Positions 1 to 64,000 of a DNA stretch of 64,000 bases are shown here, one piece after another (the stretch's first letter is position 1; every line of letters starts with the position of its first letter). A model generated the notes under the pieces. It saw only the letters and a program-made list of their open reading frames with translations, did not search any database and was not told the origin of the DNA. The stretch is taken from the NCBI GenBank assembly GCA_036874045.1, contig CM072339.1, positions 9,617,501 through 9,681,500 of the forward strand, in the 5' to 3' direction. The DNA comes from Cymodocea nodosa. Lineage: Eukaryota; Streptophyta; Magnoliopsida; Alismatales; Cymodoceaceae. The position numbers were made by a program, and so were the translations under genes.

Positions 1-975
1 TCAACAACATACGAATCAAATTACAATCCAATTCAATATGATTAAGACAAGTAGAATAAAGAATTGTATCTCCATTAAAACAACTTCAAAAGTCAATTCT
101 TAGATTCATATTTCAGCAATTCTAGATAACAGAAAATATACTTGATTCATAAGATATCTGTATTTCACAAAACACTTGTATCTTTTCAAAACAGTATATG
201 TATTTTTGTATTTTAAAAGTTAATTTGACAAGCTTGAATCATACAAGAGCTTTCTAATGTACCCATGTAACGAGCTTTCAGTCAACAATCCCAAATCTGA
301 TTAGGATCTTAGGTTGCCAGATTTCAAGAGTCCTTTTTCAGGTCAACAATCCTTACATACCTATCTGCTCAAGTACAAAAGGCTCGTGATCAAACAAGTC
401 AATAAACTCTCAAAGTTTTTTCTTTTCTTTTTTTTAAACATAAAAAACATTAATCACATACTGTATATGTACGTATTTCATTAATACAGATGCAATCAAA
501 CACCAATCTCATATAGTCCTGCTTCTATCATTTACTGAAAATATGAATCCATAACAATAAGCTCATACTTTTTCTGTAGTTTAATAAGATCACATAAATC
601 ATTCTACAAGTTTAATTAGTTGAATTAAATGTATCTTTAATCATATGTGTTTCATTTAATCTAGAATTCACATCTCAACTTTTTTAGGACTTTAGATAAT
701 TTACTAATTTTCATTAAGCATTCTGATTTCATTTTAAAATCATGAAACTATTAAACTCATGAAATTCAGAAAAAAAATATAAGATACTATATCTAGATTT
801 GCATAAATAGTTAATTCTATAGCATCTTATATAGTCTCTAAATATAACATTCAAGGTGTTATAGTTTATAAAAATTTTACAATCTCAATTATCAGAAATT
901 GTCAATTTCCACAAAACTTTGCAATACCATTTTAATTCCTTTAATTAACAAACTTACATGGTTGTTACTTTAATT

Positions 976-989
976 ACCTCCCCCCGATA
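976..989 (-). other. Inner polypurine tract of the Athila 3' UTR
   Basis: The plus strand reads acctccccccgatacc. On the element's sense strand this is a G-rich purine run preceded by GAGGACAATGCAAAATGTAGG, a context I recall from plant Athila/Tat elements. The same tract occurs at 49943-49956 in the complete copy. It is a candidate second start site for plus-strand DNA synthesis. Confidence 0.6.
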
Positions 990-1445
990 CCTACATTTTG
1001 CATTGTCCTCAATGTAAAAGATTTGACAATAAATACAGTAATTGTAGCAAGCATGAATACAATTTCATTGATTTAGCACCTAACTCAACGAATGAATTTA
1101 AATCTAAATTCAAGATAAGTAATCGGTTACATACCTTGTTTCATTTGTATCTCCTTCTACATATTCCGATTTTTTATTCTGAAAAACTTTTCATTCATAG
1201 ATAAAAGCAGAATATATAATAAAATAACATTTAATAGATATTTATAAATCATTGTCTTGTGTGGAACCTAGGCTCCTATGCCTTTAGTGGCTCACAAGCA
1301 AGCTAGTTGGTTTCCCATAACAGATACCAACAAACTGGATTGATTTTTTTTTCTTTTATAAAATAAAATTAAAACTAAATTTTTTTTCTTTTTTTCTAAA
1401 AATAAATGTAGAATACACACAACATTAAACACACAAAATCACAGC

Positions 1446-1744
1446 TTAAGAACATGATTGAAAAGTAGAAACAAATGAAATAAACGTGTCAGTCCAAGCA
1501 AACTTTTTAAGCATAATTCTTCTTTCTATTAATTCTATTTTAATGCAATTCGTGTTCCTTCTTAATTTGTAAACTTGCAATATATTATCAATGCTAAATA
1601 CAAGTGTATTACCATTAATGAAATGAAATGCAGAAAGGGATCCTTTTCGATTCCAAGATAATGTAGCAGTTTCTATTTCTACATCTATTTCAATATACTC
1701 CTCTTCTCAATTCCATTCATTTATGTCTTTCATAATCCATATTT
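1446..1744 (-). pseudogene. F-box/FBA protein gene fragment (3' end)
   Basis: Reading leftwards from about 1744, this stretch is collinear with the last quarter of the F-box gene at 50403-51540 and ends at the same TAA (complement at 1446-1448). It covers the end of the F-box-associated region. An in-frame TGA stands where a TGG (Trp) codon is expected, near 1707. The frame around that point lacks the small insertion that shifts the frame in the 50.6-kb copy, so the two copies decayed independently. The front of the gene, including the F-box itself, was lost in the large internal deletion. The second copy at the same element position shows that the gene is a family trait. Confidence 0.75.
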
Positions 1745-1749
1745 GAATA

Positions 1750-3095
1750 CAAGTTACGAAATACAAACACAGATAAGTTGTTTTTGGTATTTTTGTTTTG
1801 AGATGTTCATGAAAATGGGCGAAAGGTGAAATGTAAAAATTCTCTATTGACAGTAAATACTTCCATCACTACATGCGACGTGATTACACCACTGAAAACT
1901 TAATCACTTACAATTCTGCCTTCGCTCCCTAGAGAATCGCGAGTCCAGAATTGCAAGATGATCTCTTCAGCATAATGGCATCAACCCGAAATCAAGGCTA
2001 GAAGCTTTACAATCTCCTGAGATATGAGTCGGTGCTTGGTGAAAATGGCTTCCCATCCCGCAACGCGATCACTCCTCACAGTGGTTGTCAGGCACCATAT
2101 TTGGCTCGGAATCGACCCGACATCAGGAAAGTATTCTCACAGACCTCCGATGGTTGGTGATTATGGTGGTGGTGGTGGTTGGTGTGGAACTTCTAATGCT
2201 ACCTATAGATAGCTCCATTTGTCCTCCTCTGCACACACACTGGCCACCCCTTCTTCGTCTTTTCTCCTTTTCTTTTATATTTCTTTAATGGTAACTGCTT
2301 CTCCTTAGATGATCGGTTGGAATTCCTTCATTCATATCAACAATGGTGATTTCTTCTTCCTTCCACGAGCGATATCCTACGTGATATGTGCAATCATGCT
2401 TTTCCTTTGAATGTCATGTTTCTGTAACCGCTATAGTGGCATATTAGAAAATAAATGGTCTGTGGAGTTACAGATAACTCAACGGACTTACTTCGTTTAT
2501 TTAACTAGAAAACATGTGCAATAAAGAAATAAGCCACTAACATAACGTGTTACCTTAGTGTGTATTCACGTAACTCAACACGTACAGTTATGCTAACTTA
2601 ACGAGTTAAACATGTACATCTCACGTGATATACTAAAGCATTTAAATTCAACACGTGCATAATTCTAACTTAATAAGTTCAAATATTTCAGACACTTACG
2701 AACCTAACTATCTGATGCCCAGATGCATTTCAGATAGTTAACAGATAACTTACCGAAAATCCACTTAAGTCATGCATTGTAATTTCAACACGTGTAATCC
2801 AAGAAATAATAAAATATTCTTTAAGCATTTAAAACATAACTGTCTGGTACATTAAACATAACTCTCTGAAATAACAGAAAATTCGGATACTAAAGAATTT
2901 CACAGCCTACAATTTACCGATAGTTCAGAAATGTACTAAATTAGCATTAATTTCCTAGAATTATGCAGATTCTTTCATTAAAGCATATAATAGTGCAATT
3001 ATAATATAATGGCTTAATTTCCATATGATAAGCTAAAAATTATGTAATTAACCATCATTTAATCGTTAATATTATACACTTTTTCATTCTAAACA
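1750..3095 (-). repeat. Athila 5' LTR, inner part missing
   Basis: Matches 47050-48610 and 62100-63642. It ends with the LTR terminus (TGTTTAGAATG on the sense strand). It holds the TATA box at 2272-2279, a CACGTG-rich upstream part and one copy of the CTTAAGTCA cassette near 2760. The intact element has three copies of that cassette. Confidence 0.85.
2272..2279 (-). promoter_or_regulatory. TATA box of Athila LTR
   Basis: The sense strand reads AAATATAAAAGAAAAGG. The motif is at the same place in every Athila LTR of the window (37741, 44411, 47598, 62637), which fits the core promoter. Confidence 0.6.
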
Positions 3096-3098
3096 ACT

Positions 3099-3290
3099 AG
3101 ACTCCATAACCATCCAGGAAAATTAAGATCTAGGTGGGCAGGACCTTACATAATTCGAAACATTTATTCCTATGGAGCTATTGAAATTGAAAATCCTAAA
3201 AATCAAAATATATTTAAGGTAAATGGACAAAGACTTAGACTTATTTTGAAGATACCAAAAAGTTCTTTTGGAATTAGTAGAGGACTACTT
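3099..3290 (+). pseudogene. Athila integrase C-terminal fragment (GPY/F region)
   Basis: The open frame contains SRWAGPY, then YGAIEIENP and FKVNGQRLR, the GPY/F-type C-terminal module of gypsy integrases, which takes part in DNA or chromatin contact. It is collinear with 56934-56710 on the minus strand. The catalytic core is missing because the minus-strand insertion ends just upstream. A 10-base deletion relative to the other copy (after GISRG) shifts the frame, and an unrelated reading continues to 3452. Confidence 0.8.
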
Positions 3291-3329
3291 AAGCTTTTCT
3301 TAGTAAGAAATTTTCTAAGTAAAAAAAAA

Positions 3330-3640
3330 AAAAACATAGTCACGATTCAACCGAAAGAAATTATCGATTTTACCGAAACATATATTAAAGAAAAAAATCA
3401 TTGCGGTTCAACCGATAGGATCCATTGGTTAGACCGAAACATAAAAACATAAAAAAATCTATATATTATATTAAGTAAAAATGTCGGTTTTACCAAAGCA
3501 TAGTATCGATTCAACCGAGGAATATAATGGTTTTACCGAAATGCTAAAATGATGAAAAAAAATTAATTAAGAGTCAATTAGACCAAAAATTCTTCGGTCT
3601 TGACCGAAGTAAATTATTATTATAAGTATTTTTATTACTT
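3330..3640 (+). repeat. Degenerate ACCGAAACAT/TCGGTT repeats
   Basis: At least six imperfect units of the form TCGGTTTTACCGAAACATA or TTCAACCGATA occur in both orientations, giving potential hairpins. The same array lies at 56460-56645 in the complete Athila copy, again between integrase and ORF-X. The stretch is otherwise AT-rich and non-coding. Confidence 0.7.
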
Positions 3641-3654
3641 ATAACTTTACGAAA

Positions 3655-3810
3655 AGTCTGTTGAGTTACGCTTAACTCAACGAACTTACTTCGTTGAGTC
3701 TAGGATAAGTTAACGAACTTACCCCATTGAGTTAACTATAACTCAATAGAGTACTGTAGCTAAGTCCACAAACTTAGTCCGTGGAGTTAACTGTAACTCC
3801 ACGAAGAGGT
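3655..3810. repeat. GTTGAGTTA palindrome array, pol/ORF-X border
   Basis: Several dyads, such as TTGAGTTACGCTTAACTCAA and TGGAGTTAACTGTAACTCCA, each follow or precede CGAACTTA-type spacers. The array sits between the integrase end and ORF-X, as at 56290-56410 in the complete copy. A short promoter-like AT stretch and the ORF-X start follow. Confidence 0.8.
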
Positions 3811-3984
3811 AGATGAGAGAGCGAGAGTTTGTGCGGGAAAATGACTCGATTACCTGCCTAAACTTAAGGCTTATTTATACTAAAACATAAGATTTGGGGG
3901 CATTATCTATAGAATCATTTAGAACTTAGACCAGTAGAGATCAAAGCGATTCTGTTCCATTTCATTACTCCATGATGACAAAGA

Positions 3985-6063
3985 TGACACCAGAAGTCTA
4001 GGAGGACGTAGTGGACACGTCAAAATTTCTTAGAGATTCAGAGGAATGGCACACAAGATAAAAGATTAGAAATACAATGAGGGAAAAAGAACTACAAAAG
4101 GTAGAATCTGAACTTTTCAATTGGAGAAGAGTTTTAGTAGATTTAGGTATAAAGATACCTCAGATCATAGAAACGAGAATCAAAATAGCAACGGAAGTTG
4201 CTGTTAACAAAGAAAGAAAAATCAGGCCAAACAATGAAGTTGCCCTAGAATTGATCCAATGTAAGTCCCGACTTTGGTTCAAAAGATGCATAGGTAGACA
4301 GGCTCAGTGGGCGATCTGGGAGCAAGAGAGGAAAGGAAATGAAGAACAGGCAACTGAAGAACAAGAGGAACCGGCTACTGAAAGACCTGTCCCTGAGGAA
4401 CAACAGCTAGGACCTTCAGTTTCGCCAACAAAGCCATTATCACGAATAGCATTTGTTTGGCCAAGAACTGAAGAAGAAGATAAAGAGTTTGCTAGCTTGG
4501 TCAAAACAACAAAAGACCAAAGAGATAATGAAGAAATGGCTATAGCCAAAGCACATATTCTGTATGATGCCATAAAGAGAAGGCAAGTAGAAGAAAAGTT
4601 GAAAGGCCAATACAGAATTAAAATTGAGCAACATCAAGAAGCAACTAGATCAAGTGCTGCAAAAGAAATGGAAGCTGGTCCTTCAAGACCAGTAATTATA
4701 GAAGAAGTTAAACAGGAAGAGCCAGTACCTATGGCTCAAGGGCCTACAGAGCTCATTTTTGTAGATTTAATCTCAGAAGAAGAAGAGTAAGATCAGGCAC
4801 AATTAATTAGAAGAAGGAAAGGAAAAGAGATAGTGTCTGAACATCAAGATGAGATTAAATCTAAAAGGTAAATATTAGTAGGATCTGTAGAACAAATTTT
4901 TGTAAACCTGCTATCTGATTCTGAAGAGGAGCAGCAATAGCAAGAGAAAAGAGAAGAAGAAAAACAGGCTGAAATTAATCTACAGCCTATACAAATAGAA
5001 AGAACTGAAATTAAGGTAGAAGCTGATTTGCCCGTGACTACATCCCAATCTTCCACAGAATCATAAAGAATAGTGACAATGCAGATTGATAGTCAGGAGT
5101 ATGAAGAAAGAGAAGAAGCTAAACAAGAGCACATTGAACAAGGAATGACACGATAGATTCCACTGAAGAGAGAAATTCTTCAGCAATTAATTAAAAGAAT
5201 TCAAGATAAAGTGGAGAGTTCTGCCAACTCTCCACCACAGACAGAAGTAGAAGCAAAAATGCAGGAATCTCCAGAGCATTCCCAACAAATTCAAGTTCAG
5301 CAAATTGAAGAGGAAATTCAAGAACAAACCCCTTTGGAACAACAAATTCAAATTCCTGATCTAACTGAAGCAAATGTTTTGAATGAAGTACACTTTTGGA
5401 GTCAGGAAGCATATAATAAATATCAAGAGATTAGGGGTTATAATATCATATACAGTAGACTAGTAAACTGGGACGGTATGCAAGAAATTAAGGATTTATT
5501 TGAGTTCCAAGGTCTACTGCAATTTATTTCTCAATAGAAAGGGCATGCAGTATATGAGAATCTAGTGTCCTGCTTCTATGCAAATTTAAGAGAAGAAAAA
5601 AGTGGATTAATTTCCAACATGGAGCAAGCTAATGTACAGATAACATCAAAGCTTCTCCACAACATTTTAGGATTGAGAAATGAAGGGAAAGAGATTATGC
5701 AAAACCACAACTGACATTGAGTGGACAGAATAGGAAATCAAGGATAGTTTAGCTATCAATCCTGGTGTGCCATTATTAAACAGACTGAAGCACTTAAATG
5801 GTAAAGCACACATGATATCTAACATTTTGATTAAAAATGTCTACCAACGACAAGGCCAAGATATTGAATTAAGCCAATTTGTCAAATGGACCACATATGT
5901 AGTTGTAAACAAGATTCAAGTTAATTGGTCTGCAGTTTTTATCTCCAAACTAAGGGCAATAAAGAAGAAATTATTTTATGGAGATATAATTCCACTACTG
6001 ATGGTGGATAGTATGGATTTCACGAAATAGACATCCAAAAGGATAAGATCTAGAGCCATTTCC
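3985..6063 (+). pseudogene. Accessory ORF-X of Athila-type element
   Basis: This is a large Glu/Gln-rich protein of the post-pol (often called env-like) position. The start ATGACACC is inferred from the 56119 copy; an early TAG follows. The 237-codon open part (4077-4790) is basic and coiled-coil-like at first, then acidic. The C-terminal half holds DLFEFQGLLQF, a FYANL-type motif (reading CFYANLREE) and LIKNVYQRQGQ...NKIQVNW, all recognisable in the copia accessory ORFs here. I see no signal peptide or membrane segment, so an envelope role is unsupported. The layout resembles the plant domain I know as 'putative plant transposon protein'; that is from memory. Several TAG/TAA stops and a frameshift near 5700 kill it, and the SIRE LTR junction removes its end. 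Confidence 0.75.
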
Positions 6064-6559
6064 GTGAACACTAAGGCAACGCGTTAGGTTAGCATTATAA
6101 AACTTAAGTTGTTATTTTTGCACGTGGTAAAATTCTTATTATAAAAATATTTGTTTATTACTGGTTCGTTGAGTTATCTGTAACACAATGGAGATAGTTC
6201 GTTGAGTTAGTGTAACACCACAAAGATAGTTCGTTGAGTTAGCTACAGTACTTGTCACGTGAGTTGGCACATGAGGAACTCGTTAAGTTAGAAACATTAA
6301 GTTAATATCTACTTGTGTTACTCGTTTAGTTAACATTAAAGTAACAATTTCTTATTACACTTGATGAAAAGTTTTTTGGACGAGAAAGTTTATTTTGCAG
6401 AAAATTTTTCAAAGATCCAAGATTGATGGTTAAAGAAAATTCGAAATGTAAACATGGGTCAGAACGTGTGTATTTCGATGAAGGAAAAAGAAAAGACGTG
6501 AATAAGTGGAAAACTGATAGTGATTAAACGTAGAGGATATGCATGAAATGAAGATATAG

Positions 6560-6568
6560 TATAAAAGG
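6560..6568 (+). promoter_or_regulatory. TATA box of SIRE LTR (C1)
   Basis: TATAAAAGG at the position conserved in C2 (15781 and 25444) and, with one A lost, in C4 (46345). It lies about 520 bp before the LTR end. Confidence 0.65.
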
Positions 6569-6959
6569 CATAGAGTTCTTGTTGATCAATCTATCCCTCC
6601 ACATCAAACGAAAAATCTTTTTAGGGATCAAAAACACTCTTTGGGGAAAAGCTCTTAGATGGAAGAAAATTTAGTGAAGCAAAAAAGGTCAGATTTATGT
6701 CACTGAAGATCTGAAGTATCAACAGAAAGCAAATTCGGTGAAGTAGAGAACGACAAGATATTCGTCACTAAAGAATTGCTAAAGAAGAAAAAGAAGAAGA
6801 AGAATAAAGATCTCAAATAGGGAGAAATGTTTTAAATTCCGTAAATTAGTTTTCTCTATTTATAGTTATGAAAATGTATAGATGAAACATGGTATTGATA
6901 TATAATTGCATCTACAATTTCAGAGGAGAATTGAATTGTATATTGTAATTGAAACCTTG

Positions 6960-6965
6960 AATAAA
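6960..6965 (+). terminator. Polyadenylation signal in C1 LTR
   Basis: AATAAA, also at 16228 and 25882. It lies downstream of the TATA box, as expected for an R region. Confidence 0.5.
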
Positions 6966-7084
6966 AATGATTTTATGAAAATAGTATCTCGACTTGTTTT
7001 TAACTTTTAAAGTTTCAATTATAATCGAAAAAAGTTGAAAAACACAATTCACCCCCCTCTTATGTAGCCATACGATCCTACAAG

Positions 7085-7096
7085 TGGTATTAGAGC
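7085..7096 (+). other. Primer binding site, initiator tRNA-Met type
   Basis: TGGTATTAGAGC two bases after the LTR end. The usual copia site is TGGTATCAGAGC, so one position differs (C to T). The same variant is in C2. Confidence 0.85.
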
Positions 7097-7282
7097 TTTG
7101 TTAATAATCTTTGATATAAAATCGATACCAACTTATTTAATATCATTACTTATTCTGTCTTCCATGTTTTTAAACAGAAATTGACATTTGGGCATACGTT
7201 TAACTTTCTCGATTTGAGGCTCAAATTGTTTTTATCGTATTAGACTGTTTAAAATCAAATAGGTTGAAAAATCTAAGGAAAG

Positions 7283-9500
7283 ATGGCTACTGGAAATAGT
7301 AATTTTTCTTTGTATGAAGGTCAAAATCTTAATCGTCCTCCTTTATTTGATACATTTTGAATATTGGAAATATAGAATGACAGTCTTTCTTCAAAGTATA
7401 GATCATAAGTTATGTTCATGATTTCTAAACCATATACTCCATTAACTACCCCTTATAATACTTGGACAATTACTGAAAAAGAAAATGAAATCTGAATGCT
7501 AAGGGCTTAAATATTTTATTTTGTGCATTGAGTTATGAATAGTTCAGAAAAGTGTCGGCATATAAATCTACTTATGAGGTGTGGCATGCATTAGAAGTTT
7601 CACATGAAGGTACTTCTCAAGTTAAAGAGACTAAGATAAACATGTTGATTCATAAGTATGAACTCTTTAAGATGCATGAAGACGAAAGTATTTCTGAGAT
7701 GTTTTCCAAATTTCTTGATATCATAAACTCTTTAAAATTCTTAGGAAAGAACTTTGAACAAAAGGATTTGGTGAGGAAAATTCTCAGATCCCTAAGTTCT
7801 AAATGGTCTCAAAAAGTAACATCAATTGAAGAATCACAAGATTTAAATATTTATACCATGAATGAACTTATAGGAAACTTAACTGCTTATGAAGTTAAAT
7901 TAATTGAATCACTGAGTCAAAATAAACTAAAAATGAAGAAAGAAATAGCCTTCAAAATTAATTTAGATTTTGATATATCTATTGATTCTGACGAAGATTT
8001 GATTTTGCTGACTAGGAAATTCAAGAAAGCATGGAAAGCTAGGAAACATCAAAGGAACAAAAATGATAAACCCTCAATGTCAAAATCACTAAATAACAAG
8101 AATTCTTCATCTAGAAAGTATGTATGTTACAATTGTAAGAAACCTGGACATCTTTCTCTAGATTGTCTTATAAGGAAAAATGAAAAGCATAGTAGGACAA
8201 ATCAGAAGAAGACAGCTTAGAAAACTCAGAAAAAGTTTTATAAGAAAAAGGCTTTGAAGGTCACTTAGGATGACACGTCTGAAGAGTCTAAATCTGAGGA
8301 ATCATCATCAAAATCTTTACATTCAGAAGAAGAACAAGAGTTAGAAGATGTTGCTCATGTGTGCTTCATGGCAGATGAGTCTAAGGTAATATCTGATCCT
8401 AAAAGTCATTCAGATTTTAACTTTGATGAATTATTATGTGCATATCATGCATTATTACAAAAACTTAAAGTTTGTAAACTAGAAAATAAGAATATCAGAA
8501 ACTCTATCCATTGTGGAAGAAGAAAATTGTTTCCTGTCTACTACTTTAGAAAAGTATAAATGTGATAATGAAAATCATGCTAGAGATTTGCATAAATTTA
8601 GATTTAATGAATGTGTCTTGCATGAACAAATACAAAATATAAATGTTGAAAAATTAAAGATAGAATCTTAAAATGAAATGTTGAGAAAAAATATAAATGA
8701 TCTTGAGTTAGAGATTGATAAATTAAAAATGAGAGAGCTAGAGTTAAATTCCACCATTGAGAAATGGAATTTAAGTCAAACTAAGTTAGACAAACTAACT
8801 AGAACCCCTACGGTGTCATATAAATATGGCTTAGGATTTGATTATCCTGAATCTCAAGCTAATAAAGGATTTATTAGTTGCAGTTCAAGTAAATCTAAGC
8901 CTAAAATTCCTTTTATCATGAAACAATGTAATAAATACATAGAAGTAGGTAATTCAAGGGATGAATCATGCAGTAATGATATAAATCAATGTGATTTGTC
9001 TAAATGTACTTCTAACATGACTATTAATGTTTCTAAAAATCTTGTTTCTTGTTCTAGAAATTCAGTTTCCAATGTTTCTAAAATTTCAAACAATTGTAGT
9101 AAACTAAAAATTCGGAAACCCGAGCATGTAATTCAAAACACTAGTGTTAGACCAATTACTCATTCTACATGTGATAAATCTGAAAATTCTTGTGCAAAAA
9201 AAGATTTTGTATGCACTAAAAATTCAAATACAATTATAAAATCTTGGTATAAACTTACTTAAATGTATGAGCATGACCAAAATAAATTAACATCTCATAC
9301 AAATTAGTTTGGTCTTGATTATACTGAAAACAAAAGAATGATTGTAAAAGAAATAATACTATATGTGAGTATGAAGCTAATGATAAATCAATAGTACTTA
9401 CAATTAATAAGAATATAAATGATAATGTTAAACTATTTTTAAACAAAAAGAAGAAATATGCAACTTGGTCCTCAACAACATTGGGTACCAAGAAAAAGTT
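7283..9500 (+). pseudogene. gag: SIRE-type gag with long linker (C1)
   Basis: It starts MATGN and soon reads NRPPLFD, the usual start of copia Gag. A 5-base deletion just after this (compared with C2) shifts the frame. The 222-codon open stretch 7552-8220 holds the UBN2-type capsid region (VWHALEVSHEGTSQVKE, KYELFKMHEDE, VRKILRSL) and the zinc knuckle CYNCKKPGHLSLDC (CX2CX4HX4C), which binds RNA. After a TAG shared with C2 (8218) comes a charged coiled-coil linker to the GPQQHWVP motif before protease. A TAG at 8266-8268 replaces a Trp codon seen in C2. Gag would form the particle; this copy cannot make it. Confidence 0.85.
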
Positions 9501-9539
9501 TTTCTTAATTTGTGTTGTAGGAGGAAACAACATCAAAAT

Positions 9540-12500
9540 GGATCTTGGACAATGGAGCGTCAAGTCACATGATCAGACAGAAAAGTCTACTACAAAATTT
9601 TACAAATACCTTGAAAGGAAGTGTAACATTTGGAAACAAAAGCAAGGATAAAATCATAGGTATGGGTAATGTTCAAGTAACTCCGACTTATGTTATTTCG
9701 AATGTACTATATGTAGAAAACCTAGGATTTAATTTGCTGAGTGTTATAAAACTAACTGAGAATGGATACTATGTAGTGTTTGAAGAAAATGTATGCAAAA
9801 TTATTGATAAAAATACAGATGAAATTAAGTTTATTGCTAAAAGAAAAGGTTCTGTATGTATTTTATCTTTACCTTCTGGTGTAGTTGATTTAAATTCATG
9901 TTTGCTAGTTGAAACTAGTGATGCATATCTGTGGCATAGAAGGATTGGGCATATAAATATGAAACTGTTACATAAACTATCTAGAAAACATTTAGTGAGA
10001 GGTTTACCAAAGATTAAATACCCAAAGGACTTTATGTGTGATGCATGTGAGTTAGGTAAACTTCACAAAAACTCTTTTAAATCCAAAACTGATATTTCAA
10101 GCAAGAGAGTCTTAGAACTTATACATATGGATCTATTTGGACCAACAAGAATCATGAGTCTTGGTGGTAAATGATATGTATTTGTTTTAGTAAATGACTT
10201 CTCTAGATACACTTGGGTATATTATCTAGCATCTAAGACAAAAGTATTTGAAAAGTTTAAAATGTTTTGCAATTTTGTTCAAAATGAACAAAGTGTCTCT
10301 GTTCAAAAACTTAGGAGTGATCATGGTACGGAATTTGATAATGATCAAATGAATAATTATTGTAATGAGCATGACATTAATCACAGATTTTCCTTTCCAA
10401 GAGCACCATCTCAAAACGGTGTTATTGAGAGAAAGAATAGATCACTTCAAGAAATGGCCAGAACTATGTTGAATAAACATAAGTTACCTCAAAATCTTTA
10501 AGTTGAAGCAGTGAATACAGCTTGTTATGTTATTAACAGAAGTCACTTAAGACCTCGTGTTAATAAAACTCCTTTTGAAATTATGTTTAATAGGGTTCCA
10601 AAAATTTCCTATATGAAACCATTTAGTTGTAAGTGTTTTATTCTTAATACTAAGGATAAAAGAGACAAATTTCAAGCCAAAGCAGATGAAGGAATTTTTG
10701 TAGGTTACTCTATTAGAAGTAAAACCTATAAAGTATATAACATGACTTCTAGAACTATTGAAGAAACCCTCCATGTAAGCTTCAATGAAAATTCTTTTAG
10801 AGAATCTCAATCTAAAGCTGATAATGATCATATGATAATTTCCCAAAAGAATTAGAGGTCAATAGAGAGATTGAAGATTTATCTGAGACAATCAAAAATA
10901 TGAACTTAAATGATCAAACTAATGATGAAAGTGATGGACCTTCAGATGTTGATGAGAATATTGAGTAAAATCAAAGAAATTGGCGTTATTCTTCATCACA
11001 TCCCATTACTCAAGTCATTGGTAATATTAATGAGGGAGTTAAAACTACAGCTTCAGTAAATTTAAATAGTATGTGTATGTTTGTATCTATGGTGGAACCA
11101 AAGAATATAGAAGAAGCATTATTTGATGAAAATTGGATAGTGTCAATGCAAGAAGAACTAAATCAATTCATCAAAAATGATGTTTGGGAATTAGTCTCTC
11201 CACCAGAACATCAGTCCATAATAAGTACAAAATAAATCTTTAGAAACAAAACTAATGAAATTGGTCAAGTTATAAGGAACAAAGCTAGATTAGTTGCACA
11301 ATGGTATACACAGGAAGAATGACTAGATTATGATGAAACATTTGCTCCTATGGCTAGGTTAGAAAGTATTGGAATATTATTGGTCTATGCTTGTTATATG
11401 GATTTTAAACTATATCAAATGAATGTAAAGAGTGCATTTCTAAATGGTTTAATTAATGAAGAAGTCTGAAAAACAACCACCTAGATTTGAAGATATTAAA
11501 AATCCTGACTTTGTGTATAAATTGAAGAAAGCCTTATATGGTTTGAAACAAGCACCTAAATCATGGTATGAAAGATTATCTACTTTTTTAATAGAACAAG
11601 GTTATATCATGGGAAAAGTAGATCATACTCTATTTATCAAGAGAGATGGTAAAGATCAAATTGTTGTTCAAATATATGTGGATGATATAATCTTTGCAGC
11701 AACTTCTGATAAACTAATAAAAATATTTTCTGAAGAGATGACTAGTTAGTTTGAAATGAGTATGATAGGAGAACTTTCATATTTTCTAGGACTTCAAATT
11801 AAGCAAATGGATAAAGGTATATTTTTAAATCATGAAAAATATGCAGATGAAATGCTTAAGAAATTTAATTTTAATGATATAAGGATTTGAGGAACTCCTA
11901 TGAGTACTTTAAAGCTAGATATTGATGACATAGGAAAATCAATAGATCAAAGAAAATACAGAAGTATGATTTGTTTTTTACTTTATTTGACTGCTAGTAG
12001 ACCTGATATTATGTTTGTTGTGTGTGTTTGTGCTAGATTTCAATCTAATCTTAAAGAATCACACTCAATTGCAGTTAAAAGAATATTTAGATATATACAA
12101 AGAACTAAAAATTTTGGACAGTATTATTCTAAGTATAGTTTAATAGATCTTATAGGATATACTGATGCTGATTATGCAGGATCTAAATCTGATAGAAAGA
12201 GTACTAGTGGCACATGTCAATTATTGGGAAATAATTTGGTGTCATGGTTTAGTAAAAAGCAAAACTGTATAGTACTTTCTACTACATAAGCTAAATATGT
12301 TGGTGTTGCACTCAGATTCTGTGGATAAGGCAAACTTTAGAAGATTTTGGATTATCTTATGATACAACTGAGATTTATTGTGACAGTAGTTCTGTAATAA
12401 ATCTTTCCAAAAATCCTGTATTACATTCTAGAGCAAAGCATATAGAGGTTAGACATCATTTTCTAAGAGATAACATAATTAAAGGAAAAATTAAATTAAA

Positions 12501-12612
12501 ATTTGTGTCTAGTAAAAATCAATTAGCTAATATATTTACAAAACCTTTAGACAAAAATACATTCTGCAACATAAGATTAAATTTGGGTATTTGTAGGCTA
12601 TGTGATGTGTAA
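9540..12612 (+). pseudogene. pol: SIRE-type pol: protease, integrase, RT, RNase H (C1)
   Basis: Copia order is preserved. Protease starts WILDNGASSHM; the catalytic triplet is D-N-G (9548-9556), not the usual D-S/T-G. GAG-pre-integrase follows with the HHCC finger (LWHRRIGHIN ... CDACELGK). Integrase has D in HMDLFGP, D in RSDHGTEF and E in GVIERKN. RT shows LKKALYGLKQAPKSWY and the active site YVDDI. RNase H shows GYTDADYAGSKSDRKST. It ends LGICRLCDV-stop. Stops interrupt it at several places (for example near 10172, 10500, 11233, 11747 and 12287). C2 has lost the integrase and most of RT, so C1 is the only SIRE pol here that is nearly complete in layout. Confidence 0.9.
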
Positions 12613-14190
12613 AATCCTTAGACTCCATAAAAAGATAAATATTATTAATGATGTTGTTCACCTCATAGATATTATATACTTATCATAAATATTTAAGTAA
12701 TATCTAAACTGTTGCTTAAGATACTATGTATTTATTATAAAATCATAGTAGTATCTTATTGATTTTTAAGTAGTTTATCAATTTTAATGGTTTTCACGAG
12801 TTTAAGTGGAAGTGTAAATGAAAATCATTAAATACTTCTAAAATTCTAAAATTTTGATTAAGTGTTTTCTTTGTATCGAGGAAAGTGCATATGATCATAC
12901 ATAAATTTTACTTGATTGATTAAACTTGTAGAATAAGTTATATGTAAATCATCTTAAACTATTAATCAAAAGTATGAGCTTATTGAAACTAATTCATATT
13001 TTCAGTAAAATCATAGACATAAAAATTGTATGAGATTTGTGTTTTATTACATCTGTATTAATGGAATACATATATATTGTGCTTAAAATGAAAAGTGCTT
13101 ACAAAGTGAAAATCTTTGAGAGTTTATTGATTAGTTTGATCATGAGCCTTTTATACTTGAGCAGATAGGTATGTAAGGATTGTTGTCCTAAAAAAGGATT
13201 CTTTAAATCTGGCAACCTAAGGTCCTGATCAGATCTGAAATTGTTGACTGAAAGCTCATTACACAAGTACATTAGAAAGCTCTTGTATGATTCAAGCTTT
13301 TTAAACTAACTTTTAAAGAAAATTATCAATATTTACTGTTTTGAAATGAAAAAGTTGTTTCATTAATTACAGATATCTTTGAATCGAATGTAGTTTCTAC
13401 AAATATGACTACGGATTTATTGAATCAACATTAGTACTTTTGACAAAGTTTATTTGAGATACATTCTTTTATTCTCCTTGAATTAATCATATTGAGTTCA
13501 AAGTTGTGTTTTGATTCATATATAGTAGGAATTGATTCTGGAAATTATTTTTGATCAATTCAAGATAACATAAGTTTATGCAAAGAAAATTTAAAAGTCT
13601 AGTTATACTTAACATCTATTGTTATACAAGTATATTTTGTATGTTATTGAATATATAAGAAGTATATTTGTAGGGGGAGGATTAACAATATCCAAAACAG
13701 ATTAATATAATTCAGAATACAAATCTTGGTTAATCTAAATTAAAGTCCTCTTAAAATATTAATGAAATAATTTAAAAAGATAAACAAACTATTATAGATT
13801 CAAAGGACAGAAATGTTAGAATAGTTTACAATGTTCTCAAGAAACTGTTAAGGTATAGCTTATGTAGTGTGTTTGGAATGTTTCAATTGAAAGCATTCAA
13901 AATTTTGTGTACTAACTGAACGTTATGTTATGTAAGGTAACGCGTAAAACTACCTCTAGACAGCGTTTTACTCGTTAGGTTAGTTTAACTCAATGAGTTA
14001 TTCTTGAATTTTTTGGGTACCTTGATTGAATAAACTATATTTAATACTCATTTGAAATCCAAACCCAACTTATACACGTTGAGTTATTCACCTAAAAATC
14101 TTATTTAAACATTTATTACACGGCCACATAGGTTACTCGTAAACTTTGTCTAAAAAACTTTCCTGCTTGTTCCTGTTACAACCTACGACG
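12613..14190 (+). other. Non-coding post-pol module shared with Athila 3' UTR (C1)
   Basis: I see no gene. From about 12660 to 13830 it aligns with the sense strand of the Athila 3' UTR (49800 down to 48620, and 36433-36926). Anchors are ATTGATTAAACTTGTAGAA at 12915 and GTATGAGCTTATTG at 12972. A purine tract follows at 13667-13680. The rest holds GTGTTTGGAATG at 13869, which resembles the first bases of the Athila LTR, then palindromic ACTCGTTAGGTTAG/AACTCAATGAGTTA motifs up to the ORF-Y start. Confidence 0.75.
13667..13680 (+). other. Inner polypurine tract (C1)
   Basis: ttgtagggggagg, a G-rich purine run well upstream of the true 3' tract at 28402-28415. It corresponds to ctccccctacataa on the other strand of C3 (34108-34121). 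Possible second plus-strand primer. Confidence 0.5.
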
Positions 14191-14590
14191 ATGGTCTCTA
14201 AGTTCTACAAGGGTCGTGGCAGAGGAAAAGGCAAAAGCAGAGGAGATAAAGGAAAAGCTATAGAGTATGATGAAGTACCATGTTGTTGGTTTAAGAAAAT
14301 TTTGCAAGTTGACAAAAGGTTAGTAGAAATTTATAGTGATTATTTCTTTTCTAAAGAAATACTAGATTAAGTTAGACAAGAACTTCAAAATACTGATGAA
14401 AGTATTAAATACATGGGTATTTGAAGTAAATATGATAGAGAATACATAATGAAATGTGCTGAGATTACATTTCTAGAACAATATGCAAAATATTTGGAAA
14501 AAGGTGTAGGTACATCAACTAGAATTCCTCAAATACCTATAAACGGTACTAGACTACATGCATTTGAGGAAGAACATGACTCAGCTATCC
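14191..14590 (+). pseudogene. Accessory ORF-Y of C1, 5' part (split by C2)
   Basis: It starts MVSKFYKGRGRGKGKSRG, a Gly/Arg/Lys-rich head. A charged region follows that is close to C2 ORF-Y (21494-23748), with TAG and TGA stops (for example near 14368 and 14423). At 14590 the frame runs into the C2 element; the rest of the gene continues at 26007. The target duplication TATCC shows that the break is an insertion. Confidence 0.8.
14586..14590 (+). repeat. Target site duplication of C2, left
   Basis: TATCC directly before the C2 5' LTR; repeated at 26007-26011 directly after its 3' LTR. Five bases fits copia integration. Confidence 0.9.
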
Positions 14591-15780
14591 TGTTGAGTAT
14601 TTTGTTTTGATGATGTGTGCTGAATGAATATAATCATATTTGCTCAATTACTATTGCTTGTGAAAAGAAATAAAAATCATCAATTAATACAGAAAAAGCT
14701 TACTAGCATAAATATTTGTCTGTATTGGATCTGAAGTTAATAACTAGTCGTTTCGCTGCATTAATTTCTCATTTAACTAAACGTTAAGTTAACGTGTGTT
14801 TTTATTGAAAAGCATGATATGTTTTAAAGTTATATCTTCTGTATCATGAACAGTGCACGTTTAGACAACTCGTTAAGTTAGAGTTTTGTTTGTATAGAGG
14901 TCACGTGAGAACTCGTTAAGTTAGAGGCTTAAAGGTTAAAATAGGTCACGTGATAACTCGTTAAGTTAGTGAGTAAAAGAAGAGACGAACTCGTTAAGTT
15001 AGTGTTATACACGTGGTGAAATTATAAGTTACGAATGTTGTATTGTATCACGTGAGGTGCACATGTTTAACTCGTTAAGTTAACATAACTAAATGCGTTG
15101 AGTTGCTATATTGAACACTAAGGCAATGCGTTAGGTTAGCGTTATAAACTTAAGTTGTTATTTTTTTCACGTGGTAAAATTCTTATTATAAAAACATTTG
15201 TTTATGACTGAATCGGTGAGTTAAAGTTTTTTCGGAGACTTATAGTCGTAATTATCTGAAAGGTAACTTAAGTCATGTTTTCAGGTCTTGACACGTGTCT
15301 CACTAGTTTTATGATATAAAGAGCTTTTCAGTGACTTACAACTGTAACTATCCGAAACTTAAACTATTTTCGGTGAGTCATCGTTTAACCTTCCGAAAGA
15401 AAGGTTAAGTTGGTTTATTAAGTTAGCATAACACCACGAACTTAGTTCGTTGAGTTAGCTACAGTACTTGTCATGTGAAATGGCACATGAGGAACTCGTT
15501 AAGTTAGAAACGTTAAGTTATATATATATATACTTGTGTTACTCGTTTAGTTAACATTAAAGTAATGACTTCATATTACACTTGATGGAAAATTCTTTAG
15601 ACAAGAAAGTTTATTTTGCAAGAAATTTTTCAGAGATCCAGGACTGATGATTAAAGAAAATTCGAAATATAAGCGTGGGTTAGAACGTGTGTGTTTTGAT
15701 GAAGGAAAAAGAAAAGACGTGGAGAAGTGGAAAACTGGTAGTGGTTAAACGTGAAGGATATGCATGAAATGAAGATACAG

Positions 15781-15789
15781 TATAAAAGG
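15781..15789 (+). promoter_or_regulatory. TATA box of C2 5' LTR
   Basis: TATAAAAGG, at the position conserved among the SIRE LTRs here. Confidence 0.65.
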
Positions 15790-16227
15790 CATAGAATTCT
15801 CGTTGATCAAACTATCCTTGCACACAAAATGAAAAATCGTTTCAAGGATCAAACTATCCCTGCACACCAAAAGAAAAATCTCTTTCAGGGATCAAAAACA
15901 CCTTCTAATATCAGAAGTGAAAATCTCTCAAGTGAAAGAAAATTTAGTGAAGCAGAAAAAGGTATTATATATGTCACTGAAGATTTGAAGTATCAGAAGA
16001 AAGCAAATTCAGTGAAGCAGAGAAAGACAAGATATTAGTCACTGAAGAATTGCTGTAGAAGAAAAAGAAGAAGAAAGATCTCAAACAGGGAGAAATGTTT
16101 TAAATTCCGCAAATTAGTTTTCTCTATTTGTAGTTATGAAATTGTTTAGATGATACATAGTATCGAGATATAATTGTATCTACAATTTCTGAGGAGAATT
16201 GAATTGTATATTGTAATTGAAACCTTG

Positions 16228-16233
16228 AATAAA
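16228..16233 (+). terminator. Polyadenylation signal in C2 5' LTR
   Basis: AATAAA within CCTTGAATAAAAATG, conserved in the other SIRE LTRs. Confidence 0.5.
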
Positions 16234-16354
16234 AATGATTTTATGAAAACAATGTCTCGACTTGTTTTTGAGTTTTAAAGTTTCAATTATATTTCAGAAA
16301 ATTTTAAAAATACATAATTCACCCCCCTCTTGTGTAGCTATATGATCCTACAAG

Positions 16355-16366
16355 TGGTATTAGAGC
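16355..16366 (+). other. Primer binding site, initiator tRNA-Met type (C2)
   Basis: TGGTATTAGAGC two bases after the LTR, identical to the C1 site including its one difference from the usual copia site. Confidence 0.85.
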
Positions 16367-16554
16367 TTTGGTTAATAATCTTTGATATAAAATCAATACC
16401 AACTTATTTAATATCATTGCTTATTCTACCTTCCTTGTTTTTAAACAGAAATTAATATCTGAGCATACGTTTAACTCTATTGATTTAAGGCTCAAGTTGT
16501 TTTAAAGTTTTTAGACTATTTAAAATCAAATAGGTTGAAAAATCTAAGGTAAAA

Positions 16555-18810
16555 TGGCTACTGGAAATGGTAATTTTTCTTTATATAAAGGCCAAAATCT
16601 TAATTGTCCTCCTTTATTTGATGGAATACATTTTGAATAATGGAAATATAGTATGACTTTTTTTCTTCAAAGTATAGATCATAAGTTGTGGTTCATGATT
16701 TCTAAACCATATACTCTGTTAACTACTCCCTATAATACTTGGACAATTACTAAAAAAGAAAATGAAACTCTGAATGCTAAGGGCTTAAATACTTTATTTT
16801 GTGCATTGAGTTATGAACAGTTTAGAAAAGTGTCGACATATAAATCTGCTTATGAGGTGTGGCATGCATTAGAAGTTTCACATGAAGGTACTTCTCAAGT
16901 TAAAGAGACTAAAATAAACATGTTGATTCATAAGTATGAACTCTTTAAGATGCATGAAGATGAAAATATTTCTAAGATGTTTTCCGGATTTCTTGATATC
17001 ATAAACTCTTTAAAATGTTTAAGAAAGAATTTTGAACAGAAGGATTTGGTGAGGAAAATTCTCAGATCCCTGAGTTCTAAATGGTCTCAAAAAGTAACAT
17101 CAATTGAGAAATCACGAGATTTAAATGTTTATACTATGAATGAACTTATGGGTAACTTAACAGCTTATGAAGTTCAATTAAATGAATCACTAAGTCACAA
17201 CAAACTAAAAATGAAGAAAGAAATAGCCTTTAAAATTAATTCAGATTTTGATATATCTACTGATTCTGATGAGGATTTGATTTTGATGACTTGGAAATTC
17301 AAGAAAGCATGAAAAGCTAGAAAACAGCAAAGGAACAAAAAGGATAAACCCTCAACATCAAAATCACTCAATGACAAGAATTCTTCATCTAGAAAGTATG
17401 TATGTTACAACTGTAAGAAACCTAGACATCTTTCTCCAGATTGACCTATGAGGAAAAATGAAAAGCAAAGTAGGACAAATCACAAGAAGACGGCTTAGAA
17501 AACTCAGAAAAAGTTTTACAAGAAAAAGGCTTTGAAGGTCACTTGGGATGACACGTCTGAAGAGTTTGAATCTGAAGAATCAGTATCAAAATCTTCACAT
17601 TCAGAAGGAGAACAAGAGTTAGAAGACGTTGCTCATGTGTGCTTCATGGCAGATGAGTCTGAGGTAATATCTGATCCTGAAAGTCATTCAGATTTCAACT
17701 TTGATGAATTATTATGTGCTTATCATGCATTATTATAAAAACTTAAAGTATGTAAACTGGAAAATAAGAATATTAAAAAATCTTCATCCATTATGGAAGA
17801 AGAAAATTGTTTCTTGTCTACTACTTTAGAAAAGTTTAAATGTGATAATGAAAATCATGCTAGAGATTGCAAAAATTTAGATTTAATGAATATATCTTGC
17901 ATGAACAAATACAGAATATAAATGTTGAAAATTAAAGATAAAATCTGAAAATGAAATGTTGAGAAACAATATAAATGAACTTGAATTAGAGATAGATAAA
18001 TTAAAACTGAGAGAGCTAGATTTAAATTCTACCATTGAGAAATGGAATTTAAGTCAAACTAAGTTAAACAAACTAACTAGTACACCTGCGGTGCCTTATA
18101 AATTTGGCTTAGGATTTGATTATCCTGAATATCCTGAATCTCAAGCCAATAAAGGATTTATTAGTTGCAGTTCAAGTAAATCTAAGACTAAAAATCCTTT
18201 TATTATGAAACAAGGTAATAAATATGTAGAAGTAGGTACTTCAAGGGATGAATCATGTAGTAATAATATAAATCAATGTGATTTGTCAAATTGTACTTCT
18301 AACATGACTATTAATGTTTCTAAAAATCTTGTTTCTTGTTCTGGAAATTCAATTTCTAATGTTTCTAAAATTTCAGACAATTGTAGTAAACTGAAAATTC
18401 AAAAACCTGAGCATGTAATTCAATACATTGGTATTAAACCAATTACTCATTCTACATGTGATAAAACTAAAAATTCTTGTGTAGAAAAAGATTTTGTATG
18501 TACGGAAAATGTTAATACAAGTACAAAATCTTGGTATGAACTTACTAAAATGTATGAGCATGACCAAAATAAATTAAAATCTGATAAAAATCTGTTTGGT
18601 CTTGATTATATTATATCTGAAAACAAAAAGAATGATTGTAAAAGAAATAATACTATATGTGAGTATGAAGCTAATGATAAATCAATAGTACTTGCAATTA
18701 ATAAGAATATAAATGATAATGTTAAACTATTTTTAAACAAAAAGAAGAAATATGCGTTTAATGAACTTGGTCCTCAACAACATTGGGTACCAAGAAAAAG
18801 TTTTTCTTAA
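16555..18810 (+). pseudogene. gag: SIRE-type gag with long linker (C2)
   Basis: Starts MATGN at 16555. It lacks the 5-base deletion of C1 but has TAA in place of a Tyr codon in the FEYWKY-type motif near 16637. The open stretch 16653-17312 covers the capsid region (VWHALEVSHEGTSQVKE, VRKILRSLSSKWSQKVTS). TGA at 17310-17312 stands where C1 has TGG. The zinc knuckle follows (CYNCKKPRHLSPD, then a TGA in place of the last Cys). The linker is open from 17956 to 18810 (284 codons), Ser/Asn/Lys-rich with predicted coiled coil, and ends PQQHWVPRKSFS-stop before protease. TAA at 17736-17738 replaces a CAA codon seen in C1. Confidence 0.85.
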
Positions 18811-18840
18811 TTTGTGTTGTAGGAGGAAACAACATCAAAA

Positions 18841-19901
18841 TGAATCTTGGACAATGGAGCGTCAAGTCACATGACCGGACAGAAAAGTCTACTACAAAAT
18901 TTTACAAATACCATGAAAGGAAGTGTAATATTTGGAAACAAAAGAAAAGATAAAATCATAGGTATGGGCAATGTTCAAATAACTCCTACTTGTGTTATTT
19001 CAAATGTACTATATGTAGAAAACCTATGATTTAATTTGCTGAGTGTCATAAAACTAACTGAAAAAGGATATTATGTAGTGTTTGAAGATAATGTATGCAA
19101 AATAATTGATAAAAATATGCAGATGAAATGCTTAAGAAATTTAATTTTAATGATACAAGGATTCGAGGAACTCCTATGAGTACTACTTTAAAGTTAGATA
19201 TTGATGACATAGGAAAATCTATAGATCAAAGAAAATACAGAAGTATGATTGGTTCTTTACTTTATTTGACTGCTAGTAGACCTAATATTATGTTTGCTGT
19301 GTGTGTTTGTGCTAGATTTCAATCTAATCCTAAAGAATCACACCTAATTGTAGTTAAAAGAATATTTAGATATATACAAGGAACTAAAAATTTTGGATTG
19401 TATTATTCTAAGGATAGTTCAATAGATCTTATAGGATATACTGATGCTGATTATGCAGGATCTAAATCTGATAGAAAGAGTACTAGTGGCACATGTCAAT
19501 TATTAGGAAGTAATTTGGTGTCATGGTTTAGTAAAAAGCAAAACTGTGTAGCATTTTCTACTACAGAAGCTGAATATGTTGCTGCTGCACTGTGTTGCAC
19601 TCAGATTCTGTAGATAAGGCAAACTTTAGAAAATTTTGGATTATCTTATGATACAACTGAGATTTATTGTGACAGTAGTTCTGCAATAAATCTTTCCAAA
19701 AATCCTATATTACATTCAAGAGTAAAGCATATAGAGGTTAGACATCATTTTCTAAGAGATAACGTAATGAAAGGAAAAATTAAATTAGAATTTGTGTCTA
19801 GTAAAAATCAATTAGCTGATATATTTACAAAACCTCTAGATGAAAATACATTATGCAACATTAGATTAAATTTAGGTATTTGTAGGCTATGCGATGTGTA
19901 A
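18841..19901 (+). pseudogene. pol: SIRE pol remnant: protease start fused to RT end and RNase H (C2)
   Basis: It opens with TGA where C1 has TGG, then LDNGASSHMTG with the same D-N-G protease triplet as C1. At about 19107-19125 the sequence jumps from the C1-equivalent of 9826 to that of about 11842, removing roughly 2 kb: the rest of protease, all of integrase and the RT core. The two parental sites share AAAAATA and CAGATGAAAT, so microhomology-mediated loss is likely. RNase H follows in a long open frame (19128-19613; GYTDADYAGSKSDRKST, then SAEAEY-like TTEAEYVAAA) until TAG at 19611-19613 in place of Trp. It ends RLCDV-stop at 19901. It has no integrase or polymerase activity. Confidence 0.9.
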
Positions 19902-21493
19902 AATGCTTAAACTACACATAAAAAGATAAAGATTATTGATGATGTTGTTCACCTCATAGATATTATATACTTATTATAAATATATAAAGTAATATCTAAA
20001 CTACTGCTTAAGATACTATGTATTTATTGTAAAATCATAGTAGTATCTTATTGATTTTAAGTAGTTTATCAATTTTAATGGTTTTTACAATTTTAAGTGG
20101 AAGTGTAAATGAAAAACATTAAATACTTCTTACATTCTAAAATTTTGATTAAATGTTTTCTTTGAATCAAGGAAAATGCATATGATCATGCATAAATTTG
20201 ACTTAATTGATTAAACTTGTAGAATAAGTTATATGTAACTCATCTTAAACTGTTAATCAAAAGTAAAAGCTTATTGAAACTGATTCATATTCTCAGTACA
20301 ATCATAGAAGTAAAAATTGTATGAGATTTGTGTTTCATTGCATCTGTATTAATGGAATACATATATACTGTGCTTAAAATGAAAAGTGCTTACAAAGTGA
20401 AAATCTTTGAGAGTTTATTGATCAGTTTGATCACGAGCCTTTTGTACATGAGTAGATAGGTATGTAAGGATTGTTGTCCTGAAAAGGGATTCTTTAAATC
20501 TGGCAACCTAAGGTCCTGATCAGATCTGAGATTGTTGACTGAAAGCTCATTACATGGGTACATTAGAAAGCACTTGTATGATTCAAGCTTTTCAAACTAA
20601 CTTTTAAAGAAAATTATCAATATTCACTTTTTTGAAAAAAAAAAAAAAATTGTTGTTTCATTAATTACAGATATCTTTGAATCACATATAGTTTCTACCA
20701 ATATGTCTACTGATTTATTGAATCAACATTAGTACCTTTGAAAACATTTTTTTGAGATACATTCTTTTATTCTCCTTGAATTAATCACATTGAGTTAACA
20801 GTTATGTCTTGATTCATATACAGTAGGAATTGATTCTGGAAATCATTTTTGATGATGTTAGGATAACGGAAGTCTCTGAAAAGAAAATTTAAAAGTATAG
20901 TTATACTTAACATCTATTGTCACTACAAGTATATTTTGTATTTTGATTGAATATATTTGAAGTATATTTGTAAGGAGAGGATTAGCAATGTCGAAAACAG
21001 ATTAACATAATTTATAATACAAGTCTTAGTTAATCTAAATTAATGTCCTCTTAAAATCTTGAAATAATTTAAAAAGACATACAAACTATTTTAGATTCAA
21101 AGGACAAAATGTTCAAATAGTTTACAATGTTCTCAAGATATTGTTAAGTTTAGCATGTGTGTTGTTTTCGAAACGTTTCAGTTGGAAGCATCCGAAAATT
21201 GTTTTAAGTGTACTAACTAGATGTTATGTTAAATAAGGTAACGTGTAAAACTGCCTCTAGACAGCGTTTTACTCGTTAGGTTAGTTAACTCAACGAGTTA
21301 TACTTGAATATTTCAGGCAATTCGATTGAATAAATTTTATTCAATATTTATTTAATTTCTAAACCCAACTTCTCTTCACGTTGAGTTATACGCCTAAAAA
21401 CCCTATTTAAACACTTATTACACGGGCACTTAGGTTATTTGTAAACTTTGTCAAGAAAATCTTTCCCGCTTGTTGCTATTACAACCTGCGACG
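19902..21493 (+). other. Non-coding post-pol module shared with Athila 3' UTR (C2)
   Basis: No gene seen. Collinear with 12613-14190 of C1, with an A-rich run at 20633-20650 and the inner purine tract weakened to gtaaggagagg near 20970. The end holds CTCGTTAGGTTAGTTAACTC-type palindromes at 21270-21305 and CACGTTGAGTTATACGCC at 21376, just before ORF-Y. Confidence 0.7.
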
Positions 21494-23748
21494 ATGGTCT
21501 CCAAGTTCTACAAAGGTCGTGGCAGAGGAAAAGGCAAAAGCAGAGGAGATGCAAAAGGAAAAGAAATAGAGAATGATGAAGTTCCACGTACTTGGTTCAA
21601 GAAAATATTTCGAGTGGACAAAAGGTTAGCAGAAATTTATAGTGAATTTTTCTTTCCTGAAGGTATACTAAACAAAGTTAGACAAGAACTCCAAAATATT
21701 GATGCTAGTATTACATACATTGGGATTCGAAGTAAATTTGATAAAGAATACAAAATGAAATGTGCTAAGATTGCATTTTTGGAACAGTATGCAAAATATT
21801 TGGAAAAAGATGTAGGTTCATCAAATAGAACTCCTCAAACTCCTATAAACGGTACAAGACTACATGCATTTAAGGAAGAGCATGAATGAGCTATCCCTAC
21901 TCCTTTATATTCAAAACAAGTAGAATCAAATATTGCTATAGACAAAACAAAAGTTGACAATCTTCGAAAGGCCGTTGCAATAGAAAGTGTCTTAGAAGAA
22001 TTAAAGTAGAAAACTTTTATAGAGTAATCTAAAAAGAAAATAGCAATACTTGAAGAGGAGAAACAGAAATGTTATAGAAGAACAAAAATCAGAAAAATTA
22101 TGTCTAAGGGTCTATTGAAAAAGGAAAATCAGATGAACATTTATTTCCAAAGGACAATATATGTCTAGACGTTGTACCTTATTGTGCATCTGATAAACTC
22201 ATCAGTTCCGAACACACTGAAACTGATGAAGATAATGAGACTTTATTTTCCCTTGCTAGAAAGCTTGAGAAGAAATACAAGTCAAATATAAGCTCAAGTT
22301 TTTCTATTAGTACAAGTCCTGATGATGCAGAAATTGACAAATCAGAGCATCAAACACCTGACATTGAACAAGTTATTGCAGATATAATTGACAATGTTGA
22401 GGCAGTAACTAGTTCACAGGCTGAATTGTCTGGAGTAGTAGATATTGAAAATGTTAAGACTCCAGAAGAGCTAAAAGTTAACCAGCCTTCTTCAGAATCT
22501 ATAGAAGCAGAGTCTGAGAATTCACAACATGAATCAATGGAAATATCTGTTGAACAGAATGAACAATTACAGACTGATACACCGGTTGTAGAATTTGTGG
22601 AAAACTTAAACTCTGAACATTCTATAGAGACTAAATAGATGAATGTTAAGCATATTGACATTGTTCCTAACATTGTTGAAGCTGAAGAATCAAGCTTACC
22701 TGAGCAGCTTCAAGATAATATTTTGGAAGAGGAACAACATGACATTCATTTTGAAGAAGTTCCTGAAGATGAATTAAACTCTGAATCACGGCTTCAGGTA
22801 TCACCTTCTTTGTGTACAATATTACAAATTCAAGGTAATACAATTCATTTTAGATCTGAAGAAGCATTGCAGAAATACAATAATCTGATTACATGTCAAA
22901 TTCTGCATGCTCATCTAATAAAATTTAGAAATTTGATGGAAATAAGAGATCTGTTTGAGTTTCAAGTCCTCATTAAATTCTTGCCAGTAGAAAACGAAAT
23001 GGAAGCAATACACAGAGCTTATTGCAGCTTTTTATAGCAATCTGGTCAAGAATGGAAATTTTCTAAAAACTCAAATAAATGAATAGGAGTTTATATTGTC
23101 TCCTGAGTTAATTTTTGAAGTTTTAGGATTAAAGAATGACGGTGTTGTTGTTACAAACAGATTTGACATGATAAGACAACTGGAATGGAACATTCAGTCT
23201 TTATCAAAAATTCCAGATGTATATTCTGAAATAAGATTAATGGAAAATCTGAATGTAGAGGCAAGGTTTATTGCAAATATATTGCATGCAAATTTATTTC
23301 AGAGAGTTGGACACAATTTGGAAGTCAACAGAAACTGTTTATATGCAACTTATGGCTTGCTGAATAGAATTCAAATAAATTGGTTTGATGTTTTATGTCA
23401 CAACTACAGCATATGAGTTCAAAGTTATTTTATGGTGATGCTGTATATAGAATCCTTGCAAGCCAATTGACTTTATCCAACTGGCCCTCTGAAACTAAAG
23501 GCATGAGAGCATTTAGTGTTAAAGATTTGCAAAAATTCTAGGCCATGCATAAACCTCAACGACAACATCAACAACAACCTAATTATATAGACCATATACA
23601 ACAACAAAGTTATTCAGTTCAAGCAAAACATCAAACCCAACTACCTCCTAACTTAGATGCAGTGCTTAACGACATCAGAAATGATATTAAGCATCTAGGA
23701 GATAAAATATGTAATGCTATAAGTGATATACTTAGGAGGGGTCGATAA
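21494..23748 (+). pseudogene. Accessory ORF-Y, SIRE type (C2)
   Basis: Best copy of the copia accessory gene, about 750 codons with several breaks (TGA near 21887, TAG near 22007, TAG at 22636, frameshift near 23035, others). The head is MVSKFYKGRGRGKGKSRG (basic, possibly nucleic-acid binding). A charged, acidic middle follows. The C-terminal half has HFRSEEALQKY, EIRDLFEFQ, LSPELIFEVLGLKN, ANILHANLFQR and NRIQINW, then a Gln/His-rich linker and a short coiled coil ending SDILRRGR. The second half is clearly related to ORF-X of the gypsy element and to the C3 ORF. No membrane segment or signal peptide is visible. Function unknown. Confidence 0.8.
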
Positions 23749-24230
23749 CAGTTTTTGTTTGTTTTTGAATACAAAATGTAATGTTTGTATTACTTGTTTG
23801 ATTCATTGAACAATACATTTTTCTGTAAAAATGTTCAATTATTATTCTTGTTTACAGAAAGAGTTGTAATTATATCTCGTATATATATATATATTCTCTG
23901 TAATTATGTTTTTGATTAATGACAAAAAGGGGGAGAAATATTATAAAAAGATGATTATGATCTTAATTGCATATATATATTATAAAAGGAGATGCTATTT
24001 AAATGGTTATTGTAATCTGACAGATGATAATTAGAAAACTGATACTTATATAATTATTGACATCTTAGAGTTTTATTTCTAAGAGGTAAAATTTACACAA
24101 ACAATAGAAATAAGCTTAAGTAAACTTAAGTCAACAAACAAGTTTGTTGAATTAAAAGTTAAGCCAACGAAGGTGCTTTGTTGAGTTAAACATATTTCAT
24201 AATTGATTTAATATGGTTTTGTCATCATCA
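23749..24230 (+). other. C2 3' UTR
   Basis: Non-coding and T-rich, with an ATATAT run at 23880-23895 and two AAAGGGGGAGA tracts (23927-23938 and the true one next to the LTR). It includes a GCCAACGAAGGTGCTTTGTTG hairpin-like motif near 24165, also found at 28335 and 45275. The first purine tract lies ~310 bp before the LTR and may be an older or alternative priming site. Confidence 0.6.
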
Positions 24231-24243
24231 AAAAGGGGGAGAT
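24231..24243 (+). other. C2 polypurine tract
   Basis: AAAAGGGGGAGAT directly before the 3' LTR, the hallmark sequence of SIRE-type elements. Confidence 0.9.
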
Positions 24244-25443
24244 TGCTGAGTATTTTGTTTTGATGATGTGTGTCGAATGAATATAATCATATTTGCTCAA
24301 TTACTATTGCTTGTGAAAAGAAATTAAAATCATTAATTAATACAGAAAAAGCTTACTGGCATAAATACTTGTCTGTATTGGATCTAAAGTTAATAACTAG
24401 TCGTTTCATTGCATTAATTTCTCATTTAACTAAACGTTAAGTTAACGTGTGTTTTTATTGAAAAGCATGATATGTTTTAAAGTTATATCTTCTGTATCAT
24501 GAACAGTGCACGTTTAGACAACTCGTTAAGTTAGAGTGTTATTTGTATAGAGGTCACGTGAGAACTCGTTAAGTTAGAGGCTTAAAGGTTAAAATAGGTC
24601 ACGTGATAACTCGTTAAGTTAGTGAGTAAAAGAAGAGACGAACTAGTTAAGTTAGTGTTATACACGTGGTAAAATTATAAGTTACGAATGTTGTATTGTA
24701 TCACATGAGGTGCACATGTTTAACTCGTTAAGTTAACAAAACTAAACGCGTTGAGTTACTATATTGAACACTAAGGCAACGCGTTAGGTTAGCGTTATAA
24801 ACTTAAGTTGTTATTTTTTGCACGTGGTAAAATTCTTATTATAAAAGCATTTGTTTATGACTGAATCGGTGAGTTAAAGTTTTTTCGAAGACTTACAGTC
24901 GTAACTATCCAAAATGTAACTTAAGTCATGTTTTCAGGTCTTGACACGTGTCTCACTAGTTTTATGATATAAAGAGCTTTTCAGTGACTTACAATTGTAA
25001 CTATTCGAAACTTAAACTATTTTCGGTGAGTTATCGTTTAACCTTCCAAAAGAAAGGTTAAGCTGGTTCATTAAGTTAGCATAACACCACAGACTTAGTT
25101 CGTTGAGTTAGCTATAGTACTTGTCACGTGAAATGGCACATGAGGAACTCGTTAAGTTAGAAACGTTAAGTTATATATATATATACTTATGTTATTCGTT
25201 TAGTTAACATTAAAGTAACGACTTCGTATTACACTTGATGGAAAATTCTTTGGACAAGAAAGTTTATTTTGTAGGAAATTTTTCAGAGATCTAGGACTGA
25301 TGACTAAAGAAAATTTGAAATATAAATGTAGGTTAGAATGTGTGTGTTTCGATGAAGGAAAATGAAGGAAAAAGAAAATACGTGGAGAAGTGGAAAACTA
25401 GTAGTGGTTAAACGTAAAGGATATGCATGAAATGAAGATACAG

Positions 25444-25452
25444 TATAAAAGG
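25444..25452 (+). promoter_or_regulatory. TATA box of C2 3' LTR
   Basis: TATAAAAGG. Transcription from here would run into the C1 ORF-Y tail. Confidence 0.6.
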
Positions 25453-25881
25453 CATAGAATTCTCGTTGATCAAACTATCCTTGCACACAAAATGAAAAAT
25501 TGTTTCAAGGATCAAACTATCCCTGCACACCAAAAGAAAAATCTCTTTCAGGGATCAAAAACACCTTCTCGGGGAAAATCTCTCAAGTGAAAGAAAATTC
25601 AGTGAAGTAGAAAAAGGTATTATATATGTCGCTGAAGATTTGAAGTATCAGAAGAAAGCAAATTTAGTGAAGCAGAGAAAGACAAGATATTTGTCACTAA
25701 AGAATTGCTGAAGAAGAAAAAGAAGAAGAAAGATCTTGAACAGGGAGAAATGTTTTAAATTCCGCAAATTAGTTTTCTCTATTTGTAGTTATGAAATTGT
25801 TTAGATGATACATGGTATCGAGATATAATTGCATCTAAAATTTCTGAGGAGAATTGATTGTATATTGTAATTGAAACCTTG

Positions 25882-25887
25882 AATAAA
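25882..25887 (+). terminator. Polyadenylation signal in C2 3' LTR
   Basis: AATAAA at the conserved LTR position; expected to end C2 transcripts. Confidence 0.55.
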
Positions 25888-26006
25888 AATGATTTTATGA
25901 AAACAATGTCTAGACTTGTTTTTGAGTTTTAAAGTTTCAATTATATGTCAGAAAATATTAAAAATACATAATTCACCCCCCTCTTGTGTAGCCATACGAT
26001 CCTACA

Positions 26007-26011
26007 TATCC
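26007..26011 (+). repeat. Target site duplication of C2, right
   Basis: TATCC, identical to 14586-14590. Confidence 0.9.
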
Positions 26012-27872
26012 CTACTCCTTTCTATACAAAACAAGTAGAATCAAATATTGCTGTAGACAAAAGAAAAGTTGACAGTCTTCAAAAGGCTATAGCAATAGAA
26101 AGTGCTTTTGATGAGTTAAAGCATAAAACTTTTATAGAGCAATTTGAAAAGAAAATAGCAATACTTGAAGAGGAGAAAAAGAAATTTTATAGAAGAAGGA
26201 AAATCAGAAAAACTATGTCTAAGGAAACAAAGTCTGTTGAAAAAGGAAAATTGAATGAGAATATTTTTCCTAAGGACAATGTATGTCTAGACATTGTACC
26301 TTATAGTGCATCTGATAAACTCATCAGTTCCGAGCATACTGAAACTAATGATGATAATGAGACTTTATTTTACCTTGCTAGAAAACTTGAGAAGAAATAC
26401 AAGTCAAATATGAGCTCAAGTTTTTCTATTAGTACAAGTCTTGATGATGCAGAAATTAAAAAATTAGAGCATCAGGCACTTGACATTGAACAAGTTATTG
26501 CAAATATAATTGACAATGTTGAGGTAGTACTTGTTCACAGGTTGAATTGTTTGGAGTACCAGATATTGAAAAAGTTAAGACTCTAGAAGAGCTAAACGTT
26601 AACCAGCCTTCTTCAAAATCTATAGAAGCAGAGTCTAAGAATTCACAGCATGTATCAATGGAGATATCTGTTAAACAAAATGAACAATTACAAATAGATA
26701 CATTGGTTGTAGAATTTGTGGAAAAATTGAACTCTGATCATTCTATAGAGACTGAACAAATGAATGTTGAGCATAATGTAGATGTTCCTTACATTGTTGA
26801 AGTTGAAGAATCAAGCTTACATACACATCTTCAAGAAAATATTTTCACAGAGGAACAACATGACATTCATTTTGAAGAAGAGGTTCCTAAAGATCAATTA
26901 AACTCTAAATCAAGGCTTCAGGTATCACTTTCTGTGTGTACAGTATTAAAAATTCAAGGTAATTCAATTCATTTTAGATCTAAGGAAGCATTGCAGAAAT
27001 ACAATAATCTGATTACATGTCAGATTCTACATACTCAACCAATAAAATTCAGAAATTTGATGAAAATAAAAGATCTATTTGAATATCAAGGACTCATTCA
27101 ATTCTTGCCAGTTGGAACGAAATGGAAGCAATACAAAGAGCTTATTGTAGCTTTCTATAAGAATCTAGTCAAGAATGAACATATACTGAAAACTCAAATA
27201 AATCAACAAGAGTTCATATTGTCTCTTGAGTTAATTTTTGAAATTTTGGGATTAAAGAATGAAGGTATTGTTGTTACAAACAGATTTGACATGATTAGAC
27301 AATTGGAATGGGACATTCAGTCTTTATCATAGATTGCAGGTGTATATACAGAAATGAGATTAATGGAAAATTTGAATGTAGAGGCAAGGTTTATTGCAAA
27401 TATATTGCATGCCAATTTATTTCAGAGAGTTGGACACAATATGGAAGTCAGCAGAAGTTGTTTATATGCAACTTCTGGCCTGCTGAATAGAATTCAAATC
27501 AATTGGTTTGATGTTTTCACTTCTCAACTATAGCATATGAGTTCAAAGTTATTTTATAGTGATGCTGTATGTAGACTCATTGCAAGCTAATTGAATTTAT
27601 TTGACTAGCCCTCTGAAACTAAAGGCATGAGAACTTTTAGTATAAAAGATTTGCAAAAATTCCAGGTCATGCATCAACCTCAACGACAACAACAACAACC
27701 TGATTGTACAGAACATATACAACCACAACAACAAAGTTATTCAGTTCAAGCAGAACACCAACCCTAGCTACCTCCTAACTTAGATGTAGTACTTAACGAC
27801 ATTAGAAATGATATTAGGCATCTAGGAGATAAAATATGTAATGCTATAAGTGATATACTTAGGAGGGATTGA
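26007..27872 (+). pseudogene. Accessory ORF-Y of C1, 3' part
   Basis: Continuation of 14191-14590 after the C2 insertion, starting with the duplicated TATCC. A 200-codon open frame (about 25984-26586) is Lys/Glu-rich with coiled-coil character. A second (26547-27332, 261 codons) overlaps it in another frame after a one-base change near 26540; it carries HFRSKEALQKY, KIKDLFEYQGLIQFLP and LSLELIFEILGLKN. TAG near 27331 breaks the frame before ANILHANLFQR and NRIQINW. It ends with the short coiled coil SDILRRD-stop. Same architecture as C2 ORF-Y. Confidence 0.8.
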
Positions 27873-28401
27873 TAACTGTCTATTTGCTTGTTTCTGAATA
27901 CAAAATGTAATGTTTGTATTTATTGTTTGATTCAATGAACAATACATTTTTCTGTAAATGTTTACAATTCTTATTATTGTTTACAGAAAACGTTGTTGTA
28001 AATATATCCCTTACTATATATATTCTTTGTAATTATCTTTTTTATTAATGACAAAAAGGGGGAGAAATGTTATAAAAAGATGATTATGATTTTAATTGCA
28101 TATAATATAAAGGGAGATGATATTTATATGGTTATTGTAATCTGACAGATGATAATGTAATCTGAAAGAAAATTATATGGTTATTAAATTATATAATGAA
28201 AGGAAGAGAAATGATACTTATGTAATTATTGACATCTGAAAGTTTTATTTCTGAGAGGTGAAATTTACACAAACAATAGAAATAAGCTTAAGTGAACTTA
28301 AGTCAATAAACTTATTTGTTGAATTAAAAGTTAACCCAACGAAGGTACTTTGTTGAGTTAAATATATTTCATAATTGATTTAATATGATTTTGTCATCAT
28401 C
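27873..28401 (+). other. C1 3' UTR
   Basis: Non-coding and collinear with 23749-24230, including an upstream AAAGGGGGAGA tract at about 28057 and the CCAACGAAGG...CTTTGTTG motif. I see no gene. Confidence 0.6.
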
Positions 28402-28415
28402 AAAAAGGGGGAGAT
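28402..28415 (+). other. C1 polypurine tract
   Basis: AAAAAGGGGGAGAT directly before the 3' LTR. Confidence 0.9.
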
Positions 28416-29148
28416 TGTTGAGTATTTTGTTTTGATGATGTGTACTGAATGAAAATAATCATATTTGCTAAATTACTATTGCTTTTGAAAAGAAATTAAA
28501 ATCATCAATTAAAATAGAAAAAGCTTACTGATATAAATACTTATCTGTATTGGATCTGAGATTATACTAAGTTAATAATTAGTAGTTTCGTCGCATTAAT
28601 TTCTCATTTAACTAAACGTTAAGTTAACGTGTGTTTTTATTGAAAAGCATGATATGTTTTAAAGTTATATTTTCTATATCATGAACAGTGCACGTTTAAA
28701 CAACTAGTTAAGTTAGAGTGTTATTTGTATAAAAGTCACGTGAGAACTCGTTAAGTTAAAGGCTTAAAGGTTAAAATAGGTCACGTGAGAACTCGTTGAG
28801 TTAGTGAGTAAAAGAAGAGACGAACTCGTTAAGTTAGTGTTGTACACGTGATGAAATTATAAGTTATGAATGTTATATTGTATCACTTGAAGTGCACATG
28901 TTTAACTCGTTAAGTTAACATAACTAAACGTGTTGAGTTGCTATATTGAACACTAAGGCAACGCGTTAGGTTAGCGTTATAAAACATAAGTTGTTATTTT
29001 TGCACGTGGTAAAATTTTTATTATAAAAATATTTGTTTATTACTGGTTCGTTGAGTTATCTGTAACACAACAGAGATGGTTCGTTGAATTAGTGTAACAC
29101 CATGGAGATAGTTCGTTGAGTTAGCTACAGTACTTGTCACGTGAGTTG
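28416..29148 (+). repeat. C1 3' LTR, right-truncated
   Basis: TGTTGAGTATTTTG... matches the first part of the C2 LTRs without the ~200-bp cassette. It stops at GTCACGTGAGTTG, where the C3 LTR begins two bases later. The TATA box and everything downstream are missing, and no resumption is seen in the window. Confidence 0.85.
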
Positions 29149-29150
29149 AC

Positions 29151-30338
29151 TGTAGGATCGTCTGTATCACAAGAGGGGGGGTGAATTGTGTTTTTAGTAA
29201 TTAAAATACTAGCGGATAAAACAAGAGCACAAAACACTCGTAAATGAAATTTTATTCTTTATGTAAAGACAAAATTTACTATATCTTTTCAGCTCAATTC
29301 CCTTCTTGAAAGTTTTGATACAGTAATGTTCGATATACAATTCAAATAGAAAAACAAAGCTCTTATTCAAAACTAATTTTGAATTGTATAAAACCTGATC
29401 TTTATGCACACAGCTTCTTTCTTTCTCTTTGCTAAGCTTCTGTATCTCTTCTTCTCCAGTTGTCAAATTTCTAGACTTCTTGCATTTGCAGCTCCTTTTA
29501 TGAAATGCTTGGAATTTCGAACTTCTTCTAATGTTGGAGAATTTTTCAAAATATGAATATTCAAACTTAACTTTTCAATTAGGGATCCAAATTGAATATT
29601 CAGACTTGGTTTTTGAGATTGAGATCCTCTGTTATAATGTAGCTCGTACTCTCTATTAGTAGTTAAACTATGTTCTCACGTTCAGCATGTTCATCCACTT
29701 AATCCACAATCCACGTTCTAATTTTTTCTTTAATCCAAATTATTGTCTTTTTGAGTTTCCACTTTCTCCACTATAATTTTGAATTTCTATGATCTCCACT
29801 CGTAGATTCACCAAGACTTTATCTTCCTAGAGTCTTATAGAATATCTTCTAAGTCTTCGATTTAGTCAAACACTTATCCTTTAAGTCCTGTAAAAACTCG
29901 TATATTTATCTGTAACTCTTCGAGTTTTTACACCTACAAAACATGTGACTAAGCATAGCAAACTTATTTGTTCATTAGTCATTTTATAAAACTCAAAGAC
30001 TTATCTATCTATGCGTATAAAAACTCGAACAGTTATCTAACTATTCGATTTTCATTACCGAACGCACATGAAAAACACGTGACAACTTAAAACATTAAAA
30101 ACACACATGCAGATAACCTAACTATACGAGTTTTTAACATAAACTATTCGACAAAAACGAAACGTTAACTATTCAAAAGTTTAACTTTCGAAAATCTAAC
30201 TCTTCGAAAATCATTAACTTATCCGACATAAAAATGAAACTTTCTAATAATCTGTTAACTATTATACTTAGAGAATATTATTTAGACTTATTTAAAAACT
30301 TTAATAAAGCATATATCATCAAAACAAAATTCCTAACA
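29151..30338 (-). repeat. C3 3' LTR
   Basis: 1188 bp. On the sense strand it starts TGTTAGGAATTTTGTTTTGATG and ends ATACAGACGATCCTACA, the same termini as the SIRE LTRs of C1/C2 but with a different middle. It contains dyads built on AACTCTTCGAGTTTTTAC and AACTATTCGA instead of GTTGAGTTA, so this LTR family carries its own palindrome variant. Confidence 0.85.
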
Positions 30339-30351
30339 ATCTCCCCATTTT
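30339..30351 (-). other. C3 polypurine tract
   Basis: The sense strand reads AAAATGGGGAGAT directly before the LTR, the SIRE-type tract with one change. Confidence 0.8.
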
Positions 30352-30630
30352 TGATGATGTCAAAACCTAATAAGTCAAATAATCTATCTCTTCTCCCTTT
30401 TTTTGGCATTATAAAAAAGTAAATAAAATGTAAGGAAGAAAAATATTCTAAGTACATATCGTTCAAAAAGATATTTTTAAACAAGCATAACTATCATGAA
30501 TTAAGCATAAACTATTTAAATATAAACTGTGAAAAATAATCACATGAGTATTAAATGCAATAAATAGTTTACATAATATTTTTGGTAACAAATTACAATA
30601 CATAAATCATGTAATACATAATTTGTATAA

Positions 30631-33216
30631 TCACAAGCCTCTTTGTCTTCGAAAAATACTGATTAGAGTGTCTAAAATTTGCTTTGCAATTTCTATACTT
30701 ACTCTGTTTATCTTATCAATTATTGCTTGATCTAAATCATTTTGTGAAACTTGTGATGGTTGCTGTAAAAATTTAGTATGGATGTTTGTATGTATACCTG
30801 TATTTGTATCTGTTTATATACCTATATTTATATCTGTATGTATACCGGTATTGATATCTGTATGTTGTTGTTCTGAAAATTGTGTAGATTGTTGTTGTTG
30901 CTGTTGTGATTGTGCTTGCCTATCTTATTATTGTTGTTGTCGGACTACAGGTGTATCTGCTTCCTGGTATTTTTGGAGTTCCTTTGCAGAGAAAGATCTT
31001 TACTTCAATCTTTTCTCTGGCCAAGGTGTAATATCTATTTGACTTGCCACAATTCTCAAAATCATATCACCATAAAATAATTTACTCTACAAATGTAAGA
31101 TATGAGAAACAAAAATATCATACCAGTTCACCTGTATATGGTTAATTAATGCATATGTAGCATAAAGACAACATCTGCCAACTTCTGCATCATGACCAAA
31201 CCTCTGAAACAATGAAGCATGTAGTATTTTTGCAATAAAACATGCTTGGCCATTTAAATTATTTAGTAATCTCATTGGTTTGTTGGCAGTTGGATCTTTG
31301 GCTAAACTTTGAATGTCTCATCCCAATTGATAAACCTGTTTTCTTTCTAATAATTTAACTCCTTCCTTTTTCAGACCAAGTACTTGATAAAGTAAATCTG
31401 GAGTTAAATATATGTCATTTTCTTGTATATTGGAAATAGGAATACTTTCGTCCACTATTAAGTTTAAGTAAAAACAACTGATAAGTTCGGATATAACAAG
31501 ATGGCTTGGCTATTGTGGAAGTAGAGTCAACAAGTTTTGAAATTCAAACATTTCTCGTATATATGTCATCCCTTCAAACTTAACTGGTCTTGAGTATAAA
31601 ATTGTAAAAGTTCTATATGTTTGAAATTTTTCATAATAGGAACTATTTTTGAACCATAATAATGTATTTTTGTGTAAACTCTATTCAGGATTAGGTATTT
31701 TCCTGTCATGATGTTCTGATCTGGGACTGGTTTCAAAATTATCAGCAGTATCTATATTCTCAGAGCTTTCAGAACTGGTGGAATTTCTTTCAAAGCTGGT
31801 ATAAATGTCTGAAATATCTATTATTGTCGTATCAATAATCTGCTGAAATTCTTATGTTTGTTCTTCTTGAGACATATGAGTAGCAATAGTCTCTATATCA
31901 ATCTATCTATCAGCAACATTTATATCTACGATTGATCTATACAACAACTGTCTCTGTAGGAAAGAATGTTCTATAATAGATTCATACTGTATTTCTGAAA
32001 TTTCTATACTTGAAACATTGGTAGTGTGATATTCAATATGTAACTATGTATGTTGTTGATTATATACATTTATCAACAAGTATATTATATATTGTAACAG
32101 ACATAACCATATGTATAAACTGTAGTATAAGCAACTATACCAAAAATCAAAAGTTTTTATCCGAGATACAGTTAGAGGAAGAATATCTGTGCATTCCTCT
32201 TCAGATGAAATATCTTCAACATTCATAGACTCAATGTCTATATCATCAAAATTGATATCATCTGTATATGTATCATCAAAATTTCCTACATGTTCTCTTT
32301 CCGTAGGAAAAGAATGTGTGCTTGCAACATGATATGAAAAACTGTCCATTGTATTAAAAGAAACATTATGCACTAATGTGACATAATACCTTAGAGTATA
32401 TGCATGTAATCCAATATTTGTCACATCGGTTGGGATTCCTAACACAAATGTCTATCCTGCTTCTGCAATGGAACATAGTTTTCCATTTTTCAATGATTCT
32501 TCTTTTTGCTGCATTATTCCTTCTACACCTGTAGTTAGTCCAAAATATTCTAATGTCTTTTTCTTTTTCCGACTATATGTTTGCAATGTTTCTGGTTGTT
32601 CAAGAGGTTCTAAAATTTTCTTAATTTCTCCTATTAAAGGCACCTGTGGTCGTGATGGTCCTTCACCATGATGCCTAGGTGGTAATAATGGATTATAGAG
32701 TTTTAAGCTCTCAACCTCTACCATTTTTAGTTGATAAACTTTTTGTCCTTCACTTCGAAGACCCATTTTCCTAATGGCAGTTTTCTGTTCATCTATATAC
32801 TATTGAATGTCATCTAAAACAACTAGGGGAAAATGATGTTGGGAATACAATGATTCTAATTCCTTATTTGCATTTTCTATCATTGGTCCCCATTTCTTTC
32901 CATAGTAAGTGATAGACTATATCGATTTTTCAGATATATGTCCAGAACTTGTAACAACCGTAGGGTTAGGTTGTAAAGTTCGTTTCCATTGTTGTAATAC
33001 GGAAAGTTCAGTCTATTTTAGTCTAAACTGTGTTTCAGCATAATTGCGAATAAACTTCCAACAGAAATTTTTCTCATCTTAAACAACTTTTCTAATTTCA
33101 TGCAATATTTCATTTGTAAAAGTGTACCTTGAGTAGATGTCATTGATTTCACTTTGCATTTTCTGAAATTCCAGCTCTCTTTTCTACACTTTTGTCATTC
33201 TACCACGTCCTGACAT
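30631..33216 (-). pseudogene. Accessory ORF of C3, related to ORF-Y and ORF-X
   Basis: Begins MSGRGRMTKV, comparable with the GRG-rich head of ORF-Y, then a TAG. The charged middle is open in 32452-32766 and 32044-32445. The conserved C-terminal half reads EGMTYIREMFEFQNLL, KILHASLFQRFGH and NHIQVNWYDIF. The tail is Gln-rich (CAA/CAG runs, seen as TGTTGTTG on the plus strand near 30895) and ends with a coiled coil and IFRRQRGL-stop. At least seven stops break it. It is the third family to carry this protein at the same place, between pol (lost here) and the 3' purine tract. Confidence 0.75.
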
Positions 33217-33715
33217 TGTCAATTAAGCTTCGTTGTGCACTGTAGAACTTAGTGGAAGTAAAGATTGTGAAACTAGGGTTTTACCAAGGTAGAAACACGA
33301 AAGGTTGTTAGTAAAACATTTATAACTCTTCGAGTTTATAAACGAATAAACGGATTCAATCATTGAAATCATAAATATATGATCTGTTACTGATAAATAA
33401 CTCGAGTGGTTACAATAACTGTATGAGTTTTACAACCGACAAAAGAAGAATACTTAGCATAACTGTTCATACAAAGAAAATAACTTCTGGCTAAGTGAAA
33501 AGTGAGAAAACTCGAAGACTTATGACAACTATTCAAGTTTTGTGAGCAGTAAAGCACATAACTATACGACAAACAAGAATAGTTATTGTCAAAGATTAAG
33601 TCTTTCAGAAAAATATAATAATATTAAATTAACTGTTCGAGTTTCTCGAATGGATAGGTGTGAAAGTTGAAGAGTTAAAGATAACTATTCGAGTTTCAAC
33701 TAAGACATAATAAAG
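33217..33715 (-). other. Spacer with TTCGAGTTT palindromes
   Basis: No gene seen. It holds AACTCTTCGAGTTTATA, AACTCGAAGACTTAT and AACTGTTCGAGTTTCTCGA motifs, in the position where C1 and C2 carry GTTGAGTTA motifs ahead of the accessory gene. Confidence 0.6.
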
Positions 33716-34105
33716 CAATGAAATTCAACACGTGCATAATTCTAACTTAAGGTGTTCAGATATTTTCGGATACTTATAAACCTAACTATCTGATGCTCAG
33801 ATGCATTTCAGAGAGTTACCAGATAACTTACCGAACATTCACTTAAGATATGCATTTAGGCTTTGACACGTGTACTTCAGGAAATAATAAAATATTCTAT
33901 TGATTGTTTAAAACATAATTGTTCGATATATATACAATATAGTCTTCCGAAATCACAGAAAATTTGGATATTTAAGAATTTAAAAATCTTGTATTTTACC
34001 GATAGTTCATAAATGTACTGAATTAATGTTAATTTCCTAAAATTATGCAGATTCTTTCATAAAAACATATAATAGTTCATAAGAGTTGAATTATTATATG
34101 AGAAA
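33716..34105 (-). repeat. Athila LTR fragment inside C3
   Basis: About 390 bp collinear with 2645-3035: CAACACGTGCATAATTCTAA, then TTCGGATACTTATAAACC, the CTTAAGATATGC/ACACGTGT unit and TTTACCGATAGTTCA. It ends just before the inner purine tract of C3. The corresponding place in C1 (from 13869) also begins with an Athila-LTR-like sequence, so this may be an inherited part of the SIRE family and not an insertion. Confidence 0.7.
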
Positions 34106-34629
34106 TTGCTCCCCCTACATAAATGTAGTCTAAAGAATTTATGGCATACTTAAACTAGGTTGTCAAGCCCTAAATATATTTGGCTTTAAAAGGTCAAATA
34201 GCTTACTTAAAAGGGATGTTAAGCCTTAAATAGATTTGAGTCTCTCTATATTATTATTATTATTTTTTTTTAAATATGAATTAAATATAGAAATAAGTAG
34301 TAGATTTAACAATTTTGACTTTCTGGCTTCTATCTTATTCAGTTTACAAAAGATAATTCATAGAGATATACCTTCAGGAACTTAAAAGAATTCAATAATG
34401 AGTACACGAACTTAAGACAATAAATATCGTACATTATGTGTAAAGAGTAGATAATAACAAGAAAAAAATAACAAAGATTATATACACAGATTATGGTAGG
34501 ATTGTTATAACACATTGAAAAATAAATTAAGCTTGAGTACATTGCCCCCTTTTTTTTTAATTGTAATCTGAATTACTTGCAAAATGAGTTTTTAAGGATC
34601 CTCCTTAGACACTCAAACAACCAAAATCA

Positions 34630-34735
34630 TGGACACTCAAACAACTTGGTATACACCAAGAGTATCCATAGAGGTAATAACATGTGAGTCTCGGACATTC
34701 AAATGACTTGATGTACACCAAGAATATCCAAGGAG
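34630..34735. repeat. Two-copy palindromic repeat next to the 5S-like sequence
   Basis: GGACACTCAAACAACTTGG...ACACCAAGAGTATCC and GGACATTCAAATGACTTGA...ACACCAAGAATATCC, about 62 bp apart. Each contains a CTTGGTATACACCAAG-like palindrome. Probably part of the same small element as the 5S-like sequence. Confidence 0.6.
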
Positions 34736-34767
34736 ACGAGTAGAGCCAACACTACTACCCATAAGTA

Positions 34768-34881
34768 TTGCATGAAAACTTCCTAAGTGGTCACCCATCC
34801 TGATTCTACTCCCACCTAAACACAATTAACTCTAAAGTTCTTATAAGAACCAATACTTGGTAGTAGGTGTAAATGCACCTC
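34768..34881 (-). repeat. 5S rRNA-derived sequence (Cassandra-like TRIM or 5S SINE)
   Basis: The minus strand aligns over about 115 bases with plant 5S rRNA. GGATGGGTGACC (box C region) is perfect and is followed by ...TTAGGAAGTTTTC; box A is AGTTAATTGTGTTTAGG. The 5' start GAGGTGCATTTACACC also fits. Many substitutions exclude a working 5S gene. Plant Cassandra TRIM elements carry such 5S sequences in their LTRs. I could not define LTR ends or a PBS here, so the exact element type is open. Confidence 0.75.
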
Positions 34882-35339
34882 ATCTTAAAGTAGTTGGTTT
34901 AAGTGACTAGGGTTTAAGATCCCCCAACGAACTTAATTACTCAAGTAATTGCAGACAAAAAAAAGAAATGAAACAAGACAATAAATTAAATTAGAGGCAA
35001 CCACAAGAATTAATTTTTTCTAACAGTATGTTAATAACTTTACTTTAATAAAAAGTACATACTTTCTATGTATTTTATTGCTAAAATCTCTATAATAGCA
35101 TATACATAAGTAACAAAAATACAGTTGGCACTCACATTGAATCAATTTAACTTTCCTTAAGTAATCTTTTCTGAATTTTTCTTAAATAAATTGACTTTAA
35201 TAAAAATCAGAATTTCATAAATTCTTAACTACCAAAAAACTATAATTCAAAAATAAATATTTTGTTTTTTTTTTTTTTAATAATAAAGACATTAAATTCT
35301 AAAACTACCTTTATAACAAACCAGTCAAAAAGAGATTTT

Positions 35340-36423
35340 ATCTCTTGGAACCCATTTTTGAGTGGGTCCAAGAATTTTAGAGAGAGTCATCAAAATAATC
35401 CGTATTTTTAGACTTCAACTTATCTATTTTCTGATAATTATTTTTGTGTTTCTTTCTCATAGTGTTATAATTATCAAAACATTTATCTCTATGTAAACTA
35501 GAGTTGAAATTTTCATTTCTGACATTATTTGATTTCCAATATCCGATATTCTTTAAATATGAAGAAAATTGATCAAGAATATTAAGATTCTCAAATGACT
35601 TAGCTTGATTTTTCTGAAAATTTCTTTTGACATTCTTGCATCGTGTGCTATCATTTATATGTTGCATTTTATCAATTTGCACATATTTTTCTCCCTTTTT
35701 AATTACACACGGAATAGTTTTTCTTTTACTATTCTTAGTATTGGAAATAAAGACATTATTTTTAGCAATACCATCATGCAATATATAATTTTCAGAAAAT
35801 GCATCGTGTAAACCAATACCATGTTTTTCTACATTTGATATTTTACTACTAAGTTCATTTGTTATAGTTTTACTATTATTCCATTTACTTAATATAGCCT
35901 TTTGATTATAGACCTTAATCTTTTACATATCAATTTCTGAATTTAAATCAGTAATAGTCAGTTCCAGTTTTTCAATTTCACAGATCATTTTCTTCTTATA
36001 GCAATTAAATTTTCACAATTAGCATGCAATTTTCTTTATATTGCATTAAACTTTAAAATTTCATGTGCATGCCTTTGATTTTCTTCTTTAAATTTATTCA
36101 ACGTAGAGTTCAGAAAATCAACCTTATTTTCAGATTCATCTAGCATTTTCCTAGTGTTCTTTCCTTCTATTTTTACTTTCTTATATTTTCTGGTCAGTCT
36201 ATTGTATTCAACAAGTAATCCATCAAAACTATCAAAGTTAGCATTTTGATCAAAGGATACCTCACTAGATTTTTCCATAAAGCATACGTTTGCCAGATTT
36301 TCTTCTAAATCTAATGTTTATGAGGATTCATTATCTGATGTTGAATCCTTTGTTTCTTCACTTTGTGAACCTAAAGAGTCATCCCATGTCACTTTAAGTG
36401 CCATTCTCTTTCTGAATTTCTTA
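35340..36423 (-). pseudogene. gag: SIRE-type gag C-terminal linker (C3)
   Basis: The sense frame starts MALKVTWDDS, matching the ALKVTWDDTSEE stretch after the zinc knuckle in C2 gag. It continues through LANVCFMEKSSEVSFDQ and a coiled-coil region (open 36036-36278), then Asn/Lys-rich sequence (open 35377-35781) and LDPLKNGFQE, the counterpart of the PQQHWVP motif before protease. Capsid and zinc knuckle are missing at the right junction. Stops and frameshifts near 35930-36010 and 36320 break it. No protease follows. Confidence 0.75.
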
Positions 36424-36915
36424 ATCCTAAGTGTTTTGTGAAATAAAGATATCTTTTGAATTGAGTATATTTTATGTTATCTAAAATTGCTGAAGTATGA
36501 ATCTAGAATAGACTTTTGAAGTTGTTTTTTGAGATACAATTCTTTATTCTACTTGTTTTAATCATATTGAATTGGATTGTGTTTTGATTTGTATGTAGTT
36601 GAAATTTATTCTAGAAATCATATTGGAAAATTTAGGATAACAGATATTTGAAAAGAAGAAAAAATGATAATATAATTACCACCTATATGATGTTAATATA
36701 TTTTGTATGTAATTTACATATGTTTTAAATATATTTGCAAGTTGAAGAGGAGAAAACAAATGTTAAAATAGATTACTTAAAAATACAGAATATCTATATA
36801 GTAATCTAATTTATGTATTCTAAAGAAACAAAATGAAAAAAATTAATTCTAGCAACTTTAGAAAGACCAACTAGTTAGATCTTAGTAGTTTGCTAAGGGA
36901 CTAGCAAAAGTTAAG

Positions 36916-36926
36916 TATGGGGGAAG
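36916..36926 (+). other. Athila polypurine tract (plus copy)
   Basis: tatgggggaag directly before TGTTTAGAATG; the counterpart of 48611-48621. Confidence 0.8.
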
Positions 36927-38904
36927 TGTTTAGAATGAAAGTGCATAATATTAATGGTTAAATGATGGTTAATTACATAATATTTAGCTTATCATATAAG
37001 AATTAAGCCATTATGTTATAATGGCACTGTTTTATGCTTCAATGAAAGAATCTACTTAATTTCTAAGAATTAACATTAATTAAGTACATTTCTAAACTAT
37101 CGGTGAATTACATGTCTTTAATTCTTAAGTATCTGAATTGTTTGTTATTTTGGAGAGTTATGTTTAATGTACCAGCTAGTTATGTTTTAAATGCTCAAAG
37201 AATATTTTATTATTTCCTGGAATACACATTTTGAAACCTTAATGCATGACTTAAGTGAATGTTCGGTAAGTTATTTACTAACTATCCGAAATGCATCTGG
37301 GCATCAAATAGTTAGACTCATAAGTATCCGAAATATCTGAACTCGTTAAGTTAGAATTATGCACGTGTTGAATTTAAATGCTTTAGTATAGCACATGAGT
37401 TGCACATGTATAACTCGTTAAGTTAGCATAACTGTACGCGTTGAGTTACATGAATACACACTAGGGTAACGCATTATGTTAGTAGTTTACTTCTTTATTG
37501 CACGTGTTTTATAGTTAAATCAACGAAGTAAGTCCGTTGAGTTATCTATAACTCCACGGACCATATATTTTCCAATATACCACTATAGTAGTTACAGAAA
37601 CAGGACATTTGAAGGAAAACCACGATTGCACGTATCACATAGGAATTCACTTGAGGAACGAATAAGAAATCACCATCATTGATATGAATGAAGGAAATCC
37701 AACCGATCATTTAAGTAGAAGCAGTTACTACTGTAAGAAATATAAAAGACGAAGAAAATGTGTGTGTGTAGTGGTGGAGGACCATGCTAACTACAAGAAG
37801 CGTCGGAAGTTCCTTGAAGCTCCACACCACCACCATAATCACCAACCATCGGAGGTCTGTGGGGATACTTTCCTGATGTCGGGTCAATTCCGAGCCAAAC
37901 ATGGTGCTTGACAACCACTATGAGGAGTGATCACGTCGTAGAAAGGGTAGCCATTTTCACCAAGCACCGACTCATATCTCAAGAGATCGTAAAGCTTCTA
38001 ACCTTGGTTTCAGGTTGATGCCAGTATGTTGAAGAGGAGATCATCTTGCAATTTTAGACTCACAATTCTATAGGGAGAGGAGGCAGGATTGTAAGTGATT
38101 AAGTTTTCAGTGGTGTAATCGCATCGCATGTAGTGACGGAAGTTTTTACTATCGATAGAGATTTTTACATTTCACCTTTCATTTATCTTCAGGAACATAT
38201 CAAAGTAAAAATACCAAAAACAACAAATTATCTATGTTTACATTTAGTATTAAAGTGTTGTATTGTTTGTTTTGTATCGTGATTAATGTTATCATTGTCA
38301 GTATTGTGACTATTTTATGTTTGTTTGATTTATAAAATAGAAAATTGTTTTACAGTTTACTAAAATTGATTTGTTCCAGATACTTAAAGATTTTAATAGT
38401 TACTGTTTGAAATATCTGAATGTTAGTGTTGCTTAATGATAAATCTAATATTAACTAGCATTAAAGAGCTTAATTGATGTTATTTACACTCTGTGGAACC
38501 GCCCAATGTTGGCCGAATTCCTTTGTAAATAATAGTATTCAATTGGAAAAATAGGCTCGTGGAGTTAACTGTAAGTCCACGAGGTTAGTCCGTTGAGTTA
38601 GCTATAACTCCATGAACTAAGTTCATTGAGTTAACTGTAACTTAACGGAGTGCTTAACTGAAACATTGATACTCCAATATAAAAATCGAAATAGTACACA
38701 ATTCTTACTCAATTTCTGTGGGATCAATATGTACTTGCACAAAAATATAATATACACTATGCACTTGCAGTTAAAAATACAAATTGGAATTAATATCTAA
38801 TTTGTGTGAAAGGATGTTTGTTTACTTCTAAAAGAAATTACTGATATAAGCAAGTTTAAGATTTAACTTTTCACAACTAAACAGAAGTTAACAAAAACCA
38901 AACA
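36927..38904 (+). repeat. Athila LTR, plus orientation
   Basis: 1978 bp, TGTTTAGAATGAAAG...GTTAACAAAAACCAAACA. It holds one CTTAAGTGAA cassette near 37250, the U3 segment 37338-37506 homologous to SIRE LTRs (14986-15175), a TATA box at 37741, and GTTGAGTTA palindromes at 37535-37560 and 38555-38650. Its end differs from both LTRs of the complete copy in the last ~60 bp. Confidence 0.85.
37741..37748 (+). promoter_or_regulatory. TATA box of Athila LTR (plus copy)
   Basis: TATAAAAG, same context as in the other Athila LTRs. Confidence 0.6.
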
Positions 38905-39020
38905 ACACACGCCTACTGCATATGTGTGCTGGGCACCCAATAATCACCCCCCCCAGCACATGTACACGCAGTACGCATTTGCTGGGACTCGAACCTGCGA
39001 CCCCTCACTCTGATACCACT
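38905..39020 (-). other. PBS and short leader with tRNA-like B box
   Basis: On the minus strand, TGGTATCAGAG (39008-39018) stands two bases from an LTR edge at 39021. It is followed by a leader with GGTTCGAGTCC (38985-38995), a perfect pol III B-box consensus, and by a 35-bp piece (38906-38940) repeated at 44244-44278. No A box at the usual spacing is seen. It is either the first 100 bases of a second copia unit to the left of the LTR or a tRNA-derived SINE fragment. Confidence 0.5.
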
Positions 39021-39990
39021 TGTTAGTATATTACCCGATCGTTTAGTTAACTCACTATGACACGATTCTGAAAACTCTCCTCTAAACTCACCAAAACTGG
39101 AGATAAAGAGAAATAAGGAAGAAGGAAACAATGAAGACATAGGATTTACGTGGTTCAGTAACAGCCTATGTCCATAGAGAGTTGAGAGTTCTATGAGCTT
39201 CGACACAAACAACCGTGATATTTTACAACATCATAAAGGTTTATATACTACCCAACTTAGGGTTAATAAACCTTTAATTACATTTAAGCTATTACAGTAA
39301 AGAAATAAAGCTTCGGAGAAAGGACTCTCAATTTCAGAGCCTTATCTTCCAATCTTTTTGAAATCTGCAACACTTTGGATAGTTACAGAACTTAACTATC
39401 TGAAGAAAATTCTTCTTTCTTCATTTGATGTACTAGGTGGTACTATAGCAGGCTAACTATCTAAAGAGATTCGGTCTTTCAGATAGTTACAGACTTAACT
39501 GTCCAAAAACTCACTTATGTCTCTCTCCTTGTCCAATCGAAAGGTTCTGTCGTTAACTCTCTGAAAACTACATGCATTTCGGATAGTTACTATCTTAACT
39601 ATCCGAAAACTCACTTAAGTGTCTCTTTAGTCATTTCGGATGGTTACAGCCAGTAACCCTCCGAAATCTTTTAACTTTCGGATAGTTACTACTTAACTAT
39701 CTGAAGATCCACTTAAGTCACTACTTTTCAGATATTTGGCTTCCTAACTGTCTGATCACACACATAAGTGTCCTTTAAGTCATTTCGGATGGTTACAGCT
39801 AGTAACCCTCCGAAATCTTTTAACTTTCAGATAGTTAGCTCAAAGCCTCCGACTGAAACTTTATTTTCGGATACTTAAGCCTGATAACCTACCGAAAATA
39901 TAAATCTATCAGATACTTACTATTAACAAACTTCTGACTAAACCTAAACTTCTTGTGGCATACTCCACACCTATACTACTTGCCCTAACA
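39021..39990 (-). repeat. K 3' LTR
   Basis: TGTTAGTATATTACCC...TTGCCCTAACA, next to the purine tract on its right. It contains ACGTGGTTCAGTAAC near 39150, typical of copia LTRs. At 39370-39930 it has many TTTCGGATAGTTAC/TTAACTATCTGAAG palindromes and CCACTTAAGTCAC units, the same motifs as in the Athila LTRs. A PBS on its left side shows it could also have been the 5' LTR of another unit. Confidence 0.8.
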
Positions 39991-40003
39991 ATCTCCTACT
40001 TGG
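39991..40003 (-). other. K polypurine tract
   Basis: The sense strand reads CCAAGTAGGAGAT directly before TGTTAGGGCAAG. Confidence 0.75.
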
Positions 40004-40111
40004 AGTTTGACACAATGATCAAAGAAAAAATCAATCTCCACTCTTGGCTTACAGATTATTGCAACAACAGCTCAAATAATCATCAACTCTTCATCTCATT
40101 CTTCTTCTCAA

Positions 40112-42942
40112 TTATTTAGGAGTCCAATTAAGGTCATACAGATCCTTAATTTCTGTAGATTCAGAATTTTAGTTAACATGTCTGCAACATTTTCAACACC
40201 AGCAATCTTCTGTAGATCTCACCTGTTCTGCTCTATCTCTTCCCTTATGAAATGAAATCTCATTCTCATATGCTTGGACCTTGAGTGAAACTTTGGATTT
40301 TCAGCTAAATAAATGGCACTTTGATTGTCAGAACAGAATGCTTCTTTTCTATTTGTGCCCTAATTTGACTAGTATATTCTCTAGCCAGATTCTTTCTTTA
40401 GTTGCCTCTGCTACTACAACATATTCAACTTCTGTGGTTGAGAGTGCAACAATACTTTGTAGCTTGGATCTCCAGCTAATTATAGTATTTCCTATGCAAA
40501 AAACATAGCCTGAAGTACTTCTGCTTTTATCCAACTCTCTTCCCAAATCAGAATCACAGTAGCCAATCAATTCAACTGGTCCTTTCTTGAAATTCAGATC
40601 TACATCTAGGGAATTTCTGAGATATCTGAGTATCCATAGTACAGTAGACCAATGCTCAACTCCTGAATCTACCATATATCTACTGACCACTCCCACTACA
40701 TAAGATATATCAGGTTTTGTGCATATCATGACATACATTAAACTTCCCACTGTTGAAGTATATGGTATTCTGGACATTTTTGTCCTTTCTTCTTTAGTCT
40801 TAGCTGACTGATCTTTAAACAACTTGAAGTGGGGTTCGAAAGGTAGTTCAGTTTTCCTCTCATTTGAGATATTAAATCTCCTCAATATCTTTTCTAGGTA
40901 CTTCTTCTGATTTAATCTCAAAGTGCCTACCACTCTATCTCAGATAATTCTCATACCCAAGATTTGCTTGGCTTCTCCCATATCCTTCATGTCAAATTCT
41001 TTTGACAGTTGTCTCTTTAATTACTTATTCTATTCTATACTAGAACAATCAATTAACATATCATCTACATAAATTAGTAGAATGATGAAGCAATCATTAA
41101 ACAGTTTTATGTAGCAGCAATAGTCTATATCACATCTTTTGAAGCCTAAGGTACAGATATAGGTATCAAATCTCTTGTACCATTGTCGTGGTGCTTGCTT
41201 CAAACCATACAGACTTTTCAGCAATCTACATATTGTCTTTCTTTTCTTGCCAATTATAGCAAATCCTTCTAGTTGCATCATGTAGAGTTCTTCCTGCAAG
41301 TCTCCATGTAGGAATACTATCTTTACATCCATTTGCTCCAAGAGCAAATTTTCTACAGCAACAATGCTTAAGACTATTCTTATAGTATTCATCTTCACAA
41401 CAAGAGAGAATACTTCAGTATAGTCTATGTCTTGAATTTGCTGAAAACCCTTGATGACAAGTCTGGCTTTATATTTCTTGCTACCATCTGGTTGTTCTTT
41501 CATCCTGAACACCCACTTGTTTCCTAGGATTTTCTATCCTTCTAACAATAAAGTTAGCTCCCAAGTTTTATTCTTCTCTAGGGACTTCATTTCTTCTTTC
41601 ATTGCTAACTCCCATTTATATGCATCACTTGCATAGATTGCTTCCTGATATGTTTTAGGTTCACCATCATCCGTTAGCAATAGATAATTGAATGATAGTA
41701 CATACCTTTCTGGTTGTCTAGAAACCCTTCCAGATCTTCTAAGTTGTCTTGTGACAACTTCATCTTCTTGATCATCTAGATGTTCTTGTTGTTCAACCTC
41801 TAAAAGTTGAATTTCTTCTGTAGGTTCCTTCTGAAGTTGCTCAACATCATTATCTAGACTGATCTCAATAGTACTTTCAGACTGAAGCTCAGACTGTTGT
41901 TCATCTGCACTCTCTCTATGCTTGTACATCTTGGATTCAATGAATGTAACATCTTTTGCACAAATTATTTTCTTGGTTTCTTCTACCCAGAATCTATAAC
42001 CAAAATAATCCTTACCATAGTCAATGAAATAACATTGCTGTGATTTTGAATCCAGCTTGTCTCTTTTGTCATTATTCAAGTGGACAAATGACTTAGATCC
42101 AAAGACTTTTAAATGAGCATAGTTGACCTCTTTCCCAGTCCACAATTCTTCAGGGTTTTTGAACTCCATTGGGACAAATGGTCCTCTATTTATTAGATAG
42201 GCAGCTGTATTAACAACTTCTGCCTATAATGTCTTGGGAAAACCTGCATGTAGTCTCATGCATCTTGCTTGTTCATTCAAGGTCTTGTTCATCCTTTCAA
42301 CAACTCCATTTTGTTGTGGAGTTCCAATTACAGTCCTCTGCCTTCTAATCCCTTGCTCCTCATAGTAAACTTTGAATTCATGGCTATCATATTCTCCTCC
42401 ATTATTTGACCTAATGGATTTGATTTTTCTTCCACTCTGATTTTCCACTTCTGCCTTCCATTTCTTGAAGACTTGGAAAACTTCAAACTTCTATTTCAGA
42501 AAATAAACTCATACCTTCCTTGTACTATCATTAATGAAGGTGACATAATAGAGAGCACCTCCTAAAGAACTAATAGAGGTCAGCCCCCACACATCTGTGT
42601 GAACCTGCTCCAATTTCTGTCACTTAGGATCATAAGGAGTCCTTGCAAAGCTAACTTTCTTCTGCTTTCCCTCAATGTAGTCCTCACATATCTCTAAATT
42701 GACATTCTTCAACTTAGGGATTTTCCCTTCTACCACTAAAACCTTCAGTCCATTCTCACTAAGGTGTCCTAGTCTTTTATGCCATAAGTCAGTGTCTTCA
42801 GTATCACTGACTGCTACAATAGTGTCATCTTGATCCGATGTTAGATATAAGGTGCCAGTCCTCTGTCCTGAGGTAATAATTCTTGCACCTTTGGTTACCT
42901 TCCATTTGCCTGCACCAAAGGCAATCTGATAACCATCATTAT
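40112..42942 (-). pseudogene. pol: Tork-like pol: integrase, RT, RNase H (K)
   Basis: From the right: integrase with D in HTDVWG, then SIRSNNGGEYDSHEF, where the second catalytic Asp is Asn (AAT near 42407), then E in NGVVERMNKTLNEQ. The linker has RRSGRVSRQPERY (41534-42169). RT (41030-41512) has KARLVIKGFQQ, LYGLKQAPRQWYKRFD and YVDDML. RNase H (40349-40933) has GYCDSDLG, KSRSTSGYVF and ALSTTEVEY. The end reads NVADMLTKIL near 40180, close to the stop. In-frame stops include ones near 42233, 42500 and 41540. Without the Asp the integrase would be inactive even if translated. Confidence 0.9.
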
Positions 42943-44010
42943 CTAGGGAACTATGAAAATTAATTGCTTTGCAAGATCAAGAACATATCTAACTTCTTGC
43001 AATTTCCATATCTCTTGTTTTGTTTTAATATGTACCTCTCCTATTCCCAATACATCCAAACTTGTGTTGTTAGCTAGGTATACTTTCTTCACAAGAGTTG
43101 CATGATAATTGTGCAACAAATCCTTCCTGTAGGTAGTGTGGAATGAAGCTCCTGAGTCCAATACCCATGAGTCAATGGAACTGTCCACACAGTATACTAG
43201 GGCATCATCTGAATCGTAGAAGACAACATTTGCACCTACTCCTTCTAATTCCTTCCCTTTGCTGTCTTTCTTGGGAGCCTTACATTGTGACTTGAAGTGC
43301 CCCCATTGATTACAGTTCCAACATTTAATATCTAATCTCATCTTACTAGTACCTCTAAACTTTGACCTTCCTTTGGATTTAAATTGCTTTGATTTACTTC
43401 TTCCTCTACTTTCAACACTAAGGTCAGAAGTTGAAGCTGACAATTCACTTTTCCTATGAATGTCCTCACTCAAGATTAAATCTCGGATGTCACTCATTTT
43501 GAGCTTCTCATGACCTAGTGAACTACTTACACTAGTCACGACAGGAGACCAACTTTCTAGTAATGAGGATAATAAAATCAAAGCCCTGATTTCATCATCA
43601 AATACTATATCTACTGAATACAGTTGATTCAAAATAGTATTTAGCTCATTAACATGGTCTGTAACATTTCTACTTTCATGCATTTTTAGATTAAATAATC
43701 TACACATGAGAAATACCTTGTTAGCGGCTGATGGCTTCTCATACATGTTGGATAGTGCTTTCATCAAGTCAGCCGTTGTTTTCTCCTTGGCAACGTTTGA
43801 ATGAACGTTCCTTACCAGTGACAACCTAACGAGACCTAGAGCTTTTCTGTCCAGCAACTCCCACTCTTCCTAATCCATCTTCTCTAGTTTTCTTCCGAAC
43901 AGAGGTTGATGAAGATCCTTCTAATACAAACAGTCTTCTATTTGAGACCTCCAATATCCGAAGTCTTTTCCATCAAACTTCTCAATCCTGAGCTTTCTAT
44001 CGTCTGTCAT
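42943..44010 (-). pseudogene. gag: Tork-like gag and protease (K)
   Basis: The start is ATG at 44010 (MTDDRKLRIEKFDG), the usual copia Gag opening. TAG and TAA stops follow before 43857. The 304-codon open stretch 42943-43857 has the capsid motifs LGLVRLSLVRNV, MYEKPSAANKVFLM and LFNLKM, the zinc knuckle CWNCNQWGHFKSQC, then protease WVLDSGASFHTT with an intact D-S-G and a VYLANNTSLDVLGIGEV flap region. It is the longest intact gag-protease reading frame in the window. Confidence 0.9.
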
Positions 44011-44034
44011 TCTGTTAAACTAAAAAAACCTTCA

Positions 44035-44046
44035 GCTTTGATACCA
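44035..44046 (-). other. K primer binding site
   Basis: The minus strand reads TGGTATCAAAGC, two bases from the terminal sequence at 44049. tRNA-Met type with one difference from TGGTATCAGAGC. Confidence 0.8.
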
Positions 44047-44048
44047 GT

Positions 44049-44281
44049 TGTTAGGATCGGGTGCTACCATCTATGCTAAAACCTCGAGGTGATAGCAAAG
44101 GTTCCTCAACATCCTATTAAGGGTTCTTAGCACCCAGCCATGTGCTGTTCAAGTGTGACCTAAGCATTTGGTCCCCAGCTTTCAATCATGCCACATGTCA
44201 CGGGACAGCACAAGGCATCTCCTCAACATAAGCGATTATTAGGACACACGCCTACTGCATACGTGTGCTGGGCACCCAACA
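44049..44281 (-). repeat. K 5' terminal sequence (short LTR or replaced end)
   Basis: TGTTAGGATCGGGTG...GGGCACCCAACA, 233 bp, with TGTT...AACA ends. It does not match the 970-bp LTR at the other end. Its last 35 bases recur at 38906-38940. It directly abuts an Athila LTR at AGTATCCTCACA. Confidence 0.6.
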
Positions 44282-45231
44282 AGTATCCTCACAAACCTCC
44301 AATGGATGGTGATATTGGTGGTGGTGTGGAGCTTCAAGGAACTTCTGACGCTTCTTGCAATTAGCACGATTCTCCACCTCTGCACATACTTTCTTCGTCT
44401 TTTTTCTCTTCTTTTATATTTCTTTCAGTAATAACTGCTTCTGCTTAAATGATCGGTTGGATTTCCTTCATTCATATCAACGATGGTGATTTCTTTTTCA
44501 TTCCACAAGTGAATTCCTACGTGATACGTGTAATCGTGGTTTTCCTTCGAATTTCCTATTTCAGCAACTGCTACAATGGTATATTAGAAAATAAATGGTC
44601 CGTGGAGTTACAGATAACTCAACAGACTTACTTCATTGATTTAACTATAAAACATGTGCGATAATAAAAAATAAGTTCAGATGTTTCAGATAGTTACGAC
44701 TATAAGTATCTGAAACTTATATGCATTTCGAATAGTTAACAAATAACCTTCCGAAAGATAACTTAAGTCAAGCTTCCAGATTGTGACACGTGTCCTTAAG
44801 CAGTTTTATAATAAAAAGATATTTCAGATACTTACAAATCTAACTATTTAATGCCCAGATGCATTTCGGATAATTACCAGATAACTTATCGAAAATCCAC
44901 TTAAGTCACGCATTGATGTTTCAACACGTGTACTCTAGGAAATAATAAAATATTCTTTAAGCATTTAAAATATAACTGTCTGGTACATGCAATATAACTC
45001 TCCAAAATAACAAAAAATTCGGATACTAAGGAATTTCAAAGCCTGTAACTTACCGACAGTTTAGAAATGTACTTAATTAACGCTAATTCCTTGAAATTAT
45101 GTAAATTCCTTCATTAAAGCATATAACTATGCAATTATAACATAATGGCTTAATTCTCATATGATAAGCTAAATATTATGCAATTAACCATCATTTAACT
45201 GTTAATATTATGCACTTTTTCATTCTAAACA
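44282..45231 (-). repeat. Athila LTR fragment, minus orientation
   Basis: Matches 2132-3095 and ends ...TTCTAAACA at 45231, with TATA at 44411-44418 and two CTTAAGTCA/CACGTGT cassettes (44768 and 44900). The part upstream of AGTATCC is absent on the left of element K. Confidence 0.85.
44411..44418 (-). promoter_or_regulatory. TATA box of Athila LTR fragment
   Basis: The sense strand reads TATAAAAG, at the conserved position. Confidence 0.55.
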
Positions 45232-46344
45232 GTGAACTTAAGTCAACAAAATTGTTTGTTGAATTAAAACTTAACCCAACGGAGGTGCTTTGTTGAGTTA
45301 AACATATTTCATAATTGATTTAATATGATTTTTGTCATCATCAAAAAGGAGGAGATTATTGAGTATTTTGTTTTGATGATATGTGATAAACGGATATAAT
45401 CATATTTACTCAATTACTATTGTTTGTGAACGTAATTTAAGAACATCAATTAATACAAAAAAAGTTTACCAATATAAATACTTGTTTGTAATGGATCTGA
45501 AATTATACTAAGTTAAATAACTAGTCGTTACGTTATACTAACTTTTCATTTAACTAAACGTTAAGTTAACATGTGTTTTTATTGTAAAGTATGATATGTT
45601 TTAAAGTTATATTTTTTGTATCATGAACAATGCACGTTTAGACAACTCGTTGAGTTAGTGCGTTATTTGTATAAAAGTCACATGAGAACTCGTTAATTAT
45701 AGCCTTAAAGGTTAAAATAGGTCACGTGAGAACTTGTTAAGTTAGTGAGTAAAAGAGCAGATGAACTCGTTAAGTTAGTATTGTACACATGGTGAAATTA
45801 AAGTTTACGAATGTTATATTGTATCACGTGAGTTGCACATGTTTAACTCGTTAAGTTAACATAACTACACACGTTGAGTTGCTATATTGAATACTAAGGC
45901 AATGCATTAGGTTAGCGTTATAAACTTAAAGTTGTTATTATTGCACGTGGTAAAATTCTTATTATAAAAATATTTGTTTATTACTGGTTCGTTGAGTTAG
46001 CATAACACCACGAACTTAATTCGTTGAGTTAGCTACAATACTTGTCATGTGATTTGGTACATGATGAACTCGTTGAGTTAGATACATTAAGTTATAAATC
46101 TACTTATATTACTCGTTTAGTTAACATTAACATGACTTATTATTACATTTGATGAAAAATTTTGGACAAGAAAGTTTATTTTATAGGAAATTTTTTAGAG
46201 ATCCAAGATTGATGATTAAAGAAAATTCGAAAGGAAAACGTGGGTCAGAACGTGTGTATTTCGATGAAGGAAAAAGAGAAGACGTGAAGAGTGGAAAACT
46301 GATAGTGATTAAATGTGGAGGATATGCATGAAGTGAATATATAG

Positions 46345-46352
46345 TATAAAGG
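46345..46352 (+). promoter_or_regulatory. Decayed TATA box of C4 LTR
   Basis: TATAAAGG, one A fewer than in C1 and C2; the Athila insertion lies just downstream. Confidence 0.5.
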
Positions 46353-46358
46353 CATAGA

Positions 46359-46363
46359 ATTCT
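46359..46363 (+). repeat. Target site duplication of Athila element, left
   Basis: ATTCT, repeated at 63643-63647 on the other side. Five bases fits gypsy integration. Confidence 0.85.
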
Positions 46364-48610
46364 TGTTTGGTTACCCAACATGACACTAGAAAACTTGTTT
46401 GGATCTCCAGCAACGCACTAGAAAAACTTGGATTTGTTAACTTCTGTTTTTACTTAGTTAATTTATCTTTATGTCTATTCTTTTTTTTTATATAGAAATA
46501 AACAAACAACCTTTAATACAAGTTAGATATTAATTCCAATTTGTATTTTAACTGCAAGTGCACAGTGTCTATTGTATTAGTGTGCAAGTACAGGTCGATC
46601 CCACAAGGAATTGCTTAAGAATTGAGAACTGTTCCATTTTTAACAATCAAATTTACATATTCAATAAGCTCTCCGTTGAGTTACAGTTATCTCAACGGAG
46701 AAAGTTCATTGAGTTATGGCTAACTCAATGGACTAACCTCGTGGACTTACGTTAACTCCATGAGACCATCTTTTCTTTTTAATACTACTATTTACAGAGG
46801 AATTCGGCCAACCATTAGGCGGTTCCACATATTGTAAATAACATCAATTAAGCTCTTTAATGTTAGTAAACACTGGATTTATCATTAAGCAATACTAACA
46901 TTCAGATAATTCAAACAGTAACCATTAAAATCTTTAAGTCTTTTGAACGAACCAATTTCAGTAAATTGTAAAACTAAAACAAACATAAAACAATCACAAC
47001 ACTCACAAAGATAACATTAATCACGATACAACACAAACAACACAACACTCAAATACAAAATACAAACACAAATAAATTGTTTTTGGTATTTTTATTTTAA
47101 TATGAACATGGAAATGGGCGAAAGGTGAAATGTAAAGTAATCTCAGTCAACAGTAAATACTTCCATCACTTCATGCGACGCGATTACACCACTAAAAATT
47201 AAACCACTTACAATTCTGTCTCCTCTCCCTATAGAGTCGCGAGTCCAAAATTGTAAAATGATCTTCTCTTCAGCATACAGGCATCAACCTGAAACCAAGG
47301 CTAGAAGCTTTACGATCTCTTGAGATATGAGTTGGCGCTTGGTGAAAATGGCTTCCCTTCCCGCGACGCGATCACTCCTCACAGTGGTTGTCAAGCACTG
47401 TGTTTGGTTTGGAATCGACCCGACATTAGGAAAGTATTCTTACAGACCTCCGATGGTTGGTGATTATGGTGGTGGTGATGACAGTTGGTGTGGTACTTCA
47501 GAGAATTGCCGACACTATCTACAGAAAGCTCGGTGCTCCTCCACTGTACACACTGGCCACACCCATCGATCACACCTTTACTTCTTTTTCTTCTTTTCTT
47601 TTATATTTCTTCAATGGTAATTGCTTCTACTTGAATGGTCGGTTGGATTTCCTTCATTCATATCAACGACGATGATTTCTTCTCTCTGTGCGATACGTGC
47701 GATCGTGGTTTTTCCTTCCAACTGTCCTATTTCTGCAACCGCTATAGTGGCATATTAGAAAATAAGTAGTCCGTGTAAGTGAGTAGTGAAAGTTAACTCA
47801 ACGGACTTGCTTCATTGATTTAACTATAAAACATGTGCATAAATTTTACTATCCGATGCTCAGGAGCATTTCGGATACTTACAAACTTAACTATCCGATG
47901 CTCAGATGCATTTCGGATAGTTACAGATAACTCATCGATATATAACTTAAGTAAATCTACCAGATCTCAACACATGTCAGTAGTAGTTTAATAATAAAAG
48001 AAACATTTCGGAGAGTTACAGGTCTAACTATCCGATGCTCAGATGCATTTCAGATAGTTAGAGATAACTCACCGAAAATCCACTTAAGTCAATTTCCAGA
48101 ACATGACACGTGTTCATAGCTATTTTATAAATAAAAGGAGATTTCGGAGAGTTACACATATAACTATCTGATGCCCAATTGCAATTTCGGATAGTTAAAG
48201 ATAACTCACCGAAAGTTCACTTAAGTCATGCATTATGGTTTCGACACGTGTACTTCAGGAAATAATAAAATATTCTTTTAAAACATAACTGTTCGATAAT
48301 TTAAACATAACTATCTGATACATATTCAGTATGTTAAACATAACTGTCCGAAATATGTTCGGTATGTTAAACATAACTGTCCGAAGTATCAGAAAATTCA
48401 GATACATAAGGATTTCACAGCCTGCAACTTAGCGACAATTCAGAAATGTACTAAATTAACATTAATTCCCCAAAATTAAGCATATTCTTTAATTAAAGCT
48501 TATAACAGTGCAATTATAACATAATGGTTTAATTCTCATATGATAAGCTAAATATTATGCAATTAACCATCATTTAACCATTAATATTATGTACTTTTTC
48601 ATTCTAAACA
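46364..48610 (-). repeat. Athila 3' LTR (left)
   Basis: Ends TTCTAAACA at 48610 next to the purine tract. The first 62 bases have no counterpart in the 5' LTR. They form two imperfect copies of a ~33-bp unit, one of which (CTCCAGCAACGCACTAGAAAAACTTGG) resembles the PBS-LTR border at 61455-61482. Further right are GTTGAGTTA palindromes (46670-46765), the TATA box at 47598-47605, and three ~138-bp cassettes with CTTAAGT and CACGTGT (47943-48260). Confidence 0.9.
47598..47605 (-). promoter_or_regulatory. TATA box of Athila 3' LTR
   Basis: The sense strand reads TATAAAAG, with a purine-rich AAGAAGAAAAAG leader. Confidence 0.55.
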
Positions 48611-48621
48611 CTTCTCCCATA
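48611..48621 (-). other. Athila polypurine tract
   Basis: The sense strand reads GTATGGGAGAAG directly before TGTTTAGAATG; the other copy has tatgggggaag. Confidence 0.8.
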
Positions 48622-50402
48622 CCTAAATTTTGCTAGTCCCTTAGCAAACTAAGATCTAATTAATGGGTCCTTTTAAAAGTGCTAGAATTAATTCTTCTCC
48701 TTTTTTTTTCTTTTTTTTTTCTGTTCAGCATAAGAACTAGTATTATTATATAGATATTCTGTATGTTTCAATAATATTGTTTTCTCCTCTTCAACCTGAA
48801 AATATACTTAGAATATATGCAAATTACATACAAAGTATATCATCATCACATAGGTGTTAATTATATTATCGTTTGTTCTTCTTTTCATCATCTGTCATCC
48901 TGAATTTTCCAATAAGATTTCTAGAAGAAATTTCAACAACATATGAATCAAAGTACAATCCAATTCAATATGATTAAGACAAGTAGAATAAAGAATTGTA
49001 TCTCCATTAAACAACTTCAAAAGTCAATTATAGATTCATATTTCAACAATTCTAGATAATAGAAAGTATACTCAATTCATAAGATATCTGTATTTCACAA
49101 AACACTTGTATCTTTTCAGAACAATATATGTATTTTTGTACTTTAAAAGTTAATTTGACAAGCTTGAATCATACAAGAGCTTTCTAATGTACCCATGTAA
49201 CGAGCTTTCAGTCAACAATCCTATATTTGATCAGGATCTTAGGTTGCCAGATTTCAATAGTCCTTTTTAGGTCAACAATCCTTACATACCTATCTGCTCA
49301 AGTACAAAAGTCTTGTGATCAAACAAGTCAATAAACTCTCAAAAAAAAAAAAAAATTCTATTTTTTTTTTCTTTTCATATTACAAAACAAAAACATTAAT
49401 CACATACTGTATATGTACGTATTTCATTAATACAGATGTAGTAAACATCAATCTCATATAGTCCTGCTTTTATCATTTACTAAAAATATGAATCCATAAC
49501 AATAAGCTCATACTTTTTCTGTAGTTTAATAAGATCTACACATAAATCATTCTACAAGTTTAATCAATCAAATTAAATGTATCTTTAATCATATGTGTTT
49601 CATTTAATCTAGAATTCATATTTTCGCTCCTTCAAGACTTCAGATAATTTTTTCATTAAGCATTTTGATTTCATTTTAAAATTGTGAAACTGTTAAACTC
49701 ATGAAATTCAGAAAAAAAAAACATAAGATATTATATCTAGATTTGCATAAATAGTAAAGTATATAGCATATTATATAGACTTCTAAATATAACATTCAAG
49801 CAGTTACAGTTTATAAAAATTTTATAGTCTCAATTATCAAATAGTTACAACAAGTTCATAAAAATTTTCAATTTCCACAAAACTTTGCAGTACCATTTTA
49901 ATTCCTTTAGCTAACAAACTTACATGGTTGTTACTTTAATTACCTCCCCCCCATACCTACATTTTGCATTGTCCTCAATGTAAAAGATTTGACAATAAAT
50001 ACAATAATTGTAGCAGGCATGAATACAGTTTCGTTGATTTAGCACCTAACTCAACAAATGAGTTTAAATCTAAATTCAGGATAAGTAATCAGTTACATAC
50101 CTTGTTTCGTTTGTATCTCCTACATATTTCGATTTTTTTGATTCTGAAAAACTTTTCATTCACAGATAAAAGCAGAATATATAACATTTAACAATATTAG
50201 TGTCTTGTGTGGAACCCAGGCTCCTACACCTTTGGTGGCTCACAAGCAAGCCAATTGGTTTCCCAGAACAGATACCAACAAACTGGATTGATATTTTGTT
50301 TTTGTTTTCTTTTATAATATAAAATGAAAACTAACATTTTTTTTCTTTTTTTCTAAAAGTAAATGCAGAAGACACACAACATTAAACACACAAAATCACA
50401 GC
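48622..50402 (-). other. Athila 3' UTR
   Basis: Non-coding. The part between the two purine tracts (48622-49942) is homologous to the post-pol module of SIRE C1/C2 and to 36433-36915. It has homopolymer runs at 48695-48722 and 49339-49373. Between the inner tract and the F-box stop (49957-50402) the sequence is AT-rich and conserved with 990-1445, including short antisense reading frames that I do not consider genes. Confidence 0.7.
49943..49956 (-). other. Inner polypurine tract of Athila element
   Basis: The sense strand reads GTATGGGGGGGAGG after GAGGACAATGCAAAATGTAG. It is stronger than the terminal tract and could prime a second plus-strand start about 1.3 kb upstream of the LTR. Confidence 0.65.
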
Positions 50403-51540
50403 TTAAGAACATGATTGAAAAGTAGAAACAAATGGAATAAATGTGTCAGTCCAAGCAAACTTTTTAGGCATAATTATTCTTGCTATTAATTCTATTTTAA
50501 TGCCATTCTTGTTCCTTCTTAATTTGTAAACTTGTAATATATTATCAATGCTAAATACAAGTGTGTTACCATTAATAAAATGAAATACATAAAGGGATCC
50601 TTTTCGGTTCCAAGGTAATGTAGCAGTTTCTATTTCTACATCTATTTCAATATATTCCTCTTCCCACTTCCATTTCATTTATGTCTTTCATAATCCATAT
50701 TTGAAATTTCATCAATTCATCCCACCATCTTATCAGACATAAAGTAGGATCATCATATTCATTATACCACATTCCTATTTGAATTTTATCAAATTCTGCA
50801 GATGGTGGTTTAGCTATTTCTCTCGGTATAAGTAAAATTTCTATATATTCATCATAATTGTCTATGCTCACTATGTATAAATCAGATCTAAATGCAACTG
50901 ATATATCTGACACTAAATATACATATCCATCAAGTATGACATGCATGCTGTTAATTAATAATTTCTGTCCTAGATATATCATAATATTTTCAGTCCAAGA
51001 TCTATTTAGAAAATTATACACACTTAAGCGTAAATCTTCATCCCAATTTCCTATAGGTCTCCAATAATATAATTTTTCATGAATGGTAGAATTTTTATCA
51101 GAAAATATTAAAGCTGACCCACAATTTACAGTTGATACTTCATATTTATTAGGTCTTCCTATATTTCATTCTTCTCTTATTATAGGATTTCTTATCAAAA
51201 TATCAGGTAATAGACTTGCATACCTTGGTCTAGTTCTGTATATGATTAATCCTTCATCCATCCCCATAACATGATCTATTCCTTCTAATGTATTAGGTGG
51301 AATTCCAGTAGTTTCTTCCATATTCAGATATTCATAGGTAATTGAACTACGATTAAATGACTTCCATATGAATCCATCTCTAATCTTAGTTATTTTTGCA
51401 ACTTGTAGTCCCTGAAAATATTTTTCTCCAACACAGTCTTTAATTTCCTTTGATACACAACACAACCTGCACAGATCTTTAGCTGACAAGTTACTCAGTA
51501 CTTCCCTTAGTGCATCCAACGGTAATTGCATCAATTCCAT
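50403..51540 (-). pseudogene. F-box protein with F-box-associated (FBA) region, inside Athila element
   Basis: The sense frame starts MELMQLPLDALREVLSNL and continues SAKDLCRLCCVSKEIKDCV, a clear F-box, which docks substrate receptors to SKP1 in SCF ubiquitin ligases. The following ~330 residues look like a plant FBA region: RSWTENIMIY, ILDGYVYLVS, LIRWWDELMKFQIWIMKD, SLYVFHFINGNTLVF and ILQVYKL. At about 380 codons it has the usual length of such genes, and no intron is apparent. One TGA (51166-51168) and one frameshift near 50660 break it. It lies in sense orientation after the gag gene; its tail is conserved at 1446-1744 in a second copy. The target substrate is unknown. The 51594 start would add 18 residues; the ATG at 51540 fits F-box proteins better. 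Confidence 0.85.
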
Positions 51541-51604
51541 TTGTTGATTCTGTATAACACAAACAAAAATTTTAGCAGAGATAAAAATTAACATAACTAC
51601 TGCT

Positions 51605-51680
51605 CACCCTCGTGGAGTTAGGGCATAACTCAACGGACTAAGTTCATTGAGTTAAGGATTAACTCTATGATACAACTAAC
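51605..51680. repeat. GTTGAGTTA palindrome array, gag/F-box border
   Basis: CTCGTGGAGTTAGGGCATAACTCAACGG and TTCATTGAGTTAAGGATTAACTCTATG, two dyads in the 190 bases between the gag stop and the F-box start. Confidence 0.8.
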
Positions 51681-51730
51681 TATAAATAAACTTATATATA
51701 CATATAGTTACTTCAGTTATACTACTTCAT

Positions 51731-52960
51731 TCAGTTATCCTCCCAGAAGAGGTATCCATTTCATTAACAGTTCTATTGACAGGGTTAGGTATTGCTTGTA
51801 CTAGCAATCCTCCAGTAGGTCTAACTTCCATTGATTCCTTCTGTCTAAGTGGTATATTTCTATTCTGATTTTGAATTGCAGCATTTCCAAATACAAAATC
51901 CAAACGATTGTTTAATTGTTGGATTATCTTTTCTAATTTCTCTATTCTAGATTCTTGTTCAAGTAATGCTTCATAACTTATATTCTTCTCATTTACATTT
52001 TCTCCTCCCTAGAAATTGTTGTTTCTCCAAGATAAATTCGGGTGATTTCTTCAATTAGGATTATAAGAATTTCAAAAGTTATCTTTCTGGTTTCTAGCAT
52101 AAATAATATCTAAATCATTAATGTTTAGATTCTTTTCTACTAGCTTTTGATTTAATGATAACTCTTCTATTTTCTTTGTTAATTCAGTTAATTTCACTTC
52201 AAGCATAGTACTTGAATCTATTTCATGCATTCCTCTTTGCAATATTCTTTTATCTGTAATAGCTTCAACCAAGTTTTCCCACTGTGCAGTTCTTTTTGCA
52301 AAGTTTTCTAAATATGCCCATGCTTCTTCACTTCATAATTTCAGAAATCCATTTTGACAAGTAGATTCTAATAAAGATTTCGTTGAAACACCTATGCCTT
52401 CATAAATTATACCTATTAATTATGCTTTACTCATTGCATGATGTGGATATTGAGTCAGTAAATCTTTAAATCTTTCAAAATATTTCTAGAATGATTCACC
52501 CTATTTTTGGCTACACATTAATATTTCTTTTTAATCGTTTGATGTGTTGGATAATATTTTTCCAGAAAAATAGAGCAAAATTCAGTCCATGCATTTTCAT
52601 AATTTGACAAACTTCATTAAATTCTCTAAGAATATAATAGGCATCCTCTCTTTCTAATCCATGAAAATATGGTAATTGACTAATATAATTAGATTTCAGT
52701 TCAAGCTTATCTCCTTCAAAGTTTGGCAATCGAATACATAAAGGTTCATCAACTAATTCAGGATACAGAATTTCTCCTAATGGTTTTTCTACTAGAGCAG
52801 CCATCTCTACGTTCTCTTTTAAAGAAAGGTTAGTTACACCCCAAAGAATTTCGTTAAAGTCCAGTTCAGAAAATGTTTTAGTGCTCCTCTATGTTGAATA
52901 TTCTTGGGTAGGTGTTCTTACTAATCGTTTAGTGCTAAGAGAATGAGTCCATGTGTTCAT
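51731..52960 (-). pseudogene. gag: Gypsy Gag (capsid) gene located downstream of pol
   Basis: Likely ATG at 52960 (MNTWTHSLSTKRL), with one early TAG. 52511-52804 is open and carries the Gag capsid start: LPNFEGDKLELKSNYISQLP and FHGLEREDAYYILREFNEVC, the pattern of retrotransposon Gag (the PF03732 type as I know it). Downstream, with several stops and frameshifts, come ESFWKYFERFKDL, AWAYLENFAKRTAQWENLV and a NSYNPN/NHPNLSWRNNNF stretch typical of Athila/Tat Gag. It ends RITE-stop at 51731. No zinc knuckle is seen in it; the only knuckle of the element is in the ORF next to the PBS. In known Athila elements this gene precedes pol. Confidence 0.8.
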
Positions 52961-53254
52961 AAATAAACAACAGAAGATTAATTACATACTAGTCTGAAGC
53001 TTTCCATTCAATAAATATTTGTTGACGGACGAAGTCGAATCAACTGCCTCTCCTTCCAGTTCCCCCAACGCTTTTCTCCTTACTTTTAAAAGTGTTGGTG
53101 ACTCATAAATAACATTCTGTTTTATATATATAATGCACATCCATAAAGTGAGTAAATCTCGTTGCAAGAACATGTCTTGCAACGTATATCGTGGTTCCTA
53201 TTTTTATGGGTACGTGTACCACTATTAATTTCAAATTTTGGTAACCACTAAGCC

Positions 53255-53485
53255 AACGAAGTTTCGTTCATGGTTAAAAGAATAACTGTTCTACTTAATC
53301 CACGAACTAACCTCATTGAGTTACAGATAACTCAACGGAACAAAGTTGGTTACTGTTGCTAACTCCACGAACTAACCTCGTTGAGTTACAGATAACTCAA
53401 CGAAGTAACCTTATATTATATTACTGACCTTGTGGAGTTAAGTTTAACTCAATGAACTTACTTCGTTGAGTTAACACTTGGCAAC
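53255..53485. repeat. GTTGAGTTA palindrome array, ORF-X/gag border
   Basis: Three dyads: CTCATTGAGTTACAGATAACTCAACGG, CTCGTTGAGTTACAGATAACTCAACGA and TTGTGGAGTTAAGTTTAACTCAATG, alternating with CCACGAACTAACC spacers. Confidence 0.85.
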
Positions 53486-53903
53486 TTCTAAGTTTACTCT
53501 TCGTAAGTACCTCTTTGTTTTTTTCTCTGCATTCTGCTAATTGAAATAAAGTTAAATCTATGTCATTAATGCATCATTCTAATCAAAATTCGTTTAAATC
53601 TGAATGTTATATAAATATTTAACTTGCAGTTCATTTTATGTTATGCAGAATTTACATTTTACCTTGCAACATACAGAAATTTTCAAGCATCTATCCTATC
53701 ATTCAGCAAATTGTAAATCTGTTAAAAATTCATTCATAATGTTCCACAAATTATATAACATTCAATATATTCCATTCATTCCACATTCTAAACACACATG
53801 AAAAGTATATCTAAAAAATTATATTCATTCATATGAATCAATTACAATACAATCAAATCAGATATTTTTCATACAAATATATAAAAGTAGACGAACAATA
53901 CAA
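53486..53903 (-). other. AT-rich spacer after ORF-X
   Basis: No gene, repeat or conserved motif recognised. Confidence 0.5.
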
Positions 53904-56119
53904 TTAGCCTTTATTCCTAAGTTCATCTACTTCCTTCTAGAGTTTCTCTAATTGTTGCTCTAATTGATTAATTTTTTCTACAGCTCCTGTAATGCCTCCA
54001 AAAGGTACAGCAATCTCTGCAGCTACAAAATTTCTATACTCTTTCACTAAAATGGTTCTTGATTTGATCCTTTTTTATGCCCATTTAGTGAAATCGATAC
54101 AATCCACCATCAGCAGTGGAATCAAATCTCCATAAAACAATTTCTTCTTTACTGTTCTCAACTTAGAGATAAAAACTACAGACCAATTTATTTGAATTCT
54201 ATTTACAACTGCAAACGTGGCCCATTTGACAAATTGACTCAATTCTATATTATGGCCTTATCGTTGATAGACATTCTTAATCAAAATGTTGGCTATCATG
54301 TATGCTTTACCATTTAAATGTTTAAGTCTATTTAATAAAGGCACACTAGGATTGATAACCAAACTATCCTTGATTTCTTGTTCTGTCCATTCAACGGTAG
54401 TTGTACTTTCCAAAATTTCTTGTCCTTCATTTTTTAACCTAAAAATGTTGTGGAGAAGCTCAGGTGTTATCTGTACATCTGCTTCCTCCACGTTGGAAAC
54501 TAATTTTCCTTCTTCTTCTCTTAAGTTTGCATAAAAGCAGGGCACTAGATTCTCAAATACTGCATGCCCTCTTTCTTGAGAAATAAAATTCAGTAGACCT
54601 TGGAATTCAAATAATTCTTTGATTTTCTACATTCCGTCCCAATTTACTGGTCTACTGTATATAATATCATAACCCCCTAATTTCTTGGTATTTATGATAT
54701 GCTTCCTGACTCCAAAAATGTACTTCATTCAGAACTATTGCTTCAGTCGGGTCAGGAATGTGACTTTGTTGTTCCAAAGGGGGTTTGTTCTTGATCTTCC
54801 TCTTCCATATGCTGACTTTGAACATGTTCTACAGATTCCTAAATTTTTGCTTCTACTTTTGTCTGTGGTGGAGAGTTCTGTGAACTCTCCACTCTGTCTT
54901 GAATTATTTCCATAAATTGCTGAAGAGTTTCTTGCTCTTTAGTGGAATCTGCAAAGTCATTTTTGTCCAAATGGCTTCGTTCAGCTTCTTCATTTTCTGT
55001 TCTTTCTTCTTCCTCTTGACTACCAATCTACTCTATCACTGTTCTTTCTAATTCTATGGCAGATTGGGATGGAGTCACGGGCAATTCAGTTTCTGCCCTA
55101 ATTTTTGTTTCTTCTTGTACAGGTTGTAGACTAATTTCAACCTATTTTTCTTCTTCTCTTTGCTCTTGCTGTTGCTACTCCTACTCCTCCTCAGAATCGA
55201 ATAGTAGGTTTATAAAAATAGGCTCCACATGCCCTGTTGATGTTGGTACTTCAGATTTAATCTCATTTTGACATTTAGGCACTATCTCTTTTCATTTCCT
55301 TTGTATGATTAATTGTGCCTGGTCTTCCTCTTTTTCTTTTAAGATTAAATCTAAAAACAAAGGCTTTGCACGCCTTTGAGCCATAGGTACTGGCTCTTCC
55401 TGTTTAATTTTTTCAATAATTACTGGTCTCGAAGGACTAGCTTCAACTTCTTTTGTAGCAAATCTAACAACAGTTCTGGTAGTAACTTCTCGATGCTGTT
55501 CCACTTTAATTTTATATTGGGCTTTCAATTTCTCTACAACCCTCTTTTTGCGTAGTGCATTAAACACTAGATGTGCTTTGGCTACTGCTAAATCTTCTGG
55601 TTCTCCTTGGTTTCTTCCAACTTGAACCAGTCCTTGAAATTCTTTTAATTCTTCTTCAGTCGAAGGCCCCAACATTTTTGCTCGTGCCAACGACTTAAAT
55701 AGTGGAACTGAAGGTCCTGACTACTATTCCTCAAGAACAGGTCTTTCAGCAGTCGACTCCTATTCTTCCTCTACTTGTTGCTGCCTTATTGCACACCTTG
55801 CACGACCAGCAATGCACTTTTTGAACCATAATCTGGCTTTACGTTGGATTAGTTCTAGGGCTACTTCATTGTTCGGCCTTATTTTTCTTTCTTTGCTTAA
55901 AGCAATTTCTATTGCTACTTTTATTTTTGTTTCTACTATTTGGGGTATTTGTATACCCAAATCAACCAAAAATTTCCTCAAGTTGAAAAGTTCTGATTCT
56001 ACCTTTTGTAGCGCTTTTTCTCTTGTCGTGTTCTGAATCTTCTGCCCCGTGTGCCAATCCTCTGACTCTTTCAGAAACTGTGTTGTGTCCATTGCATCTT
56101 CTCAGAACTCAGGTGTCAT
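53904..56119 (-). pseudogene. Accessory ORF-X of complete Athila element
   Basis: About 740 codons from ATGACACC (56119) to LRNKG-stop (53904). The open parts are 55760-56092, 55292-55690 and 54258-54545. The head is ...ESEDWHTGQKIQ, then a basic coiled-coil-like region (EVALELIQRKARLWFKK), an acidic Glu-rich middle and the conserved C-terminal half. That half has CFYANLREEEGKL, ITPELLHNIFRLKNEG, NRLKHLNGKAYMIANILIKN and FGGITGAVEKINQLEQQLEK, the last a leucine-zipper-like end. The early TGA, a stop near 55021 and others kill it. It matches the plus-strand copy at 3985-6063 closely and the SIRE ORF-Y proteins in the second half. No signal peptide or membrane helix is visible. Function unknown. 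Confidence 0.8.
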
Positions 56120-56289
56120 TTTCCTAATAGTGGAGTTACACAACAGCACGGAATCGCTCTGATCTCTACTATTCTAAATTCTAAATGGTTTGCCAGATAA
56201 TGCCCCCAAAACCCTAGGTTTTAGTTTAAATAAGCCCTAAGTTTAGGTAAGTAATCGGGTCATTTCCCGAACCAACTATTGCTCTCTCA

Positions 56290-56410
56290 TCTGCGGTCTT
56301 ACCTACAGTACTCCATTGAGTTACAGTTAACTCAACGGAATAAGCTCGTTGACTAACTCAAGACTCAACGGAGTAAGCTCGTTGAGTTAAGCGTAACTCA
56401 ACGGACTTCC
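56290..56410. repeat. GTTGAGTTA palindrome array, pol/ORF-X border
   Basis: CTCCATTGAGTTACAGTTAACTCAACGG and CTCGTTGAGTTAAGCGTAACTCAACGG with a degenerate unit between; counterpart of 3655-3810. Confidence 0.85.
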
Positions 56411-56459
56411 CATACAAACAGATATAATAAATAAAATAAAATAAAAATACTTAAGATAA

Positions 56460-56645
56460 TAGTTTTTTTGTTTTTTACTAGTTTAACCGATACTATGTTT
56501 CGGTCAGACCTAATTTTTTTACCGATTGAACCGATACTATGTTTCGGTAAAACCAAAATTTTTTTTTTTTACTAAAAATTAATATATATATTTTTATGTT
56601 CCGATCATACCGATGGATCCAGTCGGTTAAACTGCAATGATTTTT
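56460..56645 (-). repeat. ACCGATACTATGTTTCGGT repeats
   Basis: Two near-perfect units GAACCGATACTATGTTTCGG/TAACCGATACTATGTTTCGG plus partial ones, with TTTTTTT runs between; counterpart of 3330-3640. An AT dinucleotide run lies at 56660-56680. Confidence 0.75.
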
Positions 56646-56709
56646 ATATTTTTAAATTTTATATATATATATATATATGTGTAAACATAAAATAAAAATT
56701 GATTTATTA

Positions 56710-57840
56710 CTAAGTAAAGCTCGAGTAGTCCTCTACTCTGACTTCTTCTATAATTCCAAAAGAACTTTTTGGTATTTTCAGAATAGGTCTAAGTCTTTGT
56801 CCATTTACTTTAAATATATTCTGATTTTTAGGATTTTCAATCTCAATAGCTCCATAAGGATAAATATTTTGAACTATGTAAGGTCCTGCCCATCTAGATC
56901 TTAATTTTCCTAGATGGTTATGGAGTCTAGCCATCTAAAGATATACTTCTTGTCCTATTTCAAAGCTTTTTGGAATAATTTCCCTATCATGCCAAAATTT
57001 CATTTTCTCTTTTTCTCTTACAGTCTTCGAATAAGCTTCATTTCTAAATTCTTCTAATTCAATTAATTGCATTTTCCTATTTTTAGAAGCTTAATTTAAA
57101 TTAGTGTTCAGAGTTTTTAATGCCCAATAAGCTTTATGTTCTATTTTAGTTTAAATGACAACTTTTTCCATATACTAGCCTAAAAGGTGACATACCTAAG
57201 CTTGTCTTATAAGCAGTTCTATAAGCCCAAAGTGCATCTATCAATCTATTAGCTCAATATGTTCTAGTAGAATTTACTACTTTTCTAAGATTAACTTAAT
57301 TTGTTTGTTTACACTTTCTACTTGTCCACTTGTTTGCAGATGATATGATGTTGCAATTTTGTAGTTTACTCCATATTTCTTTATTAAGGCTTCAAAACTT
57401 CTATTACAGAAATGAGTTCCTCTATCACTGATAATAGCTTTAGGTATTCCAAATCTGGCAAATATATTGGTTCTTATAAATTGTATTACCACTTTGTTGT
57501 CATTAGTTTTTGTAGGAATAGCTTCTATCCATTTAGATACATAATCCACCCCTAACAATATGTAAATAAATTGATTAGACATAGAAAATGGACCCATAAA
57601 ATCTATTCCCCACACATCAAAGATTTCAACCTCAACAATAGGATTAAGAGGCATCATATTCCTCTTTGATATTCTTCCTATTTGTTGACATCTTAAACAA
57701 TTTAAGCAATATTTATGAGCATCTTTGAATAGTGTTGGCCAATAAAATCCACATTGTAGAATTTTTGCAGCAGTTTTCCCTGAACCAAAATGCCCTCCAC
57801 AAGCTTGGTCATGACAGAAAGACAATATGCTCGGATATTC
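56710..57840 (-). pseudogene. pol: Athila integrase
   Basis: 57277-57825 is open: HHCC finger (CHDQACGGHFG ... CLNCLRCQQIG) with FYWP between, then the catalytic core with D in WGIDFMGPF, D in IISDRGTHF and E in TSGQVESVNK. The last two are 35 residues apart, the standard D,D-35-E spacing. The part between core and C-terminus (56935-57276) has stops and frame changes. The C-terminal GPY/F module (SRWAGPY, FKVNGQRLRP) is open in 56710-56934 and ends at the stop before the spacer repeats. The catalytic residues are intact, but the gene is broken by stops. Confidence 0.9.
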
Positions 57841-59460
57841 AATTTCGGGAACACACCTCCTTAAAACCAGATCAGGACATTTCTTAAATAAGTATGGGTC
57901 TTCCCAATAGTAATATTTTACTCTTGAGAAAAATAATTTCTTAATCCTATCTATTCCAATCCTTAGGTGTTAAACCAGTAACTAAGTAATTAACTATGTC
58001 TGCATACCAAGGTTTTGTGTTGATGGTCATTAATTGTTCATCAGGAAAATTATCCTTAATTTCAATATTTGATTTTTCTATTTGTAATATTGATAAATGA
58101 TTTGCTACTACATTCTCACAACCTTTTTTATCTTTAATTTCTAGATCAAATTCTTGTAATAATAATATCTATCAGATCAATCTAGGCTTAGTTTCTTTTT
58201 TTTTTATTAGATGTATTAAAGCTAAATAATCCATGTATACTATTACTTTATCTCCAATCAGATATGATCTAAACTTTTCTAAGGCAAACACAACAGCTAA
58301 TAGTTCTTTTTCAGTAGTTGTGTAATTACCTTGAGCATCATTTAAGGTTTTGCTTGCATAATGAATCACTCTAGGAGATTTTTCTATCTTCTGTCCCAAC
58401 ACTGCTCCTACAGCAAAATCAAATGCATCACACATTAATTCAAATGGATGGCTCCAATCAGGTGCTTGAATTATAGGAGTTGAAATTAAGCTAGTTTTAA
58501 GTCTGAAAAATGCTTCCTTGCAATTTTTATCAAAGTTAAATGGGACATCTTTTAATAGATTAGTTAAAGGTCTAGCTATTTTGCTAAAGTCTTTAATAAA
58601 TCTTCTATAAAAACCAGCATGTCCTAGAAATGATCTAATATCTTTTACTGATTTAGGTTCTGGTAGATTAGAAATTACTTCTATTTTAGCTTTATCTACT
58701 TCCAACCCTTTCTTAGAAACAACATGTCCTAAGACTATAATACCTTGTTTAACCACGAAGTGACATTTTTCCCAATTTAAAACCAGATTTTTTTCCACAC
58801 AGCGTTTTAATATTAGGTCTAAATTTTTTAAACAAACTTCATATGAGTTGCCATATACAATAAAATCATCCATAAATATTTCTAAAAAATCTTCAGTCAT
58901 TCCAGTAAATATGTCTTGCATACACCTTTGAAATGTGGCTGGTGCATTGCATAATCTGAATGGCATTCTCTTAAAAGCATAAGTTCCATTAGGATAGGTG
59001 AAAGTTGTTTTCTCTTGATCCTCTAATGCTACTGGAATTTGATTATAACCTGAATACCCATCTAGGAAACAAAAATATTTTTGCCCTACTAATCTTTCCA
59101 GCATTTGATCTATAAAAGGTAAGGGAAAATGATCTTTCTTAATCATAGCATTCAGCTATCTATAGTCTATGCATACTCTCCAGCTTGATTGAATTCTAGT
59201 AGGTATCAAGTCTTGACTTTCAATCCTAATAATTGTTAATCCTGATTTCTTGGGAACTACATGGATTGGACTAACCCACGAGCTATCAGAAATCGGATAA
59301 ATTATGTCATTATCTAACCATTTCACTATTTCCTTCCTGACTACATCTTTAATGTTTGGATTTAATCTCCTCTCAGGAATTCTAATAGGTTTAGCATTCT
59401 CTTCTAAATATATGTAGTGACAGTATAAAGTTGAACTTAACCCTTTTATATCAGTCATAG
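57841..59460 (-). pseudogene. pol: Athila reverse transcriptase and RNase H
   Basis: 59156-59458 holds the RT start (DIIYPISDSSWVSPIHVVPKK, RVCIDYR). A TAG at 59156 is followed by 58172-59146, 324 open codons: KKDHFPLPFIDQMLERL, CFLDGYSGYNQI, NAPATFQRCMQDIF, the active site FMDDFIVYG (gypsy form of YxDD), the thumb LGHVVSKKGLEVD and FLGHAGFYRRFI. RNase H then has LMCDAFDFAVGAVLG, TTTEKELLAVVFALEKF and VYMDYLALIHLI, where a His-rich TDH is usual. Stops follow near 58170 and downstream to the integrase. It is the longest intact gypsy domain in the window. Confidence 0.92.
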
Positions 59461-59461
59461 T

Positions 59462-60424
59462 TCATCCTATTGCTTCTTTATAACTTTTTACATCTTTTAA
59501 TTTAGCTATTTGATCCTCTTTTAAATCTGAAGCAATAATGATTGGACAGGTTCGTTTCTCTTCCAGAAATATATAGGTTAATTCAGGAGGTAAATGTTTT
59601 AATTCTAAATGTTGCCCATCAGAAGCTAGAGCTCCTAATTGAACATCATCATTTTCTAAATTAATTTCTTCTAGATCTCCTTCTATATTTATGCTTTCAC
59701 TATCCTCTAAAGTTTCAGAATTGATTTGCCTATTTAATTCTTCTTGAATCATATCATCTAACATATCTCCTTCATCCTCTAAAAAGTCCATGGTATGTAA
59801 GGACATTTCTAACTCCTCGAACCTTTCTGGTTTGAAATTATTTAATTAAGTATCTTCATTGCCATATGATAACTTCATTACTCCAGTTTTACAATTTATA
59901 ACCGTCCCTGATGTTGCTAAAAATGGCATTCCCAAAATTAAAGATGTTTCACTATTTTTATGCTTAATTTATTGGGAATCCAAAATTACAATATCAATAG
60001 GATATACAAAGTTTTTGATTTTACTTAAAACATCCTCTATTTTTCCTCTAGGGTATCTTATACTTCTATCAGCTAATTGAATAACCGTACTAGTAGGAGT
60101 TAAGCCTTCTAATCCTAAGGATGCAAATATATCACTTGGCATAACATTTATACCTATACCTAAGTCTATTAAGGTTCTTTCTAGAATGATATTTCCTATG
60201 GTGCATGATATAACAAGGATTCCAGGATTAGATAACTTTTTAGGAATTTGTGGCAGAAATAGGGAACTACTTTGCTCAGCTAAAAAGACCTTCCTAAGAA
60301 CTTTTCACTCTCTTTTCTTAGTACACCAATCCTTTAGAAATTTAGCACAATGTGGCATTTTTTGCAATAGATCTAACAAAGAAATGTTAACTTGTACTTT
60401 TTCAAAAATTTCTCTGATTTTTTC
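59462..60424 (-). pseudogene. pol: Athila protease and protease-RT linker
   Basis: The linker 59462-59806 is open and ends LPPELTYIFLEEKRTCPII, the sequence that precedes RT in Athila elements. Upstream, with a TAA near 59970, is the aspartic protease: DLGIGINVMPSDIF (in Athila the D-S/T-G triplet is often D-L-G), QLADRSIRYPRGKIEDVL and LGMPFLATSGTVINC. It would cut the polyprotein. Frameshifts separate it from the zinc-knuckle ORF. Confidence 0.8.
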
Positions 60425-61402
60425 TTATTTTTCAGGTATTGTTTGTTGTAATCTTTCAGGTATTGTTTGTTGTAATATTTTAGGATAGGGTGCTAAAGAT
60501 TGTGATTTAAAAAATTCTTTTTCTGTCGTTTGATTTGTTTGATCATTTTTAGCTTCATTAGCAGATTCAGATTGTTCTTTAGTGATTTCTAGATTTTCAG
60601 CTATTATATTTTCATTATCGTTTTGATTTTTACTCTTATCTACCTTAATATTATTTTCATTTTGAGTTCTTGGTGGTATATCAGTTCCATATCTTAATGT
60701 TACACATACATCTTCTAGATTTTCGTTACTCTCATGATGTTTTTGTATATCATTTTCGTGATTATGATCTTCAATTGTTTTTAGTTTTAAAGTGCATTCT
60801 TTAAATTCTCTTGCATTAATATTTTCTTTTTGCTGTATATTTTGCAAATTATGCAGATCTATAACATTATAATTTTCATTGTCCTGTTGCATAACTTGTA
60901 TTTTCATTGTATATTCGTCCAATGCTTTTAATTTTCTTTCCAGATCATCTAATCTCATTGCATTCAATTTTTGATCAATTTTCATTATGGTTTTTTCAGT
61001 TTCGTAAATTATATCCATTTTAGGTTTTGAATATGCTTCCTTATAGTTTAATTGGTTGACTTCTTGTTGCTGACACATAAAGTATTCTAGTTTATCCAGG
61101 TTTTGCTCTATACTACGCTCCAGTCTGTCATACCTATCCCAAACTTTCGTGTCTCTCAACATATTACACATTTTATACTGACCATCAGTTGGGTAAACTA
61201 TAGAATTCTCATACTCAGCTCTATTATATTGAGGATAATTCATTTGTTGTTCATGGGATCTAGCCATCTGTAAACATCTCAGTTTCAAACAGTCAGAAAT
61301 ATCATGATCTTCAGAATTGCATAATTCACATATGCTAACTACAAGTTTCAGAAATATTTGAGCATAAGCATATGCCATATTCTCAATTACAGAAGAAATC
61401 AC
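60425..61402 (-). pseudogene. Zinc-knuckle ORF next to the PBS (nucleocapsid-like head and linker)
   Basis: 325 open codons starting only ~50 bases after the PBS; MAYAYAQIF at 61378 is a likely start. About 20-25 residues in is ICELCNSEDHDISDC, a CX2CX4HX4C knuckle that should bind RNA. The rest is a long hydrophilic, coiled-coil linker (ERSIEQNLDKLEYF, IMKIDQKLNAMRLDDLERKL) rich in Asn/Gln/Glu that leads towards protease and ends with two ILQQTIPERLQ-like repeats. No capsid domain precedes the knuckle; the capsid gene of this element lies 8 kb downstream at 51731-52960. Confidence 0.75.
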
Positions 61403-61454
61403 ACAACACTCTAGCTATTAAAATGAAACAACTCTAACAGTTGCTTATATTAAT

Positions 61455-61472
61455 TCCCCAGCAATGGCGCCA
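61455..61472 (-). other. Athila primer binding site (tRNA-Asp type)
   Basis: The sense strand reads TGGCGCCATTGCTGGGGA, close to the TGGCGCCGTTGCCGGGGA that Athila elements use to bind tRNA-Asp (from memory); two transitions differ. Confidence 0.85.
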
Positions 61473-63642
61473 TAAAACTTGGATTTGTTAACTTCTATTT
61501 TTACTTAGTTAATTTATCTTTATGCCTATTCCTTTTTTAGAAGTAAATAAACAACCTTTTACACAAATTAGATTTTAATTCCAATTTGTATTTTAACTGC
61601 AAGTGCACAGTATCTACTGTATTAGTATGCAAGTACAGGTCGATCCCACAGGGAATTGCTTAAGAATAGAGAACTGTTCCGTTTTGAACAATCAAATTTA
61701 TATATTCAATAAGCTCTCCATTGAATTACAGTTAACTCAACGGACAAAGTTCGTTGAGTTATGACTAACTCAACGGACTAACCTCGTGGACTTAAGTTAA
61801 CTCCACGAGCCTGTCTTTCTAATTTAATACTACTATTTATAGAGGAATTCGGCCAACCATTGGGCGGTTCCACAGATTGTAAATAACATCAATTAAGCTC
61901 TTTAATGTTAGTAAACATTGGATTTATCATTAAGCATACTAACATTCAGATAATTCAAACAGTAACCATTAAAATCTTTAAGTCTTTTGAACAAACCAAT
62001 TTCAGTAAACTGTAAAACTAAAACAAACATAAAACAATCACAACACTAACAAAGATAACATTAATCATGATACAACACAAATAACACAACACTAAAATAC
62101 AAAATACAAACACAGATAACTTGTTTTTCATATTTTTGTTTTAATATGAACATGGAAATGGGTGAAAGGTGAAATGTAAAGTAATCTCAGTCAACAGTAA
62201 ATAATTCCGTCACTACATGCAATTACACCATTGAAAATTAAACCACTTACAATTCTATCTCCTCTCCCTATAGAATCGTGAGTCCAGAATTGCAAAATGA
62301 TTTCCTCTTCAGCATACAGGCATCAACCCGAAACCAAGGCTAGAAGCTTTACGATCTCCTGAGATATGAGCCGGCGCTTGGTGAAAATGGCTTCCCTTCC
62401 CGCGACGTGATCACTCCTCACAGTGGTTGTTAGGCACTGTGTTTGGCTCAAAATCGACCCGACATCAGGAAAGTATTCTCACAGACCTCCGATGGTTGGT
62501 GATTATGGTGGTGGTGATGACGGTTGGTGTGGTACTTCAAAGAATTACCGACACTATCTACAGAAAGCTCGGTGCTCCTCCTTTGTACACACTGGCCACA
62601 CCCATCGATCACACCTTTACTTCTTTTTCTTCTTTTCTTTTATATTTCTTCAATGGTAACTGCTTCTACTTGAATGGTCGGTTGGATTTCCTTCATTCAT
62701 ATCAATGATGATGATTTCTTCTCTCTGCGCGATACGTGAGATCGTGGTTTTTCCTTCCAACTGTCTTGTTTCTGCAACCGCTACAGTGGCATATTAGAAA
62801 ATAAATAGTCCATGGAGTTACAAATAACTCAACAGACTTGCTTCGTTGATTTAACTATAAAACATGTGCATAAATTTTACTATCTGATGCTCAGGTGCAT
62901 TTCGGATACTTACAAACTTAACTATTTGATGCTCAGATGCATTTCGGATAGTTATAGATAACTCACCGATATATAACTTAAGTAAATCTACCAGATCTCG
63001 ACATGTGTCAGCAGTAGTTTAATAATAAAAGAAACATTTCGGAGAGTTACAGGTCTAACTATCCGATGCTCAGATGCATTTCGGATAGTTAGAGATAACT
63101 CACCGAAAATCCACTTAAGTCACTTTCCCAGAACATGACATGTGTTCATAGCTATTTTATAAATAAAAGGAGATTTCGAAGAGTTACACATATAACTATC
63201 CAATGCCCAACTGCAATTTCGGATAGTTATAGATAACTCACCGAAAGTTCACTTAAGTCATGCATTATGGTTTTGACACGTGTACTTTAGGAAATAATAA
63301 AATATTCTTTTAAAACATAACTGTTCGGTAATTTAAACATAACTATCTGATACATGTTTGGTATGTTAAACATAACTGTCTGAAATATATTCAGTATGTT
63401 AAACATAACTGTCCGAAATATCAGAAAATTCGAATACTTAAGTATTTCACAGCCTGCAACTTACCGATAGTTCAGAAATGTACTAAATTAACATTAATTC
63501 CCCAAAATTAAGCAGATTCTTTAATTAAAGTTTATAACAGTGCAATTATAACATAATGGTTTAATTCTCATATGATAAGCTAAATATTATGCAATTAACC
63601 ATCATTTAACCGTTAATATTATGCACTTTTTCATTCTAAACA
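61473..63642 (-). repeat. Athila 5' LTR (right)
   Basis: 2170 bp, from the PBS to TTCTAAACA at 63642. Same internal layout as the 3' LTR: palindromes at 61715-61805, TATA at 62637, three ~138-bp cassettes (62975-63290). It lacks the 62-bp end piece of the 3' LTR, so the LTR-PBS border is sharp but lacks the usual CA. Confidence 0.9.
62637..62644 (-). promoter_or_regulatory. TATA box of Athila 5' LTR
   Basis: The sense strand reads TATAAAAG. As part of the 5' LTR this is the presumed promoter of the element's genomic RNA. Confidence 0.65.
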
Positions 63643-63647
63643 ATTCT
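63643..63647 (+). repeat. Target site duplication of Athila element, right
   Basis: ATTCT, as at 46359-46363. Confidence 0.85.
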
Positions 63648-64000
63648 CGTTGATCAATTATCCCTACACACCAAAAGAAATATCTTTTCAGGGATCAAAA
63701 ACACCTCTTCGGAGAAAAGCTCTTAGATAGAAGCAAATTCAGTAAAGCAAAGAATGTCAAATATATGTCACTAAAGATTTGAAGAAGAAGAAAGCAAATT
63801 CGGTGAAGCAAAGAAAGTCAGATATTTGTCACTGAAGAATTGTAGAAGAAGAAGAAGAAGAAGAAAAATCTCAAATAGGGAAAAATGTTTTAAATTCCGT
63901 AAATTAGTTTTCTCTATTTGTAGTTATGAAATTGATTAGATAAAACATGATATCGTTATATAATTGCATCTACAGTTTTAGAGGAGAATTGAATTGTATA
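63648..64000 (+). repeat. SIRE LTR of C4, continued
   Basis: Resumes at CGTTGATCAATTATCCC, matching 15800 onwards of the C2 LTR (and 6583 onwards of C1), with GAAGAAGAAGAAG before TCTCAAATAGGG. The window ends inside the LTR, before AATAAA. Confidence 0.9.

Follow-up and report, generated by a model that had tools for sequence, protein, structure and literature searches.

Introduction

The functions of the extra genes carried by plant LTR retrotransposons are mostly obscure, often because the encoded proteins resemble nothing. Additional open reading frames (ORFs) of plant LTR elements have been called env-like for their transmembrane features, and splicing has been reported for Bagy2 (PMC7264820). 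Gypsy elements with a 2-ODD (m6A demethylase) domain were described from Phalaenopsis, and a screen of 121 angiosperm genomes yielded 15 frequent extra domains (PMC9289625). Pepper NLR genes were found to be retroduplicated in LTR elements, approximately 72% of them in elements without gag or pol (PMC5664825). In Thlaspi, one F-box "LTR-gene" was reported between LTRs (PMC8764390). Polerovirus P0 and the host protein FBW2, both F-box or F-box-like, act on AGO1 (PMC6593998, PMC7582759, PMC9035678, PMC2914764).

Here we describe an F-box/FBA gene in a window of 64,000 nucleotides (the whole stretch of DNA that was analysed) from Cymodocea nodosa. Judging from the comparison of its copies, this gene very likely belongs, as a regular accessory gene, to a multi-copy Ty3/gypsy family, with the F-box gene located between gag and the 3' UTR. 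Whereas env-like ORFs are named for transmembrane features, the protein encoded here is of the F-box/FBA type and stands behind a displaced gag. Like the Phalaenopsis elements, the family has gained a cellular-type domain and kept it over many copies, although the domain is a different one. Unlike the pepper NLR genes, the F-box gene is part of a multi-copy unit in which gag and pol are present as well. The Thlaspi case, as described, is similar in being an F-box gene between LTRs, and the likeness to P0 and FBW2 lies at the domain level. The anti-silencing protein of Vandal transposons is named VANC. Such anti-silencing proteins (PMC11728184) would be a functional parallel if the F-box protein counters silencing, albeit in a different element class. 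The term "f-box" occurs 0 times in the main texts of PMC11963269, PMC9289625, PMC5664825, PMC11728184, PMC6317226 and PMC7264820. In the open literature searched, no F-box component of a multi-copy LTR element was found, the Thlaspi gene being the one between-LTR case.

Structure of the window element

The window element is a single LTR insertion of 17.3 kb (46364-63642), with its gene order on the minus strand, to which the parts of the element listed below belong. Its LTRs, approximately 2.2 kb each (5' LTR, 61426-63642; 3' LTR, 46364-48612), match at 92.8% (46423-48616 against 61474-63648; K=0.066), and a 5-bp target duplication, ATTCT, is present on both sides, outside the entire unit. When joined, the flanks give a single alignment, at 87%, with 6378-6839, an empty-site relative. 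The order in sense is 5' LTR, CCHC-like ORF, protease, reverse transcriptase (RT), RNase H, integrase, ORFx, gag, F-box, 3' UTR and 3' LTR. Paired LTRs, 5-bp target duplication and single insertion are as expected of a Ty3/gypsy element, and so is the order RT-RNase H-integrase, seen in one 640-aa frame of another copy (L050; L numbers denote loci of the same genome) with RVT_1, RNase H, H2C2 and rve domains.

The first ORF after the LTR (60428-61414) contains a motif that we take to be CCHC-like; it gave no convincing Pfam match in the window, and its counterpart in L052 matched zf-CCHC_2 weakly (E=0.28). The aspartic protease (59972-60304) matched PF13650 below the cut-off both in the window (E=0.029) and in L053 (E=0.0035). 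RT and RNase H (58175-59461) were recognised by RVT_1 (E=1.4e-23) and RT_RNaseH (E=3.5e-28; 58172-59146), and the integrase (56713-57969) by rve (E=2e-15) and H2C2 (E=3e-11). ORFx (53940-56101), a broken, Transposase_32-like ORF in the env position, matched PF20167 below the cut-off in the window (E=0.0014) and in L014 (E=1.1e-6). The stretch between ORFx and gag (52900-53939) served as non-coding control. It is followed by a broken capsid gag ("gagB"; 51730-52888), shorter than in other copies, then by a T-rich tract (51541-51580), the F-box/FBA gene (50403-51540) and the 3' UTR (48613-50402), whose purine-rich stretch adjoining the LTR is presumably the polypurine tract. The Athila ORF-1 domain PF03078, present in 16% of Athila elements (PMC6317226), was not matched by the ORFs scanned, and the Transposase_32 match is below the cut-off. 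The evidence for the Athila name of the original prediction is weak; the family is probably Athila-like.

The motif TAACTCAACGGA, or a near-identical one, and its reverse were found at 46671-46758, 51600-51670, 53314-53403, 56311-56403 and 61716-61808, in LTR, intergenic and inter-ORF positions. Window positions 12888-13669 and 20179-20969 resemble 48800-49595 in the 3' UTR of the F-box element over approximately 760 bp, with 21-22% substitutions. From their motifs, the elements carrying these two stretches look like Ty1/copia, and an exchange of modules between superfamilies is possible. Frames at 23009-23305, 27063-27428 and 31201-31560, in or near copia-like elements, are homologues of ORFx (28-38% identity, E 2e-8 to 1e-21). 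A sequence like a 5' splice site, AG|GTATGT, lies inside the 3' UTR (50060-50105), in a stretch that is 96.7% conserved over 19 copies, and may belong to a 3' UTR intron.

The F-box/FBA gene

A full-length F-box/FBA gene had been predicted at 50403-51540. The coordinates and length hold (ATG at 51540, stop at 50403, minus strand), but the gene is not intact, since the window copy contains one in-frame stop and one frameshift. Its F-box domain was recognised at 51166-51594 (PF00646, E=7.4e-11) and its FBA domain at 50650-51165 (TIGR01640, E=3.1e-4, under the curated cut-off). In the open copy L021, the F-box match (E=7.5e-10) scored 38.8 bits against a cut-off of 20.5, and the FBA match (TIGR01640, E=5.5e-7) 29.2 bits against 37.9. 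The profile PF07734 gave E=0.046 in L025 and no match in L021; across the genome it gave no matches, with its control equally silent. Among 41 F-box copies (L001 and L009-L048), 20 of which were mostly chosen for a stop-free N-terminal match, a complete 378-aa frame was found in two, the other 39 being without it.

As queries in protein searches, two F-box pieces and a piece of gag returned no match at E 1e-3 or 1. Nothing convincing was found in the PDB (best F-box match E=0.18), no relative among viral contigs, and no match in Rfam at gathering scores. No host parent gene was found. The predicted structure of a 172-aa window piece had a mean pLDDT of 35 and was not used. Long minus-strand frames in some copies were considered as antisense genes and rejected, the three scanned being F-box genes in opposite-strand copies.

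Copies and their flanks

The window contains a second, shortened copy on the minus strand (1-1747; 89% to 48933-50705), comprising the 3' UTR and the final 300 bp of the F-box gene (1446-1744). The two F-box tails differ at 17 of the 299 sites compared; 6 differences are synonymous and 10 nonsynonymous, numbers too small for a test, and each tail has a lesion absent from the other. As had been predicted, the tail sits at the same place in a second copy. The adjoining LTR (1755-3095) diverges from the window element's LTRs by K 0.13-0.14, twice as much as 1-1747 diverges from the element (K 0.067), and is perhaps for this reason not the second copy's own; we do not use it as proof of an independent insertion, which its divergence does not fit. 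The window alone is compatible with a duplication as the origin of both copies, and the question is settled by the genome search.

The genome from which the window comes (374.6 Mb, 28 contigs) was searched with the N-terminal F-box piece. Of 4,920 first-look candidates, at least 150 places were scored, one of them the window itself; the others are 86-93% identical. For 20 copies from the upper part of the scored list, flanks were annotated with the modules of the window element; all copies were found through the F-box itself. Directly upstream of the F-box, the same gag was found, at least in part, in all 20 (121 bp only in L023), and directly downstream the same 3' UTR in 19, the exception being L010. 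Farther out, ORFx was present upstream in 18 (absent from L010 and L023) and the family LTR downstream, in sense, in 18 (absent from L010 and L022). In L010, the F-box is interrupted by another family member, inserted on the opposite strand.

Five stretches farther upstream were also annotated. First ORF, protease and RT were found in order in four of them (L050-L053), and integrase and ORFx continue in three (L050-L052, shortened in L052). L053 ends in RT and the adjoining L017 starts in ORFx, without integrase between them; in L049, pieces of LTR and UTR were seen, but no pol. The F-box gene thus has the position of an additional 3' ORF, in sense between pol and the 3' LTR, being in sense behind gag in 20 of 20 copies, with protease and RT upstream in 4 of 5 stretches. 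A second element (L053 with L017) shows one mismatch in its target duplication and has an LTR K of 0.09. Among the flanks of seven copies, 1 of 21 pairs was similar, at a shifted position and therefore at a different insertion site. L018, L020 and L037, all on contig C18, are close copies that group together with support in the F-box tree, and a rearranged 3' UTR/LTR is common to L018 and L020; a local duplication is likely. The genome search bears out the original prediction that copies of the F-box segment are flanked in sense by the element's gag and 3' UTR, and that the gene was amplified with the family; an origin of just two copies by one segmental duplication fails on the number of places scored.

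Gag behind pol

The ORF preceding the F-box in L021 (2161-3099) was identified as Retrotrans_gag (PF03732, E=1.4e-17), by which the broken gag of the window was located; the window's own gag pieces gave no gag match. In Ty3/gypsy elements, the capsid gag is expected upstream of pol, whereas here it sits behind ORFx. The original prediction overlooked this position of gag, behind pol and the env-position ORF. In L051, L052 and L053, the 5' LTR leads almost directly into the first ORF, and that ORF showed no capsid domain. Gag downstream of pol is an unusual order; a narrow literature search, by titles and abstract openings, returned no description of it.

Two explanations of the order as an artefact were dropped. 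Accidental nesting in the window does not agree with the same order in other copies, and deletion of a gag N-terminus from the first ORF of the window does not agree with the like junctions in L051-L053. A copy of the primer site inside the 3' LTR was also rejected, other copies showing an ordinary LTR end there.

The unit might instead be a composite, in which a pol-bearing element fused with a separate gag/F-box element and the fusion was then multiplied. Such an origin would account for a capsid gag behind pol and ORFx and for a first ORF with a CCHC-like motif only, and we regard it as possible, if somewhat doubtful. That the parts are nested by accident in the window is unlikely, as pol is followed by ORFx in three of the five upstream stretches, with a fourth lacking the integrase, and as the whole unit has one target duplication. 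However it arose, the displaced gag raises the question of how the element makes its capsid.

Constraint on the F-box frame

Indels in 40 copies were counted against the natural copy L021, using F-box codons 125-378, which lie outside the search query; copies with less than 90% coverage in one alignment, or without the stretch, were dropped. Frame-breaking indels numbered 10 in 27,525 bases of the F-box (36 copies; 0.36/kb), 12 in 15,930 bases of gag (17 copies; 0.75/kb) and 70 in 8,170 bases of the first 460 bp of the 3' UTR (18 copies; 8.6/kb). In the stretch between ORFx and gag, 155 frame-length-changing indels were found in 16,668 bases (16 copies; 9.3/kb). In the F-box, indels of this kind are thus less frequent by a factor of 24-26 than in the neighbouring non-coding stretches, and their rarity is similar to that in gag. 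Because the copies share history, distinct events were counted as well, in the first set of 20 copies against L021, of which 16 to 19 passed: 4 in 765 bp of the F-box, 31 in 460 bp of the 3' UTR, 58 in 1,076 bp of the intergenic stretch and 11 in 939 bp of gag. Fisher values on the indels disregard this common descent, and we give them no weight. On this reading of the indels, the frame is shown to have been conserved before insertion, while the element multiplied.

The substitution evidence for selection within the family is modest. Mean substitutions relative to the window (17-20 copies each) were 6.05% in the F-box, 5.6% in gag, 6.75% in the 3' UTR, 9.0% in the intergenic stretch, 9.6% in the LTR and 12% in ORFx; the F-box rate is slightly under that of the 3' UTR and lower than those of the intergenic stretch and the LTR. 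Among the 41 copies (four tails masked), singletons (217 nonsynonymous to 68 synonymous) and doubletons (67:21) were near the neutral mutational expectation, with transitions and transversions considered. Variants seen at least three times (96:50) differed from singletons at p=0.03, in a weak test, and had a transition ratio of 79:46, or 1.7, versus approximately 2.0 expected. Eleven stop variants are common to at least three copies. The median pairwise dN/dS was 0.49 (780 pairs, L040 left out), a value that ignores transition bias and so overstates constraint. The tree of 37 F-box copies, with four truncated ones left out, is near-star, with good support for 3 of its 34 inner branches. Among the 41 copies, different ones have stops at identical codons, and indels are rare; the recurring stops may reflect decay of methylated cytosines by deamination.

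A diverged second lineage

A genome search with TIGR01640 gave at least 148 matches among the best 150 scored, and the best listed, at 49.8 bits, is L054. This locus, the one read for the diverged lineage, contains a broken F-box/FBA gene that is 42% and 35% identical in amino acids, over two segments, to the L021 protein and spans both domains. Over 366 codons, dN was 0.55 and dS 1.17, a dN/dS of approximately 0.47. The 950 bases before it (L055) encode an integrase C-terminus like that of the window at 56713-56934 (53% over 45 residues; E=8e-15, versus 0.003 for the best of 200 shuffles), and the integrase frame stops 153 bp before the diverged F-box ATG. Pieces of gag and ORFx had no tblastn match in L055. 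Going by this one locus, an F-box/FBA gene likely stood behind pol before two retroelement lineages of the genome split. A dN/dS of 1 from the root, under which the original prediction was to be abandoned, is contradicted by the rare indels, by the shift in nonsynonymous to synonymous variants in the weak test above and by the ratio to L054.

What may the F-box gene do for the element?

The T-rich tract before the F-box ATG (51541-51580) ends in CAG and resembles a 3' splice site, by a splice consensus that we assume. It is conserved at 97.3% identity, with no indel, in 20 copies compared with the window; the AG before the ATG is kept in 34 of the 41 copies, with AA in the other 7. The diverged F-box ATG of L054 is preceded by a different T-rich tract ending in CAG. 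A conserved tract of this kind suggests a spliced F-box mRNA. In the window lineage, an in-frame ATG upstream of the F-box ATG is an alternative start. The sequences suggest that the element uses its F-box gene, and the protein is likely an SCF receptor. It would be translated from spliced RNA with an acceptor approximately 10 bases before the ATG. From the domain pair, the F-box would be expected to bind SKP1 and the FBA domain to bring a substrate to the SCF ubiquitin ligase, and the element would thereby have some protein removed. The likeliest class of substrate would be a host factor that limits the element, through silencing or capsid restriction, with its own Gag as the main alternative. 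Because FBW2 and P0 act on AGO1, silencing is a reasonable guess as the target, and no more.

It is conceivable, at rather low confidence, that the F-box protein is directed at proteins of the element itself, such as Gag, and so tunes particle formation or copy number. Gag adjoins the F-box in 20 of 20 copies and is under similar constraint, whereas at the diverged locus no gag lies in the 153 bp between the integrase end and the F-box. Far less probable is a host F-box gene captured once and copied passively, without use. Gene capture by LTR elements has been reported in plants (PMC7264820, PMC5664825), and such a passenger would sit well with 39 broken copies of 41, neutral singletons and 11 shared stop variants; it is opposed by the indel frequency, 24-26 times below that of the adjoining non-coding stretches and about the gag level, and by a 35-42% identical homologue that spans both domains behind another integrase end. 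Insertion next to host F-box family members, or a single segmental duplication, can practically be dismissed: the two window copies do diverge as much as the LTR pair (K 0.067 versus 0.066), but identical borders recur in 19 of 20 copies, spread over many contigs, and the target duplication flanks the unit as a whole.

As to a counter-defence role, we put forward tentatively that a retroelement clade has had its own SCF receptor since before the lineage split and may direct it against a host silencing or restriction factor, gag having moved behind pol so that gag and F-box would form a separately expressed 3' module. Since the protein has a recognisable job, the choice of substrates for ubiquitin ligases, its partner can be fished directly. 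If true, the F-box gene would be to a retroelement what F-box proteins are to viruses, and would offer a route to host proteins that restrict retrotransposons.
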